A stretch of DNA of 64,000 bases from assembly GCA_013115135.1 (NCBI GenBank), contig JABANP010000174.1:1-64000 (forward strand), read 5' to 3'. Positions 1 through 64,000 of the stretch are shown in pieces (position 1 is the first letter of the stretch; every line of letters starts with the position of its first letter). This stretch comes from Perkinsus olseni (lineage: Eukaryota; Perkinsozoa; Perkinsida; Perkinsidae). Below the pieces are notes generated by a model that made no database searches, had not been told where the DNA came from, and saw only the letters and a program-made list of their open reading frames with translations. Both the position numbers and the translations under genes were made by a program.

Positions 1-68
1 GATCCCGATAGCCAAGTGACGGCCCACACCGCTGGGCGAAATCACCCCGACCCTCACGCGTTCGTGCA
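1..68 (-). pseudogene. 5' end of a second P5-type ATPase copy (window edge)
   Basis: Read on the minus strand, this edge resembles the first codons of the complete ATPase gene that starts at 10255: both share the run coding for P-S-L-G-Y-R near the N terminus. Here about 14 extra bases lie between the start region and that run, so the reading frame differs. The upstream DNA (about 135-240) also matches the DNA upstream of the complete gene. Only about 20 codons are inside the window, so I cannot tell a diverged functional copy from a pseudogene. Confidence 0.45.
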
Positions 69-165
69 TGAATAGATCACTACTTTAGAAACTGCAGACC
101 GGGTTCAACGAACACACCCACGAGTAAGCAAGCTGGGCGACCCATAGCAAAGCGTTGCGGCAACA

Positions 166-196
166 GCACGCATGCGCATATGGTGAGCATGCGTGC
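166..196. promoter_or_regulatory. Palindromic upstream element of ATPase copy (GCACGCATGC ... GCATGCGTGC)
   Basis: A perfect 10-base inverted repeat with an 11-base spacer lies about 100 bases upstream of the ATPase-like start at the left edge. The same element with the same arms and nearly the same spacer occurs at 10408-10438 upstream of the complete ATPase. Conservation of both arms while the surroundings diverge suggests a regulatory or hairpin function, which is inference. Confidence 0.5.
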
Positions 197-410
197 AGCC
201 AGTGGGAGTAAGGCGTGGCAGTGGATAACCTGACTAGAAAGATAACACCTCATGTGGTATAGTTTCAGGCTCATAGCAGACATGGAGTTGAATATTCGGT
301 AATTCACGTAGTCCACTCAGGGACCGTCCCTTATTTGAGGCCTGCCGCTGAAATGACTTCTTTGTCCGCCAATTGTATCCCCCCCATCCCGACCCCCCGT
401 CTCTGCATCC

Positions 411-1006
411 GCCAATTTGCTGATGTCTCAACAACAACAACTCGCTAATGTGATGATATCATCCTCGACCCCCATATAGGCTACGGCAACGGCCCTATCC
501 GCCAATTTGCTGATGTCTCAACAACAACAACTCGCTAATGTGATGATATCATCCTCGACCCCCATATAGGCTACGGCAACGGCCCTATCCGCCAATTTGC
601 CGATGTCTCAACAACAACAACTCGCTAATGTGATGATATCATCCTCGACCCCCATATAGGCTACGGCAACGGCCCTATCCGCCAATTTGCTGATGTCTCA
701 ACAACAACAACTCGCTAATGTGATGATATCATCCTCGACCCCCATATAGGCTACGGCAACGGCCCTATCCGCCAATTTACTGATGTCTCAACAACAACAA
801 CTCGCTAATGTGATGATATCATCCTCGACCCCCATATAGGCTACGGCAACGGCCCTATCCGCCAATTTGCTGATGTCTCAACAACAACAACTCGCTAATG
901 TGATGATATCATCCTCGACCCCCATATAGGCTACGGCAACGGCCCTATCCGCCAATTTGCTGATGTCTCAACAACAACAACAACTCGCTAATGTGATGAT
1001 ATCATC
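411..1006. repeat. 90-bp satellite, left block
   Basis: The unit beginning GCCAATTTGCTGATGTCTCA recurs every 90 bases at 411, 501, 591, 681, 771, 861 and 951. Copies are almost identical, apart from single changes (for example at 601 and 779) and a variable CAA run in the last one. The block ends in CATC, where an LTR element is inserted. A degenerate partial unit precedes it. No coding role is seen; open frames across it are repeat artefacts. Confidence 0.95.
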
Positions 1007-1927
1007 TGCACTATAGTGACAACATAGTGACGACTATAATCTGCGCTATGTAACAGCTACAGTCGGGTTTAACACTACTCAGCTATCAGACTACCATCGC
1101 CACACTTACCTTCACTGCTGCTGCGTATCATTAGTCTCAGATAACCATCTGATCTCATTCTGCGCTTTGCACTAGCGTCAATGAGTATACGTGCTGTCCT
1201 AAGCTTAGCGTAGTAAGCTGTAGTGCACATCATCACTAAGCTCCTCTCGAGTCCAATCTTACCTCTTTTTGAGCCCCGTCTCAAATAGCCGCACTGTACT
1301 GAGTTATAGTGCAGTAGTGGTAGCAGCTCCTTGTTCTCGTAAACCACTCTCGGACTTGGACTTCCACCCTGGTGCCTTATCGTCTTCATGGAGGCCGAGC
1401 CCAAACTCTGATTGTGCTTACAATTCTCCCTCATCAACATGTTCTGTTCGGTGTCAAGTTGCTACAACTCTTCGAGGCGAGCTATTTCTACACCTTCAGT
1501 TGCTTCTCGTTCCATCACGGTGCTCCTACTGGTCATCTTGATACAATTCCGGATGCAGCGGCGTTCAAGTCGACAATGGTAAACCGCCTAGACGCTCCCC
1601 ATCAAGTCCACAATGGCACAACCCCTAGACATTCAGCCTTCGCCCACCGGAACTACTACTCTCTACCCCTATCGCCCAGTATCAGCTGACGATAACTCTT
1701 ATCCTGCCTCATGTTCTCCAGTAGCCCGCATGCACTGGCTCTTCAACAATCGGTTGCGGTCAGCCCCTTCCATGAGCTTATTCACTGCATCGCGTTCTAG
1801 CCCATCTCACAACCATGACCTATCCCCCTACGGAATATTTGTAGCTTTCATGAAGAGAATTACAGCTTCGTCGCCCTTCCAAGCCCCCTAGAGTATGGCG
1901 CTGACATGACCTCGCTCCTCTGCCTGG

Positions 1928-2362
1928 TTGATCCGGCAGAGTCATCGTTCGTCATATTCGGAAACTCATCTCTCAAGCTCCTCCTCTGCAAAGTCCAACT
2001 CCGACTACAACTATGAGTCCATCTCCATCAATCTATCTCAGCTATCTCGTATTTCGACGGATGTGATCCATGTGCTGCCTACTGTACGACCCCTTCTACA
2101 AGCACAACCTATCTTACCACCAACTCCATCCGAGGATCATTCCGCTCACTCCTCTATCTCTACCTCGTCTTCGTCTTCCTCTGCTGCAACTATCGGAAGA
2201 TCTGGTCGATCTGCCCAATCTTGGCATTCTCTTCAAGCCTCCTCTTGGGAGTCAGCCCCAAGCGGTCCAGTCCGACGTTCACGACGAGTCCCTGTGAGAT
2301 TCGATCCCACCGGTTCTGCTAATGTCTCTAGTTTCGATGATCAGCTCTATCCTATCCGATAA
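1928..2362 (+). CDS. Ser-rich 144-aa ORF in LTR element, copy 1
   Basis: This open frame sits in the 3' half of internal region 1 and is repeated without an amino-acid change at 3310-3744. It is rich in Ser, Pro and Thr, and its C-terminal part reads RRSRRVPVRFDP, weakly recalling the basic linker of copia-type polyproteins between integrase and reverse transcriptase. No catalytic motif of reverse transcriptase, integrase, RNase H or protease was found. It may be a remnant of a polyprotein or not translated at all. Overlapping frames in the same repeat are no better supported. Confidence 0.3.
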   Translation: MIRQSHRSSYSETHLSSSSSAKSNSDYNYESISINLSQLSRISTDVIHVLPTVRPLLQAQPILPPTPSEDHSAHSSISTSSSSSSAATIGRSGRSAQSWHSLQASSWESAPSGPVRRSRRVPVRFDPTGSANVSSFDDQLYPIR

Positions 2363-3309
2363 CGCTTCGGAGGGAGAGAGAAACCTGCACTATAGTGACA
2401 ACATAGTGACGACTATAATCTGCGCTATGTAACAGCTACAGTCTGGTTTAACACTACTCAGCTATCAGACTACCATCGCCACACTTACCTTCACTGCTGC
2501 TGCGTATCATTAGTCTCAGATAACCATCTGATCTTATTCTGCGCTTTGCACTAGCGTCAATGAGTATACGTGCTGTCCTAAGCTTAGCGTAGTAAGCTGT
2601 AGTGCACATCATCACTAAGCTCCGCTCGAGTCCAATCTTACCTCTTTTTGAGCCCCGTCTCAAATAGCCGCACTGTACTGAGTTATAGTGCAGTAGTGGT
2701 AGCAGCTCCTTGTTCTCGTAAACCACTCTCGGACTTGGACTTCCACCCTGGTGCCTTATCGTCTTCATGGAGGCCGAGCCCAAACTCTGATTGTGCTTAC
2801 AATTCTCCCTCATCAACATGTTCTGTTCGGTGTCAAGTTGCTACAACTCTTCGAGGCGAGCTATTTCTACACCTTCAGTTGCTTCTCGTTCCATCACGGT
2901 GCTCCTACTGGTCATCTTGATACAATTCCGGATGCAGCGGCGTTCAAGTCGACAATGGTAAACCGCCTAGACGCTCCCCATCAAGTCCACAATGGCACAA
3001 CCCCTAGACATTCAGCCTTCGCCCACCGGAACTACTACTCTCTACCCCCTATCGCCCAGTATCAGCTGACGATAACTCTTATCCTGCCTCATGTTCTCCA
3101 GTAGCCCGCATGCACTGGCTCTTCAACAATCGGTTGCGGTCAGCCCCTTCCATGAGCTTATTCACTGCATCGCGTTCTAGCCCATCTCACAACCATGACC
3201 TATCCCCCCTACGGAATATTTGTAGCTTTCATGAAGAGAATTACAGCTTCGTCGCCCTTCCAAGCCCCCCTAGAGTATGGCGCTGACATGACCTCGCTCC
3301 TCTGCCTGG

Positions 3310-3744
3310 TTGATCCGGCAGAGTCATCGTTCGTCATATTCGGAAACTCATCTCTCAAGCTCCTCCTCTGCAAAGTCCAACTCCGACTACAACTATGAGT
3401 CCATCTCCATCAATCTATCTCAGCTATCTCGTATTTCGACGGATGTGATCCATGTGCTGCCTACTGTACGACCCCTTCTACAAGCACAACCTATCTTACC
3501 ACCAACTCCATCCGAGGATCATTCCGCTCACTCCTCTATCTCTACCTCGTCTTCGTCTTCCTCTGCTGCAACTATCGGAAGATCTGGTCGATCTGCCCAA
3601 TCTTGGCATTCTCTTCAAGCCTCCTCTTGGGAGTCAGCCCCAAGCGGTCCAGTCCGACGTTCACGACGAGTCCCTGTGAGATTCGATCCCACCGGTTCTG
3701 CTAATGTCTCTAGTTTCGATGATCAGCTCTATCCTATCCGATAA
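3310..3744 (+). CDS. Ser-rich 144-aa ORF in LTR element, copy 2
   Basis: This is identical in protein sequence to the frame at 1928-2362, in the second internal region. Other frames in the region are broken between the two copies by C-run length changes near 3045, 3210 and 3270, while this frame is intact in both. That weakly favours it as the coding frame, but both copies are so young that conservation proves little. Confidence 0.3.
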   Translation: MIRQSHRSSYSETHLSSSSSAKSNSDYNYESISINLSQLSRISTDVIHVLPTVRPLLQAQPILPPTPSEDHSAHSSISTSSSSSSAATIGRSGRSAQSWHSLQASSWESAPSGPVRRSRRVPVRFDPTGSANVSSFDDQLYPIR

Positions 3745-4074
3745 CGCTTCGGAGGGAGAGAGAAACCTGCACTATAGTGACAACATAGTGACGACTATAA
3801 TCTGCGCTATGTAACAGCTACAGTCTGGTTTAACACTACTCAGCTATCAGACTACCATCGCCACACTTACCTTCACTGCTGCTGCGTATCATTAGTCTCA
3901 GATAACCATCTGATCTTATTCTGCGCTTTGCACTAGCGTCAATGAGTATACGTGCTGTCCTAAGCTTAGCGTAGTAAGCTGTAGTGCACATCATCACTAA
4001 GCTCCGCTCGAGTCCAATCTTACCTCTTTTTGAGCCCCGTCTCAAATAGCCGCACTGTACTGAGTTATAGTGCA

Positions 4075-4830
4075 CATCCTCGACCCCCATATAGGCTACG
4101 GCAACGGCCCTATCCGCCAATTTGCTGATGTCTCCACAACAACAACAACAACAACTCGCTAATGTGATGATATCATCCTCGACCCCCATATAGGCTACGG
4201 CAACGGCCCTATCCGCCAATTTGCTGATGTCTCCACAACAACAACTCGCTAATGTGATGATATCATCCTCGACCTCCATATAGGCTACGGCAACGGCCCT
4301 ATCCGCCAATTTGCTGATGTCTCAACAACAACAACAACAACTCGCTAATGTGATGATATCATCCTCGACCCCCATATAGGCTACGGCAACCCTATCCGCC
4401 AATTTGCTGATGTCTCAACAACAACTCGCTAATGTGATGATATCATCCTCGACCCCCATATAGGCTACGGCAACGGCCCTATCCGCCAATTTGCTGATGT
4501 CTCAACAACAACAACAACTCGCTAATGTGATGATATCATCCTCGACCCCCATATAGGCTACGGCAACGGCCCTATCCGCCAATTTGCTGATGTCTCAACA
4601 ACAACTCGCTAATGTGATGATATCATCCTCGACCCCCATATAGGCTACGGCAACGGCCCTATCCGCCAATTTGCTGATGTCTCAACAACAACAACTCGCT
4701 AATGTGATGATATCATCCTCGACCCCCATATAGGCTACGGCAACGGCCCTATCCGCCAATTTGCTGATGTCTCAACAACAACTCGCTAATGTGATGATAT
4801 CATCCTCGACCCCCATATAGGCTACGGCCT
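4075..4830. repeat. 90-bp satellite, right block, with variable CAA runs
   Basis: This continues the satellite of 411-1006 after the LTR insertion, with about eight units. Unit length varies because the CAA microsatellite within each unit expands and contracts (two to six triplets) and one unit near 4390 lacks six bases. The array therefore predates the LTR insertion. It ends near 4830 in unrelated sequence. Confidence 0.93.
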
Positions 4831-5379
4831 TATTCTCCAAATAGGCTTCTCAATGGTATAATATGAGCAGCGCCAGCGCGAAGGACTGGGTGTGATTTTT
4901 TCCGACAGCCACAGTCAGCAGATGCCATGGCATCCAGGACGCGTTATGGTCCAGCTGAGAGGTCTGCGCAGAAACGATATCCTCTTCCGGTGGTAGTTCC
5001 ATTCTACTGCAACACAACGAGAAGCCCGTGCATTCCGAAGGAAAACTGCTACAATTAAAGCTGGAAAAGCGAGCTCCAAGGCTCAGAGGACAACACCACG
5101 AGTTCACTCATCATGGGTTGTAAGGAAGCATCCGGGTTTACGAATATCCAGAAGGCTCAGGCTGAGTTCGAACAGCGGTATAACAGTGATAACAAGCGAT
5201 GGGATACGAAGAAGCAACAACATATCAACCCTCATTCCACAGCCAATCCGTGACAACTTGGCTTCTGCGGGAGCCCGTCATCTAACAGGCCCCTTTACTT
5301 ACGCAAGGCAACAGAGCAGTAGAGCTTGGAGGGGTAGCCGCTTGCCAGAACCGTACAACGCACAGTACAAATGCATCAA
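4831..5379. other. Intergenic, 3' side of the ATPase gene
   Basis: No recognisable gene. Short open frames exist on both strands (for example minus 4850-5107, 85 codons) but have no family signature. The 3' untranslated region of the minus-strand ATPase must lie here. Confidence 0.6.
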
Positions 5380-8300
5380 TCACGCGGTTTTGTGTGCACG
5401 TAACTTGACAACCCATTTCCTCCAATACGAGCCAGAGAGACCAAAACCAAAAGCAGCGTGTTGTATTGCTATATAGACGAGCAAAATAATTGTCATTGTA
5501 ACTCTGAAGGACGCCGGGTACACGTTATTCGGGCCATCATATCCCAGAGTCGAGATAGCAGGAGATGTCCACGGGTATCTTTGCAAAGCGAGCTCAGCGC
5601 CGGGACCGGAAGGTCTGCAGTCGTAGCTCGGCTGAGGCGACCAGTCGATGAGCTCGGGTACTGCCTTCTGATAAGTATGGATTTGGGGGCCTAGGAAACA
5701 CCCACCAACCGATCCTACTGAGTATTGCTCGATGACAGGGATGCCTGCGGTTTGAAGAGATGCACCGGTGTCGCAGTTAATGCGAAAAACGCAGGATAGG
5801 TCCCCCGGCTCAACCCAGAGCAGGCTGAAGATCAAGACGTTGACGAGGATATACATCACGTTCAAAGCCCAATTCCAGAGCACGCTCTTCCTGAAAGCCC
5901 CTCCATATGAGGAGACATAAGCGTGTGTGCTCAGAGCTGTCAGCATGAGGCAGACTTGGACAGGCATATCGTAGTTGTCGCCTTTTTTCGCCCACTCCTG
6001 CGGCGGGACACGTAGATCGAGAGTGTTAACGCGATTGTACCACTCCCTGTTAGAAGGCGACCACAGGATAGCGAACGCTACAAACTCGGCGACCCAGTAT
6101 GACAAGATGGGCAGAGTGCATACCAGAATGGTCCTCCACCCGAGCAGAGATCCGCTAGGACGATAGTCCGCAAGCCTGGTCGATGGACCGGAGAGAGTCA
6201 TCGTCCACACCATCACAACGCTGATGAGAATTTCCTGAGTGATCCAGAACCACTCGCCCGGCACCTGGTTGCCGATGATAGTACCGACGATTCGGGAACT
6301 GGTGAGGGTGAATGCATATACGATGAAGAAGGAGTAGGTGGCGATGTTTGTAGCAAGGCAGGCGCGACCCTCCCGGACCATGTCAACAACCGTGAATAGG
6401 GATCGACCATCACGACCAGAACTGAAAGGTGAGACCATAGATGCTTCTGCATCTGATAGAGCCATACCAGCATGAGCAGCACGAAGGGCGCCGCAGTCAT
6501 TACCACCATCACCACACATACCAACCACCAACTTCTTAGCTTGGAGGTACTTCGTCACGTTGACCTTATCCTCAGGCTTCATGCGGGCGAACACGAAGAT
6601 GTCATTCCACAAACGATCGAGCTGGAGGGGGTTGTGGACCAGGTATTTCCACGCAGACCTTGTCACAGCGAGTTGATCTGCGGCGGCCTTGATATCTGAG
6701 CATGGCTCGTTCCTCTCAGTATCTGTCCACACCAGCTCGTCGGCCTTCTCATCGAAGTCACCCAGTAGAACTCGTCCCCATGTAGTGGCCACAATTATAC
6801 CGCACTCCTTGGCGATGGAGATACCAGTCAAGACGTTATCACCAGTGCACATGACGCCGCGAATGCTCCCGGCAGACAAGGCTTTCATAGCAGCGGGTGA
6901 GTCTGGCTTCATTTCGTTACGAAAAAGTAGAAGACCACACATCGAAAGGCCCAGCTCGAGAGAGTCCCTTCTTGCCGATATGATTTGCTCGTCCGTCAAG
7001 GAGTCGTCCAGAGTTTTGCTGGCCATCGCCAAGGTGTAGTAATTATCAGAAGCACAAGCCTCCGAGACCTCGACATAGTCTGCTGGGATCGTCTCCGGCA
7101 GGGTAATAGCGGCCACGCGTTCATAGGACCCCTTGATAATGACGATTGCTTCCCCGGTGGACAAGTCCCTGACCACCGAGCCGGACGTCATTCTGTTGTG
7201 ATCGAAGTCGAGCTTCTTCAAGACCTTCAGCTTGTGCTGACCCTTTGGTGAGGTGATGACATTATCCGAGCCCTCCTCCCCTGGGTTGGGGAGAGACCAT
7301 CCAGTGGTAGTGAACATCGACACTTCGACGTTATTACCCACCAAGGTCCCATCACGCAGACTTGTCACAGTATGGCAACACGCCAAGCCGTATTGCATCC
7401 TCAGGGGAACCTTTCCTGATATCACGGACTTATTCTGGTCATCGAGAGGAGGCAAACCAGGCTCGAACTGCACCTTGCTCATGAACTCTCGCTTGGAAGC
7501 GTCGACGGCCACCACAGCTGCGAAGTCCATTCCGTCTTTGGTGATAGTGCCGGTCTTGTCGAAGACCATAGTCGATATCTTTCCGGCAACGGGTATCCTC
7601 CCCGGTTGAAGACATGATATCTTATGATGCTTCTCCAGCCTGTAGGCCGTGACAGACTGACCCATCACAATGGAGACAGGCAGCCTTGGGTTCATTGCTT
7701 GTGCAATAGCGGAGAGGACCTCTAAGCAAGTGATGACCCAGGAGCCCAGGTTCGTTGAAGTCAGGAAAAGAACGATGATGAGGACGGCATACAGACCAAG
7801 GATGCCGTAGACAATCGGCAGCTGGTCCGTATATTTGAACCTAGCATGAAACCCGTCAGGCCGCTGCTGGCGACGATGCACGGAAATTCGGTCCACTACA
7901 GCATTTCCAGGCCTACTTAGTAAAACCCCAGTGCAATTTGGTAAAACCTCAATGCAATTTAATAAAGCCCAGGCCAAATTAGTAAAAACCCAGAGCAAGT
8001 CAATGAGGCCCGGCCCAAATTAGTAAAACCCCAAAGCAATTTAGTCCGTACGCGAAACACATCCAGATCGCCCCTCCTGGATCGTCCTCTGGGATAACGG
8101 GGGAACCGGTAGAACGAATTCAGAGCACCGCCTGCAATACTGCAAAATGCTGCTCCGAAAAGGCGTTGAAGAGATTACTATGCAATTGTGCATACGATGC
8201 TTTAATCATGCTCGAACGTTGTACCCTAGTTGTTTAGCTATGAAAGACATGCAAGCCGGAGCCGAAAATACAGCATGTATAAACTGTAGCATGTCTTACC

Positions 8301-10255
8301 TGCGTTCTGCAACATATTGAGGCCTTACTTCATTGGGCTGACGATTGAGAGTGTTTTCATGCTTGTTGGTGACTTCGTAAAACTCTACTGAATCAAATTG
8401 CTTTGGACTTTTACTAATTTGGTCTATGTTTATCAAACTGCTCTGGGTTTTTACTAATTTGGTCTGGGCATAATTAAGTTGCTCTGGGGTTTTAATAAGT
8501 AGGCTTGGAGATGACGTAGAGCTCTCAAGTTCGGCTGATAGACTGGGCCGGTCCTAGCAGGGCCTAGACGTAACACTACGCCAAGTGCAAAAGATCACGT
8601 GATCGATGTCGCAGGTCGCATATTTCCATAGCAGTGCTATGATGGCACGCACCAGTTCAGCGGTCCGTGGCTCCCTTCCCCGAGTGGGTCTACCTGACTG
8701 ACTGTGGGAAGAGAACCATCCGAATGAGTTGGCCTTTAGTCGTCAGAGCTCCAACACCGGTCGCCAACAACACAGCCCGTCCCTCGTGCAGGCCCGTCGA
8801 CTGCATACAGGTGGTGCCTGCATAAATGCCCAGCATCCCGCCGGAGGATGGTCCGAAGAGAGGAGGTCTCACCTGCGTATGCCATATTCTTCTTCGTTAC
8901 TTCAGCACCTTGAACGTCTTCCACGGGGAACTTTTGGATGGGCATAGGCTCCCCCGTGAGCATCGATTCATTGACGATAATCGACCCTTGCACAATCACA
9001 CCGTCGCATGGGAGAGGCTCCCCTTCCTCCACTCTTAGTAGGTCACCAATGACCACACCATGGGAGCCGATTTCGATCCACTCTCCCGATCGCAACACCT
9101 TCACCCGACTCTCGAGCTTCGCCATGGCAGCGATCTTCTTCTGGCCTCTCCTCACGATGAACAGGGCGCGGTAGATTCCGGCAATGAAGGTCATGCCCAG
9201 CCAAATACAACCAATATTCCAGGCCGTGTAGACGATGTAGGACCAGGCTGCGATGGACTGCAGTATATAAAGGACATCACTAAACTCGGCGGCCAGACTT
9301 TCGAGGACGCCAGGGACCCTCACACGTATCTCATTCGGGCCCGTTCTCTCCAGCTCGAGCTTAGCCTCGTCGTGGCTCATACCGCCGGCTTTCATCCGGC
9401 TATGCATCTCATCAGATGTCCATTCGCCCATACCCACAGGACGGTATCGCCCTTCCTCGTCATCTAGCACATATCTTACACACGTATACTCATAGCACTT
9501 CACGTCAAGCACCTCGTCGTACTCAACCTCCACCAACGTCTTGCGAGTTGCAGTCCTGACTCTTGTACGCAGTCTGTCCCACAGGACCGACAATTGATGA
9601 CCAAAAGCCGGGATGTCTTCCTCGGAGGCCATGCCAGGATCGATCATATCCTTTGAATCCTCAGCGCGTGGTACGGCTTCTCCAATGACCACATTGGTCG
9701 CATCAGGGAGATTGGCTTCTGGGAGCATGAACAGGGTGGCGAGAGAGCCATAGAATTTAGATAGTGTAGCAGCAAGTACATGAAAGATGACCATAGAATA
9801 TATGCAGGGTATCACAACTCCGTTCCAGTCAGTCTGCCAGGCCGAAAGGAGGCCAGGAAAATAGGAAAATGTGCAGAATACCACGATGCCAAGGTAGGCC
9901 AAGACCAGCAGGACGATCCAAGAATACAGAATAGTTGTGCCGACGACCGATCTTCTGTAGCCGGTCTGAATGAAGAGCCTATCGACCTCGTCACTGACGA
10001 GTCGTCAGGACTGTGAAATGACAGACGACGGGCAGCGCCAGATGACTTGTGTTTCGTCTTAAAGGCCCTAGCAGTGTGGGCAGAACGATAGATCAAGAAG
10101 ATCGCAGATATGAGGAGCTGGCCGCAAAGGACGCAGGTCCAGGTGAGGGCAACCCTAGCTCCGAATTCCATACGTGGTAGTTGGAAGTTCTCGATAAACT
10201 GAGAAAACTGGCGATTCCGGTAGCCGAGTGACGGCGAAGTCCGTCTGACTCTCAT
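5380..10255 (-). CDS. P5-type (P5B-like) cation-transporting ATPase, four exons, 1304 aa
   Basis: Proposed exons, from the 5' end: 10255-10047, 9993-8873, 8817-8694 and 7840-5380, total 3915 nt. The protein has N-terminal membrane segments, an actuator domain with TGEP (usually TGES), the phosphorylation motif DKTGTITKDG, TGDN, a P-domain GDGGNDCGALRAAHAG typical of P5 ATPases, and several C-terminal membrane helices ending near the carboxy terminus. The membrane-4 signature is NPRLP, where P5A has PPELP and P5B PPALP or PPVLP. P5B pumps (ATP13A2 type) export polyamines from endolysosomes, while P5A act in the ER on membrane helices; the substrate here is not decided. Intron 1 (9994-10046) has a weak GTCATC donor; without it the frame breaks. 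Intron 3 (7841-8693) is 853 nt because it holds a transposon. An LTR relic lies just upstream. Confidence 0.9.
7907..8508. mobile_element. MITE-like inverted-repeat element in ATPase intron 3
   Basis: The ends are inverted copies: CCAGGCCTACTTAGTAAAAC at the left and its near complement at the right (23 of 25 bases). Inside each end are short subterminal repeats of the type CCAAATTAGTAAAA and CCCAGAGCAATTT, in opposite orientation at the two ends. The middle (about 8050-8390) has no open frame of note. This is the structure of a non-autonomous DNA transposon. No clear target-site duplication was seen, so the superfamily is open. It explains why this intron is over ten times longer than its neighbours. 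Confidence 0.75.
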
Positions 10256-10264
10256 GCGTTTGCG

Positions 10265-10377
10265 CGTCGGAAAAACGCTACTTGCCGCGATGATAGTCTA
10301 ACAGCTAAGTAGCACTGGGCCAGGCTGTAGGTGTTACATAGCGTACACAATAGTCGTCACCATGTTGTCACTATAGT
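10265..10377 (-). mobile_element. Degenerate LTR fragment in the ATPase 5' region
   Basis: Read on the minus strand, this stretch begins CACTATAGTGACAACATGG and follows the first 110 or so bases of the 307-bp LTR of the tandem element at 1007-4074 with roughly 75-80% identity by eye. It lies immediately upstream of the ATPase start codon (10255), in the same orientation as the gene. The ATPase-like copy at the left edge lacks it. It is either an old truncated solo LTR or shared ancestry of the LTR with this promoter. Confidence 0.6.
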
Positions 10378-10407
10378 GTGGACTCACAGCAAAGCGCCAA
10401 GGCAACA

Positions 10408-10438
10408 GCACGCATGCGCATGTGGTGAGCATGCGTGC
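10408..10438. promoter_or_regulatory. Palindromic upstream element of the ATPase gene
   Basis: GCACGCATGC and its exact reverse complement are separated by 11 bases, about 150 bases upstream of the ATPase start. This is the same element as at 166-196. A half-site, GCACGCATGCGCA, also occurs at about 57676 between the two EFL genes. A role as promoter element is inference. Confidence 0.5.
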
Positions 10439-10646
10439 AGTCAAAGAGATTCAGGCGCAGTACCGGTTAATCTGATCAGCAAGACCATGGTGATGCCTTC
10501 GGGAACATTCTGTGCCTCAGATCCCGAAGGTAGTAGCCTATGAGCTTTTAGCCCGATCGAAACTCATGCATGCACCGACAAGATGGAACCACACGATCGG
10601 CAACTCACCGTTTGGCCGGCTCGACGAAGATCCCCTTGTGAGCTTA

Positions 10647-11750
10647 ACCAGGGGCCGTATGCGGATACTGATTCGAGAATCACAGGCACTGATTCAACTC
10701 ACTATCTGATTTCCGATTTTGATTCAACTCACACCATGATTCGCAAGTGTTGATTCAGATTCCGTATTCATGAGTAAGATTCATGATTCGTGAGTATGAT
10801 TACTGATTCCAGATTCAGATTCAGGATTCGTGAGTATGATTCCTGATTCCTGATTTTTCTCAAGCGTTGATTCTGATTCTTGATTCAGAATCATGATTCC
10901 TGATTCAGAATCATGATTCCTGATTCAGAATCATACTCAGCCGCTGATTCTGATTCTGAATCAATGAGTCAGAGTATTTACTCAACCCAGTGAGTAAGAA
11001 TCATGATCCTAGATTTTTTCAACGTGATTGTGATTCAAAACTCATACTCGTGAGTATTTTACTCAACTCGAGAACGCCGCAGATTCAGAATCACATTTTT
11101 ACTCAGCGTGTGATTCCGAATCATACTCACGTCGTGAGTATCCCAATTTTAGCACGTTAATTTCGCTTGATTCGTACCGGGGGTCCGGACCCCCGGTACC
11201 GAAGGCTGAGTCAGATTCTCCACGCTGAGTATTCATGCAATTTCCCCGCACTGGCTTGGCATCGGTAATGGTTGCTTCAAGAATTGAACTTGGGTGGAGT
11301 GGATGACGGTCCAAGTTGTTATCCGCTACACCAAATTCCCTGAGGCATTAAGTCGTGACTCGCGGAAGAAGGCCCCAAGGGCGTTCCGCCATGCGACATT
11401 TCTGGGCAATGAACAACGAAATTGTCTAAGTCGCTGGATCGCTCGTTTCGGCGAGCGCTAACCCACTTCCCATATTCCGCCTCAAGTGGGTGATTCAATT
11501 TAGTGAACGAGCGATACCGCGAATTGACCATCTGATTTTGAATCGGAGGTTCTGAGTAAAAATCAAGCAAAAAATCGGCTTCTGGTTTTTGAATCACGCT
11601 CGAGATTCAACTCAAGCTCGAAAGATTCTGATTTCGTACTCTGGAGTAAAAAATTACTGAATCACGACGTATCACTCACTGTGTGATTTTTTTCTCTGAG
11701 CAAAAAATCTGACTCACCCCTCGAATCAGTATCCGCATACGGCCCCAGGT
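10647..11750. mobile_element. 1.1-kb terminal-inverted-repeat element packed with TGATTC
   Basis: The 30-base ends (10648-10677 and 11720-11749) are inverted repeats with 29 of 30 matches; the shared core includes GGGGCCGTATGCGGATACTG. Next to each end are dozens of TGATTC/GAATCA and GAGTA/TACTC words in both orientations. The unique centre (about 11140-11520) has no convincing gene. No target duplication could be fixed. It is probably a non-autonomous DNA transposon with subterminal transposase-binding repeats. Confidence 0.75.
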
Positions 11751-11973
11751 ATTTAACAGACTGCCTTTCCTGAGTTTCAAGAGCACTGCCAGGATCGTCT
11801 TCACACGTTGAGTTCAATTCTGATAGCGCTCCTGAGAGTGAACACCTCGCAAAAGAATCTCGACGCTTTGATCTTTCGCTCCCATCATTCTTTCCATCGG
11901 GCCAATGGGACGAGTCGCCGCTATGAGGGGTCAGTGTCATACTATCGAACAAAACGCAGAGAAGAACTAAAAC

Positions 11974-11995
11974 CTTGAGCCAAGATGGCTACGAA
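11974..11995 (-). ncRNA. Spliced-leader-like sequence followed by a GT donor
   Basis: On the minus strand the sequence GTAGCCATCTTGGCTCAAG is followed directly by GTTTT. The 22-nt trans-spliced leader known from dinoflagellates and Perkinsus has the same 3' nineteen bases (with C or T at the variable place); the 5' end here reads TTC instead of the expected D-CC. This may be an SL RNA gene, an SL pseudogene, or a relict leader on a retroposed mRNA. I could not identify an Sm site with confidence. Confidence 0.5.
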
Positions 11996-11999
11996 CTAT

Positions 12000-13815
12000 G
12001 ACATCATAAACCCGACTCAGAGCACTCATGGGCGGAACGAATAGGCTCTGTCACTGAATTCGGTGTCGAGTGGGTTCGCTGTAGGAACACCAATTCCTTC
12101 GTGCCGGTACTTTCGCGCGCCCAAAAATGCTTTCGGCACCCAAGAAGTCCTTTCAGTGCCCCCAAAAAAACTTTCGATGGCCGAAGGTCTGACATTGAGC
12201 CGGCTGTCCTTAGGGCGGTGAAGTGTCAAGTCCTCATTCTATCGTGGGGCCCAGCGGCTCTCCGCCCGCACAGATAAAAGTCTTGAAATAGAGTCGGTTA
12301 TTTCGTGGTCTGTTGTCCGTAGTTAACACAAGGCGAAGGAGTGCAAAGTCTCTCTCAAGTTCATTTCTGGGAGTATGCGCTACGCACGTATGCACAAGAC
12401 GATCGGCACATAATGAGTAACACCGTTGCCGGCCACTGTCAGGGCCGTCCGCGGCGAGGACCATGATTAGTCTCAAGGAGAGTTGGGTAGCGCCCAATTC
12501 GTCAACAATCAGATGTAATCTCCTAAACCCAAGCGGTATTACTGGCGAACTGAATTCGCACGCACCAGCACGCTCAGCACGCGTGTAGTGTCTCCCTACA
12601 GCGCAATACTGGGCGTCGATCGGGACACTTTCTGACACTGGTTTCATCAGCCGATAGTCTTCGCCTCGAACATTGATATCTATTCCCCAGCTTCCCTTTC
12701 TCCGCATATTTTCTCGACATCGAGCGCCTCGCGGGCAATGATGGGATCAGACGAGGAGAGTACCTCGGCCGCTCGTCTTCTGAGACGCAGCCGTTGACGG
12801 AAGAGGTGGGCTCTTGCGGTGTGGGTAGGATCTGAAGACCATCTGCCGACTCTACGATCATGGTCTACGATCATGCCCACTACTCAATCAGCTGTGCTAG
12901 ACCGGTGCAAGCATCCTACTTAGCGATGGCATCGGGCAGAGCATCGCGATGCAAAGCGATATCTCGACGAAGGGTATAGGGAGAGGATTAGGTTTGAAAT
13001 CCAACGATCATCTACTATGGACTTACGATCTCCCTCGAGTCCCTGTCGAGGGCTCGGACGAGGCCTCCTTGAAAGATTTCGGCCAAAATGATAGAGGCAT
13101 TTCTGTGAAGTCTCAGCGTTGTTAGCTTGACCACCTGATTTTGGTACGATAAGGAGCAATCGAGGAACAACATTGCCCGACTGATTGGAGACCCGGGACG
13201 AAGTGTGAGGACGTCCACAGATTCACATCATGGTCGAAAGATGGATCGGAGGAGATGGACATAAGACGCAGGAAGAGGCCGCAGCTAACGTATTCGGCAG
13301 GTATCTGATTTTGACGCTGGGACAGGAGATGAGCGATCGATGAGTTGTCGTGCTGAAGGCAGGCTGGCGATCTGAGGATGAGCTACGCGCCCACCTCGGT
13401 TAACTCGAGAAGCGCAGTCGCTTTGGAACATCGCAGGCTCGTGGCTTGGTTCGAGGTGGCGATGGAATATGACAGCTTGTAATTTATATTTCCCATCGTG
13501 AGAGCGATGGAGGCTCTTAAGAGCCCGCGGTTCCATCATGAGACCATAGTTTCCTCTTTACTATTGTCTTGAGCACACTGGGATGCGACAGCCTGATAGT
13601 TTCGTTATTCACAGAGGCCGTGAGCCACAGTGTCGGGGCTACGCTTAGGGACAGGCCGGCTATTCGAGAAGGACGGGCGCGTGCGTAGGTGGATACTGAC
13701 TCTCGGTATTATCCTCACGAGAGAGCCATAAGCTCCGAGAGAGTCACAAGTGCTTGCAGTCTAACCTTTTTTGTATCTCGCACGCGTCAAGCTCGGATAC
13801 CTCATCTTTCTTTCC
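12000..13815. other. No recognised gene; uncharacterised minus-strand frames
   Basis: Moderate open frames occur on the minus strand (12234-12707, 157 codons; 13015-13218, 67 codons, with L-R-L-H-R-N-A-S-I-I-L-A-E-I-F-Q looking protein-like). No domain was recognised and splice links could not be fixed. Upstream exons of the plus-strand kinase may also lie in 13560-13815. Confidence 0.35.
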
Positions 13816-16800
13816 ATGGTGGACTGCCAGAATAATGCGTTCTGGCGGGGCGTCGACTCTTTTGCTGAGGTCTCAAACGACTTAGTCATTCTAGCAGACC
13901 GACAAGGCAAGATCCTATATGGGAACAGCCAATCCGAGGCCTGGACGGGGTAATTCTAGCGGAGCGATGCGAAAATATCGAGGGGAGTATCTTTAGGTTC
14001 AAAGCAGAGGAGCTGATAGGTCGGGATATAAAGATGCTGATGCCGGACAGAGTGGCGGTCGGGCATGATATGTTGTTGCAACAATTCGTCAAGAAAGCAG
14101 ATGAGGCGATGGCGACGGATCCCACCAGACGCCCGAGTAGTCTAGGAGTTCGGAAAAGTGTGGTATGGTGAAAGTTCCCTTCAGAGATCAACGTGGATGA
14201 AAGCAGGAACGTTGAAGTTAAGCACAAAGACGGCCAGGTCACGCCGAGCTCGTTATTTGTGTCGATACTGTAAGGAGCGGTCGCGGTGCATAGGCGCATC
14301 CCTGAAACTGAGTGTCCTCATCGACGAAATAGCGTTCGTCAATCATGGAATTGCTGTCCATATCGACGCAATGGACTTGAGGTCCTCGTTTGCGGATTTG
14401 AACCCACTATTCCCGAGCCCGCCGGTAGACTGCCTTCCTTGTTCGCCAATTTGATGTCCTCATCTGGGACCCACCGCCAAAAATACGACGTCCCTTACTC
14501 GCGGAGGCCATGCTCTCACGCGCGGAATGAGCTTGCTAGTAGTGAAGAGCGCAGCAGTAGTTTTTGTTTCGTGCTGGGAGCACGACCTCTCCTGCTCCCG
14601 CAGTATAGCCGTATAGCCCCTGGCTCGGCGAGTCACAGACACAATCGCTTAGTGATATACATAGGATAATGAATAATGAATAAATATGTAATTCATAGAT
14701 ATGGAAATATAAGAATTATAAATATGAAAATGTAGAGTAGTGGGCATGGGGAGTAACAAATATAGAATATCTCCCTCACCATGCCCTATTATCACAGTTC
14801 GATTATGCGTAGTAGTGGAAGCAAGAGGCTGCTGAATATCCCCTTTTCTCACGATTCAGTTTCGACTCTGACCCGACTGACTACAAGCTCTGCGCTATAC
14901 TACGAGACTGTACTAAGATATGTGAATTGGAACACAAGAAGGACAGCTTCATGGCAACCGTCAATCACGAACTTAGTAGGGTCGCCCTCCCCTGCCGCAT
15001 TGCCAGTGCTGCTGCTGCAGGGACTCCTCTCAATGGCGTCATTGGCCTCTCTGAGTCCCTCAGGATGACGGAGCCCAATCCGGGCAGGAAAAAACACTTG
15101 GATATCATCAATAACTGCGCTGTATGAAATGGAGAATCTTAGCGGAGCGAAGTTTTTTTGGGCGGGGAGCAGGTCCGGTTATTGGCATTGGTAAACGAGA
15201 TCATGGACATCGCGGCGCTGAAGGCGAAGAAAATGCAGCTGAATTTCGGCATGGTTAATGTAGGAGTATATTCCGCCAATTTCGTGGCGCGCGAGAATTA
15301 TCGTAGGTTAACGAGATTTGCGAGCAAGTGTGCGGAGAGATGATGGAGGCAGTGGACAAGAGGGGCCGGAAGATCAAAAGGATAAGGTGGATTTGGGCTT
15401 CTTGCCGGACCCAGCATGTCCGGAGGTTGAGGGCGATAGAGAGAGGTAGGTCCGGATGCATCGATTACACCATAAAAAGCAGCGTGGCTGTACATCCGCT
15501 TGCGTGTATTGCGGTGAAGGGAGGTAGCATTAAAGAAAATTGTGAGACCTGATTGGGGTGACCACTTGAACATCCGGTCAAGGTGAATGCCCAACCATGT
15601 CACGCATTCTTGGCTTATAGTATGACCGCCAATGCGTGCTTTGACCCCCGGACCGCCATGAAGCTAGCTCGAGACGAAGCACATTAGCCCAGTTTGACTC
15701 CACGAGAGCTTGCACTTCACCGAGAGGCTCCTCGATTGGTAGCAGTCGTTTATGAGGGGTATGGAGTCCCTACCCCTCATAAACGACTAATGTGGTATAA
15801 ACGACATACTATGGACGGTGGTGGGGAGTCGAGCATGGTACTGTGTACCGCGTAGACAGTCGAGAGACGCGCGGGTGGTCATCTACATAGGGACGGCTCT
15901 GTTAGCGGGAAGGTCGGTGTCTTAGTGGACCGTATAGGGCAGTCTGAGGCATCGAGGACTAAGCGGGAATTTCGTGGCGAAGTGACGCTTTGCGGTGTTA
16001 TCAGACTCCACTATGTGTTGTCGGCCATGATCAATAATGCATGCAAGTTCACATCCAAGGGCTCTGTGAAAGTGGTGACCAAGGGCAAGGCCAGAGGGGT
16101 GAGTGTCAATAGATCCCGGGTTCGATTCCCACTGGTGGCATTCTAGGTGTTGGTTAAAATAGTGGACACCGGTATTGGCATCGCCGACCAGAATGTGAAG
16201 CGAATTTTCACCGAGTTCGAGCAGGAGGATGATGATCATGAGAACCGAAAGTAGGTGAACGTGTGCTCACCCCGACCAGCCGCCTCGCTAATGCATGAGC
16301 TGCGATTGCCCGTCGCTTTGCAGTGTATTGCCTGTAGTGCATAGTGGTGTCCTTCCTGCCTCAAAAGCGATCCCTTCCCTACTGGTGGGTCTAGGCCGTC
16401 GCTTGCCTGTGGTGGTGTCGCTAGCCTTCCCTAACCGTTACGGTGGAGTGCAGTTTACGATGCAATCAGTCGATGGCTCTTGATGGTGCTGGCTGTGATG
16501 ATCAGTGTAGTATTGTGGGGTGAACCTCAGATACGAAGGCCTGGGTCTGGGTCTATCGGTGTCGAATGAGGTTGTTAACCTCCACGGTGGGAGATTATGG
16601 TGTGAATCTGAGCCGGGACGGGGGAGTAAGGTTGGGGATCTTCGGAATGTCGGTGCCTCCGTATGTTGGAATCGCCTTCACATGAGGCTTCAGTCTAAGG
16701 GCTCTTCTCGATCCGAGACTCCAGAGTCAGGTTTCCTGGCTCAGGAACTCCAGCCCAGGCAGATTGCCGGGCAGCTCCGTCTCCATGATAACAATATCAG

Positions 16801-19800
16801 GCATTGGATGTGTGTTGAAGTAATCCAGAGCCGCGAAGCCGTCAGCGACGGTATTGGTCTTGTAAGCTCGGTCCACCAGCATCGGCCGCAGGATGGTGGC
16901 CGTATCGTCGCAGTCATCAATCACTAGCACTTCCTTTACTGCGAGCTCGTCAATAGTATTCTGCAGATCTTCTTGATCGTCCCCTTCCCCCGCCAACCCT
17001 TCGTCAGCCATAACCTACCAAGCACAGCAGCTCAGGTGAACAGTAACACAAGGGAATCGCACTACCATTTTCTGGGCTAACTCTTTCTTTTGGGCACGCT
17101 TCTTGCTCCTTGCCTCCACCACTTCACGAGCGTTGCACACTAGATCGATGAAGAAGGTAGCTGAAAGACAGGCCACCACTGCAACGACAACGATCCTCTA
17201 TAGTCGTCTAGCTCCTCAATGCGATAGAGGACAGCGCAGACCATTCAAACGGTTCGAATCAATCCAGTGCGAATTGTTTGCCAATCCCTAAGAATATGCG
17301 ACAGGTTTCCGACAATCAGTTTAGAAGGGAGAAGCCGCCGGAGGTGGGGATGTGTCTCTAAGGGGTTATCGTAAGCCGTTTACTTCACGAAGCATTCTTC
17401 GGCGAACCATTCGTAAATATGAACCTCTCTCGTTGCGGAGGTTCCTGCCGGAGCATCGCTTCATTCTCGCCATTATATGGCTCTCCGTTTTCTGCTTGTG
17501 AGACACTTCGTTGATTGTTCAATGATGAATGATCAGTTCAGTGGTTCGTCGCCTTGGATGAAGGGCCTGTGTGCTTCGGCCTTCGCCATGCTGTTCAGTC
17601 GGTCTGTTGGTAGCAGTGGTCATGAGGTTGTGGAAATCTAGCCTCAGGTGCCAATCTTAGTGGTAACCAAGTCAACCGAGGCGTCCAGTCACGTAGAGGC
17701 CATTCGACGAGGTGCTACAGCGGTGTACACCAAGCCCATCACGGAGGAGAATCTTCCTATCATCATTGACCATATCTTCGCTCTCATACGAAACCGTTAT
17801 CACGTTCAGCATGAAAACAAGGCGAAAGTGAATTACGAGGTGCCAGCGACTTGAAGACACTGACACGGATAGACATTCCATCAACGTTAGGTAATGGGCA
17901 GGGTTATGCCCAAGTTCATCATCAATCGCTTGAGAGGAGGTGCCACTATGATTGCCGACAAGTTGGAATGTGTCAGCTGCGTATCAGCAGTTGTGCATCA
18001 GTTCCCTCTCATCACGCAGGTGAGTTAGACTGTGCCCTTGCGGCTGATGCGCAAGGAGTATCTCGATTATCAGGCTGTGCCGGTCACACAGTTGGTGGTG
18101 TTGATGAATAAAATGACTAATAGTTTCGACCAGTTATGTAAAGACAATGGTATGTATCCCGTGCTGTCCAATGGAGAGCGTTTCCTTGCCGTGTGTGGCC
18201 ATGAGTCGACGAACGATGAACACACGGAGGTGGCTCTGAGGTTCGCCAGCAAGTTGTTGAAGGGTGAGTGCTCGTGCGCTCACTAGTCGGGTGGATTTGT
18301 CGTTATGGTAACGCTGGAATGGTCTAGTTGGTTATGACGACTGCCTAACACGCAGTAGGTCCCGAGTTCGATTCTCGGTTCCAGTATTTCTTTTTTCAGC
18401 GGAACAATTGAAGATCGGTAGTACAGGACAAACTCTAAAGCTGAAGATAGGCGTCAATACCGGCCTCGCTTATGCTGGTGTCATTGGCGGCCGAGCGAAG
18501 GCGCCGCAGTACGCCTTCTTCGGCCCGGGCGTGCAGATCGCCGAGTGGCTTGCTGAGACCGGCGTCCCCACCCATCCACATGTCGGCGATGAGACGTACA
18601 AGCTGATTATGCGAGAGCATGAGGGATCGGGCCTGTTCTCATTCCAAGAGAGAGGCGAGCTGAGGATATCAGACTCGGAGACTCTCCAGACGTGGCTGTT
18701 CAAGGAGAGGGCCGATCAGGACCTGTGTCACTTGAAAGCGCTGGGCGTGCTCACAGTCGGTGGTGCCATGGGTGACGATTCTGGAGACATGGTAGGTCCC
18801 GAGTTCAATTCCTGGAGGCAGCGCGTTGTTCTTTCAAGCTTGAACGCATACAAGAGCTGGAAGCAGAGCTCAGCATCTTCCACAGTACCTCTGTTACTGC
18901 TCCTAGTACATCACCAGCCGGCGGAGATGGCGGCGAGCGGAAGGTGTCGTCCCAGGCGGATCTCATCCAGGAGCAGCTCAGAAGGAAGGGGACCATCAAT
19001 GTCAACAGTGCCATCGGCTTGGTGGAACCGATGGAACGTAATTCACGTTGCCGGTCGAGCATCGCTGAGGGCCTGCGCCAGTGTATTGAGTTGTCTTCGT
19101 TTAGGTATCTGCGAGACTCTGATGGAAGTAGTAGCCTACGCAGAAGAAGAGGAGGCTCGGGCCGCTGAGCTCCTGGAGGTGCAGGCCAAGAGTGGTGCTC
19201 TCGGCAAATCAGCGGAGGTGCTCGAATCGGTGTGAGTTGACCTATCAGCACTCTAGTGGTTTAGGAAGGAGGGAAGGTCCCTGAGGAGGCGGCCAGGCAT
19301 CCGATACTCCTCAAGCTGAGTGACCTTGAGGGGCAGATCAAGGACCTGAACTCTCAGGCGGCCGAGGCCAACGTGGAGGCTAGAAGGGCCCATAGGGTCC
19401 TCAGAGATCTCGTCAAGGTAGGGAAGGATCCACAGCATGCCGAAGTGTTATGTGGTTGTTATTATTCAGATTGGCTTCCATGTTGGAGACCAGACCGATA
19501 TGGTGCCGTCTAGGGAGAAGGCGGAGGAGATGATCACGTCGATGGAGGAAGTGGTGAACTCGATAGTCATGGCCACGGGCCTGGCGCGAGAGATCGAGGC
19601 TGAGCAGAAGAGGATAGCCGAAGAGGAAGCCGCTGCTGCGGCGGCGGCCGCTGAGGAAGATGGCGGCAACCTTGAAGCTGACGGAGAGGGAGGGAAGGAA
19701 GTGCGGCATCAGACCTTTCATGTGAATATGCTTCTTGTCTTGGCCAGGACGATGATGATGAGGAGGAGGCGGCTGGTCACCAGGAGGGCGGACCCGAGGA

Positions 19801-21277
19801 AGCTATGCATCCGCTAATTAAGACCATGAAGACTCTTCAGAAAGAGATAGATTTCATACAGGTGGGAGGCCGCTGAGGGCAGGTTCGTGCTGGAAGTCTC
19901 CCATCATCACATTCAGGATTACGTGGCGGACACAGAGGACCTCCTGGAGGCGGTCACTGGCGGCACCGCGGCCAACAGCGGCGAACCTCAGGGCCTCTTC
20001 GGGCTACAAGTACAGCAGTTGCAGACGGCACTCTTGGCCAAGGAGGAGGTATCTAAGCTCATGGTGTCTTGCATTAGTGACGAGGTAGTATCTTTCTCAG
20101 GAGCTTGCTCGACTCGAGGAGCAGTTGAAGAGCCGCGGCGAGGAGGCCCAGATGATAGTAAAGTTGCAGAAGGACCTCACCGATACTGAGATCCGCCGAG
20201 GGTGTCTACAGGGAGAATTGGAAGTCACTAAAATGGAAATGACCAGACTGAAAACCAAAGGTACAGAGAAGGGGGTGGTTCCGAATCGCTGACCGTGGCA
20301 TGCCCGATCGCAGGTTTCGTACTCAAACAGAGGGAACGTAAGTCCACCACCACGACAGTATTGGCGAAGAGCAACGCGAAGGAGGGGGAGGCTGCGGACG
20401 TAGAGGGGCTGAAGCGGCTGCTGGCGGCTAAGCAGGCCGAGGCGGATATGTACAAGTCGGCGGTGGCTGACCGTCCTCTCAATAACGCTGCAGCGGTAGG
20501 GAGGGCTGGTGAGGTCTTCCTGTAGTGAAGAGGCAGGTGATGAAGCAACAGAATGACATCATTCATGAGCTCAACAACGAGATCGTCAAGTTGCAGAACG
20601 AGGCTGCTGCTCGAGGGACCGCCGCCGCCGGGGGAAAGCAGGTGATAGGAGCAGGGCCGCGGTGATGAGGGAACGATGACTGTGGTCAGGTCATGCAGCT
20701 TTGGTGGCCAGTGGGCGGGCTAATAAACAAGTGAAGGATCTGCAGGTAGCCATCCGGCAGGCTTCGCTGTCGTGAACTGTCGGGAAGCGTCGGTCTCTTC
20801 TCAGGAGGCCCTATTGAACGCACAGCAGGATGTGAAGCATCTCATGTTGGAGATGAGATATCACCACAATAAAACATCACAGTTGGCTAGTGATAACCAA
20901 ATGCTGGCGAAGTAAGGCGACCGGTACTCGAGGGGTGTGCATGCGTGCTGCTCAGAGACAATCAGACGATGCAGGCAAAGCTACTGGAGATGGCCAACAA
21001 GATGGAGGCCATGCAGCAGGTCTCCCACTCTAGTCACTGTTGCTTCGGGTGACTGATGACCTCCTCAGACACTCCGCCATAGAGAGATCGAGTTGGCGGA
21101 TCCGAGGCACATGATAAAGCAGGCCAGAGACCAGGTCCTGGTAAGGAAGACCGCTGCGCCACGAAATTCCTGTCATTTTGTGCCGGTCAGCTCCCCGGCG
21201 ATAAAGTGTCTGGACTGCTTAGCGCTGGGTTCGGTCGACAGGGGTACGGCATGCCGCCTTCGCTCGGCCTAGGGTGA
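13816..21277 (+). CDS. Hybrid sensor protein: PAS, histidine kinase, receiver, cyclase-like domain, coiled coil
   Basis: A gene of more than 20 exons separated mostly by 45-55 nt introns. In order: a PAS domain (13816-14269; [20 protein letters not shown], then [10 protein letters not shown] and [10 protein letters not shown]); the HisKA H-box VNHELRTPLNG across the intron at 14976-15020; HATPase with [16 protein letters not shown] and GLGLGLSVS (16005-16625); a receiver domain whose N-half is on the minus strand (see 16735-17160); the receiver C-half PILVVTKST...YTKPI at 17648-17839; a class III cyclase-like domain (17891-18780); then long coiled-coil segments to the stop at 21275-21277. The phosphoacceptor Asp of the receiver is Glu ([10 protein letters not shown]). 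In the cyclase the metal Asp residues appear as Ala (VSAVVHQF) and Glu (NGERFL), and DTVNTASR is PGVQIAEW, so it is probably inactive. A single missing A in the AAAA run at 15379-15382 shifts the frame. The first exon and the exons in 14270-14917 are uncertain. Confidence 0.75.
14270..14917 (+). other. Unresolved part of kinase gene with AT-rich island
   Basis: Between the PAS exon ending at 14269 and the HisKA exon starting at 14918 no exon was assigned with confidence. Bases 14650-14760 are very AT-rich (repeats of ATAATGAATA and ATATG type), unlike the rest of the gene, and probably intronic. A second sensor domain could be hidden here. Confidence 0.45.
15744..15788. repeat. Perfect 18-bp hairpin with 9-nt loop in a kinase intron
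   Basis: AGTCGTTTATGAGGGGTA (15744-15761) is followed by a 9-base loop and its exact reverse complement (15771-15788). It lies in the 559-nt intron 15446-16004. A second perfect hairpin with the same loop length is at 52771-52819. Confidence 0.9.
16099..16146 (+). other. 48-nt intron containing a tRNA T-arm-like sequence
   Basis: The intron GTGAGT...TTCTAG of the kinase gene joins exons coding KGKARG and VLVKIVDTG. Its body contains CCCGGGTTCGATTCCCACTG, matching the T-arm/B-box consensus GGTTCGANNCC, followed by GGTGGCA like a tRNA 3' end. Stem pairing is only three of five, so it is a relic or mimic, not a functional tRNA. Confidence 0.7.
16735..17160 (-). CDS. Inverted block of the hybrid kinase: end of HATPase, linker, N-half of receiver domain
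   Basis: Two minus-strand exons (17160-17066 and 17014 to about 16735, split by the intron 17015-17065) encode [20 protein letters not shown], then a linker, then [12 protein letters not shown]...[12 protein letters not shown]...GLEFL. The first is the expected last strand of the HATPase fold and joins in phase with the plus-strand exon ending CGG GGG A at 16625, giving GRGTTF. The second is the N-half of a receiver domain whose C-half is on the plus strand at 17648. So this block is inverted relative to the rest of the gene. Breakpoints lie within 16626-16735 and 17161-17647. Without re-inversion the kinase cannot be expressed whole. Confidence 0.8.
18313..18386 (+). tRNA. tRNA-Val (AAC) nested in an intron of the hybrid kinase
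   Basis: A full cloverleaf can be folded by hand: acceptor GCTGGAA with TTCCAGT, D-stem GTC/GAC, anticodon stem ACTGC/GCAGT around loop CTAACAC (anticodon AAC), T-stem CCGAG/CTCGG with loop TTCGATT, and discriminator A. A pol III terminator, TTTCTTTTTT, follows at once. The gene lies in the 136-nt intron 18264-18399, same strand as the host. The T-run also serves as the polypyrimidine tract of the host 3' splice site (TTTTTTCAG). Confidence 0.93.
18792..18838 (+). other. 47-nt intron starting with tRNA-Val 3'-half-like sequence
   Basis: The intron begins GTAGGTCCCGAGTTCAATTC. The same stretch with G for A (GTAGGTCCCGAGTTCGATTC) occurs inside the tRNA-Val gene 430 bases upstream, so the tRNA variable/T-arm region supplies the 5' splice site here. 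It ends TTTCAAG before the coiled-coil exon [11 protein letters not shown]. Four of five T-stem pairs can still form if wobble is allowed. Confidence 0.7.
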
Positions 21278-22179
21278 GTAGACATAAGATGGACCGCATC
21301 AGCAAGGCCCGCTGCAGGCATCCGATCTTGACCCGTGCCCTCGGCGATTCCCCCAATGGCGCTGCCTTTCCCCAGAGTTCTCTGATGGTCGAAGAGCTCA
21401 AAACCACTGGAATTCTTCCTAAACGACCGCACTCTATGAGTAAGCCAATTCGGATGTAGCGGTGCCCAGCGGCTCTACAGGCACAACTGAACGAGCGCGG
21501 CCTGTATACAACGGTTATCCGGAGACGGGAGACCTCAAAGGTGCAGTCGTTGGGGTGTGGTAAACGTGGTGATTGCAACTAGTCTCAGATCCCCATTGAT
21601 CACTAGTACTATTCAACGACATGTGCTGCTGTGCTCATGCCCCTTGTTGTTCATAACGAGTAGTTCGCGTTGTTAGTGGTATTGGGATATTGTTAACGGC
21701 CTCTTCAGAATGGGCGGTAGTGAGGACTGTGAACAAGTAGTAAACCCACGCCAACGATTGAGAAGACTCTTCAAGTCCCATCGTTAGAAAACCTCAAGTA
21801 TGGCCCTCCCTGTTATACGTGACGGAGCGATTCAGCATGAAAGATCAGCGGAGGATCGGTGCAGTGAGGTCTGTCAGCTAGTAGTAACCACTAGAACTCA
21901 GCACCATTGGAGACGGACGAAGAGACGTTGGTAATGTGATTGGGGAGCTAGAGAGCAAAGACCTTCCTGCTAACTTGAGAGTCGGGCCTCCATACATACT
22001 CATACTCCCCCGTACCTGTCCACAACACGGAGATGAGGACCCCTAGGCTACAACAGTACTCTATTGCCACGCCTAACCTCCCATGCTAAGCCTTCTGTTA
22101 TATAAACAACATCATTAACGCTCCTCAAAGGCATTCGAAGAAGACTTCCACAAACGCCGTTCAAACGACGCCACGATGG
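21278..22179. other. Intergenic between convergent genes
   Basis: About 900 bases between the stop of the hybrid kinase (plus) and the stop of RPF1 (minus). No gene, tRNA or repeat was recognised; both 3' untranslated regions must lie here. Confidence 0.6.
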
Positions 22180-24660
22180 TTATGTTCTCCCTATTTGCTC
22201 TGATCCGATCCAAGCCCGATTACGTTTGGCGAAGAGCCCAAGCTGCAGTGACCGCAGTTTGAGAGTAAACCGGGGACCTATCTCCTGCAGGGCACATCTG
22301 TCATCCTTCTCGGCATTCTCAAGATCTCGGAAGACGTACCTGGTAGGCGAGACCTTTCGGAGTTCAACAACCATTGAACGGAGATAATCGGAGTTGATCG
22401 GAGTTCTCACCCCAGCTCATGGGCTATTACAAAGTTAGCGAGAAGCACGACATGACCATACTGCAGAAACTACCCGGTGACGGAGATAACTATTACGACC
22501 GCCCGCAACGAAATTACCCCATACTACCGGTAATGGCGGAAAAATACAAAGTCTCGTTGATTATGGAACGCGACGACTCTCCGACCTCTGAAGTCCGGCT
22601 GAATTGCACCTGAGGACGCACGCTGAAGAATTGTTGAACGTATCTTAGGGATGCTATTGACCTCAATACCCGACGAACCAAGAAATAGCCGTTCGAATAA
22701 CCCGTTCGATGAGCCAGACTTGAATCACACAGAAGGTTGAAGAGAGAGACCACTAAGGTTAAGTCGAAAACCATAACAACGAGACAAGACGCGACGAACC
22801 ATCGACCGCTCTTCCAGGCACCGTCCTATTACTATAAGAATTCGATCCACTACCATACCCTCAGAGTAATAGGACGCCAGGAGACGGGCGAGAGCAGCGG
22901 GCCCGAATAGGTTCTTACCGAAGAGGCTCCCTATCTGCCTGCCTACCCTGTGGCCAAGCCTTGTACCAAAGCCATTCAACAGCAGCTCAGGACGATCGTC
23001 GGGGTTACCTAACATTCAATGCTGCCATCCTACCACCCTAACACCGCATCATGGGGGTAATACTGCTCACAAGAATGGAACAATACGGTAGAAAAGTAGT
23101 GGCAGTTGATTTTGCCGCAACCTTGACTGCCGTTACTTCCCCTCAATAACACCGAACCGGAGTTCCCATCGCATACTACGGCTGACGAGAGAGTTGGTTT
23201 CCCATACTACATGTGGCGCCGTGCTTCATGTCTGCTCCCAGTTCGAGACTAGTAAGCCTCCAGTAGGTGGTGGGGCCCTCTGGCAGACTGGTGATGTGAA
23301 GAGAGGAAGGCTCGTGCTTCCTGTCCTCTGATAATACCTATGAAAATGGTGACAATACCACCATAGTGAGGCGAATATCAACAAAATCCAGATTTAATTC
23401 CTACAGCGACATCACGCTTGGAACTCTCGAACGACGGATAGATGACGACTGCGAGACCGAGAAGGCAGGGATTGAGCCCTACCCAGGTCCGAGGTTAGTA
23501 CCCATCAGACCCGGCGTGGCATGCCCCCTCTCATGCCCCTGGTAGGGTCCCAAGGAAATGAAGAGACGGTAGTCGCCCCTCCCTACCACGACTGCTGTGA
23601 AGCCTCTGTTATTAGCAAAGTCGCATATCTTGGTGATGGGAAAATGCTTCTTCCGGAAGTACTGCATCCCCGGCACGACTTCGACCAACTCCTTAATCAA
23701 ACCATATGATCGCTCAGAAGGATACTGAAAGTATGTACAAGACCATCTTCCTCCCGAAAGACCCCAAGTTCGATCCCTGGGCAGTGCACCTAACCATATT
23801 ACCGCCATAGAGGTCGTGAACATGATCTTCGGCTCAACAGGTTCCCTCTCCTCCTCTTCCTCTTCACCCTCAGCCTGGCCCACTTCAACCGTAGTAGGTG
23901 CGGTACTCGGAGTTTCCTCCTCAGCTGGCGCTGGCGGGAGGACCTCGCTCGTGGGGGGCGGTGTCGGGAAGGTATGCCTGATGGACGACTACGTAGCTCC
24001 TACTACCGCGCTATACTGGCCGAGTGGCGCACCACAGAATGCCAGTACAGCCCTAGTAGCACTCCCAGCTCATCGAATCGCTCAGCCATCGGAGTATTCC
24101 TTTCAATTTTCAGTTTTCCTCGTTTGTCTCTCTGCGCTACTGCAAGGAAAATGAACTTCATGAGCCTCCCAAAAAATTCATCGTCATGTAGTTTGACGTC
24201 AATTACACAGGCCTACCAGTCACTATAATGGCCAGTTTCCTACACTAAGTGCTACTACACGCGAGAGGTGATCGCCTCTTCTACCTGAACTCATCCATTC
24301 TCTCATCCGCCTTGACCTCATCATCTCCCTCAGGGGGCAGCATAGTGACATCAGGCTCCCTCATCATCTCAATGGTAGTAGTAACAGGAACATCCACCTG
24401 CAGTAGTATTTCATGCGTCGCTCCGCCCCCCTGCCACGACTACCTCTTCTCCTCTAGCCCGAGCTTCCTGCCTCTGCTTTCTGGTCTCCCTTTTGACCTT
24501 CTTCTTTCTCCCGATATTGCCTTCCGACCTGCCATACCACATTTCCCACCAACTTTTGCGACCATGACACCCTTACGAGTTCCTGTCTTTTCCACTTGTT
24601 TGGTATATGTACATCTCCCTCCGGTATCTTCTCAGCATTACCCGTCTTATGACCTACAAC
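22180..24660 (-). CDS. RPF1: Ribosome production factor 1 (Brix/Imp4 domain), multi-exon
   Basis: RPF1 binds 5S/27S pre-rRNP and is needed for 60S subunit assembly in the nucleolus. Exons seen, from the 5' end: a basic N-terminal part with IPNKWKRQEL (about 24590-24660) and a Lys/Arg-rich stretch; an acidic stretch then EPVEPKIMFTTS (to 23803); SERSYGLIKELVEVVPGMQY and CDFANNRGFTAVV (from 23724); a short exon with GLMGTNLGPG (to 23479); PELLLNGFGTRLGHRVGRQ (23008-22919); VVAFHNQRDFVFFRHYR (22587-22528); and YVFRDLEN...LQEIGPRFTLKLRSLQLG (22339-22180). The last three carry the conserved RPF1 blocks in the right order. The start codon and first exon are not fixed. The C terminus seems shorter than in yeast and human; one more exon may be missed. 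Confidence 0.82.
23725..23802 (-). other. RPF1 intron with an antisense tRNA T-arm-like sequence
   Basis: The 78-nt intron (minus strand, GTAATA...TTTCAG) holds, on the plus strand, CCCCAAGTTCGATCCCTGGG at about 23762-23781. This has the B-box core GTTCGATCC and a T-stem with four of five pairs. Here the tRNA-like piece is antisense to the host gene, unlike in the kinase gene. Confidence 0.6.
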
Positions 24661-24690
24661 AGCACCACTCCTGCACACTACGCGCACCAA

Positions 24691-26221
24691 CTTCTCCTCA
24701 TCAGAAGCATGGACTTATTCCCTCCCTCCTATCGTCTAAAGCGCCGTGGATAACAGTGGGTAGTGCTACTGAGCATTATGAAATAGTTGATAGTATTGCT
24801 ATCCTGCTTGCGCATTTTGGAAGAGTATTGAATATTAGTGTATTACTTCACTCCTTCCGAGAAGTAATTCCGCCCGTGTTACGATGGAGCTTGGTGAAAT
24901 ACCCTGCAGGAATTTGCCCATGCATCGGCTCCGATGCTATCAGCACCAACGGGAGGTAAACGGTTCCGTTCACGATTCTTGAGAGATTAAACCGCAACAG
25001 ATTTCCATGTCCAGCCCATTAACCAGCGACTTTGCGTCCCAAGTCCTCTCCAAAAACTACATGAATCCCTTATTCAGTCGAATGCTAGATGATCCGAGTA
25101 TTGCCGACAATAGGTGAAAAATCATCCAAGCACGCCGAGCAGGCCCGCCGATAAAATCAGGTTCGAAGAAGCAGGACACCAGCTAGTGAGTCGACGGTAG
25201 AAAGTTGTTTTCGGATGGACAGAACATGCTGCACCTCGTTGGTTGTCTCGTACTACAACGAAATAATTGAAATGACTGTGTGGCATACGACTTGACAGAC
25301 GGCCATCACTGGCCTGCCCTGATGAGCCCTGCGTCGCTTTCCCGGGCAAAGAGTGGCACTCTCGACAGATGCGGTCGCTCGGACCGTAACAGCCCTGTAT
25401 GATGTACTCAACAAAGGCTAATATGACGATTCGGTGATGACCTTAGCCCTATAGATAATGCGGAGGCCAACTGTTGTACTGAAATCTCTACACTTGTGTC
25501 CGTTCGAGTGGTTCAACGGTGCCTCGTTGAATATGCTCATCCCAACGGCAGACGGTTGCCTTCGGAAGAGCAGTTCGCTGAACCTCCACTATTATGACAA
25601 TCCATCTACTAGAGTCAGGCTCAGTGGACCTCGTGAGGATGTATAGTGCTACTGTTCAATCGGAGTGTATGTCCACGGAAAGCCGACCCGCCGTCCCATC
25701 GTTACGTTGAAGGCATTTCTCCTGCGTCTGGACGAGGATTTTCCGACGCTCTTTCTTGATGGACTTCTTCACCATTCAGTACAAGGAATAGAGCGAATGA
25801 ATCCTACCAAGGACCATCAACTGCCCAACCCGCACTGTACTTCCCCGCCCGCATCAGAAAGCGAATCGATCATGATGGCGCGCGCTGCTGCTATTCGTCG
25901 CTGTGGATTTGATCGATTATCCAGGCGCAGGCCCTCGGTTTTGGCGTTGGAGGCTCCTCAGCGTGCCCGGACTGCTATTGCTGCTTTTGGAGTGGTATGA
26001 AGGCATGAACTAGTTCCCGGAGGGCTCTTCGTTAGATGGTAGTAGTCGGCTGGTCAGCTTGCTCGGATGGATTGTCGTATTGGACGTGATCGGTTGTGTG
26101 AAGGTCTGGCTTGATCCAACCTATTTGGATCTTCCTAGGAGCGTGAAAGATATTTTATGTACTGGGATTGGTATTGTCATTGTGATCGTATAGCTTGTTG
26201 CTGCCCAACCAGAACTACTTG
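24691..26221. other. Intergenic between RPF1 and uL23
   Basis: No recognised gene. A plus-strand frame at 25872-26000 (MMARAAAIRRCGFDRLSRRR) resembles a basic mitochondrial-type presequence but has no further support. The divergent promoters of RPF1 and uL23 lie here. Confidence 0.5.
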
Positions 26222-26738
26222 ATGGCCCCTGCTACTGACGCTAAATCGAAGGCGTCTAAGACCGGTGCCGCCCTCACCAAGGGTGTGCAGGTCAAGACCC
26301 GCAAGGTCAGGAAGAACACCCATTTCTTCAGGCCTAAGACTCGTCAGACTCCCAAAGGCTCCTAAGTAATACCTCTCGGGTTTTTGGCTTGGATTCGTCT
26401 CCTCATCGTTGGCGTTGATGTCTTGTAATTGTGATATACTCAGGTACCCCCGCTCCGCTACCCCCACCTTGACTAAGATGGACAAGTACCGCATCATTCG
26501 CTCCCCCATGACCTCTGAGTGGGCCATGAAGCACATTGAGGATCTCAACACTCTGGTCTTCCTTTGCGACATCCAGGCCACCAAGCAGCAGATCCGTGAT
26601 GCCGTTGAGTCTCTCTACGACATCAAGTGCAAGAAGGTGAACACTTTGGTGCGTCACGATGGTCTCAAGAAGGCCTACGTCAAGTTGGCTGATGACTTCG
26701 ATGCCCTTGATGTGGGTAACAGGATCGGTATCATCTAA
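26222..26738 (+). CDS. RPL23A: 60S ribosomal protein uL23 (L23a/L25), two exons
   Basis: uL23 sits at the exit of the ribosomal peptide tunnel and binds 26S/28S rRNA. Exon 1 (26222-26365) encodes a basic N terminus and [18 protein letters not shown]; exon 2 (26444-26738) encodes [53 protein letters not shown] and the family's usual end [12 protein letters not shown]. The intron 26366-26443 is GTAATA...CTCAG. Exon 1 contains one base too many in the run CCCAAAGG (26351-26358): as it stands the frame hits TAA at 26363. The family alignment needs K-A-P-K before YPRS, so a homopolymer error is the likeliest cause. Confidence 0.9.
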
Positions 26739-27553
26739 GCAGCTTTGCGGATATCATTGGTTCCAAGGAACTTGGGCGTGGCAGCAAACTCAGCTTGCAA
26801 GAGGGATTATTGAGTTGTGTTGCGTGACTATAGTTATAAGATAACTCGGCAAATGGCAAATGGGGTTGCGGGCAAGTCCGTGGTGAAGACCCTAGGGGGA
26901 CGTTGGAGCTGAGGGACCCTTACTAGATCGAATACAATAATCCTCGTCGCTTGAAGCGCCATCGCTGAGTTCTGTTTACTAGTGAGTGACTATTTTTCAC
27001 GCCTGATAGTGTGGTCTGCTCTTGGATGCTCATCCTATTCGAAATGGAGCATAGATAATGCTCTTCTTCTTCTCAATCCTGGACGCGGCACGGCCATTCT
27101 CTGGCCATTTGCCGCCAACAATGATTCCTTTTGTAGCCGCCCTTCTGCGGCTCGTTAGGCTCCGCTCCGTTAAGTTCCATTTCGTCCCATATTTCTCTCA
27201 TACGGTCATTCTTGATGACCTTGACTCATCATGGTCATGATTCTTGACGGTCATTCTTTCAAGATGACTCATCCTAGCTAATAGATAAATAGATAGATAA
27301 TGCTCAAAACACCAGTCTACCAGAAATCGTCATTAGATCACTCGACGGAGCTTCTGTCAACGCCCATGCCTTAATTTCAGGACTCTTCACATTTTCGTTC
27401 GGGCAACAACGTCGGTGACATCGTCCGGCTCGAGTGAGACATAATCATTCTAAAGGCAAGAGTAAGTCGTGCTGCACCCTCCAGCGATCTGTCTGATGTG
27501 ACAGGTGACCGAAATAACAACTGCGTATTGAACTGCGAGCGCAAGAGGAAAAG
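26739..27553. other. Intergenic between uL23 and tRNA-Glu
   Basis: No gene recognised. Short imperfect repeats of CTTGATGACC/GTCATTCTT type and a TAGATAAATAGATAGATAA microsatellite occur at about 27200-27300. Confidence 0.55.
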
Positions 27554-27626
27554 TTCCGATACCGGGACTCGAACCCGGGTCGCCTGGGTGAAAGCCAGGT
27601 ATCCTAACCAGCTAGACTATATCGGA
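27554..27626 (-). tRNA. tRNA-Glu (TTC)
   Basis: On the minus strand the sequence folds as a cloverleaf: acceptor TCCGATA with TATCGGA, D-arm GTCTAGCTGGTTAGGAT, anticodon stem CCTGG/CCAGG around CTTTCAC (anticodon TTC), T-stem CCGGG/CCCGG with loop TTCGAGT, and discriminator A. No intron. It is free-standing, about 270 bases downstream of the clathrin heavy chain stop. Confidence 0.95.
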
Positions 27627-27894
27627 TCTGACATTTGGTTCACATGAATGCTCATATGGCTCCCGTTGATCTGGCTAGCGGTGCCTATCCTCCAGAGACC
27701 ACCCTCGCGAAATGAAGCAAACCGTTCTCGAGTCATCGTTATGCTCAGCACATTATCCCTTCTCCTCTCCCCGCAACAATGTCGCGGCAACATCCTTACT
27801 AACTTCAAGCACAAGACTGCTAGCAATGGAGAATGGTCTACTTCCTACTCCGCAGCTAAGAACACGCCCAGCTACGGTTTGAACACTCAATCAT

Positions 27895-30800
27895 TCATCG
27901 GAAAGCTGGAGGCTGGAAGTTTCCAAGATTGGACCCCGAGGACGGCTGACGAGGAGGGAATGTTGGAGGCGTCATAGTGCCACTCATTCCCATGGCCCCC
28001 ATCGAGCTAGGTGCAGCACCGAAGGCTCCCTTGACTTACACCGCCGAGTTGAGGAGACGATGACGGCGTAGCGCCACTGAAAAGAACGACAACTATAGAG
28101 CAACATCACTCTAAGTGTGCTACTCACCCTGGGCCCATCAAGGCAAGATGACCACCTGGGCCACCGAGACCGATGGGATTTGGACTCGACGAAGTCATTA
28201 GGAGCCGACTTCTCCTTATCTTCTGCTAATGACTCGGTTCTGAACAAAAAGATCCCCGCTGCTCTACCAAGCAACCATTAACCCACTTCTTCTCGAGCGA
28301 CTCGATCCTGTTGAGTAATCTCTCATCAATTGGATCATATACCTGAGACGAGAGTCTGATGCATTCGTGTGAGTGGCTCAGCGACTTACGGCATGGCGAA
28401 GTCCATATAGCCCTTCTTCCAGGCCAGCTCCATGACCACATCAGGCCTCAGCAGTTCATAACAAGTATACAGGCACGCCGAGAAGCACTCACGGCCGCAA
28501 GGGACATCTTCCGAGGTTGCGAAATAGCTGAGGAAAGAAGCCAGTCTACGGGCTGCAGCAGGAGACTGACGAGGGGCCTACCGTAAGAGGCCCTCAGCGA
28601 GATCACGACTGCCACTCTCTCTAGCAGACTCCATTGCATCAGTGAACATGCCGTCCTTCTTCGAGAGCTCAATACTCTGCTTAAACCTGTCAAAGACGAT
28701 AACTGCATTCGTCAGACCGAGGGGTGAACTGACCTTCCATTCTTGTTATACAAGGTGGCCGCGATCCGGCGCATTTGAATAAGATGGTGATGCTCCAACC
28801 TAACGATCGATGATGATATGACACCACCCATCAAGGAGATGTCGTACTTCTGGGCAAGCGCAATTTGGTCGAAGTTGTCATAATGCTCGATGGAGCTGCG
28901 CAGACCATCCACGTCCTCCTCCTCTACCAGCAACTCATTCAACGCCTCGTTAACCTAAGATACGTCACCCTAGCACAACAAGAGCCGACAGCATCGGGAC
29001 TAGTACCTGGGGTATGTTGGCGTTCGGCTGCACCGCGGCGATGTAGTCCTGTATCAATGGCAAGTGGCCAGCCTTACGGACATGCTGGATCACACGAGCG
29101 TGATCCAACTTAGCCTGGATGGCCACGAGTAACTGAACGATGATAACGGAGATCCACGTAAGCCCTCCCTTCGACAGCCACTGCCTCACATCGCTCAACA
29201 GCAGGGGATGCTCGTCAAGGTAGAAGTTGATCGCCCTGTAGTAGATCTCGGAATTGGAGACCTTACTCATCACTGATTGGAATAAGTCCTACAAAGGCAC
29301 AGCACGTAACGCCTTCGACCGAGTCTCCCCAGCATCCACTATTACCTGCGACCAGGCGGTAGGGCTATGCTGGATGATGGTGTTAGCAGCCGAGTCATAT
29401 TCGTCATACGACACATACAGATACACAGCCTCTTGCCAGAGGAAGTTGGCCTCGCATGCCCTGGGCAGAGAAAATGGTTACTACGTCTAGCGGAGCGAAG
29501 CATCCGATTTGTTCATACCTAATAAGCTTCGGTATGTTGAGTCTCGAAGTGTTGCTTTTGACGAAGTCCATCAACTTGCCCTTCTTGTGCTTAGCATATA
29601 AAATACCAAGCTCGGTGAACCTAGAGCACCAGGGTACACGATAAGACCAGCAGCCACTAACGGCTCCCTACATGCCATAGTGTGCCTCATCCGAGTTGGT
29701 GATGCCAAGCTCCAACAACGCCATTAACTCGTCATAGCGGCCGGCGTTCTCGTACACCTTCAACAGAGACGCATAATCGAAACCAAGCCATTGAGCAGTG
29801 TGACAAGACGGACCTCGATGACCTCCTCCAGATGGTCAGGGTGGATGATAATATGCAGACCAGCCGTCTGAGCCGAACGGAAGTCTCCAGCGGCAACACA
29901 AGCGAAGCAGATCTCCTTCCAGGTGCGGGGATTCTTCGCCTGACGAGAGTTCACTAGCAAAGACAAGTGGAAGATTAAAGTCCTCACCTTCTTAGCGGCC
30001 TCAATGGCAGCCGAGAAGTCGCCCAAGTTGACGTAACAGGAGGCTAACTTGGCGTTGTTCGGAATTGACTGGAAAAGGACCTACACAAACACGCCAAATG
30101 CAGGACCACCAGCTAAGCGACGATGAACCGACCTTAGCCGCCTTATAAAGCCGTTCCTCGTACAGGCGATCACCGACGCTCTGAACCTGGGCACGGCACA
30201 AATGGGAGAAACAAACCAGGAGCCACTGAATCTACATTCGCCGTATTGGTAGCATCAAGGAAGTCCTCTAGCTCATCCATCCTATCATCACACTTGGCTA
30301 GAGAGTACAGCAGCTCCGAGTCAATGTAGCTGTCCTTCTGCTTAGTACGAGCCATACGCAGGTACTTGATAAGATCGTCGTAGCACTCTTCACGTTCGGC
30401 TACCGCGATGACCTGAAGGCGAAGTCTCCCAAGACTGTATCACCATCACCACCGCGACTTGTCACCTCCATGTAGTCGGTAGCATCACCAGCCTTGATAT
30501 AGCTGTCAATGGCCTCGGGTATCATAGCACAAACGCCGTGCCTAAGCTGGGCTGCACCCAACTTGTACCAAACCTGAACACCAATGTCAATAACTTCTCG
30601 CAGAGCATATTGCGGGACAAGACTGACCTGAGGCTCGTTGACCCTGCTGGCGAAGTCCTTGGCCCTCTCCAGCCCGGAACCCTCATCATCGTCCAAGTTG
30701 GTAAGTAGGGTGTCCATAGCTTCTGCGTTCATACCACATTTCTTGTAAATTTCGAAGGCCTCCTCGTATCTGGCAGTGAATCGTCGTGACAACCGGAACG

Positions 30801-33800
30801 CCCGAAACTCTCGACTATCAGAACGATTCACGCTCTCTATAACCAAGAGGAGTCTCCATAAAGACGATCAGCAGGGGCGTCTAATGTATTACAGATTGTA
30901 AGGATCCCCCATAGCAATGAGGGCAATCTCAGGACCATCATAATTATCCAGGCGATGCACATAGTCCATCACACGAGACTTATCCTGGGCAGGATACAGC
31001 TCAACGGCAGGAAGCAGCAGCACTCTTCAGCCTACCGCCTTGATAGCTGTGAGGATGAGCAGGTTCTGCAGGGTCCTGTTATCGGAGAAGTCAGAGTTGT
31101 GCAGAACTATCTTCTCTAGTAGCTCAATGAGCTCGTTGGGGAGATCGGCATCGATGAAGGCCTTCACTGCTGCAGTGACCTGGTGGAAGAAGATGAACGA
31201 TAATGCGGGAATGAGATCCCAACACAATCCTAGTTAGAAGCCTGTAGCGAACGGGAGGGGATTGCCAAGAAGTCGGAAATGTGCTGAGGAGCCAGCAGTG
31301 GTCACCTCATCAGCATTCTTGCTCTCCGGCAAAGCAGTACTGACAACCTGGTCAATGACGTGCCTCCTATACTGATTATCATCAGCCAAAGCCTTAGCCC
31401 ACAGCTCCGGACTCTGTCGTTCGACTAGGTACCTGCAGCAGAAGCAGCAGCAAGCTAACGACGCACGAACACATCAGGCGAGCCTGCCGTACCTAGCCTG
31501 CAGACGGAAGAGGCCATTATTGTTGGTGACACGAAGGAGCTGATCGTCACAGGTACCCCACGCCCTGAAGAAGAAGAAGCCGAGTCCACCTCCTGCACCG
31601 CAGGACAAAAGCTGTGGTACCTCTTGTAAGCGATGTAGGCCAGATGAGGGTCACGATCCTCGCAGTACGCTCCCACCACCGCAGAGTCGTAATAGGAGTC
31701 GGTCTTGAGGAAGTTCTCGGGGTCCTTGTTGGAGTCAATGTAGATCTTGGCGAGGGCGTTATGAAGGGATGGCTCCTACAGACGAATCACTCATCCTCAA
31801 ATACATGAGTCTTTTGAGAGACGATGAGGGAAGCCTTTCGCTGGATATAGATAAGCCTGCTCAGCCCTGCTCTCACCTGATTGCCCTCGGCAAGACGTGC
31901 CTCCAACCACGGCTGCAAGAGTCTCAACCTATTACGCTTCTCAACAGCATCAACAAGAGGCTCCACTAGGGCATAAGGAGCGAACCTATCAATAATGAAT
32001 AGTATTACGCTCTTGCGAAGCCGGCGCTGCCGCTGCTTACGTTGCCCAGGATGTTATTCTTGATGTAATCTTCAGAGCAATCCCGATCAATCAAAGTCCC
32101 GACGACAGTAGGGCAATTCAAAGGGTTCACCTTAGTGACATAAACCTCAATATACCTGCACGCATGCACATGCCATCCCAGCGACCTCAAGATACTCCCC
32201 TACTTCATGAGATTGTTGGAGTAGAGGTAGTCAGTAAGCTCCTCGACATAGCCATGCATATCACAGACGTATATGAGAGGCCTTGGGTCCTGCAGCTTAG
32301 CCTCCTTCAGGAAGTCCTTCACCTTCACGGGGTCGTAATACTGGCTCTCTCTAACAACCCTCTCGACCTCCTGCATATGGCCCAGCTTGGCAGCTGCCTC
32401 GATGTATCTAAGGTCGAAGCAAAGATTCAACAGAGCCTCAAGATACTCGACTGTTACTTGAAGTGGACATCAGGATCTTGACTGGTCGACAGTATTCCTC
32501 CGAGGAAGAAGAACATGCCCTCCCAGCACTGATACTTCTCAAAGATCTCCACCAACTTATCCACCTCCAGCTGATCATGGTACCTACGATTACAACTGTC
32601 GCCGTCGACCATAACCGCGTTGGGATCCCTCAACGATGGCAATTCCACAATCACGCACCAGTAGCAATAGATGAGCACTAGATGTCCCTCACACAGCACA
32701 CTAGAGCAGATATTGACGAAGCGTGCTAAGGAGCGCGAACCGACGGATTCATTATTACTTGATGGCCACTTGCACCACAACCTGGATGTTCTGTTGCCTG
32801 TTGTAACGTAGCATATCTTCGATCAACTCCAAAGCTACACTCTTCGAATTCTCAGTACCGTTGCCAAGGACCTGTAGATAACACCAATCTTGCTCTCTTG
32901 CATTTTCCTCAACGCCTGGACGCCCTTACCTTCCCAATATAGTTGGTGAGGAAATCCGAGGACATATCATGGGAGTGCAGCATGCATCTCCTTATGTCGG
33001 AAATATCCGTGTAATGTTCCAACGCCCTCTGATACATACCAGCCTTTTCGCACATCATAGCAATATGCTGACGATCGTAGTGGCTCAGCATGTTCATTTG
33101 GAATATCGCTTCTGCCACCTAATGAGCAGGACCAAGAGCATCACCCACCTCACCTCGAAAGCCCGTCCTACCTGAGGAGCTTGCATGAGGTTCATCTCCA
33201 ACAACCTGGTCTGCAGCTGCCCTTGCTCAGGCTTGTCATCCTTGAGATAATCCAATAGCACCGAAGTCGTCTCCTGTAGCTTGCCCAGCGACATGAAGGA
33301 ATCCACCACCTACACCACATCTCTTCACCGGCTCCAGCGTGACCCCTAAAACCGACCTTATTAATATCAATCAATGGCGGGTTGTTATCCAGCAGGTCCT
33401 TCGCAAACTTGACCGCCCCCTCAGGGTTGGTAGCGACAATCGTCCTCAGCATCCCGCCATAATCGGCATTAGCGTAGTTCACCCGCTTCACGTACTGGAC
33501 AACCTTGTCGTACTCCCCAGCAGCAACAAAGCATGCAATGACCTTATCGTGGCACTGGGCACGGAGATAGACCGATAGAGCAAGTTTGCTATCCAAAGGC
33601 TTGACCATATCCCCCAGTTGCTCAGTGCAAGTGAGCTTGTCTTCACTTAGCCATTTTTCGATGAATTCCCGACGCCCCTGGGCTACTACGGGACCCACAA
33701 GCTCCATTGACTCGCTTTCATTCAACCTGAGAACAGTCAAGCCTCCCGATCAGTAAGGACTCCGTACGGACTCATCCATGTATCGCTGGCCACGCCGACC

Positions 33801-36120
33801 GATAGTTGTGAGCGAGAAGCCAAGGCTCGGAATTTCTCAGACCCCAAACCGATACCCGTGAGACCCAGGGTCGATCCCAACACACGACATTTTTATATTA
33901 CTTGTGTCCGCTCTCCAACAGAGCTGAGAAGTACTGGAGAAGAGGCGTGCTCTGGCCGGGCATCGAGGGGGCATTCTTGAACTGTTGAATGGTGGCCGGA
34001 GACCTCAACGAGCCAGAAGCATCTTGGGCGGCAATACGAGCAGCTTGCTTGTAGTCACCCGCTGCAAAATATCTGAGGTCGAAGGTGGTCAGATGCAAAG
34101 TGCGTCAACCAGAGGTTTCAGGTAGGCCTCTACCTGGTGAACTGCTGCTGGAACATTTCCTGAGCTCCCGGCAGGCCGTATCGCCTGGCAAGGTTGAAGG
34201 CGACATCCTGTCGATTGGAGAGCTGAAAAGAGTTGCGTGAATGGAGAATGGAATCTCTCAACGTCGGAGTTTGCATGCTCGCAACTTGTAAACGTTTCCC
34301 CTCGAACCAATTAAGAATGTACGCCGTAAACCTCAGGCAAGCACTATACGTAGCGAATCAAACTCGCCCCCCAAAATCCCGGGGAGCACCAAGAGCGTTC
34401 CGAGGCGCACACGGAACGGCAGTCTCACCTGGGGCATGCTGTCGGTGATATACTGCACTATACTGTCAACGTTTATACCAAAGTTGATCACATGACCACC
34501 TCGGTTCACAAAACGGACGCCACCAGTCTCTGAGAGAGAAGCGACAATGCACAGCGAAGGGAAATAAGTAAATATTTGTTATCACCATCGCTATAAGTGG
34601 CAATGAAGATGCTATCCTGAGACACCTTGTTTCTGAACAGCAACGCTCCGCTGCCGATGTCAAAAACGAAGGCGTAGCCTCCCTTGGTCAGCACATACAC
34701 CATACCGTGCCTGCGGATACAAGTGAGTCATGACTCCCAACGCCGGAGCACTTACTTAGGGCTGATATGAAGGGAAACGGCGAAGTCGCTGGGGTTCTCG
34801 GCGGGCATCGGCACGTCCACGCCAACTTTGTAGTGCGTTTTACGGGCCAGATCCATGATATGGAGCTTGGTAGCAGTGGAACCTAGCGTCACTTGATCTC
34901 GCTGAAAACACGACAGCAACAGTCAGGCAACAACTACCTGCTTTCCTCTCCATGAAGCTGAACAGGCCAATCGCCTCGCCGCTGTCGTCCACCGGAGCGT
35001 CAGCGAAGTTAGCAGCATGTCCCTCAAGCAGCTGCTGCTGTTTCCTACAGAACGGAAGGTACGAAATAGTCTATCAGAGGAGCCCTCACCTCTCGACGGA
35101 GAAGAGCTGGAGAGAACCTTCGATGGTCCTGCCTCCATCAGGAGTCGAGATACCGGAGAGCACACACCAAGTCTGGGAACTGTTAGTTGCGTACGCAATG
35201 ATCTGGACAAAAGGCATGGATCAACCTAAGATTCTCTTCTACCTACCTGAGTGGTATTCTCAGCTAACTTGCCAGCGCGATCAAAAACTTTCACAGGGGC
35301 CGAGTTGGCGCTGTCGAAGGTCCAATGATACACAGATCTAAAGGCATCATGATCTCGTAGAAAGCCACCTTCAACCTAAGATACCCACCTATCCCCAACC
35401 AGTGCCAGACATCTGGGTGCGATCCACCTCCAGAAAACTATGTGCTCATTAGAAAACTGATAGGACCCGAGCTTCTCCTTCGTGCCCAAGTTGAAAACTT
35501 GTAAGAAATGGCCCGTATTGCCTTCAACTCGCCCTAATCATCAGCATATCTTATTCGTGGTCACTACACCAGCATTACCCTTCAGTGCAATAATATTATC
35601 CACGGGATTCATCACAACTGCCTCGGCCTTCATAGGCCTTCTGGTCACCTAATAACATCAAGAGCTACAACCACCCACGGCAAACATGAACCCTCACTAC
35701 CTTATTATTGTCGTGCATATCCACCGTAATGACCTGTACCGATCCATCAGGAGCCTGATCTTTCACGGCAACGTATCTAGAATCAACAATATCGGACGCC
35801 CGCGAGTACCATTCGAAGATTCTGGCGACGCTGCTAGCTCTCATTCTCGCTCGGTAGAGAGAGTTCCAAAAGCATTGGAGAGGTCTCACGGAGTGATAGC
35901 CTAATAGCTCAGTAAACTCAGCCTACTTGTCCGACTCCATAGTGAGGACCCCGAAACGGAAATCCTTGGAGTTGATCCCCAGATCGGAGAGGTTCACAAC
36001 ACCTGTGATATTCACTGGAGGTGACGACTGCATGCCCAGAGAAAAGAAACAAGTAAAGCTGATAGAGAGATGTCAGTGGCTGCTCACCAATTGGGTTCGG
36101 TGGAGGAGTCGAGCGGACAT
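27895..36120 (-). CDS. CHC: Clathrin heavy chain, gene with about two dozen short introns
   Basis: This is the triskelion leg of clathrin coats in endocytosis and trans-Golgi transport. The first exon starts at 36120 ([11 protein letters not shown]) and is spliced to [11 protein letters not shown] and [20 protein letters not shown], the propeller N terminus. Further blocks follow in family order down to 27.9 kb: [12 protein letters not shown] (33.9 kb), [20 protein letters not shown] (33.6), [20 protein letters not shown] (33.2), LEHYTDI (33.0), SQDPDVHFK (32.5), [11 protein letters not shown] (32.1), [20 protein letters not shown] (31.1), [17 protein letters not shown] (30.5), [19 protein letters not shown] (29.9), and [15 protein letters not shown] (28.3). 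The tail is Gly/Pro-rich and ends [11 protein letters not shown] at 27895. Most introns are 45-80 nt. The frame needs one-base corrections near 28313 and 28030, probably homopolymer errors. The start lies just below a minisatellite. Confidence 0.93.
33727..33901 (-). other. Long clathrin intron with a degenerate B-box-like sequence
   Basis: At 175 nt (GTAATA...TTCTCAG) this is long for the gene. On the plus strand it contains ACCCAGGGTCGATCCCAAC, close to the B-box GGTTCGANNCC but one base short, followed by ACACGACATTTTTA. The stem is poor, so a tRNA origin is weaker here than in the other cases. Confidence 0.4.
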
Positions 36121-36228
36121 GATTTGCACAAATGCACGAAATGCAAGAAATGCTCGTAGTCGTGTTGCGACCACCTCTTAAAAATTATCGCATTACATCT
36201 CACTGAGACGATGGTGAGAGACAGATAG

Positions 36229-36457
36229 TCGGACATGAGTAATGATGGGTGATAGATAGTCGGACATGAGTAATGATGGGTGATAGATAGTCGGACATGA
36301 GTAATGATGGGTGATAGATAGTCGGACATGAGTAATGATGGGTGATAGATAGTCGGACATGAGTAATGATGGGTGATAGATAGTCGGACATGAGTAATGA
36401 TGGGTGATAGATAGTCGGACATGAGTAATGATGGGTGATAGATAGTCGGACATGAGT
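36229..36457. repeat. 31-bp minisatellite, about 7.4 copies
   Basis: The unit starting TCGGACATGAGTAATGATGG recurs exactly every 31 bases from 36229 to 36446. Copies are identical, without the spacers a CRISPR would have. It lies 110 bases upstream of the clathrin heavy chain start. Because 31 is not a multiple of three, all three frames look open and give repetitive pseudo-proteins. Confidence 0.95.
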
Positions 36458-36839
36458 AAATCCTAAGTTGTCATATTCTACCCAGTGAGAGCACTGATAT
36501 TTCCAACCACCTATTGTAACGGATTGTCGGCAGTCAAAAGAGAATGCTGCCAGGCTCATAGTCACGGAGCTCAGTGGAACTGAACCAAGCACGATGTAGT
36601 TTCAAATGGAAAGCACTTTCAAGGTATTGTCGATTTTGACGACGAAGCCGGAACGGCCAGGGTTAAGTCATATCTTATTTGCTGTGAAAAGGATTCTGCT
36701 GTCGTTCAACAACAACGACAGCAAAGTGCTGTGAAGACTAGATCCTCCGAAGTTCGGCGAGCTGGAGAAGGGAATCGCCTCTGGATGGCTGGACTCTAGC
36801 CTTCCATGATGTTAATAAAGTTCAAGTCTGCCTTTGGGT

Positions 36840-37010
36840 CATCGAGACCTCTAACTTAGCTGGACCAAGAGTCAACCTGGCTTTGATCTCGACGTCAGAT
36901 GCCGAACAAGTCAGCTTAATATTTTCAAAATGACGGACAATCATTGCCAAGATAAGAGTTCCTTCTTTGATAGCCATCTTCGAACCAAAGCAGGGAAAAA
37001 ATCCGAGTTT
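36840..37010 (-). pseudogene. Relic of a cytochrome P450 C-terminal exon
   Basis: On the minus strand the frame reads FFPCFGSK, then EGTLILAMIVRHFENIKL, matching the downstream P450 paralogues (CPGFDTG, GTVILATILRHFEDMKH). The FxxGxRxCxG heme loop is damaged and no upstream exons were found at the expected spacing. It is a diverged remnant older than the three full copies. The DNA at 37000-37150 also resembles the 3' flanks of P450-2 and P450-3. Confidence 0.65.
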
Positions 37011-37510
37011 TTTTGCATGAAGGTTTCAAGACGTAACTTCATATCCGTCACAACTGCACTCAACATCATCCGACTTTGATGCTAAAAACTTTTCCGAATC
37101 GAAATCTCGACTCGAGAGGTACAAAACACTCTACTTTTCAGGAGCAGGACAATACAGAATCGGGCCATAGCCCAGCGGCCGGACTGAGTTGCATGGTGAC
37201 AGCTTATCGTGATCGGACAACATATCCCGAGAACGACTTGCCCAGCTGACGTCACGTCACGTCAGCACTATCGAAGCCCAACGAAGAAATCCATATCAAG
37301 TTTTTTTATAATGGATTACGTGGTAGGAATGATAGATCGATCGACTTGGGGATTACAGAATGCAGAATGAATTTTATCTTTGAAAGGACAAGGCGCTACA
37401 GAACGATGTTGGAGTCTACAAACTAAGACTTCAATATCGAACGACCGCCTGATAAAGTCCGTGTCTCTGAAGCCGAGAAGACTGTTCCGACAATAACAGC
37501 ACGACAAGGA

Positions 37511-39712
37511 TCAAATCTGCCTAGAAGACATGGAAATTTCAAAATTTCCTGGCGAGGAAGTGACAGTAGTTTCTCTTGTGACTTCAGATATATTAGACTC
37601 GTGCTTCATGTCCTCGAAATGTCGCAGTATCGTGGCCAAGATAACAGTGCCTGCTCTGATACCCGTGTCAAATCCGGGGCACTGTCTGGGACCTGCGCCA
37701 AATGCTAAAAGGTCTCGAACACGAGCTCGATCCACGGAGCCGTCAGGGCTGAGCCATCGATCGGGCCTGAGGAAGCGGCATACAGGGGGTGGGGGTACAA
37801 CCTCGATTCGAAAATTGTTCCGACAGAGCCGACAGCTGGGCCTGTGGGCCCAGCTTGAGGGGCCTGTGGCTAATACATATGTACTGTCATTACAATGGTT
37901 CAACAGCTCAAATCCAAGCTCATGTCGAACTCAACCATCATGAGCCGGGGAGGCTACTCAAAAAGTCGTCGAATGTTCTGGACCGCAACCGCCGAGAGAC
38001 TTACTTGAACTGGCTTCCGCCCCCAGCGCTGGTCCGCAAATGTTTACGTAGCAAAGTAAGCACCATAGTTCCCGCTGCCACTTTCTTCCCACCTACGGAC
38101 ACCTCGGTTATGGCCTCGTGCCCGAGGACAGCGATGGCAGGTTGTAACTGATCGTAGATCCAGGACAGCCCAGGAAGTTGTAGATAACGGACTACTCGTA
38201 TGGACTCTATGAGGCAGCTTTCAATGAAGGGTAAGTTGTCAAGATCTTCGCTGGTCTCCGGATCGTGGCCGAGCAGGTCTATTTCTGCTCGAGCTCTTGC
38301 CTGTAGATCAGGGTAAACACAGAGGTAGTAGAGACACCATGAAATGCTCAGGGTTGTCGTGTCACTACCAGTGACGAAGATTCTGCAACAACGGACTCCA
38401 CGCTCATTCTATCGGTCTCGCAGGACTTTCGATGAGAGCTTACGTCACGAGATTTCCTTGTAGATCCTCCTTGTTCAATTGAAGAAGCTTGCTGAGGAGG
38501 TCCACTCGGCGTGTCGATTCCTTTTCTGCTCTCCTTTTTGCGGCAAGATCTTCACCAAATTTGCTCAAACGCCGGACGCCAGAGTGGAACTGCGTAGGGA
38601 TGAGACAATCGCAGCACTCTTCCACAGTGGAAGTTCCACTCCTACTTTCTTTATCATCGGGTGCAAATTCCACGGGAACCTATCTCGTGCCATGACCGGG
38701 TGGACAACACGAGTAAGTATATGATCCGCACCGCTAGTGAGGTCCTCTATCGCTTCTGTGATCCCTTGAGATCCATCAGGAGCCAGAGTGTCTAAAAATA
38801 AGGGAGAGTGAGCAACTAGAAAAACGAATACAAGTAAGGAAGGCAACATCAGATTTTCACCGTTGGGGTTCTCAAGATGGAAGTCCTTTCCAAATAGACA
38901 AATGCAGAGGGAGTCAAATATCATCGGCAAGACCGATTTTGGGGGTTCCCAAACAACCCGATCGTCATTTTGCCGCGCTAATTCCCGTAGTCGCCGGACC
39001 TAACAATTACGCAAGAGATAGTCTCTACTATGCTCCTCCCAATGTGAACTTACGAATCTTTTTGCGACGAGTGCCACTCCTGGAACCATTGCTGCTGCAT
39101 TGGCCGCGTTGAGCGCCGGCGCCCCCAGTCGCCTGTGTCGCTTCCACTCCTCTCCTTCAGTAGTGAGCATACCAGAGACGCTAAATAACTTCTCTTCATT
39201 GAAACCCCTAGCATAGCTATAAGGACGTTTCTTGAAAACTTCCCTGATCAACTTCGCGTCTGTGAGGATAAGACAGTCTCTACCCATAATTCTGAAACAG
39301 GGAAGAACTATAATCGCGAACTGAATGAGGTGATAATAACAATCCACATCAACTCTCAGTGAATAGGGACTACCTCATCGCGTAGGCATCCCCGTAGGTG
39401 TCGGCCAAGATTTCTAAAGTGGAGCAGCTATGTTGTATGGACTCCGGAACGAATCCGAGTAGGCTGTTGCAGAACTAAAAACACAGGTTCCAGAACCATT
39501 GGGACTGAATTCAGAGCGGATGATGAAACAAGGCATACTCTTGTAGGCCCCCCGAATGTGGCACAAAGTGATTGCGCTTTACGTTTACGGTGCTTCACGA
39601 GTCGAAAGAGGGATACTGCAGCTGCGACTGTGAGAAGGTAGGCGACAGGTCGAGAGCTGGCCGCTAATGCAACCTTGTCGACGATGTTGAGGACATCGGT
39701 GATTGTTGACAT
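37511..39712 (-). CDS. Cytochrome P450, copy 1 (8 exons, 525 aa)
   Basis: Exons, from the 5' end: 39712-39539, 39474-39374, 39291-39054, 38999-38861, 38791-38646, 38589-38444, 38382-38005, 37766-37511; total 1578 nt. P450s are heme-thiolate monooxygenases, usually ER-anchored with a reductase partner. The N terminus has one hydrophobic anchor (VAYLLTVAAAVSLF) followed by KHRKRK. The I-helix oxygen-activation motif is VTGSDTTTL, the K-helix ExxR is CLIESIRVVRY, and the heme loop is FGAGPRQCPG with the cysteine ligand. Intron 38590-38645 is open in one frame and can be mistaken for coding. The last intron is longer (238 nt). The C terminus is nine residues shorter than in copies 2 and 3. Family and substrate are not assigned. 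Confidence 0.9.
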
Positions 39713-41066
39713 AGCTACGAGAGAAAGTCGAGCAACTCAGGCTTGAGAAAGTATACCTATACATGGGTCCGACTGAGATTACCGAAATATGAGGACCTTC
39801 AATCCAACACAATCATATGAGCTGGGGGAGACGCTCTCTCAGAGACCAGCAAATTCGGGTACTCAGACAGAGAGACCTTACTCACGGAGCCCACACCATA
39901 GAAGGGAGATTCCTGGAGCGAATACCTGCCACGGGTCGGCGACGCGAAGTCACCTGCTGCGCTCAGCGTACGCGAGCGCGAATCTCCATAGCTGGTGCTG
40001 TATTCTGGGTCCCCACAGTGGGGAAATATTACCGCTCCACGTACCGGCGATGGCTCTCAGCCTGCGAGTCTCAGGGGGCCCGTAGCGTGTCACGCGATTG
40101 CATTGCGTCAGAAGGAATCGACCCTGTTTGGCGAGGCCACTGCTCATAACGCTGATGTTTGTTGCCCTCATGCCTGTCGAAGGAGACAGTTTATGACGTG
40201 CACTCATGGCTTAGACGTAGCTTATGTGTGCGATGCACATCTATGCATTCGACCCCTCGACGCTTGCACACTGTGCAAGTACTATCTCGTGTCTGTCCTA
40301 GGGACAGTGTCTTCATCTTTGAAATTGAGCTGCCATAGTTGTTATCATCTGCTTCCTGCAGTAGCACTCGACGACCCGATCAAGACCTCGGATATATCCG
40401 TGAATCAACGTACCTGCGGGACTGTGACGCTCGCGGGGACAATCCGATTGTCTCCCTCTGTACACGTTTACAAACTCATCTTCTGCGCCTGTTCACTATT
40501 CACGCGGTGTAGGATTCGATCGCTCACCGTAAGCCTCGAGTACTGAGCGCCGTTACTTCTCAAAAGTCCGTTCTCTGCCCGGCCCAAATTGGGCCGACAA
40601 ATGTACGGGACCAGACTTGTCCGACCAGTAGCTGGTTCCCGGGACCTGGTGTTTCTTGGGCGGAAGAAACAGAGAGTGCAGCGAGAGTGATTCGATTAGG
40701 CGGACGGGGCTGGTTCTTCCATACGGGGCGCTGAGCACTGCTTGCTCCCAGCCGCGCTGCTGATTCGGACAATACTGCGGCAACACTTCCTCTCACTGAC
40801 CAGTGGTCCGGTGGAGCTTCGAAATCGCATAAATGATGTGACCTCGTGAATCTTCAAGATTCAATCTTGTAATGACTGCGAGCCGAATTACGCCGAGGGA
40901 TCCGCTCTCCTCCACTCGCGCCTCCTACTTTAAACTGGATCCAGGTGAATCTGGCAGTCAAAGTCCCTGATGTGATGTCGACTTCTTTGAGCTGCCGCCA
41001 TATTTTTTACTCGGGGATTGAGGAGGCCAGGTGATGCTCAGCACCAGGAGCCTGCGTTGTCGAGTC

Positions 41067-41125
41067 AGAAATTCCGGGTCGAACTCGGAATTTCTAGGAC
41101 TCGGCGAGTACTAGTCCTCGCCGAG
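41067..41125. repeat. Two consecutive small hairpins
   Basis: AGAAATTCCG/CGGAATTTCT (41067-41095) and CTCGGCGAG/CTCGCCGAG (41100-41125) are adjacent perfect inverted repeats. No gene lies next to them, so this is not a clear terminator. A function is unknown. Confidence 0.6.
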
Positions 41126-42407
41126 GACACCTTAGAAATGGCGACCTTTGAAGTAACTTCCAAGTTGGAACCTGAGTCTCACGCAAATCGAACTTCCTGA
41201 TAACGCAACGTCTTGGTTCATTTGGGACTCCCGATTTGAGAGTTCCAGATTGAATCGTACTGTTACACACACCCGTGTCGCTATCCAAAGCAGAACTCAG
41301 CTGCGGCCATTTACATTATTAGTAGAGCCCTTCTACAAATAATGTTGCTTTTCCTCACACTGTATTGCCGAGACCGGGTGTACTGTGCTAAGAACTATGA
41401 TGAGAACATTTCCCTTCATGAGTCTCGCTATCAGGTATTCGCGAAGCCGCTCCGCTGGAATAGTAAGTTACTATTAGCAATATCATACATTCCAGTCTTC
41501 TCCGGGGGCTATTCAAGCCAACCCTCTTCCGAACCCAAGCGGTCGGAGGGGGCCTTCAAATTAAAGGTGAAAACTCATGGTACGGAGAGTGGGAGGGAGA
41601 TAGCACTCAACGCCCGAATACTTGTTATCCGATGAATGGTCGAGGCATTGTTACTTTCCATGTCTTACGGTAGTGTCACACCGTGAGGATGGTTTAGTTA
41701 TATCAAGTTCACAGTGAACTGTTCACCATCGTTAGACATCTCCCTACCTTGGACTAGCAGAATCTGACATCATGAGGACCATTCTTTGCTGCATATGTCG
41801 TCATACATCTTGTAGTCGTGTTTCATGATGTCACAATGCCTGCGCACGCGTACCCTCTCGTCTTGCGTGTTCTTATGATCGCAACGATTCTCTTCGCTGG
41901 CAAGGATCTCCGAGAGTTACTCCCGGAGCTGATACGACCGCCCGTGTGATAATTAGGTAATACAGTAGCGGATCATCCACTGTAGATGGCAGATTCAATC
42001 TGCAAGACTATACGACTGTGGTAAGAGATGAAGGAATCGAAAAGAATTGCGGAATTACTGCAAAGACCATGTCTAGCCATCCAATCCTCGCAGCTGATTT
42101 TGGGTCAAGAACAAACATGCGAAATGTTCAAAATGTCACATTTTTGGTCAAGCATTATGAGTGAGGCATCCAAGTCCTCGACTCGCGTCGATTGGTCCGA
42201 AGCTTGCTACCGAGCCTTACTCCTGTATATGCCCCGCCAAAGCCGCAGCGGCTGAGACCAGATAAAAGCGGCCGTTTCATTCCGCACAATGAGCACCGCA
42301 CATGGATAGACATGTACATAAATAGACCGTACGAGGGTCCCACAGCGGGGCCCAAGGTTAACGTCAATGTGATCTGATTACATAGGGTGCTTAACGTAGG
42401 GAATCCT

Positions 42408-42860
42408 CTAAAAACCAAGGAGGTGAGTGTTTATTCTATCGACGAAGTGAGGGTGGATGTGAGGAAGGTTGTATGTCCGCGGTGGCCGTAGGAGGCTAGA
42501 TGCGGGCGGAGTCTCTGCCGCGCAGAAATACAAGATATCTAATAGTGTCAAAACCGAGTCACAGATAGTCACTTGAGTCGAGTGAATTGAGCTCAGTGAC
42601 CCGAGCCGAAAGAGCGAGGTTTTATCCGCTAGACTGAATAAACGACAGCGGACCGGATCAAGCTGCCATTCGTGAACACGACCAGGCTGAAACTTTTCAC
42701 CAGGTAACTTGCCTGCCAATTTGGCAGTGTCAAGTCTCACAAATCGCCCAATTCTATTGTCGCAAATGGCCTCGAGCACCAATGTGGGGCGACAGCAACA
42801 CATTCTACTCGGAAGTGAGAAAGAGGAAGAGTAAGAGCTCAGCTGCTGAATCCACTGCAT
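42408..42860 (-). CDS. Unrecognised ORF in the duplicated P450 flank, copy A
   Basis: The frame (up to 150 codons) starts MQWIQQLSSYSSSFSLPSRM and contains KLAGKLPGEKFQPGRVHEW. The same frame exists at 48829-49320 with a few substitutions (RFVR/LFAS, D/E, L/R) over the first 90 residues, after which the two diverge and shift. No domain was recognised. It could be an exon of a gene in the duplicated unit or just open by chance in a recent duplication. Confidence 0.3.
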   Translation of the reverse strand: MQWIQQLSSYSSSFSLPSRMCCCRPTLVLEAICDNRIGRFVRLDTAKLAGKLPGEKFQPGRVHEWQLDPVRCRLFSLADKTSLFRLGSLSSIHSTQVTICDSVLTLLDILYFCAAETPPASSLLRPPRTYNLPHIHPHFVDRINTHLLGF

Positions 42861-43412
42861 CGGAGAGTGGGAAGCTTACCTGAGCTCGAATCCAAAGTGA
42901 ATGAATCGCTGGTTCTGTTCTGTTTATGTACTCTTGAATGAATTCTACCGAATCTGCCGGGCCTGTTGCAACTGCACTCAACACTGTCTAATTTTGAGAA
43001 TAAGACCTTCTTGGTAGTCTAAGACTATTTGTCTTCCTCATGAATCGCTATTCGGATTCGAGAGTATGAAAGAGACCATCCTGTCAGAAGCGGGAGAATA
43101 CATAATCTTGCCGGACGCGAGCTACCGCAATGGAGTGGTCAATGGCAGCGTTTTGCAGCCAGACATTTTGACGAACAGCGATATACTCGCATACTCCAAC
43201 GGCGAGGCCAGCAGCACCTCTATCCAGGAGACTTGAAAAAAGAAGTAATGACGAGCCGACTTTGCAACTACAGAATCACACGCAGAACGCGGAACGCAGT
43301 CTATCTTGCAAAGGATGGAGTGATACAAAATGTGTGTGAGCCGACCAACCTACGAGACTACACTGTGACAGTATTGGTATCACACGACCGCCTTTGGGGC
43401 CAAAAGACTGTT

Positions 43413-45615
43413 TCAACGGTCGCAGTATGGCAGTGATGAAATCTTCCTCGGGGACATCGAAATTGTAAAATTATCGGGCGAGGTACCAACAGCAATTTTC
43501 TTTCTAACTTCGGATATATTGGAATTATGCTTTATGTCCTCAAAATGTCGCAGTATCGTGGCCAACATGACAGTGCCTGTCGTGAGGCTCGTGTCAGTTC
43601 CGGGGCACTGTCTGGGACCTGCGCCAAATGCTAGGAGGTCTCGAACACGAGCTCGATCAACGGAGCCGTCAGGGCTGAGCCAGCGATCGGGCCTGAGAAA
43701 GCAGCACTATGAGCGGAATGAAGATCAGATTCACGATAGCCTATCGTCGCTAGGTCGATACAGCATGGAGGAGAGATAACTTTGAAACTGTCTCACTGGC
43801 AATCGGCAGCTAGGGTCCGTGAAATCACTGTCATCACGAGCTGGGAAGAATACTCAGAAAGGCGTCGAACGTTACGGGCCCCAACTGCGGGGAACTTACT
43901 TGAACAGGCTTCCGCCCCCAGCGCTAGTCCGCAAATGTTTACGTAGCAAAGCGATTACCCTAGTTCCCGGTGCCACCTTCTTTCCACCTACGGACACCTC
44001 GGTTATGGCTTCGTGCCCGAGCACAGCTAAGGCGGGCTGTAACTGATCATAGATTCAGGTCAGGCCAGAGAGTAATAGATAACGGTCTACTCGTATGGAC
44101 TCTATGAGGCAGCTTTCAATGAAAGATAAGTTGTCGAGATCGTCACGGGTCTCCGGATCGTGGCCGAGTAAGTCCACTTCTGCTCGAGCTCTTGTTTGTA
44201 CATCAGGGTAAACACAGAGGTAGTAGAGACACCAGGACATGGCCAGAACTGTCGAGTCACTACCAGCGATGAAGAATCTGGAACAACGGTCGCCACGAGC
44301 AATCTAACGCTCTCGCAGCAGAACTTCCGATGATAGCCCACGTCAGAAGATTTCCCTGAAGATCCTCCTTGCCCAAATGAAGAAGCTTGCTGAGGAGATC
44401 CACTCGGCTCGTCGATTCTTTCTCCGCTCTCCTTTCTGCGGCAAGGTCTTCACCAAATTTGCCCAAGAGCTTGAGGCCAGAGTGGAACTGCGTAGGGGTG
44501 ATCGACAATTGCCAATCGGAGCAGGCTTCCACTCCTACCTTCTTTATCATCGGGTGCAAATTCCACGGGAAGCAATCTTGGGTCATGATCGAGTGGACAG
44601 CATGAGTGAGAATATAATCTGTACTACTGGCGAGGTCCTTCATCGCGTCGGTAATCGCTTGAGATTCACCAGAAATCGACAGGTCTGAATATAAGAAGAG
44701 TCACACAGCCTAAGGCACGAATATGAGACGAAGGCATCAGATCCACGTGAAATTCTCACCGTCGGGGTTCACAAGATGAAAGTCCTTTCCAAATACACAA
44801 ATGAATAAGCAGTCGAATACAACCGGCACGAACGATTTTCTAGGCTCCCAGACTATCCGATTGTCACTCTGGCGAGCAGTTTTTTGCAGTTGTCGTACCT
44901 GATGGTCACACGAGAAATAGTCACGAATATGCATCTTCCGGCGTGAACTTACGAATCTCTTGGCGACGAGTGCGTCCCCTGGAACCATTGCTGCTGCATT
45001 GGCTGCATTGAAAGCAGGGGCCCCCAGTCGCCTGTTGCGCTTCCACTCCTCTCCTTCTGTCGTCAGCATGCCGGTGAACCTCACTATCTTGTCTTTATTG
45101 AAGGTTCTAACATAGCTATGAGGACGCTTCCTGAAAACTTCCCTGATCAACTTCCCATCTGTGAGAATAAGGCAGTCTCGACCCATAAATCTGAAACAGG
45201 GAAGAACTAATAATCGCGAACTGAATGAGTTGATAATAACAATTCACATCAACCCTCAGTGAGTATGGGCTACCTCATCGCGTAGGCATCCCCGTAGGCG
45301 TCGGCTAATATTTCGAAGGTAGAAACAGCCTGCTCTAGTGACTGTGGAACGAATCCGAGCAGGCTGTTGCAGAACTGAAAATACTTAATGATCAGCAGCA
45401 CTGAATTCAGGTCGGATGACGAGATAAGCAAGGCTTACTCTTGTAGGCCCGCCGAATGTGGCACGAAGTGATGGTGCTTTGCGCTTGCGCTGCTTTGTGA
45501 GTCGATAGAGGTATACTACAGCTACAGCTGTGAGAAGGCCGGCGGCAGGTCGAGAGCGGGCTGCTAATGCAACCTTGCCGACGACGTTGAGGAGGGCGTC
45601 GGTGATTGTCAACAT
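43413..45615 (-). pseudogene. Cytochrome P450, copy 2, with an in-frame TGA
   Basis: Exons, from the 5' end: 45615-45439, 45374-45274, 45190-44953, 44898-44760, 44684-44539, 44487-44342, 44277-43900, 43692-43413; total 1605 nt, exactly the lengths of copy 3. All splice sites are kept (one donor is GTGGGC), and the I-helix IAGSDSTVL, ExxR (ESIRVDRY) and heme loop FGAGPRQCPG are intact. The only lesion is TGA at 44055-44057, where copy 1 has TGG (Trp) and copy 3 TTG (Leu), in SGLT-stop-IYDQLQP. It would remove the last third of the protein, including the heme ligand. It is a very young pseudogene, a sequencing error, or a readthrough site. Confidence 0.85.
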
Positions 45616-48600
45616 GGTTTAGTAACTGATGTCGAATAACTTGAGCTAAAGGATAAGATGATCTGTGATATCACACAACCTCGCGAGCCCGCGCCACGGG
45701 ATCTCCGTGAGTGAGATATCTCTGTCGAGAAATTCTCGGGGCGACCACCTACCGCACAAGTCGTACATGAACGCGAAGATGCGAAAAGAGATCGACTATA
45801 GGAAACGCGACTGCTATCAACCAAACTGCTAGGTTGGATAACTCGACGAAAGTCGTTTACACTGGTTCTTGAGTCAAAGCTACTCTAATAACATCAATAC
45901 ATAGGCTAGCAAGGGAGACAGTCACAGGAGCTATCCTGGAGGCTCCAGGCTCCAGGCTGGAGCGAGGCTCTCAATTATGTACCACATTTTCTCACACAGA
46001 CTCAAGTAAAACTGATGAAAGCCTTGTACTGATGATTACAAGGGGAACAAATACTCCTAGTAGCATTGGTCTAGGTGCAGCCTAGCACCAGGGGACTGAC
46101 GGGTTGTGTGCGCAGACACAATAACAACGTCCCAGTCACATGGCGCACTGTAACACTGAGAGTAGTGGAGAGGAGGTCCGGCGGCGTATGACGCAACTGA
46201 CGTTGTCGTGTGTAGCACTCGCGTTCTGGGCACCGGTGGCCACTGTCCGGTGACACGTAGCGTGTCACGCGCTTGCGTATGTGCGGAATGTTCTACCGCT
46301 CTTCTACCAAATATCGTTCAGATATTGTTCAGTTTCGAGACATTCGCGAACGAAGACATCTCAGAGGCCCGTCTGAACTAGTCTCCCGCTTGCAGTCCCC
46401 TGAGCGATTCCTGTTGCTCACCCATGCTCCGATGGCGGTTTCGATCCTCCCTCAGTGAGTTAGGTGGAGACTGTCCCGCTCTGTGCACGCGTATAAAACC
46501 GTAGCCGCGGAGGACTGGGAGGAGGTGGTTCCGAAGCCCGAACAGTGCAGTGAGCATTGTGCAGCGGATTGTCACTCGTGAGGCATCTCAAACCAGCCGA
46601 GAGCCATGTCAAACGGCTTGCCCCACAAAGGGGTGGCGGCTCAGGTCCCAGAACTGTGACAGCCACTGCGAGTTGGTGGGCAAGCGAACCACAGTGCCCG
46701 AGCTGGAGGCATGAGATCGCGACTGGTGATCCCAGGACCAACCAGGTCAAAGCACTCTCCCCGCGACCTAGGTCACCCGGTTGTGGGTGGGTGGGTTTGA
46801 ATTTTCTCCCGCATGAAATGAGAAACCACTATTCGAAGGCTGAATAGGTGGTAAGGCAGTTTCTTAGCTTGCTGTAGGGCCCAACGGTCTGTCCCACAGC
46901 TTGTGGCGTCTCCGGACACAAGAGGGAGGGCGTCCCCTTGCTCTTGGTTGTACCCACGTCGAACCCTGCGGGTTTAACTCAGAACTAACTCATCTCTGCC
47001 TGCTCGCTAACCGTGCTGCGGTAAATCCCGGAGGGGTTTAGGGACGGTGGAACTGGGACGGAAGTGGACAAGATTCGTGTGCTAGCGACATCGGCTATAG
47101 TATAGCCGAGTCGGTATAGCCGCTATACCACTTGCCAGGGTTGCATGAAGTTTCTCGTAGTGCTGATCATCGTCGGGTTGTAAATTTCTGTACCGTGGTA
47201 TGTCGGTCTCGACGAAAGGAAGGTGGTTTTGCGAATCGCGTGAATCCATGACACTTTTCGCCTGTTAGTTTGTCATAATGTTTTTTTGGTAAACTACTTG
47301 AGCGGCTCTGCTGTCTCTCCGCGGCCCGATCAATCTCACCCAACCCACTAACCAAGACTACGGGTGAGCCTGGACATAGTAGGTCAGACCTATCTCGATA
47401 TCGTGGTTGTAGGACCTCGGTGGGCCGCGTGTTGGCCGCACGGTTACCGATTGAATCCTCAGGACTAAACCACTCGTCTCTTTGGCGAGAAAAGCACCCA
47501 TGACGACGTCAAGACCTCCCGTACGGGACCTTGAGTAGTCCTCAGCGAGGACTGCTTGCCTGCTGCGCTGATGATTCGGAGGGGTGTTATTGCTGCTACA
47601 GCTTTCAATCAGTAAGTGGCACCCAACAGTGGGCGGGTGGAGGGCTGGAATCCACCCCAACGTTACTAACTCGTGAATCTTGTAATGATTGCGAGCCGAA
47701 GTAAGTCAACTGAGTTGATCCTCGGTTTATTCATGGAGGGCGATGTGAGCCCGCAAAAACTGATCGGTTCGTCGACGCGACCCACGCGTCACCGCAGACT
47801 CTGCGCCCCAGAGGAAGCAGCACGACATCGAGATGCCGATTGACGGCTCAACACCAGAATCTGTGGGATTCTATTCCACCTTAGGCTAACTACAAGCCAT
47901 CTCGAACACTCTGCCCCTATCCCGTAGGGCGGGTGTGAAGACACTGGCGGATAAAAACACAACACCTGCCGGGTGTCACCCGGGTTTTGCCGTTTGGGAT
48001 CCAATATTTGACATATTCTCTTCGCCCGATCAACGATTTTGTTTAGCTTCAGCGTAGCTTCTCATCGAAACCTAGGTCGGATCAGCAATATGAACATTAC
48101 GTAGACCCCGAGTTTGTGGAATTGGAAAGACGTCACCTCACAGGGGGCTTTCAACCACTGCAAAGTTGGGAGGAGCAACACGGGTATGAGAGGTCCTCTC
48201 AGAGAGGAGCTCATTCATCTGCCGATGGATCCTCCGGGATACGAGGGACATGAGATCTACACCACAAGCAGATATCCATTATCGATGATCCATAGCAGAT
48301 GGATTCGAACAGCAAGTATGCGTTGATTCTGATGCGGGGGGGTCTAGTGATTCGGGAGTTGACTAGCTGAATTGATTCACCGAGTGAGCATTTCTCATAG
48401 GAAGGACTTCGATATGAGAGAAATCACGTCGGAACCTGCACTTGGCGAAACTGCTTGGAAACGCGATGAATCCGAGCCGTTGCACTCGGACAGACCATTG
48501 CTAGGATCATCTCGACAAGCCATAGTAGCTCGGAGTGAACTGCTCAGACTCGAAAACTGGAAGTATCTTCCACTTGAGCGGGCCCCGGTGGTGCGTGTGA

Positions 48601-48828
48601 GTTCATAGTCTAACGCCGGCTCCGGCTTGGATTCTTACCGATTTGCTCAGTTCAGGGCTCTGTTCCGAGTCGAAACTTTCGACGAGAGGAAGCTTGAGTG
48701 GTCATACCGCCGCACCTCCAGCTCGCTTCGAACTGAAGTATACAAGCCTAATTACGATATATGACCTGCATTGTAAGTGAAACCTATCGTGGACACAGCT
48801 GACAAAGGTGAAGGCCCGGGTGATCTCA
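45616..48828. other. Intergenic spacer of the P450 cluster
   Basis: No recognised gene. 46100-46500 (upstream of P450-2) and 52280-52680 (upstream of P450-3) are diverged duplicates, including the palindrome. 47460-47660 corresponds to 53790-53960. Near 47090-47130 there are short TATAGCC/GGCTATA palindromes. Confidence 0.6.
46250..46268. promoter_or_regulatory. Palindrome GTGACACG-TAG-CGTGTCAC upstream of P450-2
   Basis: A perfect 8-base inverted repeat with a 3-base spacer lies about 640 bases upstream of the P450-2 start. It is identical to 52441-52459 upstream of P450-3, and half of it is left upstream of P450-1. Such a compact dyad is typical of a dimeric factor site, but this is inference. 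Confidence 0.45.
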
Positions 48829-49320
48829 TCATGTAAGGTGGGTGCTTGACGTATGGAATCCTCTTGAAAGTGAATGAGAGGAATGAGTAGTCAAACGGCG
48901 AGGTGGAGGTGGCTGGGAGAAAGGACGTAAGTTGCTTGGTCGTGGGCGGGCTGTGTAGATGCGGGCAGAGGAAAGCAAGATGTTAAATATTATTGAATCA
49001 ATAGTATCAAAACAGAGCCACAGAATGGGCACTTGAGTCGAGTGAAGCGGGTTGAATGACCCGAGTCGAAAGAGCGAGGTTTTATCCGCACGACTGAATA
49101 AACGACAGCGGACGGGTTCAAGCTGCCATTCGTGAACACGACCAGGCTGAAACTTTTCACCAGGTAACTTCCCTGCCAATTTAGCAGTGTCGAGACTCGC
49201 AAACAACCCGATTCTATTGTCGCAAATGGCCTCGAGCACTAATGTAGGGCGACAGCAACACATTCTACTCGGAAGTGAGAAAGAGGAAGAGTAAGAGCTC
49301 AGCTGCTGAATCCACTGCAT
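48829..49320 (-). CDS. Unrecognised ORF in the duplicated P450 flank, copy B
   Basis: Partner of the frame at 42408-42860: the first 90 residues are nearly the same, and the C-terminal part differs because of indels. The surrounding kilobase (48830-49868) is also duplicated. No domain was recognised. Confidence 0.3.
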   Translation of the reverse strand: MQWIQQLSSYSSSFSLPSRMCCCRPTLVLEAICDNRIGLFASLDTAKLAGKLPGEKFQPGRVHEWQLEPVRCRLFSRADKTSLFRLGSFNPLHSTQVPILWLCFDTIDSIIFNILLSSARIYTARPRPSNLRPFSQPPPPRRLTTHSSHSLSRGFHTSSTHLT

Positions 49321-49868
49321 CGAGGAGTGGGGAGCTTACCTGAGCTTGAATCCAGAGTGAATGAACCGCTGGTTCTGTTCTGTTCATGTACTCTGGGATG
49401 AATTCTACCGAATCTGCCGGGCCTGTTGTAACTGCACTCAACACCGTCTAATTTTGAGAATAAGACCTTCTTGGTAGTCTAAGACTATTTGTCTTCCTCA
49501 TGAATCGATACTCGGATCCGAGGGTATGAAAGAGACCATCCTGTCAGAAGCGGGAGAATACATAATCTTGCCGGACGCGAGCTACCGCAATGGAGTGGTC
49601 GATGACAGCGTTTTGCAGCCAGACATTTTATGAACAGCGATATACTCGCATACTCCAACGGCGAGGCCAGCAGCACTTATATCCAGGAGACTTGAAAAAA
49701 GAAGTAATGACGAGCCGACTTTGCAACTACAGACTCACACGCAGAACGCGGAACGCAGTCTATCTTGCAAAGGATGAAGTGATACGGAATGTGTGTAGGC
49801 CGACCAACCGAGACTATACTGCGACAGTATTACTATCACACGACCGCCTTTGAAGCCAAAGGACTGTT

Positions 49869-52164
49869 TCAACGGTCACAGTATGGCAGTGATGAGATCT
49901 TCCTACGAGACATCGAAATTGTAAAATTATCTGGCCAGGTAGTAACAGTAGTTTTCCTTCCAACTTCGGATAGATTGGAATTGTGCTTTATGTCCTCGAA
50001 ATGTCGCAGTATCGTGGCCAACAGAACAATGCCCGTCGTGACACTCGTGTCGACTCCGGGGCACTGTCTGGGACCTGCGCCAAATGCTAAAAGGTCTCGA
50101 ACACGGGCTCGATCCAGGGAGCCGTCAGGGCTGAGCCATCGATCGGGCCTAAGAAACCAGCATGCAGGAGAAGTGGCAACTTCGATCCAGAGTTCGACGA
50201 AGTCACTTCGTTCAAGAATTGTCCCAACGGGAGCCGAGAGGTAGGGCCTGTGGACCCATAGAGCGGCGGTCGTATATGAACCACGATTAATAATCGTCGA
50301 TCATTATGATTCAGCTTCTCGAATCCAAGCGCATATCGACCTCAACCATCATGAGCTCGGGAGAATACTCGTAGAAGTTCGTCGATCGTTTTGCACCGCA
50401 ACTGCCAGCAGACTTACTTGAACAGACTACCTCCCTCAGCGCTACTCCGCAAATGCTTGCGCAGCAAAGTGACAACCTTAGTTCCCGGTGCCACTTTCTT
50501 CCCACCGACGGACACCTCGGTTATGGCTTCGTGCCCGAGCGCGATGAAGGCAGGTTGTAGCTGATGGTAGATCAAGGACACGCCAGAGAGTTGTAGATAA
50601 CGCACTACTCGTATGGATTCTATGAGACAGCTTCCAATGAAAGGCAAGTTGTCAAGATCTTCGCTGGTCTCCGGATCGTGGCCGAGGAGGTCTACTTCTG
50701 CTCGAGCTCTTGCTTGTAGATCAGGGTAAACACAGAGGTAGTAGAGGCACCAGGACATGCTCAAAGCTGTCGTGTCACTACCAGCGACGAAGAATCTGCG
50801 ACAACGATTCGTTGTCAACGAATGTCACGCTTGATCTATCGGTCTCGCAGGACTTTCGATGAGAGCTTACGTCACGAGATTTCCTTGAAGATCCTCCTTG
50901 TTCAATTGAAGAAGCTTGCTGAGGAGGTCCACTCGGCTCGTTGATTCCTTTTCTGCTCTCCTCTCTGCGGCAAGATCTTCACCAAATTCGCTCAAGCGAT
51001 GGACGCCAGAGTGGAACTGCGTAGGGATGAGACAATCGCAGCACTTTTTTCTACTCTTACTTTCTTTATCATCGGGTGCAAATTCCACGGGAAGCGATCT
51101 CGTGCCATGACCGGGTGGACAACACGAGTAAGGATATGATCCGCACCGCTAGTGAGGTCCTCTATCGCTTCTGTGATCCCTTGAGATCCATCAGTAATCG
51201 GCAAGTCTGAAATAAGGGAAATCAAACAGCCTCAAACACCAAAATGAACCGAGGGCGACAAGTCCACGTGAAGTCCTCTGAGGATTGTCCTCACCGTCGG
51301 GGTTCACAAGCCGAAAGTCCTTTCCAAATACACAGATGCATAAGCAGTCAAATACAGCAGGCAGGAACGATTTCCTAGGCTCCCAGACTATCCGATTGTC
51401 ATTCTGGCGGACTGACTTTTGCAGTTGTCGTACCTGATGATTAGTAACCGATGGTTACAGAACAGCCACGAATGCGTTTCTCCCGGCGTGAACTTACAAA
51501 TCTCTTGGCGACGAGTGCGTCTCCTGGAACCATTGTTGCTGCATTGGCTGCGTTGAAAGCCGGCGCCCCCAGTCGCCTGTGTCGCTTCCACTCCTCTCCT
51601 TCAGTAGCCAGCACACCGGAGAAGCTCAATAACTTGTCTTTATTGAAGGCCCTAACGAAGCTATCAGGCCGCTTCCTGAGAACTTCCCTAATCAACTTCG
51701 CATCTGTGAGGATGAGACAGTCTTGACCCATCATTCTGAAACAGAGAAGAAATAAGAATCGCGAACTCTGAATGAGTTGATAATAACAATCCCCAATCAA
51801 CCCTCAGTGAATAGGGACTACCTCATCGCGTAGGCATCCCCGTAGGTGTCGGCCAAGATTTCTAAGGTGGAGATACTATGCTGTGTTGACTCCGGAACGA
51901 ACCCGATCAGGCTGTTGCAGAACTAAAAACACGTCCAGGACCAGCAGTGCTGAATTCAAATCAGATGATGGAACAAGCAAGGCTTACTCTTGTAGGCCCG
52001 CCGAATGTGGCACAAAGTGATGGTGCTTTGCGCTTGAGGTGCCTCGTGAGTTGATAGAGGGATACCACAGCTACAGCTGTGATGAGGCCGGCGGCAGGTC
52101 GGGAGCGGGCCACCGAAGCAACGTTGCCGACGACGTTGAGGAAGAGGTCAGTGGTTGTTGACAT
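49869..52164 (-). CDS. Cytochrome P450, copy 3 (8 exons, 534 aa)
   Basis: Exons, from the 5' end: 52164-51988, 51922-51822, 51735-51498, 51433-51295, 51206-51061, 51016-50871, 50795-50418, 50148-49869; total 1605 nt with no stop. It has an N-terminal anchor (GLITAVAVVSLY) followed by HLKRK, the I-helix VAGSDTTALSMSW, ExxR in CLIESIRVVRY, and the heme loop FGAGPRQCPG. The C terminus reads KISSLPYCDR as in copy 2. Copies 2 and 3 share all exon lengths; copy 1 differs only in the first and last exon. It is the cleanest copy and likely functional. Substrate unknown; three copies in 15 kb suggest recent expansion. Confidence 0.92.
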
Positions 52165-52440
52165 GACAGGGATGTGTAAGCGGACCCTGCCATGAGGAAA
52201 GCTTCTTGACAATCTTTCTGATCGCACTGCATTCCAACGCTGCAGAGAGTCCCCAACTGTGCACATGGGCACGAGTCTAGCTAAGTCGGAACCGGTGTTG
52301 GACTAAAAGCTCACACACACATGACAGGGAAGCAAGCGTCGGATGGCCCACTTGCAGTGGAGGAAGTGGGCGGCGGCCCGTTGGCAACTGACACTGTAGT
52401 GTGTAGCACTCGCGTCCTGAGTACCGGCTGTCACTGTTCG

Positions 52441-52459
52441 GTGACACGTAGCGTGTCAC
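52441..52459. promoter_or_regulatory. Palindrome GTGACACG-TAG-CGTGTCAC upstream of P450-3
   Basis: Same 19-base dyad as at 46250-46268, about 280 bases upstream of the P450-3 start, within a duplicated upstream region. Confidence 0.45.
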
Positions 52460-52770
52460 GCGCTAGCGTTCCTACGGGATCTTCTACCAATTATCGTTCA
52501 GATTGTTCATTTCCCAGACACTCGGCGAACGAAGACATCTCAGAGGCCCATTTGAACTACTTTCCGCTTGCAGTCCCCTAAGCGATTCCTGTTGCTCACC
52601 CATGCTACGATGACGGTTTCGATTGTCCCTCAGTGAGTTAGGTGGAGACTGTACACGCGTACAGACTCGCCCCCTGTTATAAGCTGTAGTTACACACTGT
52701 GTCTATTTAGTGGATAGTGTTCAAGCGAAGTGATTCTGAGGGCACCAGTGTGAGCCTAGTTTCCTGACTT

Positions 52771-52819
52771 ACTATTCGGTGTGAGAGGCTAAGATTCTCA
52801 GCCTCTCACACCGAATAGT
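52771..52819. repeat. Perfect 20-bp hairpin with 9-nt loop
   Basis: ACTATTCGGTGTGAGAGGCT (52771-52790) is followed by a 9-base loop (52791-52799) and its exact reverse complement (52800-52819). It lies between the P450-3 promoter and a MITE. Stem and loop lengths are close to the hairpin at 15744-15788, though the sequence is different. Confidence 0.92.
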
Positions 52820-52853
52820 TGGTCTGAGAATGGCTGAGAATGGCTATTCTTAC

Positions 52854-53541
52854 GGGTGTCCCAACTGGGACAGTGCCAATTCGGACCGTGGTCAACTCGT
52901 ATAAGGTATCAACCCGTAAACCACGGATTCGGACACTACCAACTGAGTCAGTGGCAGCTCTGACAAAAACAGCTGGGCGACGTGGACCGATTCAGACATG
53001 ACCACTTGAGACAGTGGCACTTCGCTCGCCACTACAACTCATACAGTGCCAGACAGTTGCTTTGCACTCAGTAACCAATGCATATTTCTTGAGAAGGAAG
53101 AAAATTCACCGAACCAGGCACGCACCGACAGCAAACCCATAATCGAATCGAACTTCACAGGTGAAGGCTTGGGTATTGATTACTAGAGCATGAGAACTAC
53201 AGCTTATCACCGTACCTTTTGGATAGCTTGGGACGTGCAATTGAGGCACTGCACGCCCTCAAGTATTGGATATACTCCACTTCCTCCAGACTTGAGCTTG
53301 ATCTCCGCGAACGGTTCGCGAAAATCAAGTTCGTATGACCGGGCAATTCAAGTGTTCGAGTTGGTACTGTCCGAATAAACCTTTCGTGGCGCCCCAATCG
53401 GTAATGTCCCACTTGGTACTGAGGTGAGGCGTCCGACTTGGCACCACCTTGACACGAGTGTCCGACTTGCTCCTGTCCCAGTTGGGAAGTGTACGAACTA
53501 ACCGCTGTCCGAATTGGCACTGTCCCAGTTGGACAACACCG
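52854..53541. mobile_element. hAT-like MITE with 8-bp target duplication
   Basis: The 688-bp element is flanked by ATTCTTAC on both sides (52846-52853 and 53542-53549). Its ends are inverted repeats sharing CAACTGGGACAGTGCCAATT and beyond, about 26 bases perfect. Inside each end, diverged GTCC-A-TTGG words repeat in opposite orientation. Eight-base duplications are typical of hAT transposons (Mutator-like elements make 8-11). No transposase is encoded, so it is non-autonomous. Confidence 0.82.
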
Positions 53542-53549
53542 ATTCTTAC

Positions 53550-55812
53550 ACCATTGATTGTAGTTGCGCTGACTCGCCATATGCTATGTCCCTCACGAGT
53601 TGCAAACGTTAAGGGCTTTCTGCGCCTTGCGAAAGCCTTAGGTTGGGAGGCAATACGGGCACGCAACATTGCCTGTTTGCTAACCGTGCGCTCTAGGATC
53701 CAATCGCTCACCGTCAGCCTCAAGCACCAAGCAGCGCTCGGTCCGTTGGCTCTCAAGTCCGTTCCATGCCTGGCGAAAAGCCTCAAGTCTCAAGGTCTTG
53801 GTGTCTCTTAGGCGAGAAAAGCGCCCATAGAGACATCAAGACCTCGCAAACGGGGCCTTGAGTATTGCTTGGCGCCTGCTCCGCTGCTGATTCGGAAGGG
53901 TGTTACGGCTGCCACAGCTTTTTCAATCAGTAAGTGGCACCCACCAGTGGGCGGGTGGAGGTTTGCAATTCACCCTAATGATGTGACCTCGTAGACCTTG
54001 TTATGATTGCGAACCAAGGCGTACGTAAGGACCCGCCCTCCTCCTCTCGCAACTTCTACTCAGGAATTCTCTATTCTAACCAGACCAATTCGGCAGTCAA
54101 AGTCGGGCGTGAACTGTGTGCACTCTCAGTGCGCTATTACGAGGCATGTTTGCGTGGCACGCATTCTAACTGTTGCAGCAAAGCAATTAATCGTTCGGTG
54201 TTCCAAGCGAACATCCCTGAACAATGAGTAAAGGTTATGCCCAACCTTGAAAGACGTCACCGAGATTTGCAGATTTCGTGATGACACACAATGCGTACGT
54301 CTATTCAGACTGGTTGACCGGGACTTCCCCAAGGATCTCTGCGCCAGTACGAGTCGCGGGTGCATAGAGAGGAGCGAGGGGCGGAATAGTCCGTCTCTTT
54401 GTCCGAAACAGAGCAACGCCTTGATCTTCTTAGGGATTATACGGTAATACGGTCGGTGTAAACACTCTCGGACCCCCTACGAAAAGCGCTGGAAAGCTCT
54501 CGGCGGAGAGAGAACTCGTGTGCAAAAAACGATCTGAGCCAACGTGTCCGATGTGAAGTGGAACCTAGTCGACTGTGAATCGATGTACAGCTACAGCTCA
54601 CTACTGTGAAAAGTTCTATTTCTAAGAACTCCCGAGAACTAATTGAGAGAAAAAGTTGGTGAAGACTATCGCCTAATAATAAGCTACTGTGACCGTACGG
54701 GAAAAACCAACTTGATCAGCGGACTTTTCGAGTCCTGAAGATGGTGCTTGTGGCGGCATACCGGGGCGAGGCTTGTGAAACGTTGTTACGCGCAGCCCCT
54801 CGGATGTGCAAGCGGATCCTGCTAGGAAGAGAGGAAGCCTCTCTGTTCGAATGTATCCCCGAGGGAAGCTTGTTGACGAGTGTTTGACTTCACTGCATGT
54901 CAACGCTACAGAGAGTCTTCGACTGAGCACATCGGCGTCTAACTAAGCCGGAACCGGTGATGGATTAAAAACTCACACACACGCGCACTTCCATAGGGAG
55001 AGCATTCGGTCTTTTGATTCGTTTTCACGGCCGACAGAGGGAATGTAATACCAATCATGCAGAACCATCGAGACCATTCCGACGCGGTGAAGTGCCTATC
55101 GGAGGGGCCGGCGTCGAGTCACAGAAGATGTTCAAAATGCCCTCCATCGACTTCCTCAACGAGGCACTCCACATCAGCCAAACCTCGCAGCGTCGGGGAT
55201 TCTGCCAACGAATTTTCGCGGTTTTTAGACCTTTGGTCCGATATTTCGAGGGCGAAACTTGCGAGTGAGACGACGCTGAAAACGAGGTTGTGTAGAGCTC
55301 GACGAGGGCTTTCGATTGGTGTGCGTTACAAGTCTCAACTCGTTCGCACAAAAAATCCATGAGGGGTTTGCTCTTTTTAAGTCGGCACCCTATACATCCC
55401 GCCTCCGAGGCATGTTCGAGCATACATTCGTGGCTCACAAACTGCGAGTTTCCGTGCCATCAGCCTGATGCCATCAGGAAGCTGGTATGCTTGCTGTCCG
55501 GACTGAAGAACTTAACAATCTTCTCACCAGTTCGCTGGTGGGTTCAAGCGGAAGCTTGAGTTACTAGTACGGCCTTAACGGTCCGAGACGCCAATTTATT
55601 CTGACAACGACCTCCTGGACTCTTGCACCAATCGATACATCCTAGCCATTGAAGCCTCAACCCTACGAGGAACTATCCAACCAAACACGGCAGGTATGCG
55701 GCAAAATCTATCCCACCTCAAGAATACCAACTCATCACAAAAAAAGTGGATCCAATTGACTTTGATCCATTAAAATATTCCCCCATCACATTCAAAATGA
55801 TTTCATCAGATT
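53550..55812. other. Spacer with relics of duplicated P450 upstream DNA
   Basis: 54780-54985 is similar to the DNA just upstream of P450-3 (52190-52320), including GGAACCGGTG and ACTCACACACAC, so a fourth copy of the P450 promoter region remains, without a P450 gene. 53690-53960 repeats 47460-47660. A minus-strand frame at 55055-55438 (127 codons) was not recognised. The 3' region of EFL-1 ends here. Confidence 0.55.
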
Positions 55813-57228
55813 CTACTTAACGTCCTTGGCAACAGTAGAGACACACTTGCCAAGCATGACAACACCGTTGCCTTCCATGAGAGCCACACGAGAGAGACCC
55901 TCGCAGTTCTTGAAAGAATCGACAACAAGAGGCTGAATAGGCTCGAACACAACCTCAGCCATCTCGTTCGACTTGAGAGCATGCGGATCCTCCATCTTCT
56001 TTCCACCAGTCTCCTTGCCAACCTTCCACTTGATACCGGCAAGGCGGCAGGCTGAACGACCAGTACGAACAAAAGCGATCGGAGAATACCCAACCTTGAT
56101 CTCGCCGGGAACATCCAAAACCTGGACCTGGGCAGTGAATGACTGCACATGCTTGAGCGTACCATCCTTCTTGTAGATCATGACATCACCGGTACGGGGC
56201 ATGTTCTCCTTCACTAAGCCCTTGACGTTCAACCCGACATTATCACCGGGCAGAGCCTGCTCCTGACGGGTGTGGTGCATCTCGACAGTGAAGACCTTGC
56301 CAGTGCAGGCAGTAGAGGGTGTATGCGTAGGCATGAACACAACCTCCTCGTTAGGCTTGACGATACCCTGCTCGACACGGCCAGTGATCACATCACCGAC
56401 ACCCTTGATCTTGTAGATACCGGAGACAGGCATCCTCATAGGAGCATCGGTCACACGCTTAGGAACGGTGGCAAACTTCTCGAGACCATCCAAGAGAGTA
56501 TCAATATGGAAGGACTCCTTGGAGCCAGGGTCACGGACAACATCAACACCCTTCCACCACGACATCTTCTCAGACTTCTTAATCAAGTTGTCACCCATCC
56601 AGCCAGAAATAGGGATGATAGGAACACACTTCTCGACGAAGTCCTTCTTCCAGCCAACTCTTCCGAGGACATTCTTCATCTCATCACGAATCTCAGTATA
56701 ACGAGACTCCTTGTACCCGGCAACGTCACAGTCCATCTTGTTAACACCGACGATCAATTGCTTGACGCCCAACAAGTTGATAAGACGGGCGTGCTGACGA
56801 GTCTGGCCCTGGATCTCACCAGCCTTGTGGTTGCCCTTGGCGATGGCGGTACCGAAGTTACCATCGGCAGGAACCATCAAAAGAGCGACATCAGCCTGAG
56901 ATGCACCAGTGATCATGTTCTTGATGAAATCTCTATGACCAGGAGCATCAATAATAGTGTAGTGCCAAGAGTCTGTGAAGAACTCCTTAGTAGTGCAAGC
57001 GATGGTAACACCACGCTCACGCTCCTCCTTCTGTCGATCCATATAGAAGGCGAAGGCGAAGGAGGATTTACCAAGACGATCGGCCTCTTGTTTGAGCTTC
57101 TCGAGTTCACGCTCAGGAATACCTCCGAGCTCGAAAAGAAGACGACCGGTGGTAGTAGACTTGCCAGAGTCGACGTGGCCGCAGATCACGATCGACATGT
57201 GGACCTTGCCCTCCTTGCCAGCAGACAT
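55813..57228 (-). CDS. EFL: Elongation factor-like GTPase EFL, copy 1 (471 aa, one exon)
   Basis: EFL replaces eEF1A in several protist lines and delivers aminoacyl-tRNA to the ribosome. The start MSAGKEGKVHMSIVICGHVD and the full length agree with the family. GTPase motifs are GHVDSGKST (G1), DAPGHRDF (G3), NKMD (G4) and the EFL-type insert WMGDNLIKKSEKMSWWKG; the C-terminal barrel domains follow to KCVSTVAKDVK. The frame stays open upstream of the ATG, but the family start and an AG acceptor (TTTTTCCAG) 15 bases before it support this start; that acceptor could take a trans-spliced leader. It has no introns, unlike all neighbours. It differs from copy 2 by one residue (KHVQS versus KHVHS). 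Confidence 0.96.
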   Translation of the reverse strand: MSAGKEGKVHMSIVICGHVDSGKSTTTGRLLFELGGIPERELEKLKQEADRLGKSSFAFAFYMDRQKEERERGVTIACTTKEFFTDSWHYTIIDAPGHRDFIKNMITGASQADVALLMVPADGNFGTAIAKGNHKAGEIQGQTRQHARLINLLGVKQLIVGVNKMDCDVAGYKESRYTEIRDEMKNVLGRVGWKKDFVEKCVPIIPISGWMGDNLIKKSEKMSWWKGVDVVRDPGSKESFHIDTLLDGLEKFATVPKRVTDAPMRMPVSGIYKIKGVGDVITGRVEQGIVKPNEEVVFMPTHTPSTACTGKVFTVEMHHTRQEQALPGDNVGLNVKGLVKENMPRTGDVMIYKKDGTLKHVQSFTAQVQVLDVPGEIKVGYSPIAFVRTGRSACRLAGIKWKVGKETGGKKMEDPHALKSNEMAEVVFEPIQPLVVDSFKNCEGLSRVALMEGNGVVMLGKCVSTVAKDVK

Positions 57229-58222
57229 TGTCGTGGAAAACTGGAAAAATAGCCGCAAACACTGAGACAATTAACACATCTAGACACACTCCTCAACGTT
57301 CTAGGTAAACTCAATTCACAATCACGATCATAACGCGGTAGGCAAGAAAACAAATCAAACCAACACGAGAGCTAGAAACAAGTAACACCAACAAAAAAAG
57401 TAAGACTAGCCACACACTAGCTATGTCTACCCAGCACAAAGTCGGCTGAGCAGGAATGAGCGCCACGAACAGAACAATTTGAACGCTCATAATGAGGCAT
57501 CTATACCAACCAAGGGTCATTATTGGGCAAGACAGGGCGACATTCTAAACTAGCTTGAATCACTTATGCGATGACACATTGTGAAACACTCTCTGCTAGA
57601 GGGTCTCTAATAGCAGGAACCGCACGGTTTAAAGTGTCATCACAGAAGATGACAGAATTGATCGAAATAGCGTTGCACGCATGCGCACATCATTGATCGC
57701 TAGGAAGCAAGACTTCAAGTTGATGTACGAAGGGTGGAGGACGAAGAATACGGTTGGGATTCTACCTGACTCACTCTAACTCCGAGACGGAGGACCTGGC
57801 CCATCCTTGGTCATGAAGCGGGAGCCTCAGCTCGCGCGGGGATACCGGGTTCAAGACGCCCATATACTATACCTTAATGAAGATGACTATGTCGATTTCG
57901 ATCTGACAGCCAACTAACCCACCGGTGAACCGCGGCCCGGGTGTAAGGTAAAAAATCACACATCATCGTGCGAAGCTTCTTCCCAAAGTTCACTCAAACA
58001 CTCTTTTTGAAAGCACTCTAACAAATATTGAAGTTCTCAACTAATCCACTGGATCGGCCGCGTATCTGAGCTGATATGCGAAGTACCCAACAATTCCCCG
58101 ACTAATGAACACAACCAATTCTGAATCACATTAGATCTCAACTGAGCCTACTCTCGTTTAGATACACAAAGAACCCTACCAGGGATCAATTGTCTAACAA
58201 TCATAATATTGAAAAATGATAA
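57229..58222. other. Spacer between EFL copies
   Basis: About 1 kb without a gene. It contains GCACGCATGCGCA at about 57676, the half-site of the ATPase upstream palindrome. The 3' region of EFL-2 and the promoter of EFL-1 lie here. It is not duplicated elsewhere in the window as far as I can see. Confidence 0.55.
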
Positions 58223-59638
58223 CTACTTCACGTCCTTCGCAACAGTAGAGACACACTTGCCAAGCATGACAACACCGTTGCCTTCCATGAGAGCCACACG
58301 AGAGAGACCCTCGCAGTTCTTGAAAGAATCGACAACAAGAGGCTGAATAGGCTCGAACACGACCTCAGCCATTTCATTCGACTTGAGGGCATGGGGATCC
58401 TCCATCTTCTTTCCACCAGTCTCCTTGCCAACCTTCCACTTGATACCGGCAAGGCGGCAGGCTGAACGACCAGTACGAACAAAAGCGATCGGAGAATACC
58501 CAACCTTGATCTCGCCGGGAACATCCAAAACCTGGACCTGGGCAGTGAATGAATGCACATGCTTGAGCGTACCATCCTTCTTGTAGATCATGACATCACC
58601 GGTACGGGGCATGTTCTCCTTCACTAAGCCCTTGACGTTCAACCCGACATTATCACCGGGGAGAGCCTGCTCCTGACGGGTGTGGTGCATCTCGACAGTG
58701 AAGACCTTGCCAGTGCAGGCAGTAGAGGGTGTATGCGTAGGCATGAACACAACCTCCTCGTTAGGCTTGACGATACCCTGCTCGACACGGCCAGTGATCA
58801 CATCACCGACACCCTTGATCTTGTAGATACCGGAGACAGGCATCCTCATAGGAGCATCGGTCACACGCTTAGGAACGGTGGCAAACTTCTCGAGACCATC
58901 TAGGAGAGTATCAATATGGAAGGACTCCTTGGAGCCAGGGTCACGAACAACATCAACACCCTTCCACCACGACATCTTCTCGGACTTCTTGATCAAGTTG
59001 TCACCCATCCACCCAGAAATAGGGATGATAGGAACACACTTCTCGACGAAGTCCTTCTTCCAGCCAACTCTTCCGAGGACGTTCTTCATCTCATCACGAA
59101 TCTCAGTATAACGAGACTCCTTGTATCCGGCAACGTCACAGTCCATCTTGTTAACACCGACGATCAATTGCTTGACGCCCAACAAGTTGATAAGACGAGC
59201 GTGCTGACGAGTCTGGCCTTGGATCTCACCAGCCTTGTGGTTGCCCTTGGCGATGGCGGTACCGAAGTTACCATCGGCAGGAACCATCAAAAGAGCGACA
59301 TCAGCCTGAGATGCACCAGTGATCATGTTCTTGATGAAATCTCTATGACCAGGAGCATCAATAATAGTGTAGTGCCAAGAGTCTGTGAAGAACTCCTTAG
59401 TAGTGCAAGCGATGGTAACACCACGCTCACGCTCCTCCTTCTGTCGATCCATATAGAAGGCGAAGGCGAAAGAGGATTTACCAAGACGATCGGCCTCTTG
59501 TTTGAGCTTCTCGAGTTCACGCTCAGGAATACCTCCGAGCTCGAAAAGAAGACGACCGGTGGTGGTAGACTTGCCAGAGTCGACGTGCCCGCAGATCACG
59601 ATCGACATGTGGACCTTGCCCTCCTTGCCAGCAGACAT
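58223..59638 (-). CDS. EFL: Elongation factor-like GTPase EFL, copy 2 (471 aa, one exon)
   Basis: Same motifs and length as copy 1; the nucleotide sequences differ at only about twenty positions over 1416 bases, almost all silent, while the flanks are unrelated. The sharp loss of similarity at both ends of the coding region suggests gene conversion or strong selection. An acceptor-like TTATTCTCAG lies about 35 bases upstream of the ATG and could be used for trans-splicing. Confidence 0.96.
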   Translation of the reverse strand: MSAGKEGKVHMSIVICGHVDSGKSTTTGRLLFELGGIPERELEKLKQEADRLGKSSFAFAFYMDRQKEERERGVTIACTTKEFFTDSWHYTIIDAPGHRDFIKNMITGASQADVALLMVPADGNFGTAIAKGNHKAGEIQGQTRQHARLINLLGVKQLIVGVNKMDCDVAGYKESRYTEIRDEMKNVLGRVGWKKDFVEKCVPIIPISGWMGDNLIKKSEKMSWWKGVDVVRDPGSKESFHIDTLLDGLEKFATVPKRVTDAPMRMPVSGIYKIKGVGDVITGRVEQGIVKPNEEVVFMPTHTPSTACTGKVFTVEMHHTRQEQALPGDNVGLNVKGLVKENMPRTGDVMIYKKDGTLKHVHSFTAQVQVLDVPGEIKVGYSPIAFVRTGRSACRLAGIKWKVGKETGGKKMEDPHALKSNEMAEVVFEPIQPLVVDSFKNCEGLSRVALMEGNGVVMLGKCVSTVAKDVK

Positions 59639-59945
59639 TCTTCCAAAAACGCAGGGAACTCGAGTTAACTGAGAATAACACCAAATTACGCATGCACACG
59701 CAAACACTCCCTGTAAGCAGTTTGCAACTTCCAGGCAGAAGCTAGGAAGCCACTAGCGGTCGAAAAGTTGCGCAACTTTGACGAGCCGTTACGTCTCAAA
59801 TTTTGGGCGAGCGAGATCATCAGTGCGCATCTTTAGGTTTCTTGCATTTCGCAAGTTCAACCGATGGGTCCGCTGCTCAAGGTTGGGGTGAGTGCCTTTG
59901 AGCAGAGATATAACTTATGTTAGGTACATTTTTCGGATTTATATA

Positions 59946-61646
59946 ATGAGTCGCCGACGTGCTTCCTCACAATGTGCTCTCTCGGTCCGTAACCGTTGGG
60001 TGGACCGTACTGGAGCTCAAGCAGCTGATCTACTAACGTTGGCTTCGAAGCACAGCGATCCGACGACATGCCCTATAGCATCTATTCCGGTGGATGTCAT
60101 TCTTGGCAATATTGTACCGTTCATTCATTATGACCAGCCTGTCCGCAATTGCATTTTCGTGTGCGGTGGGCGTTCTTCACGAGTCATGGACTCTAACCGC
60201 TATTTGAGCACGGTTGAGGTCTACGACGATTACTCCAAGAGATGGTCGAGAGTGCCGACGATGCGCAGTAAAAGAGTCGGGGCGGCCGCTATGGCCGTCG
60301 GTGACCACCTTTACGTTGTTGGTGGCTACCGCGTGCACCCTGACCAACCTCTTGGGTGCGTGGAGGTTTATGATCCGTGGCTCAACCGATGGAAGAAGAT
60401 TAGGTCGTCTATGCAGGTCCCTCGCTTCGGACACAGTTTGGCCCTCGTTGACAACCGGTACCTATACGCCATCGGAGGAGACTCTCAGCGGCAACTAGTA
60501 TCCGAGGTTGAAGTCTTTGACACGTACACCAACGAGTGGCTTCAACATCCAGAAATGAAGATATCCTTGCCGCGTCCGTTGGCTGGGGGCCGGGTCGTCG
60601 AGAAGAATGGCTTGCTTTACATCGTCGGCGGTGATGTAGGGTCCTCTCCCTTGCAGTTCTCTGACCTCATCTATGTGCTGGACACCACAGTGACCCCTCA
60701 CGTTTGGTCGGTGCTCTCGGCGCGTCTGAGCGTGGGTCGCTCAGCTTGCGCTGTCGCTTGGCTCGACGAGACCAAGAGCGCCATCGGAGTTTTCGGGGGC
60801 TACGTGGTGATTGACGGGGATTTCAAGGAAGTGTCCACGTCGGAGGTTGTACCGTTAGATGGCACTCATGTCGTGCCCCTAGAGGAGGCGATCCTTCCAG
60901 GTAGGGTGATGCCGGTGACTAACGCGAAGCTGATCCCCGAGATGGCCTCAACTAGAGCGGGCTGCCGCGCAGTGACTGTGGGCTGCCGAGTGATCTTGGT
61001 TGGTGGCGAGAACCCTGTCCCTGTTGACGCCGTGGACGCCGACGACGGCCAAAGTGACTCGGTTTCAAGCCCAGGATCGGACCGCTCGACTGAGTCACCT
61101 GATATCTTGGCCGAGCTCATGAATAGTGGCGCTGCTGCTGACCGGTCCAGTATATTCGCGCAGCTCGTTGGTACCCCAGATGACCCCGTACCTAACAGTC
61201 CTTCGACTCCGACTAGCTCGCAGGGTTCTACCGCTCGGCCGACTTCCATCGACGAGGCGGTTACTAGGGCGATGCAGCGTTACTTCACCCTGGTGCACAG
61301 TTCCCGTCCAAGCTCTGATTCCGGGTCTCAACGGGAGAGAGATGCTGCTGCACAGTTGCTACAGGAAATCACGAGGGCCCTACGTATTCAAGCGGTACAT
61401 GCTAGGCGGTTGTCCGAGCCTGTGAGGGTAGTCCATGACAAGCCATTGGTCTTCGACTCTTCAAAATGGGACTGGGTCGACGAGCAGGCCTTGTTTGCTG
61501 GACGCACAGCTGCAGCTATTTCTGTTGGTTCGGTGTTCCCGGCTAGTTACGGCGGTCAACCGCGTCGTTGCAGCGGCCGGCTGATGCACTCGAGTAAGAG
61601 AAGTCGTGTGGAATGCACCCCAAGTGCTTCCGCGAGGAGGAGGTGA
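59946..61646 (+). CDS. Kelch-repeat protein (566 aa)
   Basis: The protein has a short N-terminal part (SIPVDVILGNIVPFI resembles a weak F-box), then five or six Kelch blades with the usual GG pairs: FVCGG, VEVYDDYSKRW, LYVVGGY, VEVYDPWLNRW, LYAIGGD, VEVFDTYTNEW, LYIVGGD, IGVFGGY and ILVGGE. The C-terminal 200 residues are Ser/Asp-rich and low in complexity, with a basic end. Kelch propellers bind other proteins, often as ubiquitin-ligase adaptors; the role here is unknown. The frame is open to 59892, but the ATG at 59946 follows an AG acceptor (TTATGTTAG at about 59921), so it is preferred. It is intronless and head-to-head with EFL-2, 307 bases apart. Confidence 0.88.
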   Translation: MSRRRASSQCALSVRNRWVDRTGAQAADLLTLASKHSDPTTCPIASIPVDVILGNIVPFIHYDQPVRNCIFVCGGRSSRVMDSNRYLSTVEVYDDYSKRWSRVPTMRSKRVGAAAMAVGDHLYVVGGYRVHPDQPLGCVEVYDPWLNRWKKIRSSMQVPRFGHSLALVDNRYLYAIGGDSQRQLVSEVEVFDTYTNEWLQHPEMKISLPRPLAGGRVVEKNGLLYIVGGDVGSSPLQFSDLIYVLDTTVTPHVWSVLSARLSVGRSACAVAWLDETKSAIGVFGGYVVIDGDFKEVSTSEVVPLDGTHVVPLEEAILPGRVMPVTNAKLIPEMASTRAGCRAVTVGCRVILVGGENPVPVDAVDADDGQSDSVSSPGSDRSTESPDILAELMNSGAAADRSSIFAQLVGTPDDPVPNSPSTPTSSQGSTARPTSIDEAVTRAMQRYFTLVHSSRPSSDSGSQRERDAAAQLLQEITRALRIQAVHARRLSEPVRVVHDKPLVFDSSKWDWVDEQALFAGRTAAAISVGSVFPASYGGQPRRCSGRLMHSSKRSRVECTPSASARRR

Positions 61647-64000
61647 TGTATAACACTCGTTGATAGTTGTTCGTTTGACACATTGCATTACTGCTGTATC
61701 ACGGACGTTGTGTGGCTTCTCTAAGAGATTGCCGCAGATAGTCTTGAAGGCTGCGGTGAAGTTGTGATGCTGTACACGTTAGCCATAGCGAGTTGTTTAA
61801 GGATGCTGTAAAGCGAAAGATTCGGTTGTCATCAGCTTTCTGAGGTTGTACATTGCCGTGAGTGGACTGAAGGTTTTTGAGAAGTAGCTGTGCATTTATA
61901 ATCATCACATTCTGCTATTTATGCTCGTACTACGTATTGGTTCTATTCCCACTGCTACTTTTTCGACTGTCGATTAGAGTAGCTTATAATCACCACTGAT
62001 TAGTTGGCATCAATGTTGAGTCCGCGGCAACGAGTGACGCAAGCCTCGCTTGGTGCTCTCTCAACTCGATGCATGCATGAATGGTAGAAATGTGAGTGCT
62101 TAGCAATGCCTGTTGTGTTGCAGTGAGGTTGCTCAGACCGAGTGCAGGATGCTGTTTGCGGCCTACCCATCATCCTAGAACCTTTTTGGCATGGTTGTCA
62201 TGACTTCAAATAGTGTCGATGATGGGAAGGTTGAGGCAGCGATACCTTTGGGTATGCCTACGATGCAAGAATGCCCGCTAATGATAGGTATTGAGTCGGG
62301 GCGCGCTTAATCGATGATGGCTGGGGCAATTGATTGTCGCTAGGGTGCGATTGTCGATTCGCCGACCGAAGCTGGTCGAGTCGTCCTTGACTCGTAGCTC
62401 ATCGGATCTGTAACTTCGCAGGTGTAAGACTGTCGGGGTCGGAAGTCGTGCATGCAATAGTGAGTCCAGGGACCAGGCTGCCGGTCGAGAACGAGCTGTT
62501 GAGGCTTACGACTTCCAGGGACTGCCAAGCCACGGCAAATGTGCAGCTGGTTGTGAGCGGCGGCAGGACCGCGTCGAGGTAGCGGTGATGGGCGGCTAGT
62601 TTGTGGGCGATCTGATCAACTGTGTCTCAGTGCGTGCCAAGACTTCCTGAAGCTCACTCGAGAGCTTGACACATCGACGAGTCATTTACAAGGGCTGGTT
62701 CAGCTTGACTTACACTTGAGCGTGTCAGTATTCGGAGAAGTCACCGCGGTTCTCGATGAACTGACCGACTTCAGAGGTACTAGACAATGGAGGTGCTGCA
62801 TGCGACACTGCTGTGGCTGGGACGTACGTTGCAATTACGCAGTTAGTATCTGCGTATGGGGGATGTCCTTCAACGACCCATATCGTGATGATGAAGCATC
62901 TCGTACGTAATGTGTGTGTGATGAGCAGCCATCGCCCTCTCGCTTCCCCAACCTGTATGTATTCCGTTGCCACTGAGAACTTCCGCACTCTGTACGTGTT
63001 TTCTCTAGTCTAAACGAGAGCAATTCGTTTATTTCGTTAGAGCCCAAGCCGCCTGCGACGGTGGGTCGATCTCTGCTCCTGCATGCAAATCATAGCCCGA
63101 CTCCCTTGGCGCGCGATGACGTGGGCGACCAAGGTGTTAGACTATTCGTGGAAGGCGTGGGACGCCACCTCCCCAGCTTGCTCCCATGGAGGGTTGTCAG
63201 TCTGCCTGGTGGCGTCAAGCTGAGGTTGAGGTGAGGTTTGCTCTCATCAGACCCGTTAGATGACGTCCGATCAGGCAGGAGTCCGTTTCCAGCAGCTTCA
63301 AGTCGGTGGACACTGATAAAACTGGCTGCGCAGTATGGGAGTGCGGCATCATTCTCGCCTACTGTCTCTGCCAAGCGTTCTTACTGCGAGGAAAATCGTG
63401 TGCCTTTGAGGTACCTCATTTGTCGTTCGGTCTACACAGAACATCCCTGTTAGTTGCCGATAGGTCCTGGGACCGAGAACTACGGGGTCGAGCTCGGCTG
63501 CGGCACTGGACTCGTCTCCTTGGCGTTGGCGAGTTTGGGTGCGAAAATGGTTGCAACAGACGGGAATGATCAGGTGGGTATCCACTGAGGGTCCCAACCT
63601 CGACTAGAGATAAGGCCCGGACTGGGTGTTGCTCGCACACTCGACATCGCGAATCCTTACAGTTGGGTTTTCATGAGTACACCAATCGCAGGTGTTGAAG
63701 CTCGCTGAGCGCAACTTACGAGAGAATCAAGACATCGCTCATGAGCGAGTTAGTTTCCGCAAGCTCATGTGGGGCTGCCTGGATGACGCGAAGGCCCTGT
63801 TCGGCTCTGAGGGAGGCGGGCCTCCGTCGGTCGTCGTGGGTAGGATATCACGCTCCGGCTAGTGCTAACCCTCTGGTTAAGGGCCTTGACGCGATCATAT
63901 CAGGTAGCGATTTGGTTTACCCTCAGTCTCCACCCGAACCGCTACTAGCAGCTCTCGATGATCTAGGAGGACATTCGAGCGGGAGTAAGGTCGTAGAGCC
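61647..64000. other. No recognised gene; one possible exon near the right edge
   Basis: Only short frames occur. A possible plus-strand exon at 63693-63840 starts after a CAG acceptor and encodes VLKLAERNLRENQDIAHERV and FRKLMWGCLDDAKALFGSEG, amphipathic and protein-like, with a possible GTAGGA donor. It may belong to a gene running off the right end. Nothing else was identified. Confidence 0.35.

What the first reader, a model, noticed from the sequence alone, without database searches (positions are those of the whole stretch)
16099..23802. Introns with tRNA-like cores: a possible tRNA-derived route of intron gain
In the kinase gene, intron 16099-16146 carries GGGTTCGATTCCC, intron 18792-18838 begins with a 19-of-20 match to part of the nearby tRNA-Val gene, and intron 18264-18399 holds that whole tRNA. 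The RPF1 intron 23725-23802 carries an antisense T-arm, and a clathrin intron (33727-33901) a weaker one. A further B-box-like GGTTCGAATC is at about 17250, in what would be a kinase intron. In 18792-18838 the tRNA sequence itself supplies the 5' splice site.
Basis: partly seen in the sequence, partly recalled or inferred. Interest (0 to 1): 0.85.

Follow-up and report, generated by a model that had tools for sequence, protein, structure and literature searches.

The report
tRNA-like modules inside Perkinsus introns
In the shellfish parasite Perkinsus olseni, a short tRNA-like DNA module scattered over the genome forms the body of many very short introns, which may show how new introns spread, although the act of insertion itself was not caught.

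Summary
The genome (inferred: Perkinsus olseni) has 988 exact GGTTCGAATCC against 26 in the reversed control. Of 80 such sites read, 18 are tRNA genes; 62 are a dispersed ~35-nt module resembling tRNA positions 44-73 plus a T-run. A weight matrix built without the window finds the four partial window cases. I estimate roughly 1,000-2,500 copies.

A share of them, perhaps a third, lies in short introns (21 of 29 examined are 47-58 nt), in both orientations, sometimes several per gene. Removing the intron gives uninterrupted matches to Pfam or PDB proteins. The five named introns are supported by homology or frame. The 17250 motif is not.

Direct derivation from tRNA genes is not supported: outer T-stem pairs form at shuffle level, the 5' half is missing, and modules are no nearer to tRNA genes in hand than column-shuffled controls. 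The same module sits at the inner end of a transposon's terminal repeats.

Best reading: an introner-like family with a Pol III B-box core. Insertion creating an intron is inferred only: no empty allele was found, no clear target-site duplication was seen, and one module intron sits at an intron position shared with a paralog.

The parts
16099..16146 (+). 48-nt spliceosomal intron of a histidine kinase gene, made largely of the module (16110-16145, sense)
   Evidence: GT..AG; phase 0; HATPase_c spans the junction E 5e-11; matrix score 33.4
18264..18399 (+). 136-nt intron in the cyclase domain that holds a complete tRNA gene
   Evidence: Guanylate_cyc 9-155 spans the junction near residue 67
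18313..18386 (+). tRNA-Val(AAC) gene nested in that intron
   Evidence: ARAGORN, Rfam RF00005 64.5 bits; 52 other matches of 92-100% identity
18792..18838 (+). 47-nt intron whose 5' splice site GTAGGTC is the first part of the module (18793-18828, sense)
   Evidence: matrix score 21.4; open frames both sides, LERIQELEAEL after splicing; no domain across, and the unspliced frame is open too
23725..23802 (-). 78-nt intron of an RPF1-like gene; module on the + strand at 23758-23793 (antisense to the gene)
   Evidence: matrix score 15.6; weak match to PDB RPF1, E 0.012, one-residue gap by the junction
33727..33901 (-). 175-nt intron of clathrin heavy chain; module on the + strand at 33859-33894 (antisense)
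   Evidence: matrix score 16.4; boundaries; PDB clathrin match E 1e-34 across it
15122..15172 (+). 51-nt intron of the same histidine kinase with another dispersed repeat (TTAGCGGAGCGAAG at 15139-15152) and no tRNA-like module; it sits at the same protein position as a module intron of the related kinase on contig C8
   Evidence: read by eye; the motif has 278 copies against 4 in the reversed control

Best explanation
P. olseni carries an introner-like family whose core is a ~35-nt extended B box: tRNA positions 44-73 followed by a Pol III-terminator-like T-run. Shown: the module is dispersed over the genome in far more copies than chance gives, sub-groups are near-identical in unrelated genes, and many copies are the body of near-minimal, precisely removable GT-AG introns in both orientations. 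Seen in single cases: in sense, the tRNA variable-loop part (GTAGGTC) is the 5' splice site and the T-run lies where a polypyrimidine tract would; in antisense, GTAAG or GTAGG falls on the complement of the acceptor end and T-run. Inferred: short elements with this core insert into exons (or overwrite short introns) and are spliced at once because the core brings or lies next to usable splice signals. The vehicle is unknown. A DNA transposon of the same genome carries the same module at the inner end of its terminal repeats and is one candidate.
For: 988 exact B boxes against 26 reversed; AGGTCNCNGGTTCRANNCC 800 against 1. Conserved block only from -9 to +26 around the B box in 40 sites, much the same consensus in the next 22. 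Junction-spanning Pfam hits in 9 of 10 scanned cases (10 picked by eye from 43 candidate translations; in the miss, L081, the hit starts 2 residues after the junction). Further: window 16099; a C8 kinase/receiver gene with four module introns; a phosphonopyruvate decarboxylase-like gene with an antisense and a sense module intron on either side of one exon. Introns in two unrelated genes (histidine kinase, SNF2 helicase) share 34 nt at 94% including the 5' splice site. 17 of 20 module introns listed are 47-57 nt, and 21 of 29 are 47-58 nt when clathrin, the C8 72-nt intron and L151-L154 (without the second of L151) are added: too short to be a 35-nt insertion into an ordinary ~50-nt intron. 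Splice pairs scoring 7 or more frame the module in sense in 21 of 62 sites, against 273 of 3100 for the same cores with random genomic flanks, and in antisense in 8 of 62 against 189 of 3100; either orientation at 8 or more, 22 of 62 against 7.3% (random positions).
Against: No empty allele: of 7 sites searched 3 have a second copy, and the module is in both copies in 3 of 3. One module intron (C8 kinase NSCG^VRLV) shares its position with a window intron of other content (NNCA^VRLL), which suggests replacement in an old intron or parallel insertion. 8 of 29 module introns are 72 nt or longer, seven of them 72-94 nt, about what insertion into an ordinary intron would give. No clear target-site duplication (total match of 4 or more: 2 of 20 against 17 of 120 general introns). 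Intron tails differ between copies. A fifth matrix hit in the C8 gene falls in a called exon. My blind gene finder did not show enrichment in introns: 5 of 63 against 40 of 600 random, and splicing out the module did not raise coding score more than at random sites (gain >0: 17 of 62 against 27 of 160; >2: 2 of 62 against 7 of 160).
Confidence: 0.5

Rival explanations
1. The module is a functional extended B box (TFIIIC site without a tRNA gene, like ETC or COC sites) that was copied about the genome and is kept wherever non-coding DNA is available, short introns included; introns are older than the modules.
For: B box without an A box in most sites (A-box score 8 or more in 4 of 61 against 3% of random and 18 of 18 tRNA genes). 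Modules changed less than their surroundings in three duplicate pairs: 4 of 217 against 151 of 3141 positions over seven matrix hits, p 0.04. Shared intron position with different content in a related kinase. GGTTCGAATCCCAGG identical in 7 of 7 transposon ends that are otherwise 72-77% alike to C199.
Against: Does not explain why most module introns are no longer than ordinary introns, nor the conserved 44-48 part and T-run, which a bare B box does not need.
Confidence: 0.22
2. Intronic modules are pieces of the ends of a DNA transposon (TA target site, 193-bp terminal repeats) whose inner repeat end is the same module.
For: In C199 the repeats' inner edges coincide with GTAGGTCGCGGGTTCGAATCCC; divergent ends elsewhere keep this part; L052 and L053 match it over 37 and 24 nt.
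Against: No intronic module held shows the outer 130 bp or the terminus; most modules have other variants (AGGTCCC, AGGTCGTG); a lone inner fragment has no known way to move.
Confidence: 0.13
3. Modules are 3' parts of tRNA genes or pre-tRNAs (ending at the Pol III terminator) captured directly as introns or left by erosion of nested tRNA genes: the first reader's reading.
For: Anatomy follows tRNA numbering from 44 to 73 plus T-run (numbering recalled); a whole tRNA-Val lies in a neighbouring intron; tRNA genes are many and dispersed here (one search is a capped list of 63).
Against: Outer T-stem pairs at shuffle level; no 5' acceptor strand; no closeness to tRNA 3' ends in hand.
Confidence: 0.12
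4. Chance B-box-like words in introns.
For: The word at about 17250 is of this kind.
Against: Reversed-pattern controls 26 against 988 and 1 against 800.
Confidence: 0.01

Closest known systems
Introners / introner-like elements (Gozashti et al. 2022, PMC9860276, passages read)
   Same: Many similar short introns in unrelated genes; removal leaves the protein intact; copies also outside introns; lengths inside the published 30-654 nt range of family medians
   Different: Core is a tRNA-like extended B box; only the core is shared, tails differ; no clear target-site duplication or terminal repeats; no empty site shown. In that paper's main text tRNA, SINE and Perkinsus occur 0 times; supplements not read
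Amoebophrya introners (PMC7789003, passages read)
   Same: Early-diverging dinoflagellate; repeated introns said to spread like transposable elements
   Different: Those carry direct and inverted repeats and non-canonical splice sites; the ones described here are GT-AG (the only kind my scripts looked for) and B-box-like
tRNA-derived SINEs (recalled)
   Same: B box, Pol III-like T-run, dispersed copies; a separate ~160-bp repeat with a B box exists here (L059, 20 other matches)
   Different: No A box above background, and no constant body or tail, in the modules
Extra TFIIIC (ETC/COC) sites (recalled; search listing only)
   Same: B box without a tRNA gene
   Different: Occupancy untested; T-run and variable-loop part are extra
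Dada DNA transposons in P. marinus tRNA genes (Kojima and Jurka 2013, PMC3706591, passages read)
   Same: Perkinsus transposons tied to tRNA sequence; more than 500 copies of five tRNA types reported there
   Different: Dada inserts into tRNA genes; here the module stands alone or is the inner end of terminal repeats, and upstream sequence is not shared

Membership tests
Introner family | Similar introns in several unrelated genes | tested here: met
   Shared ~35-nt core in introns of kinase, SNF2, ankyrin, AAA, FAT, eIF3c, TPP-enzyme and clathrin genes; best pair 34 nt at 94%; similarity covers the core, not the tails
Introner family | Removal restores an uninterrupted protein | tested here: met
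   9 of 10 Pfam cases; PDB alignment without gap at either junction of L154; RPF1 shows a one-residue gap by the junction
Introner family | Intron absent at that site in an ortholog or paralog (gain) | tested here: inconclusive
   Two module introns unshared between two related kinases, one at a shared position; 3 of 3 duplicate pairs keep the module; no other strain's DNA available
Introner family | TSD and/or TIR (present in part of known families) | tested here: not met
   Match of 4 or more at the ends in 2 of 20 against 17 of 120 general introns; prefix match of 3 or more in 5 of 20 against 9 of 120; TIRs of the introns were not tested separately
tRNA gene or 3' half | Paired T-stem | tested here: not met
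   3 of 3 outer pairs in 5 of 61 modules, 18 of 18 tRNA genes
tRNA gene or 3' half | 5' acceptor strand and A box upstream | tested here: not met
   Complement of 6 or more in 5% against 6% permuted; A-box score 8 or more in 4 of 61 against 3% random
tRNA-derived SINE | A box, B box, body and tail of constant sequence | tested here: not met
   Conservation stops at -9 and +26 in the first 40 sites
ETC site | TFIIIC bound without Pol III | not testable with these tools
   No binding data
Ends of the C199-type transposon | Outer repeat and TA-flanked terminus | tested here: not met
   Held intronic modules match only positions 1 to about 46 of the 193-bp repeat

The most novel reading that the evidence does not exclude
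A Pol III-type sequence module (B box plus terminator) has become a ready-made intron: the T-run doubles as polypyrimidine tract, the tRNA variable-loop sequence as 5' splice site, and the antisense strand also offers a usable 5' splice site, so insertion in either orientation yields a minimal intron. That would be a route of intron gain that starts from Pol III gene parts.
Probability: 0.3. Interest if true: 0.85.

Novelty: new variant of a known kind. Interest (0 to 1): 0.62.

Why it matters
How new spliceosomal introns arise is open; introners are a main documented route. A family with a tRNA-like core in a relative of dinoflagellates, still recognisable in a thousand or more places and next to a transposon with the same module, would let one ask directly what vehicle moves it and whether Pol III signals can turn into splice signals.

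Tried and rejected
Chance: rejected by reversed-pattern controls. Fresh copies of individual tRNA genes, and multi-source tRNA fragments with drift: rejected, with the caveat that seven amino acids were not in the tRNA set (tRNA-Phe was seen later, and not added to the distance test). A 17-nt scan for fully paired T-arms found only 4 in 124 kb, 2 of them tRNA genes, 0 in the reversed control, 0-2 with seven permuted loops. A home-made gene finder gave no blind enrichment in introns: its coding model is weak on short stretches, and 40 of the stretches were 611 bases against 811 for the random control. Duplicate pairs as empty sites: 3 of 3 kept the module. TTAGCGGAGCGAAG and AATTTCGTGGCG as parts of the same family: they look like separate repeats. 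L078 as a longer repeat: single copy. The five remaining new places (L130, L132, L138, L139, L140) were not resolved.
Full report
Organism. The window is contig C84 of a 61.5-Mb, 968-contig genome. A protein named as Perkinsus olseni (FOZ60_016156) lies on a contig of 158,590 bases, the length of C823, and FOZ60_006864 on one of 68,760, the length of C199. I take the genome as P. olseni; this is inference from contig lengths and names.

Is the signal real? The B-box word GGTTCGAATCC occurs 988 times against 26 for the reversed pattern. The first 100 places, in contig order, are listed; I read 80 (8 as 3-kb loci, 72 as 611- or 811-base stretches; the 20 left out lie in clusters, some probably tRNA arrays). 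18 are tRNA genes (17 by ARAGORN, L071 by eye). The other 62 share a block from -9 to +26 and nothing outside it (first 40, the next 22 give much the same consensus). In tRNA numbering it is 44-48 AGGTC, 49-65 the T-arm region, 66-72 ending in GGC, 73 A, then TTTTT. A weight matrix from these 62, none from the window, was run over 124 kb (window plus six 10-kb stretches, picked on contigs known but not aimed at sites): at 14 or more, 8 hits against 1 in reversed sequence. Below 12 hits and control are alike. The word near 17250 is not a hit.

How many? 988 x 62/80 gives about 770 exact non-tRNA copies, or about 610 if all 20 unread places are tRNA genes. AGGTCNCNGGTTCRANNCC has 800 places against 1; 20 of 62 exact-B-box modules and none of the 18 tRNA genes fit its first part, which points to about 2,500. 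The six other stretches hold one non-tRNA hit in 60 kb, about 1,000. So 1,000-2,500, roughly.

Are they introns? From the 62 sites a script proposed 43 translations of 50 or more residues with a GT-AG intron around the module. I picked 10 that looked recognisable and scanned them: all 10 have a Pfam match at E 0.001 or better, and in 9 the match runs across the junction (L004 Response_reg, just under its curated cut-off; L052 HATPase_c; L053 SNF2; L066 ankyrin; L094 AAA; L096 FAT; and, antisense to the gene, L074 eIF-3c, L098 HEAT, L115 KH); in L081 it begins two residues after it. The other 33 were not scanned. Window cases: HATPase_c across 16099-16146 and Guanylate_cyc across 18264-18399, clathrin continuous with PDB chains, RPF1 weak, with a one-residue gap by the junction; 18792-18838 has frame evidence only.

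Several per gene. The kinase on C8 has four module introns of 48 (antisense), 53, 49 and 72 nt; HisKA, HATPase_c and Response_reg span the junctions. A fifth matrix hit there falls in a called exon. From the 100 places I took the four closest pairs (of seven under 400 bases) and read them. On the better-scoring strand the blind gene finder put 3 of the 8 modules in introns of 51-94 nt (L151 first, L152 both; the L152 product matches eIF-3c_N across both junctions, below the curated cut-off). The second of L151 got an implausible 34-nt call. L153 has both modules in introns of 74 and 80 nt only on the lower-scoring strand (2.5 against 4.7). In L154 the finder missed both, but removing a 51-nt antisense and a 55-nt sense intron gives a product that aligns without a gap at either junction to a phosphonopyruvate decarboxylase subunit.

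Enrichment. With a strict threshold the gene finder placed 5 of 63 sites (L071 included) in introns and 1 in an exon, against 40 introns and 143 exons of 600 random positions: fewer in exons, not more in introns, on stretches partly shorter than the control's. Splicing out the module raised the coding score no more than at random places. What stands out is splice-site pairs tightly framing the module. Against random positions: sense 21 of 62 against 5.8%, antisense 8 of 62 against 6.3% at score 7 or more. Since the module itself brings a T-run, I repeated it with the same cores between random genomic flanks: sense 21 of 62 against 8.8%, antisense 8 of 62 against 6.1%; either orientation at 8 or more, 22 of 62 against 7.3%. 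Exchanging flanks among the sites keeps the sense rate high (27.5%), so the flanks carry the splice sites. A share of about a third in short introns is my inference from this excess.

Length. 17 of 20 module introns listed are 47-57 nt; general gene-finder introns taken from the 40-75 range have quartiles 47, 52, 60. Adding clathrin (175), the C8 72-nt intron, L154 (51, 55), L152 (51, 58), L153 (74, 80) and L151 first (94) gives 21 of 29 at 47-58. A 35-nt core inside a 48-nt intron leaves no room for an older intron, so either the intron came with the module or the older content was lost. The seven of 72-94 nt would also fit insertion into an ordinary intron.

Copying. Modules are nearer to each other than column-shuffled ones (nearest neighbour at 4 or fewer differences in 35% against 9%). 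The introns of L052 (histidine kinase) and L053 (SNF2) share 34 nt at 94%, starting with the 5' splice site, but their tails differ. Between the two copies of the C8 kinase (93.7% over 2.2 kb) the module at the HATPase site is unchanged while the T-rich tail differs by a 9-base gap. Over three duplicate pairs, seven matrix hits changed at 4 of 217 positions against 151 of 3141 outside (p 0.04), which hints at constraint.

Not a folded tRNA half. Outer T-stem pairs form at shuffle level (0.46, 0.41, 0.49 against 0.50, 0.46, 0.52), and all three form in 5 of 61 modules against 18 of 18 tRNA genes. There is no 5' acceptor strand upstream, rarely an A box, and no closeness to 26 tRNA 3' ends in hand (Ala, Asn, Asp, Lys, Phe, Trp, Tyr not in the set). 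So the likeness is at DNA level: an extended B box with a terminator-like run. The complete tRNA-Val in 18264-18399 has 52 other matches of 92-100% identity in the genome.

A transposon with the same module. Of 15 places of GTAGGTCNNGGGTTCGANTCCC (0 in control) I read the 11 new ones: six lie in longer repeats (L131, L133-L137), five were not resolved. On C199 two 193-bp inverted repeats, 99.5% alike, with TACAGTACCGG ends read as a TA target site, enclose an ORF whose named relatives are Perkinsus proteins without a Pfam domain save one, besides unnamed database entries. The inner edge of each repeat is exactly the module. Six further ends read, five from places listed once and one from C54, are 72-77% alike to it and keep GGTTCGAATCCCAGG without change (7 of 7 with C199), the longest invariant run of the alignment. 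That the ORF is a DDE transposase is my recollection of the family's look, not a tool result.

Gain or replacement? In the two related kinases (C8 and window), the FTPSG^ module intron is absent from the window gene and the window's KARG^ module intron is absent from the C8 gene. But the C8 NSCG^ module intron sits where the window has a 51-nt intron with another repeat, TTAGCGGAGCGAAG (window borders by eye). Shared position with unlike content speaks for replacement in an old intron or for parallel insertion. Three of three duplicate pairs keep the module.

Literature. Searches of the held library listed no paper whose title or abstract start is about tRNA-like introns or Perkinsus introners; I opened passages of four (PMC7789003, PMC3706591, PMC9860276, PMC11453091). 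Supplements and subscription papers were not seen. In PMC9860276 tRNA, SINE and Perkinsus have 0 occurrences in the main text.

Noticed in passing
window 15139-15152; genome-wide: TTAGCGGAGCGAAG, in two of four held copies followed by a T-run, has 278 exact copies against 4 in the reversed control and lies in at least one short intron: possibly a second intron-associated repeat family.
   Followed up: partly
held loci, 265 kb: AATTTCGTGGCG occurs in 8 separate places and ATCTTAGGTTGA in 7: further short dispersed motifs.
   Followed up: no
L141:2770-5111 (C199:15770-18111): DNA transposon-like element with 193-bp inverted repeats and TA-flanked ends; its ORF has relatives in P. marinus and P. 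chesapeaki.
   Followed up: partly
L059 (C17:39833-40443): About 160-bp dispersed repeat with a B box, 20 other matches at 68-83% identity; possibly a SINE.
   Followed up: partly
C778, C823, C179 (L022-L027, L037, L038): tRNA genes in tandem arrays with a spacing of about 170-186 bases; 31 of 35 places of a tRNA-Phe-type pattern carry one and the same word.
   Followed up: no
C8 and C134; C7 and C340: Contigs about 93-97% alike over the compared stretches, likely haplotigs or segmental duplications.
   Followed up: partly
L142:704-752 and 4261-4309: Two near-perfect 49-bp palindromes 3.5 kb apart.
   Followed up: no
window 55813-57270 and 58223-59752: Tandem pair of near-identical elongation-factor ORFs on the minus strand.
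   Followed up: no
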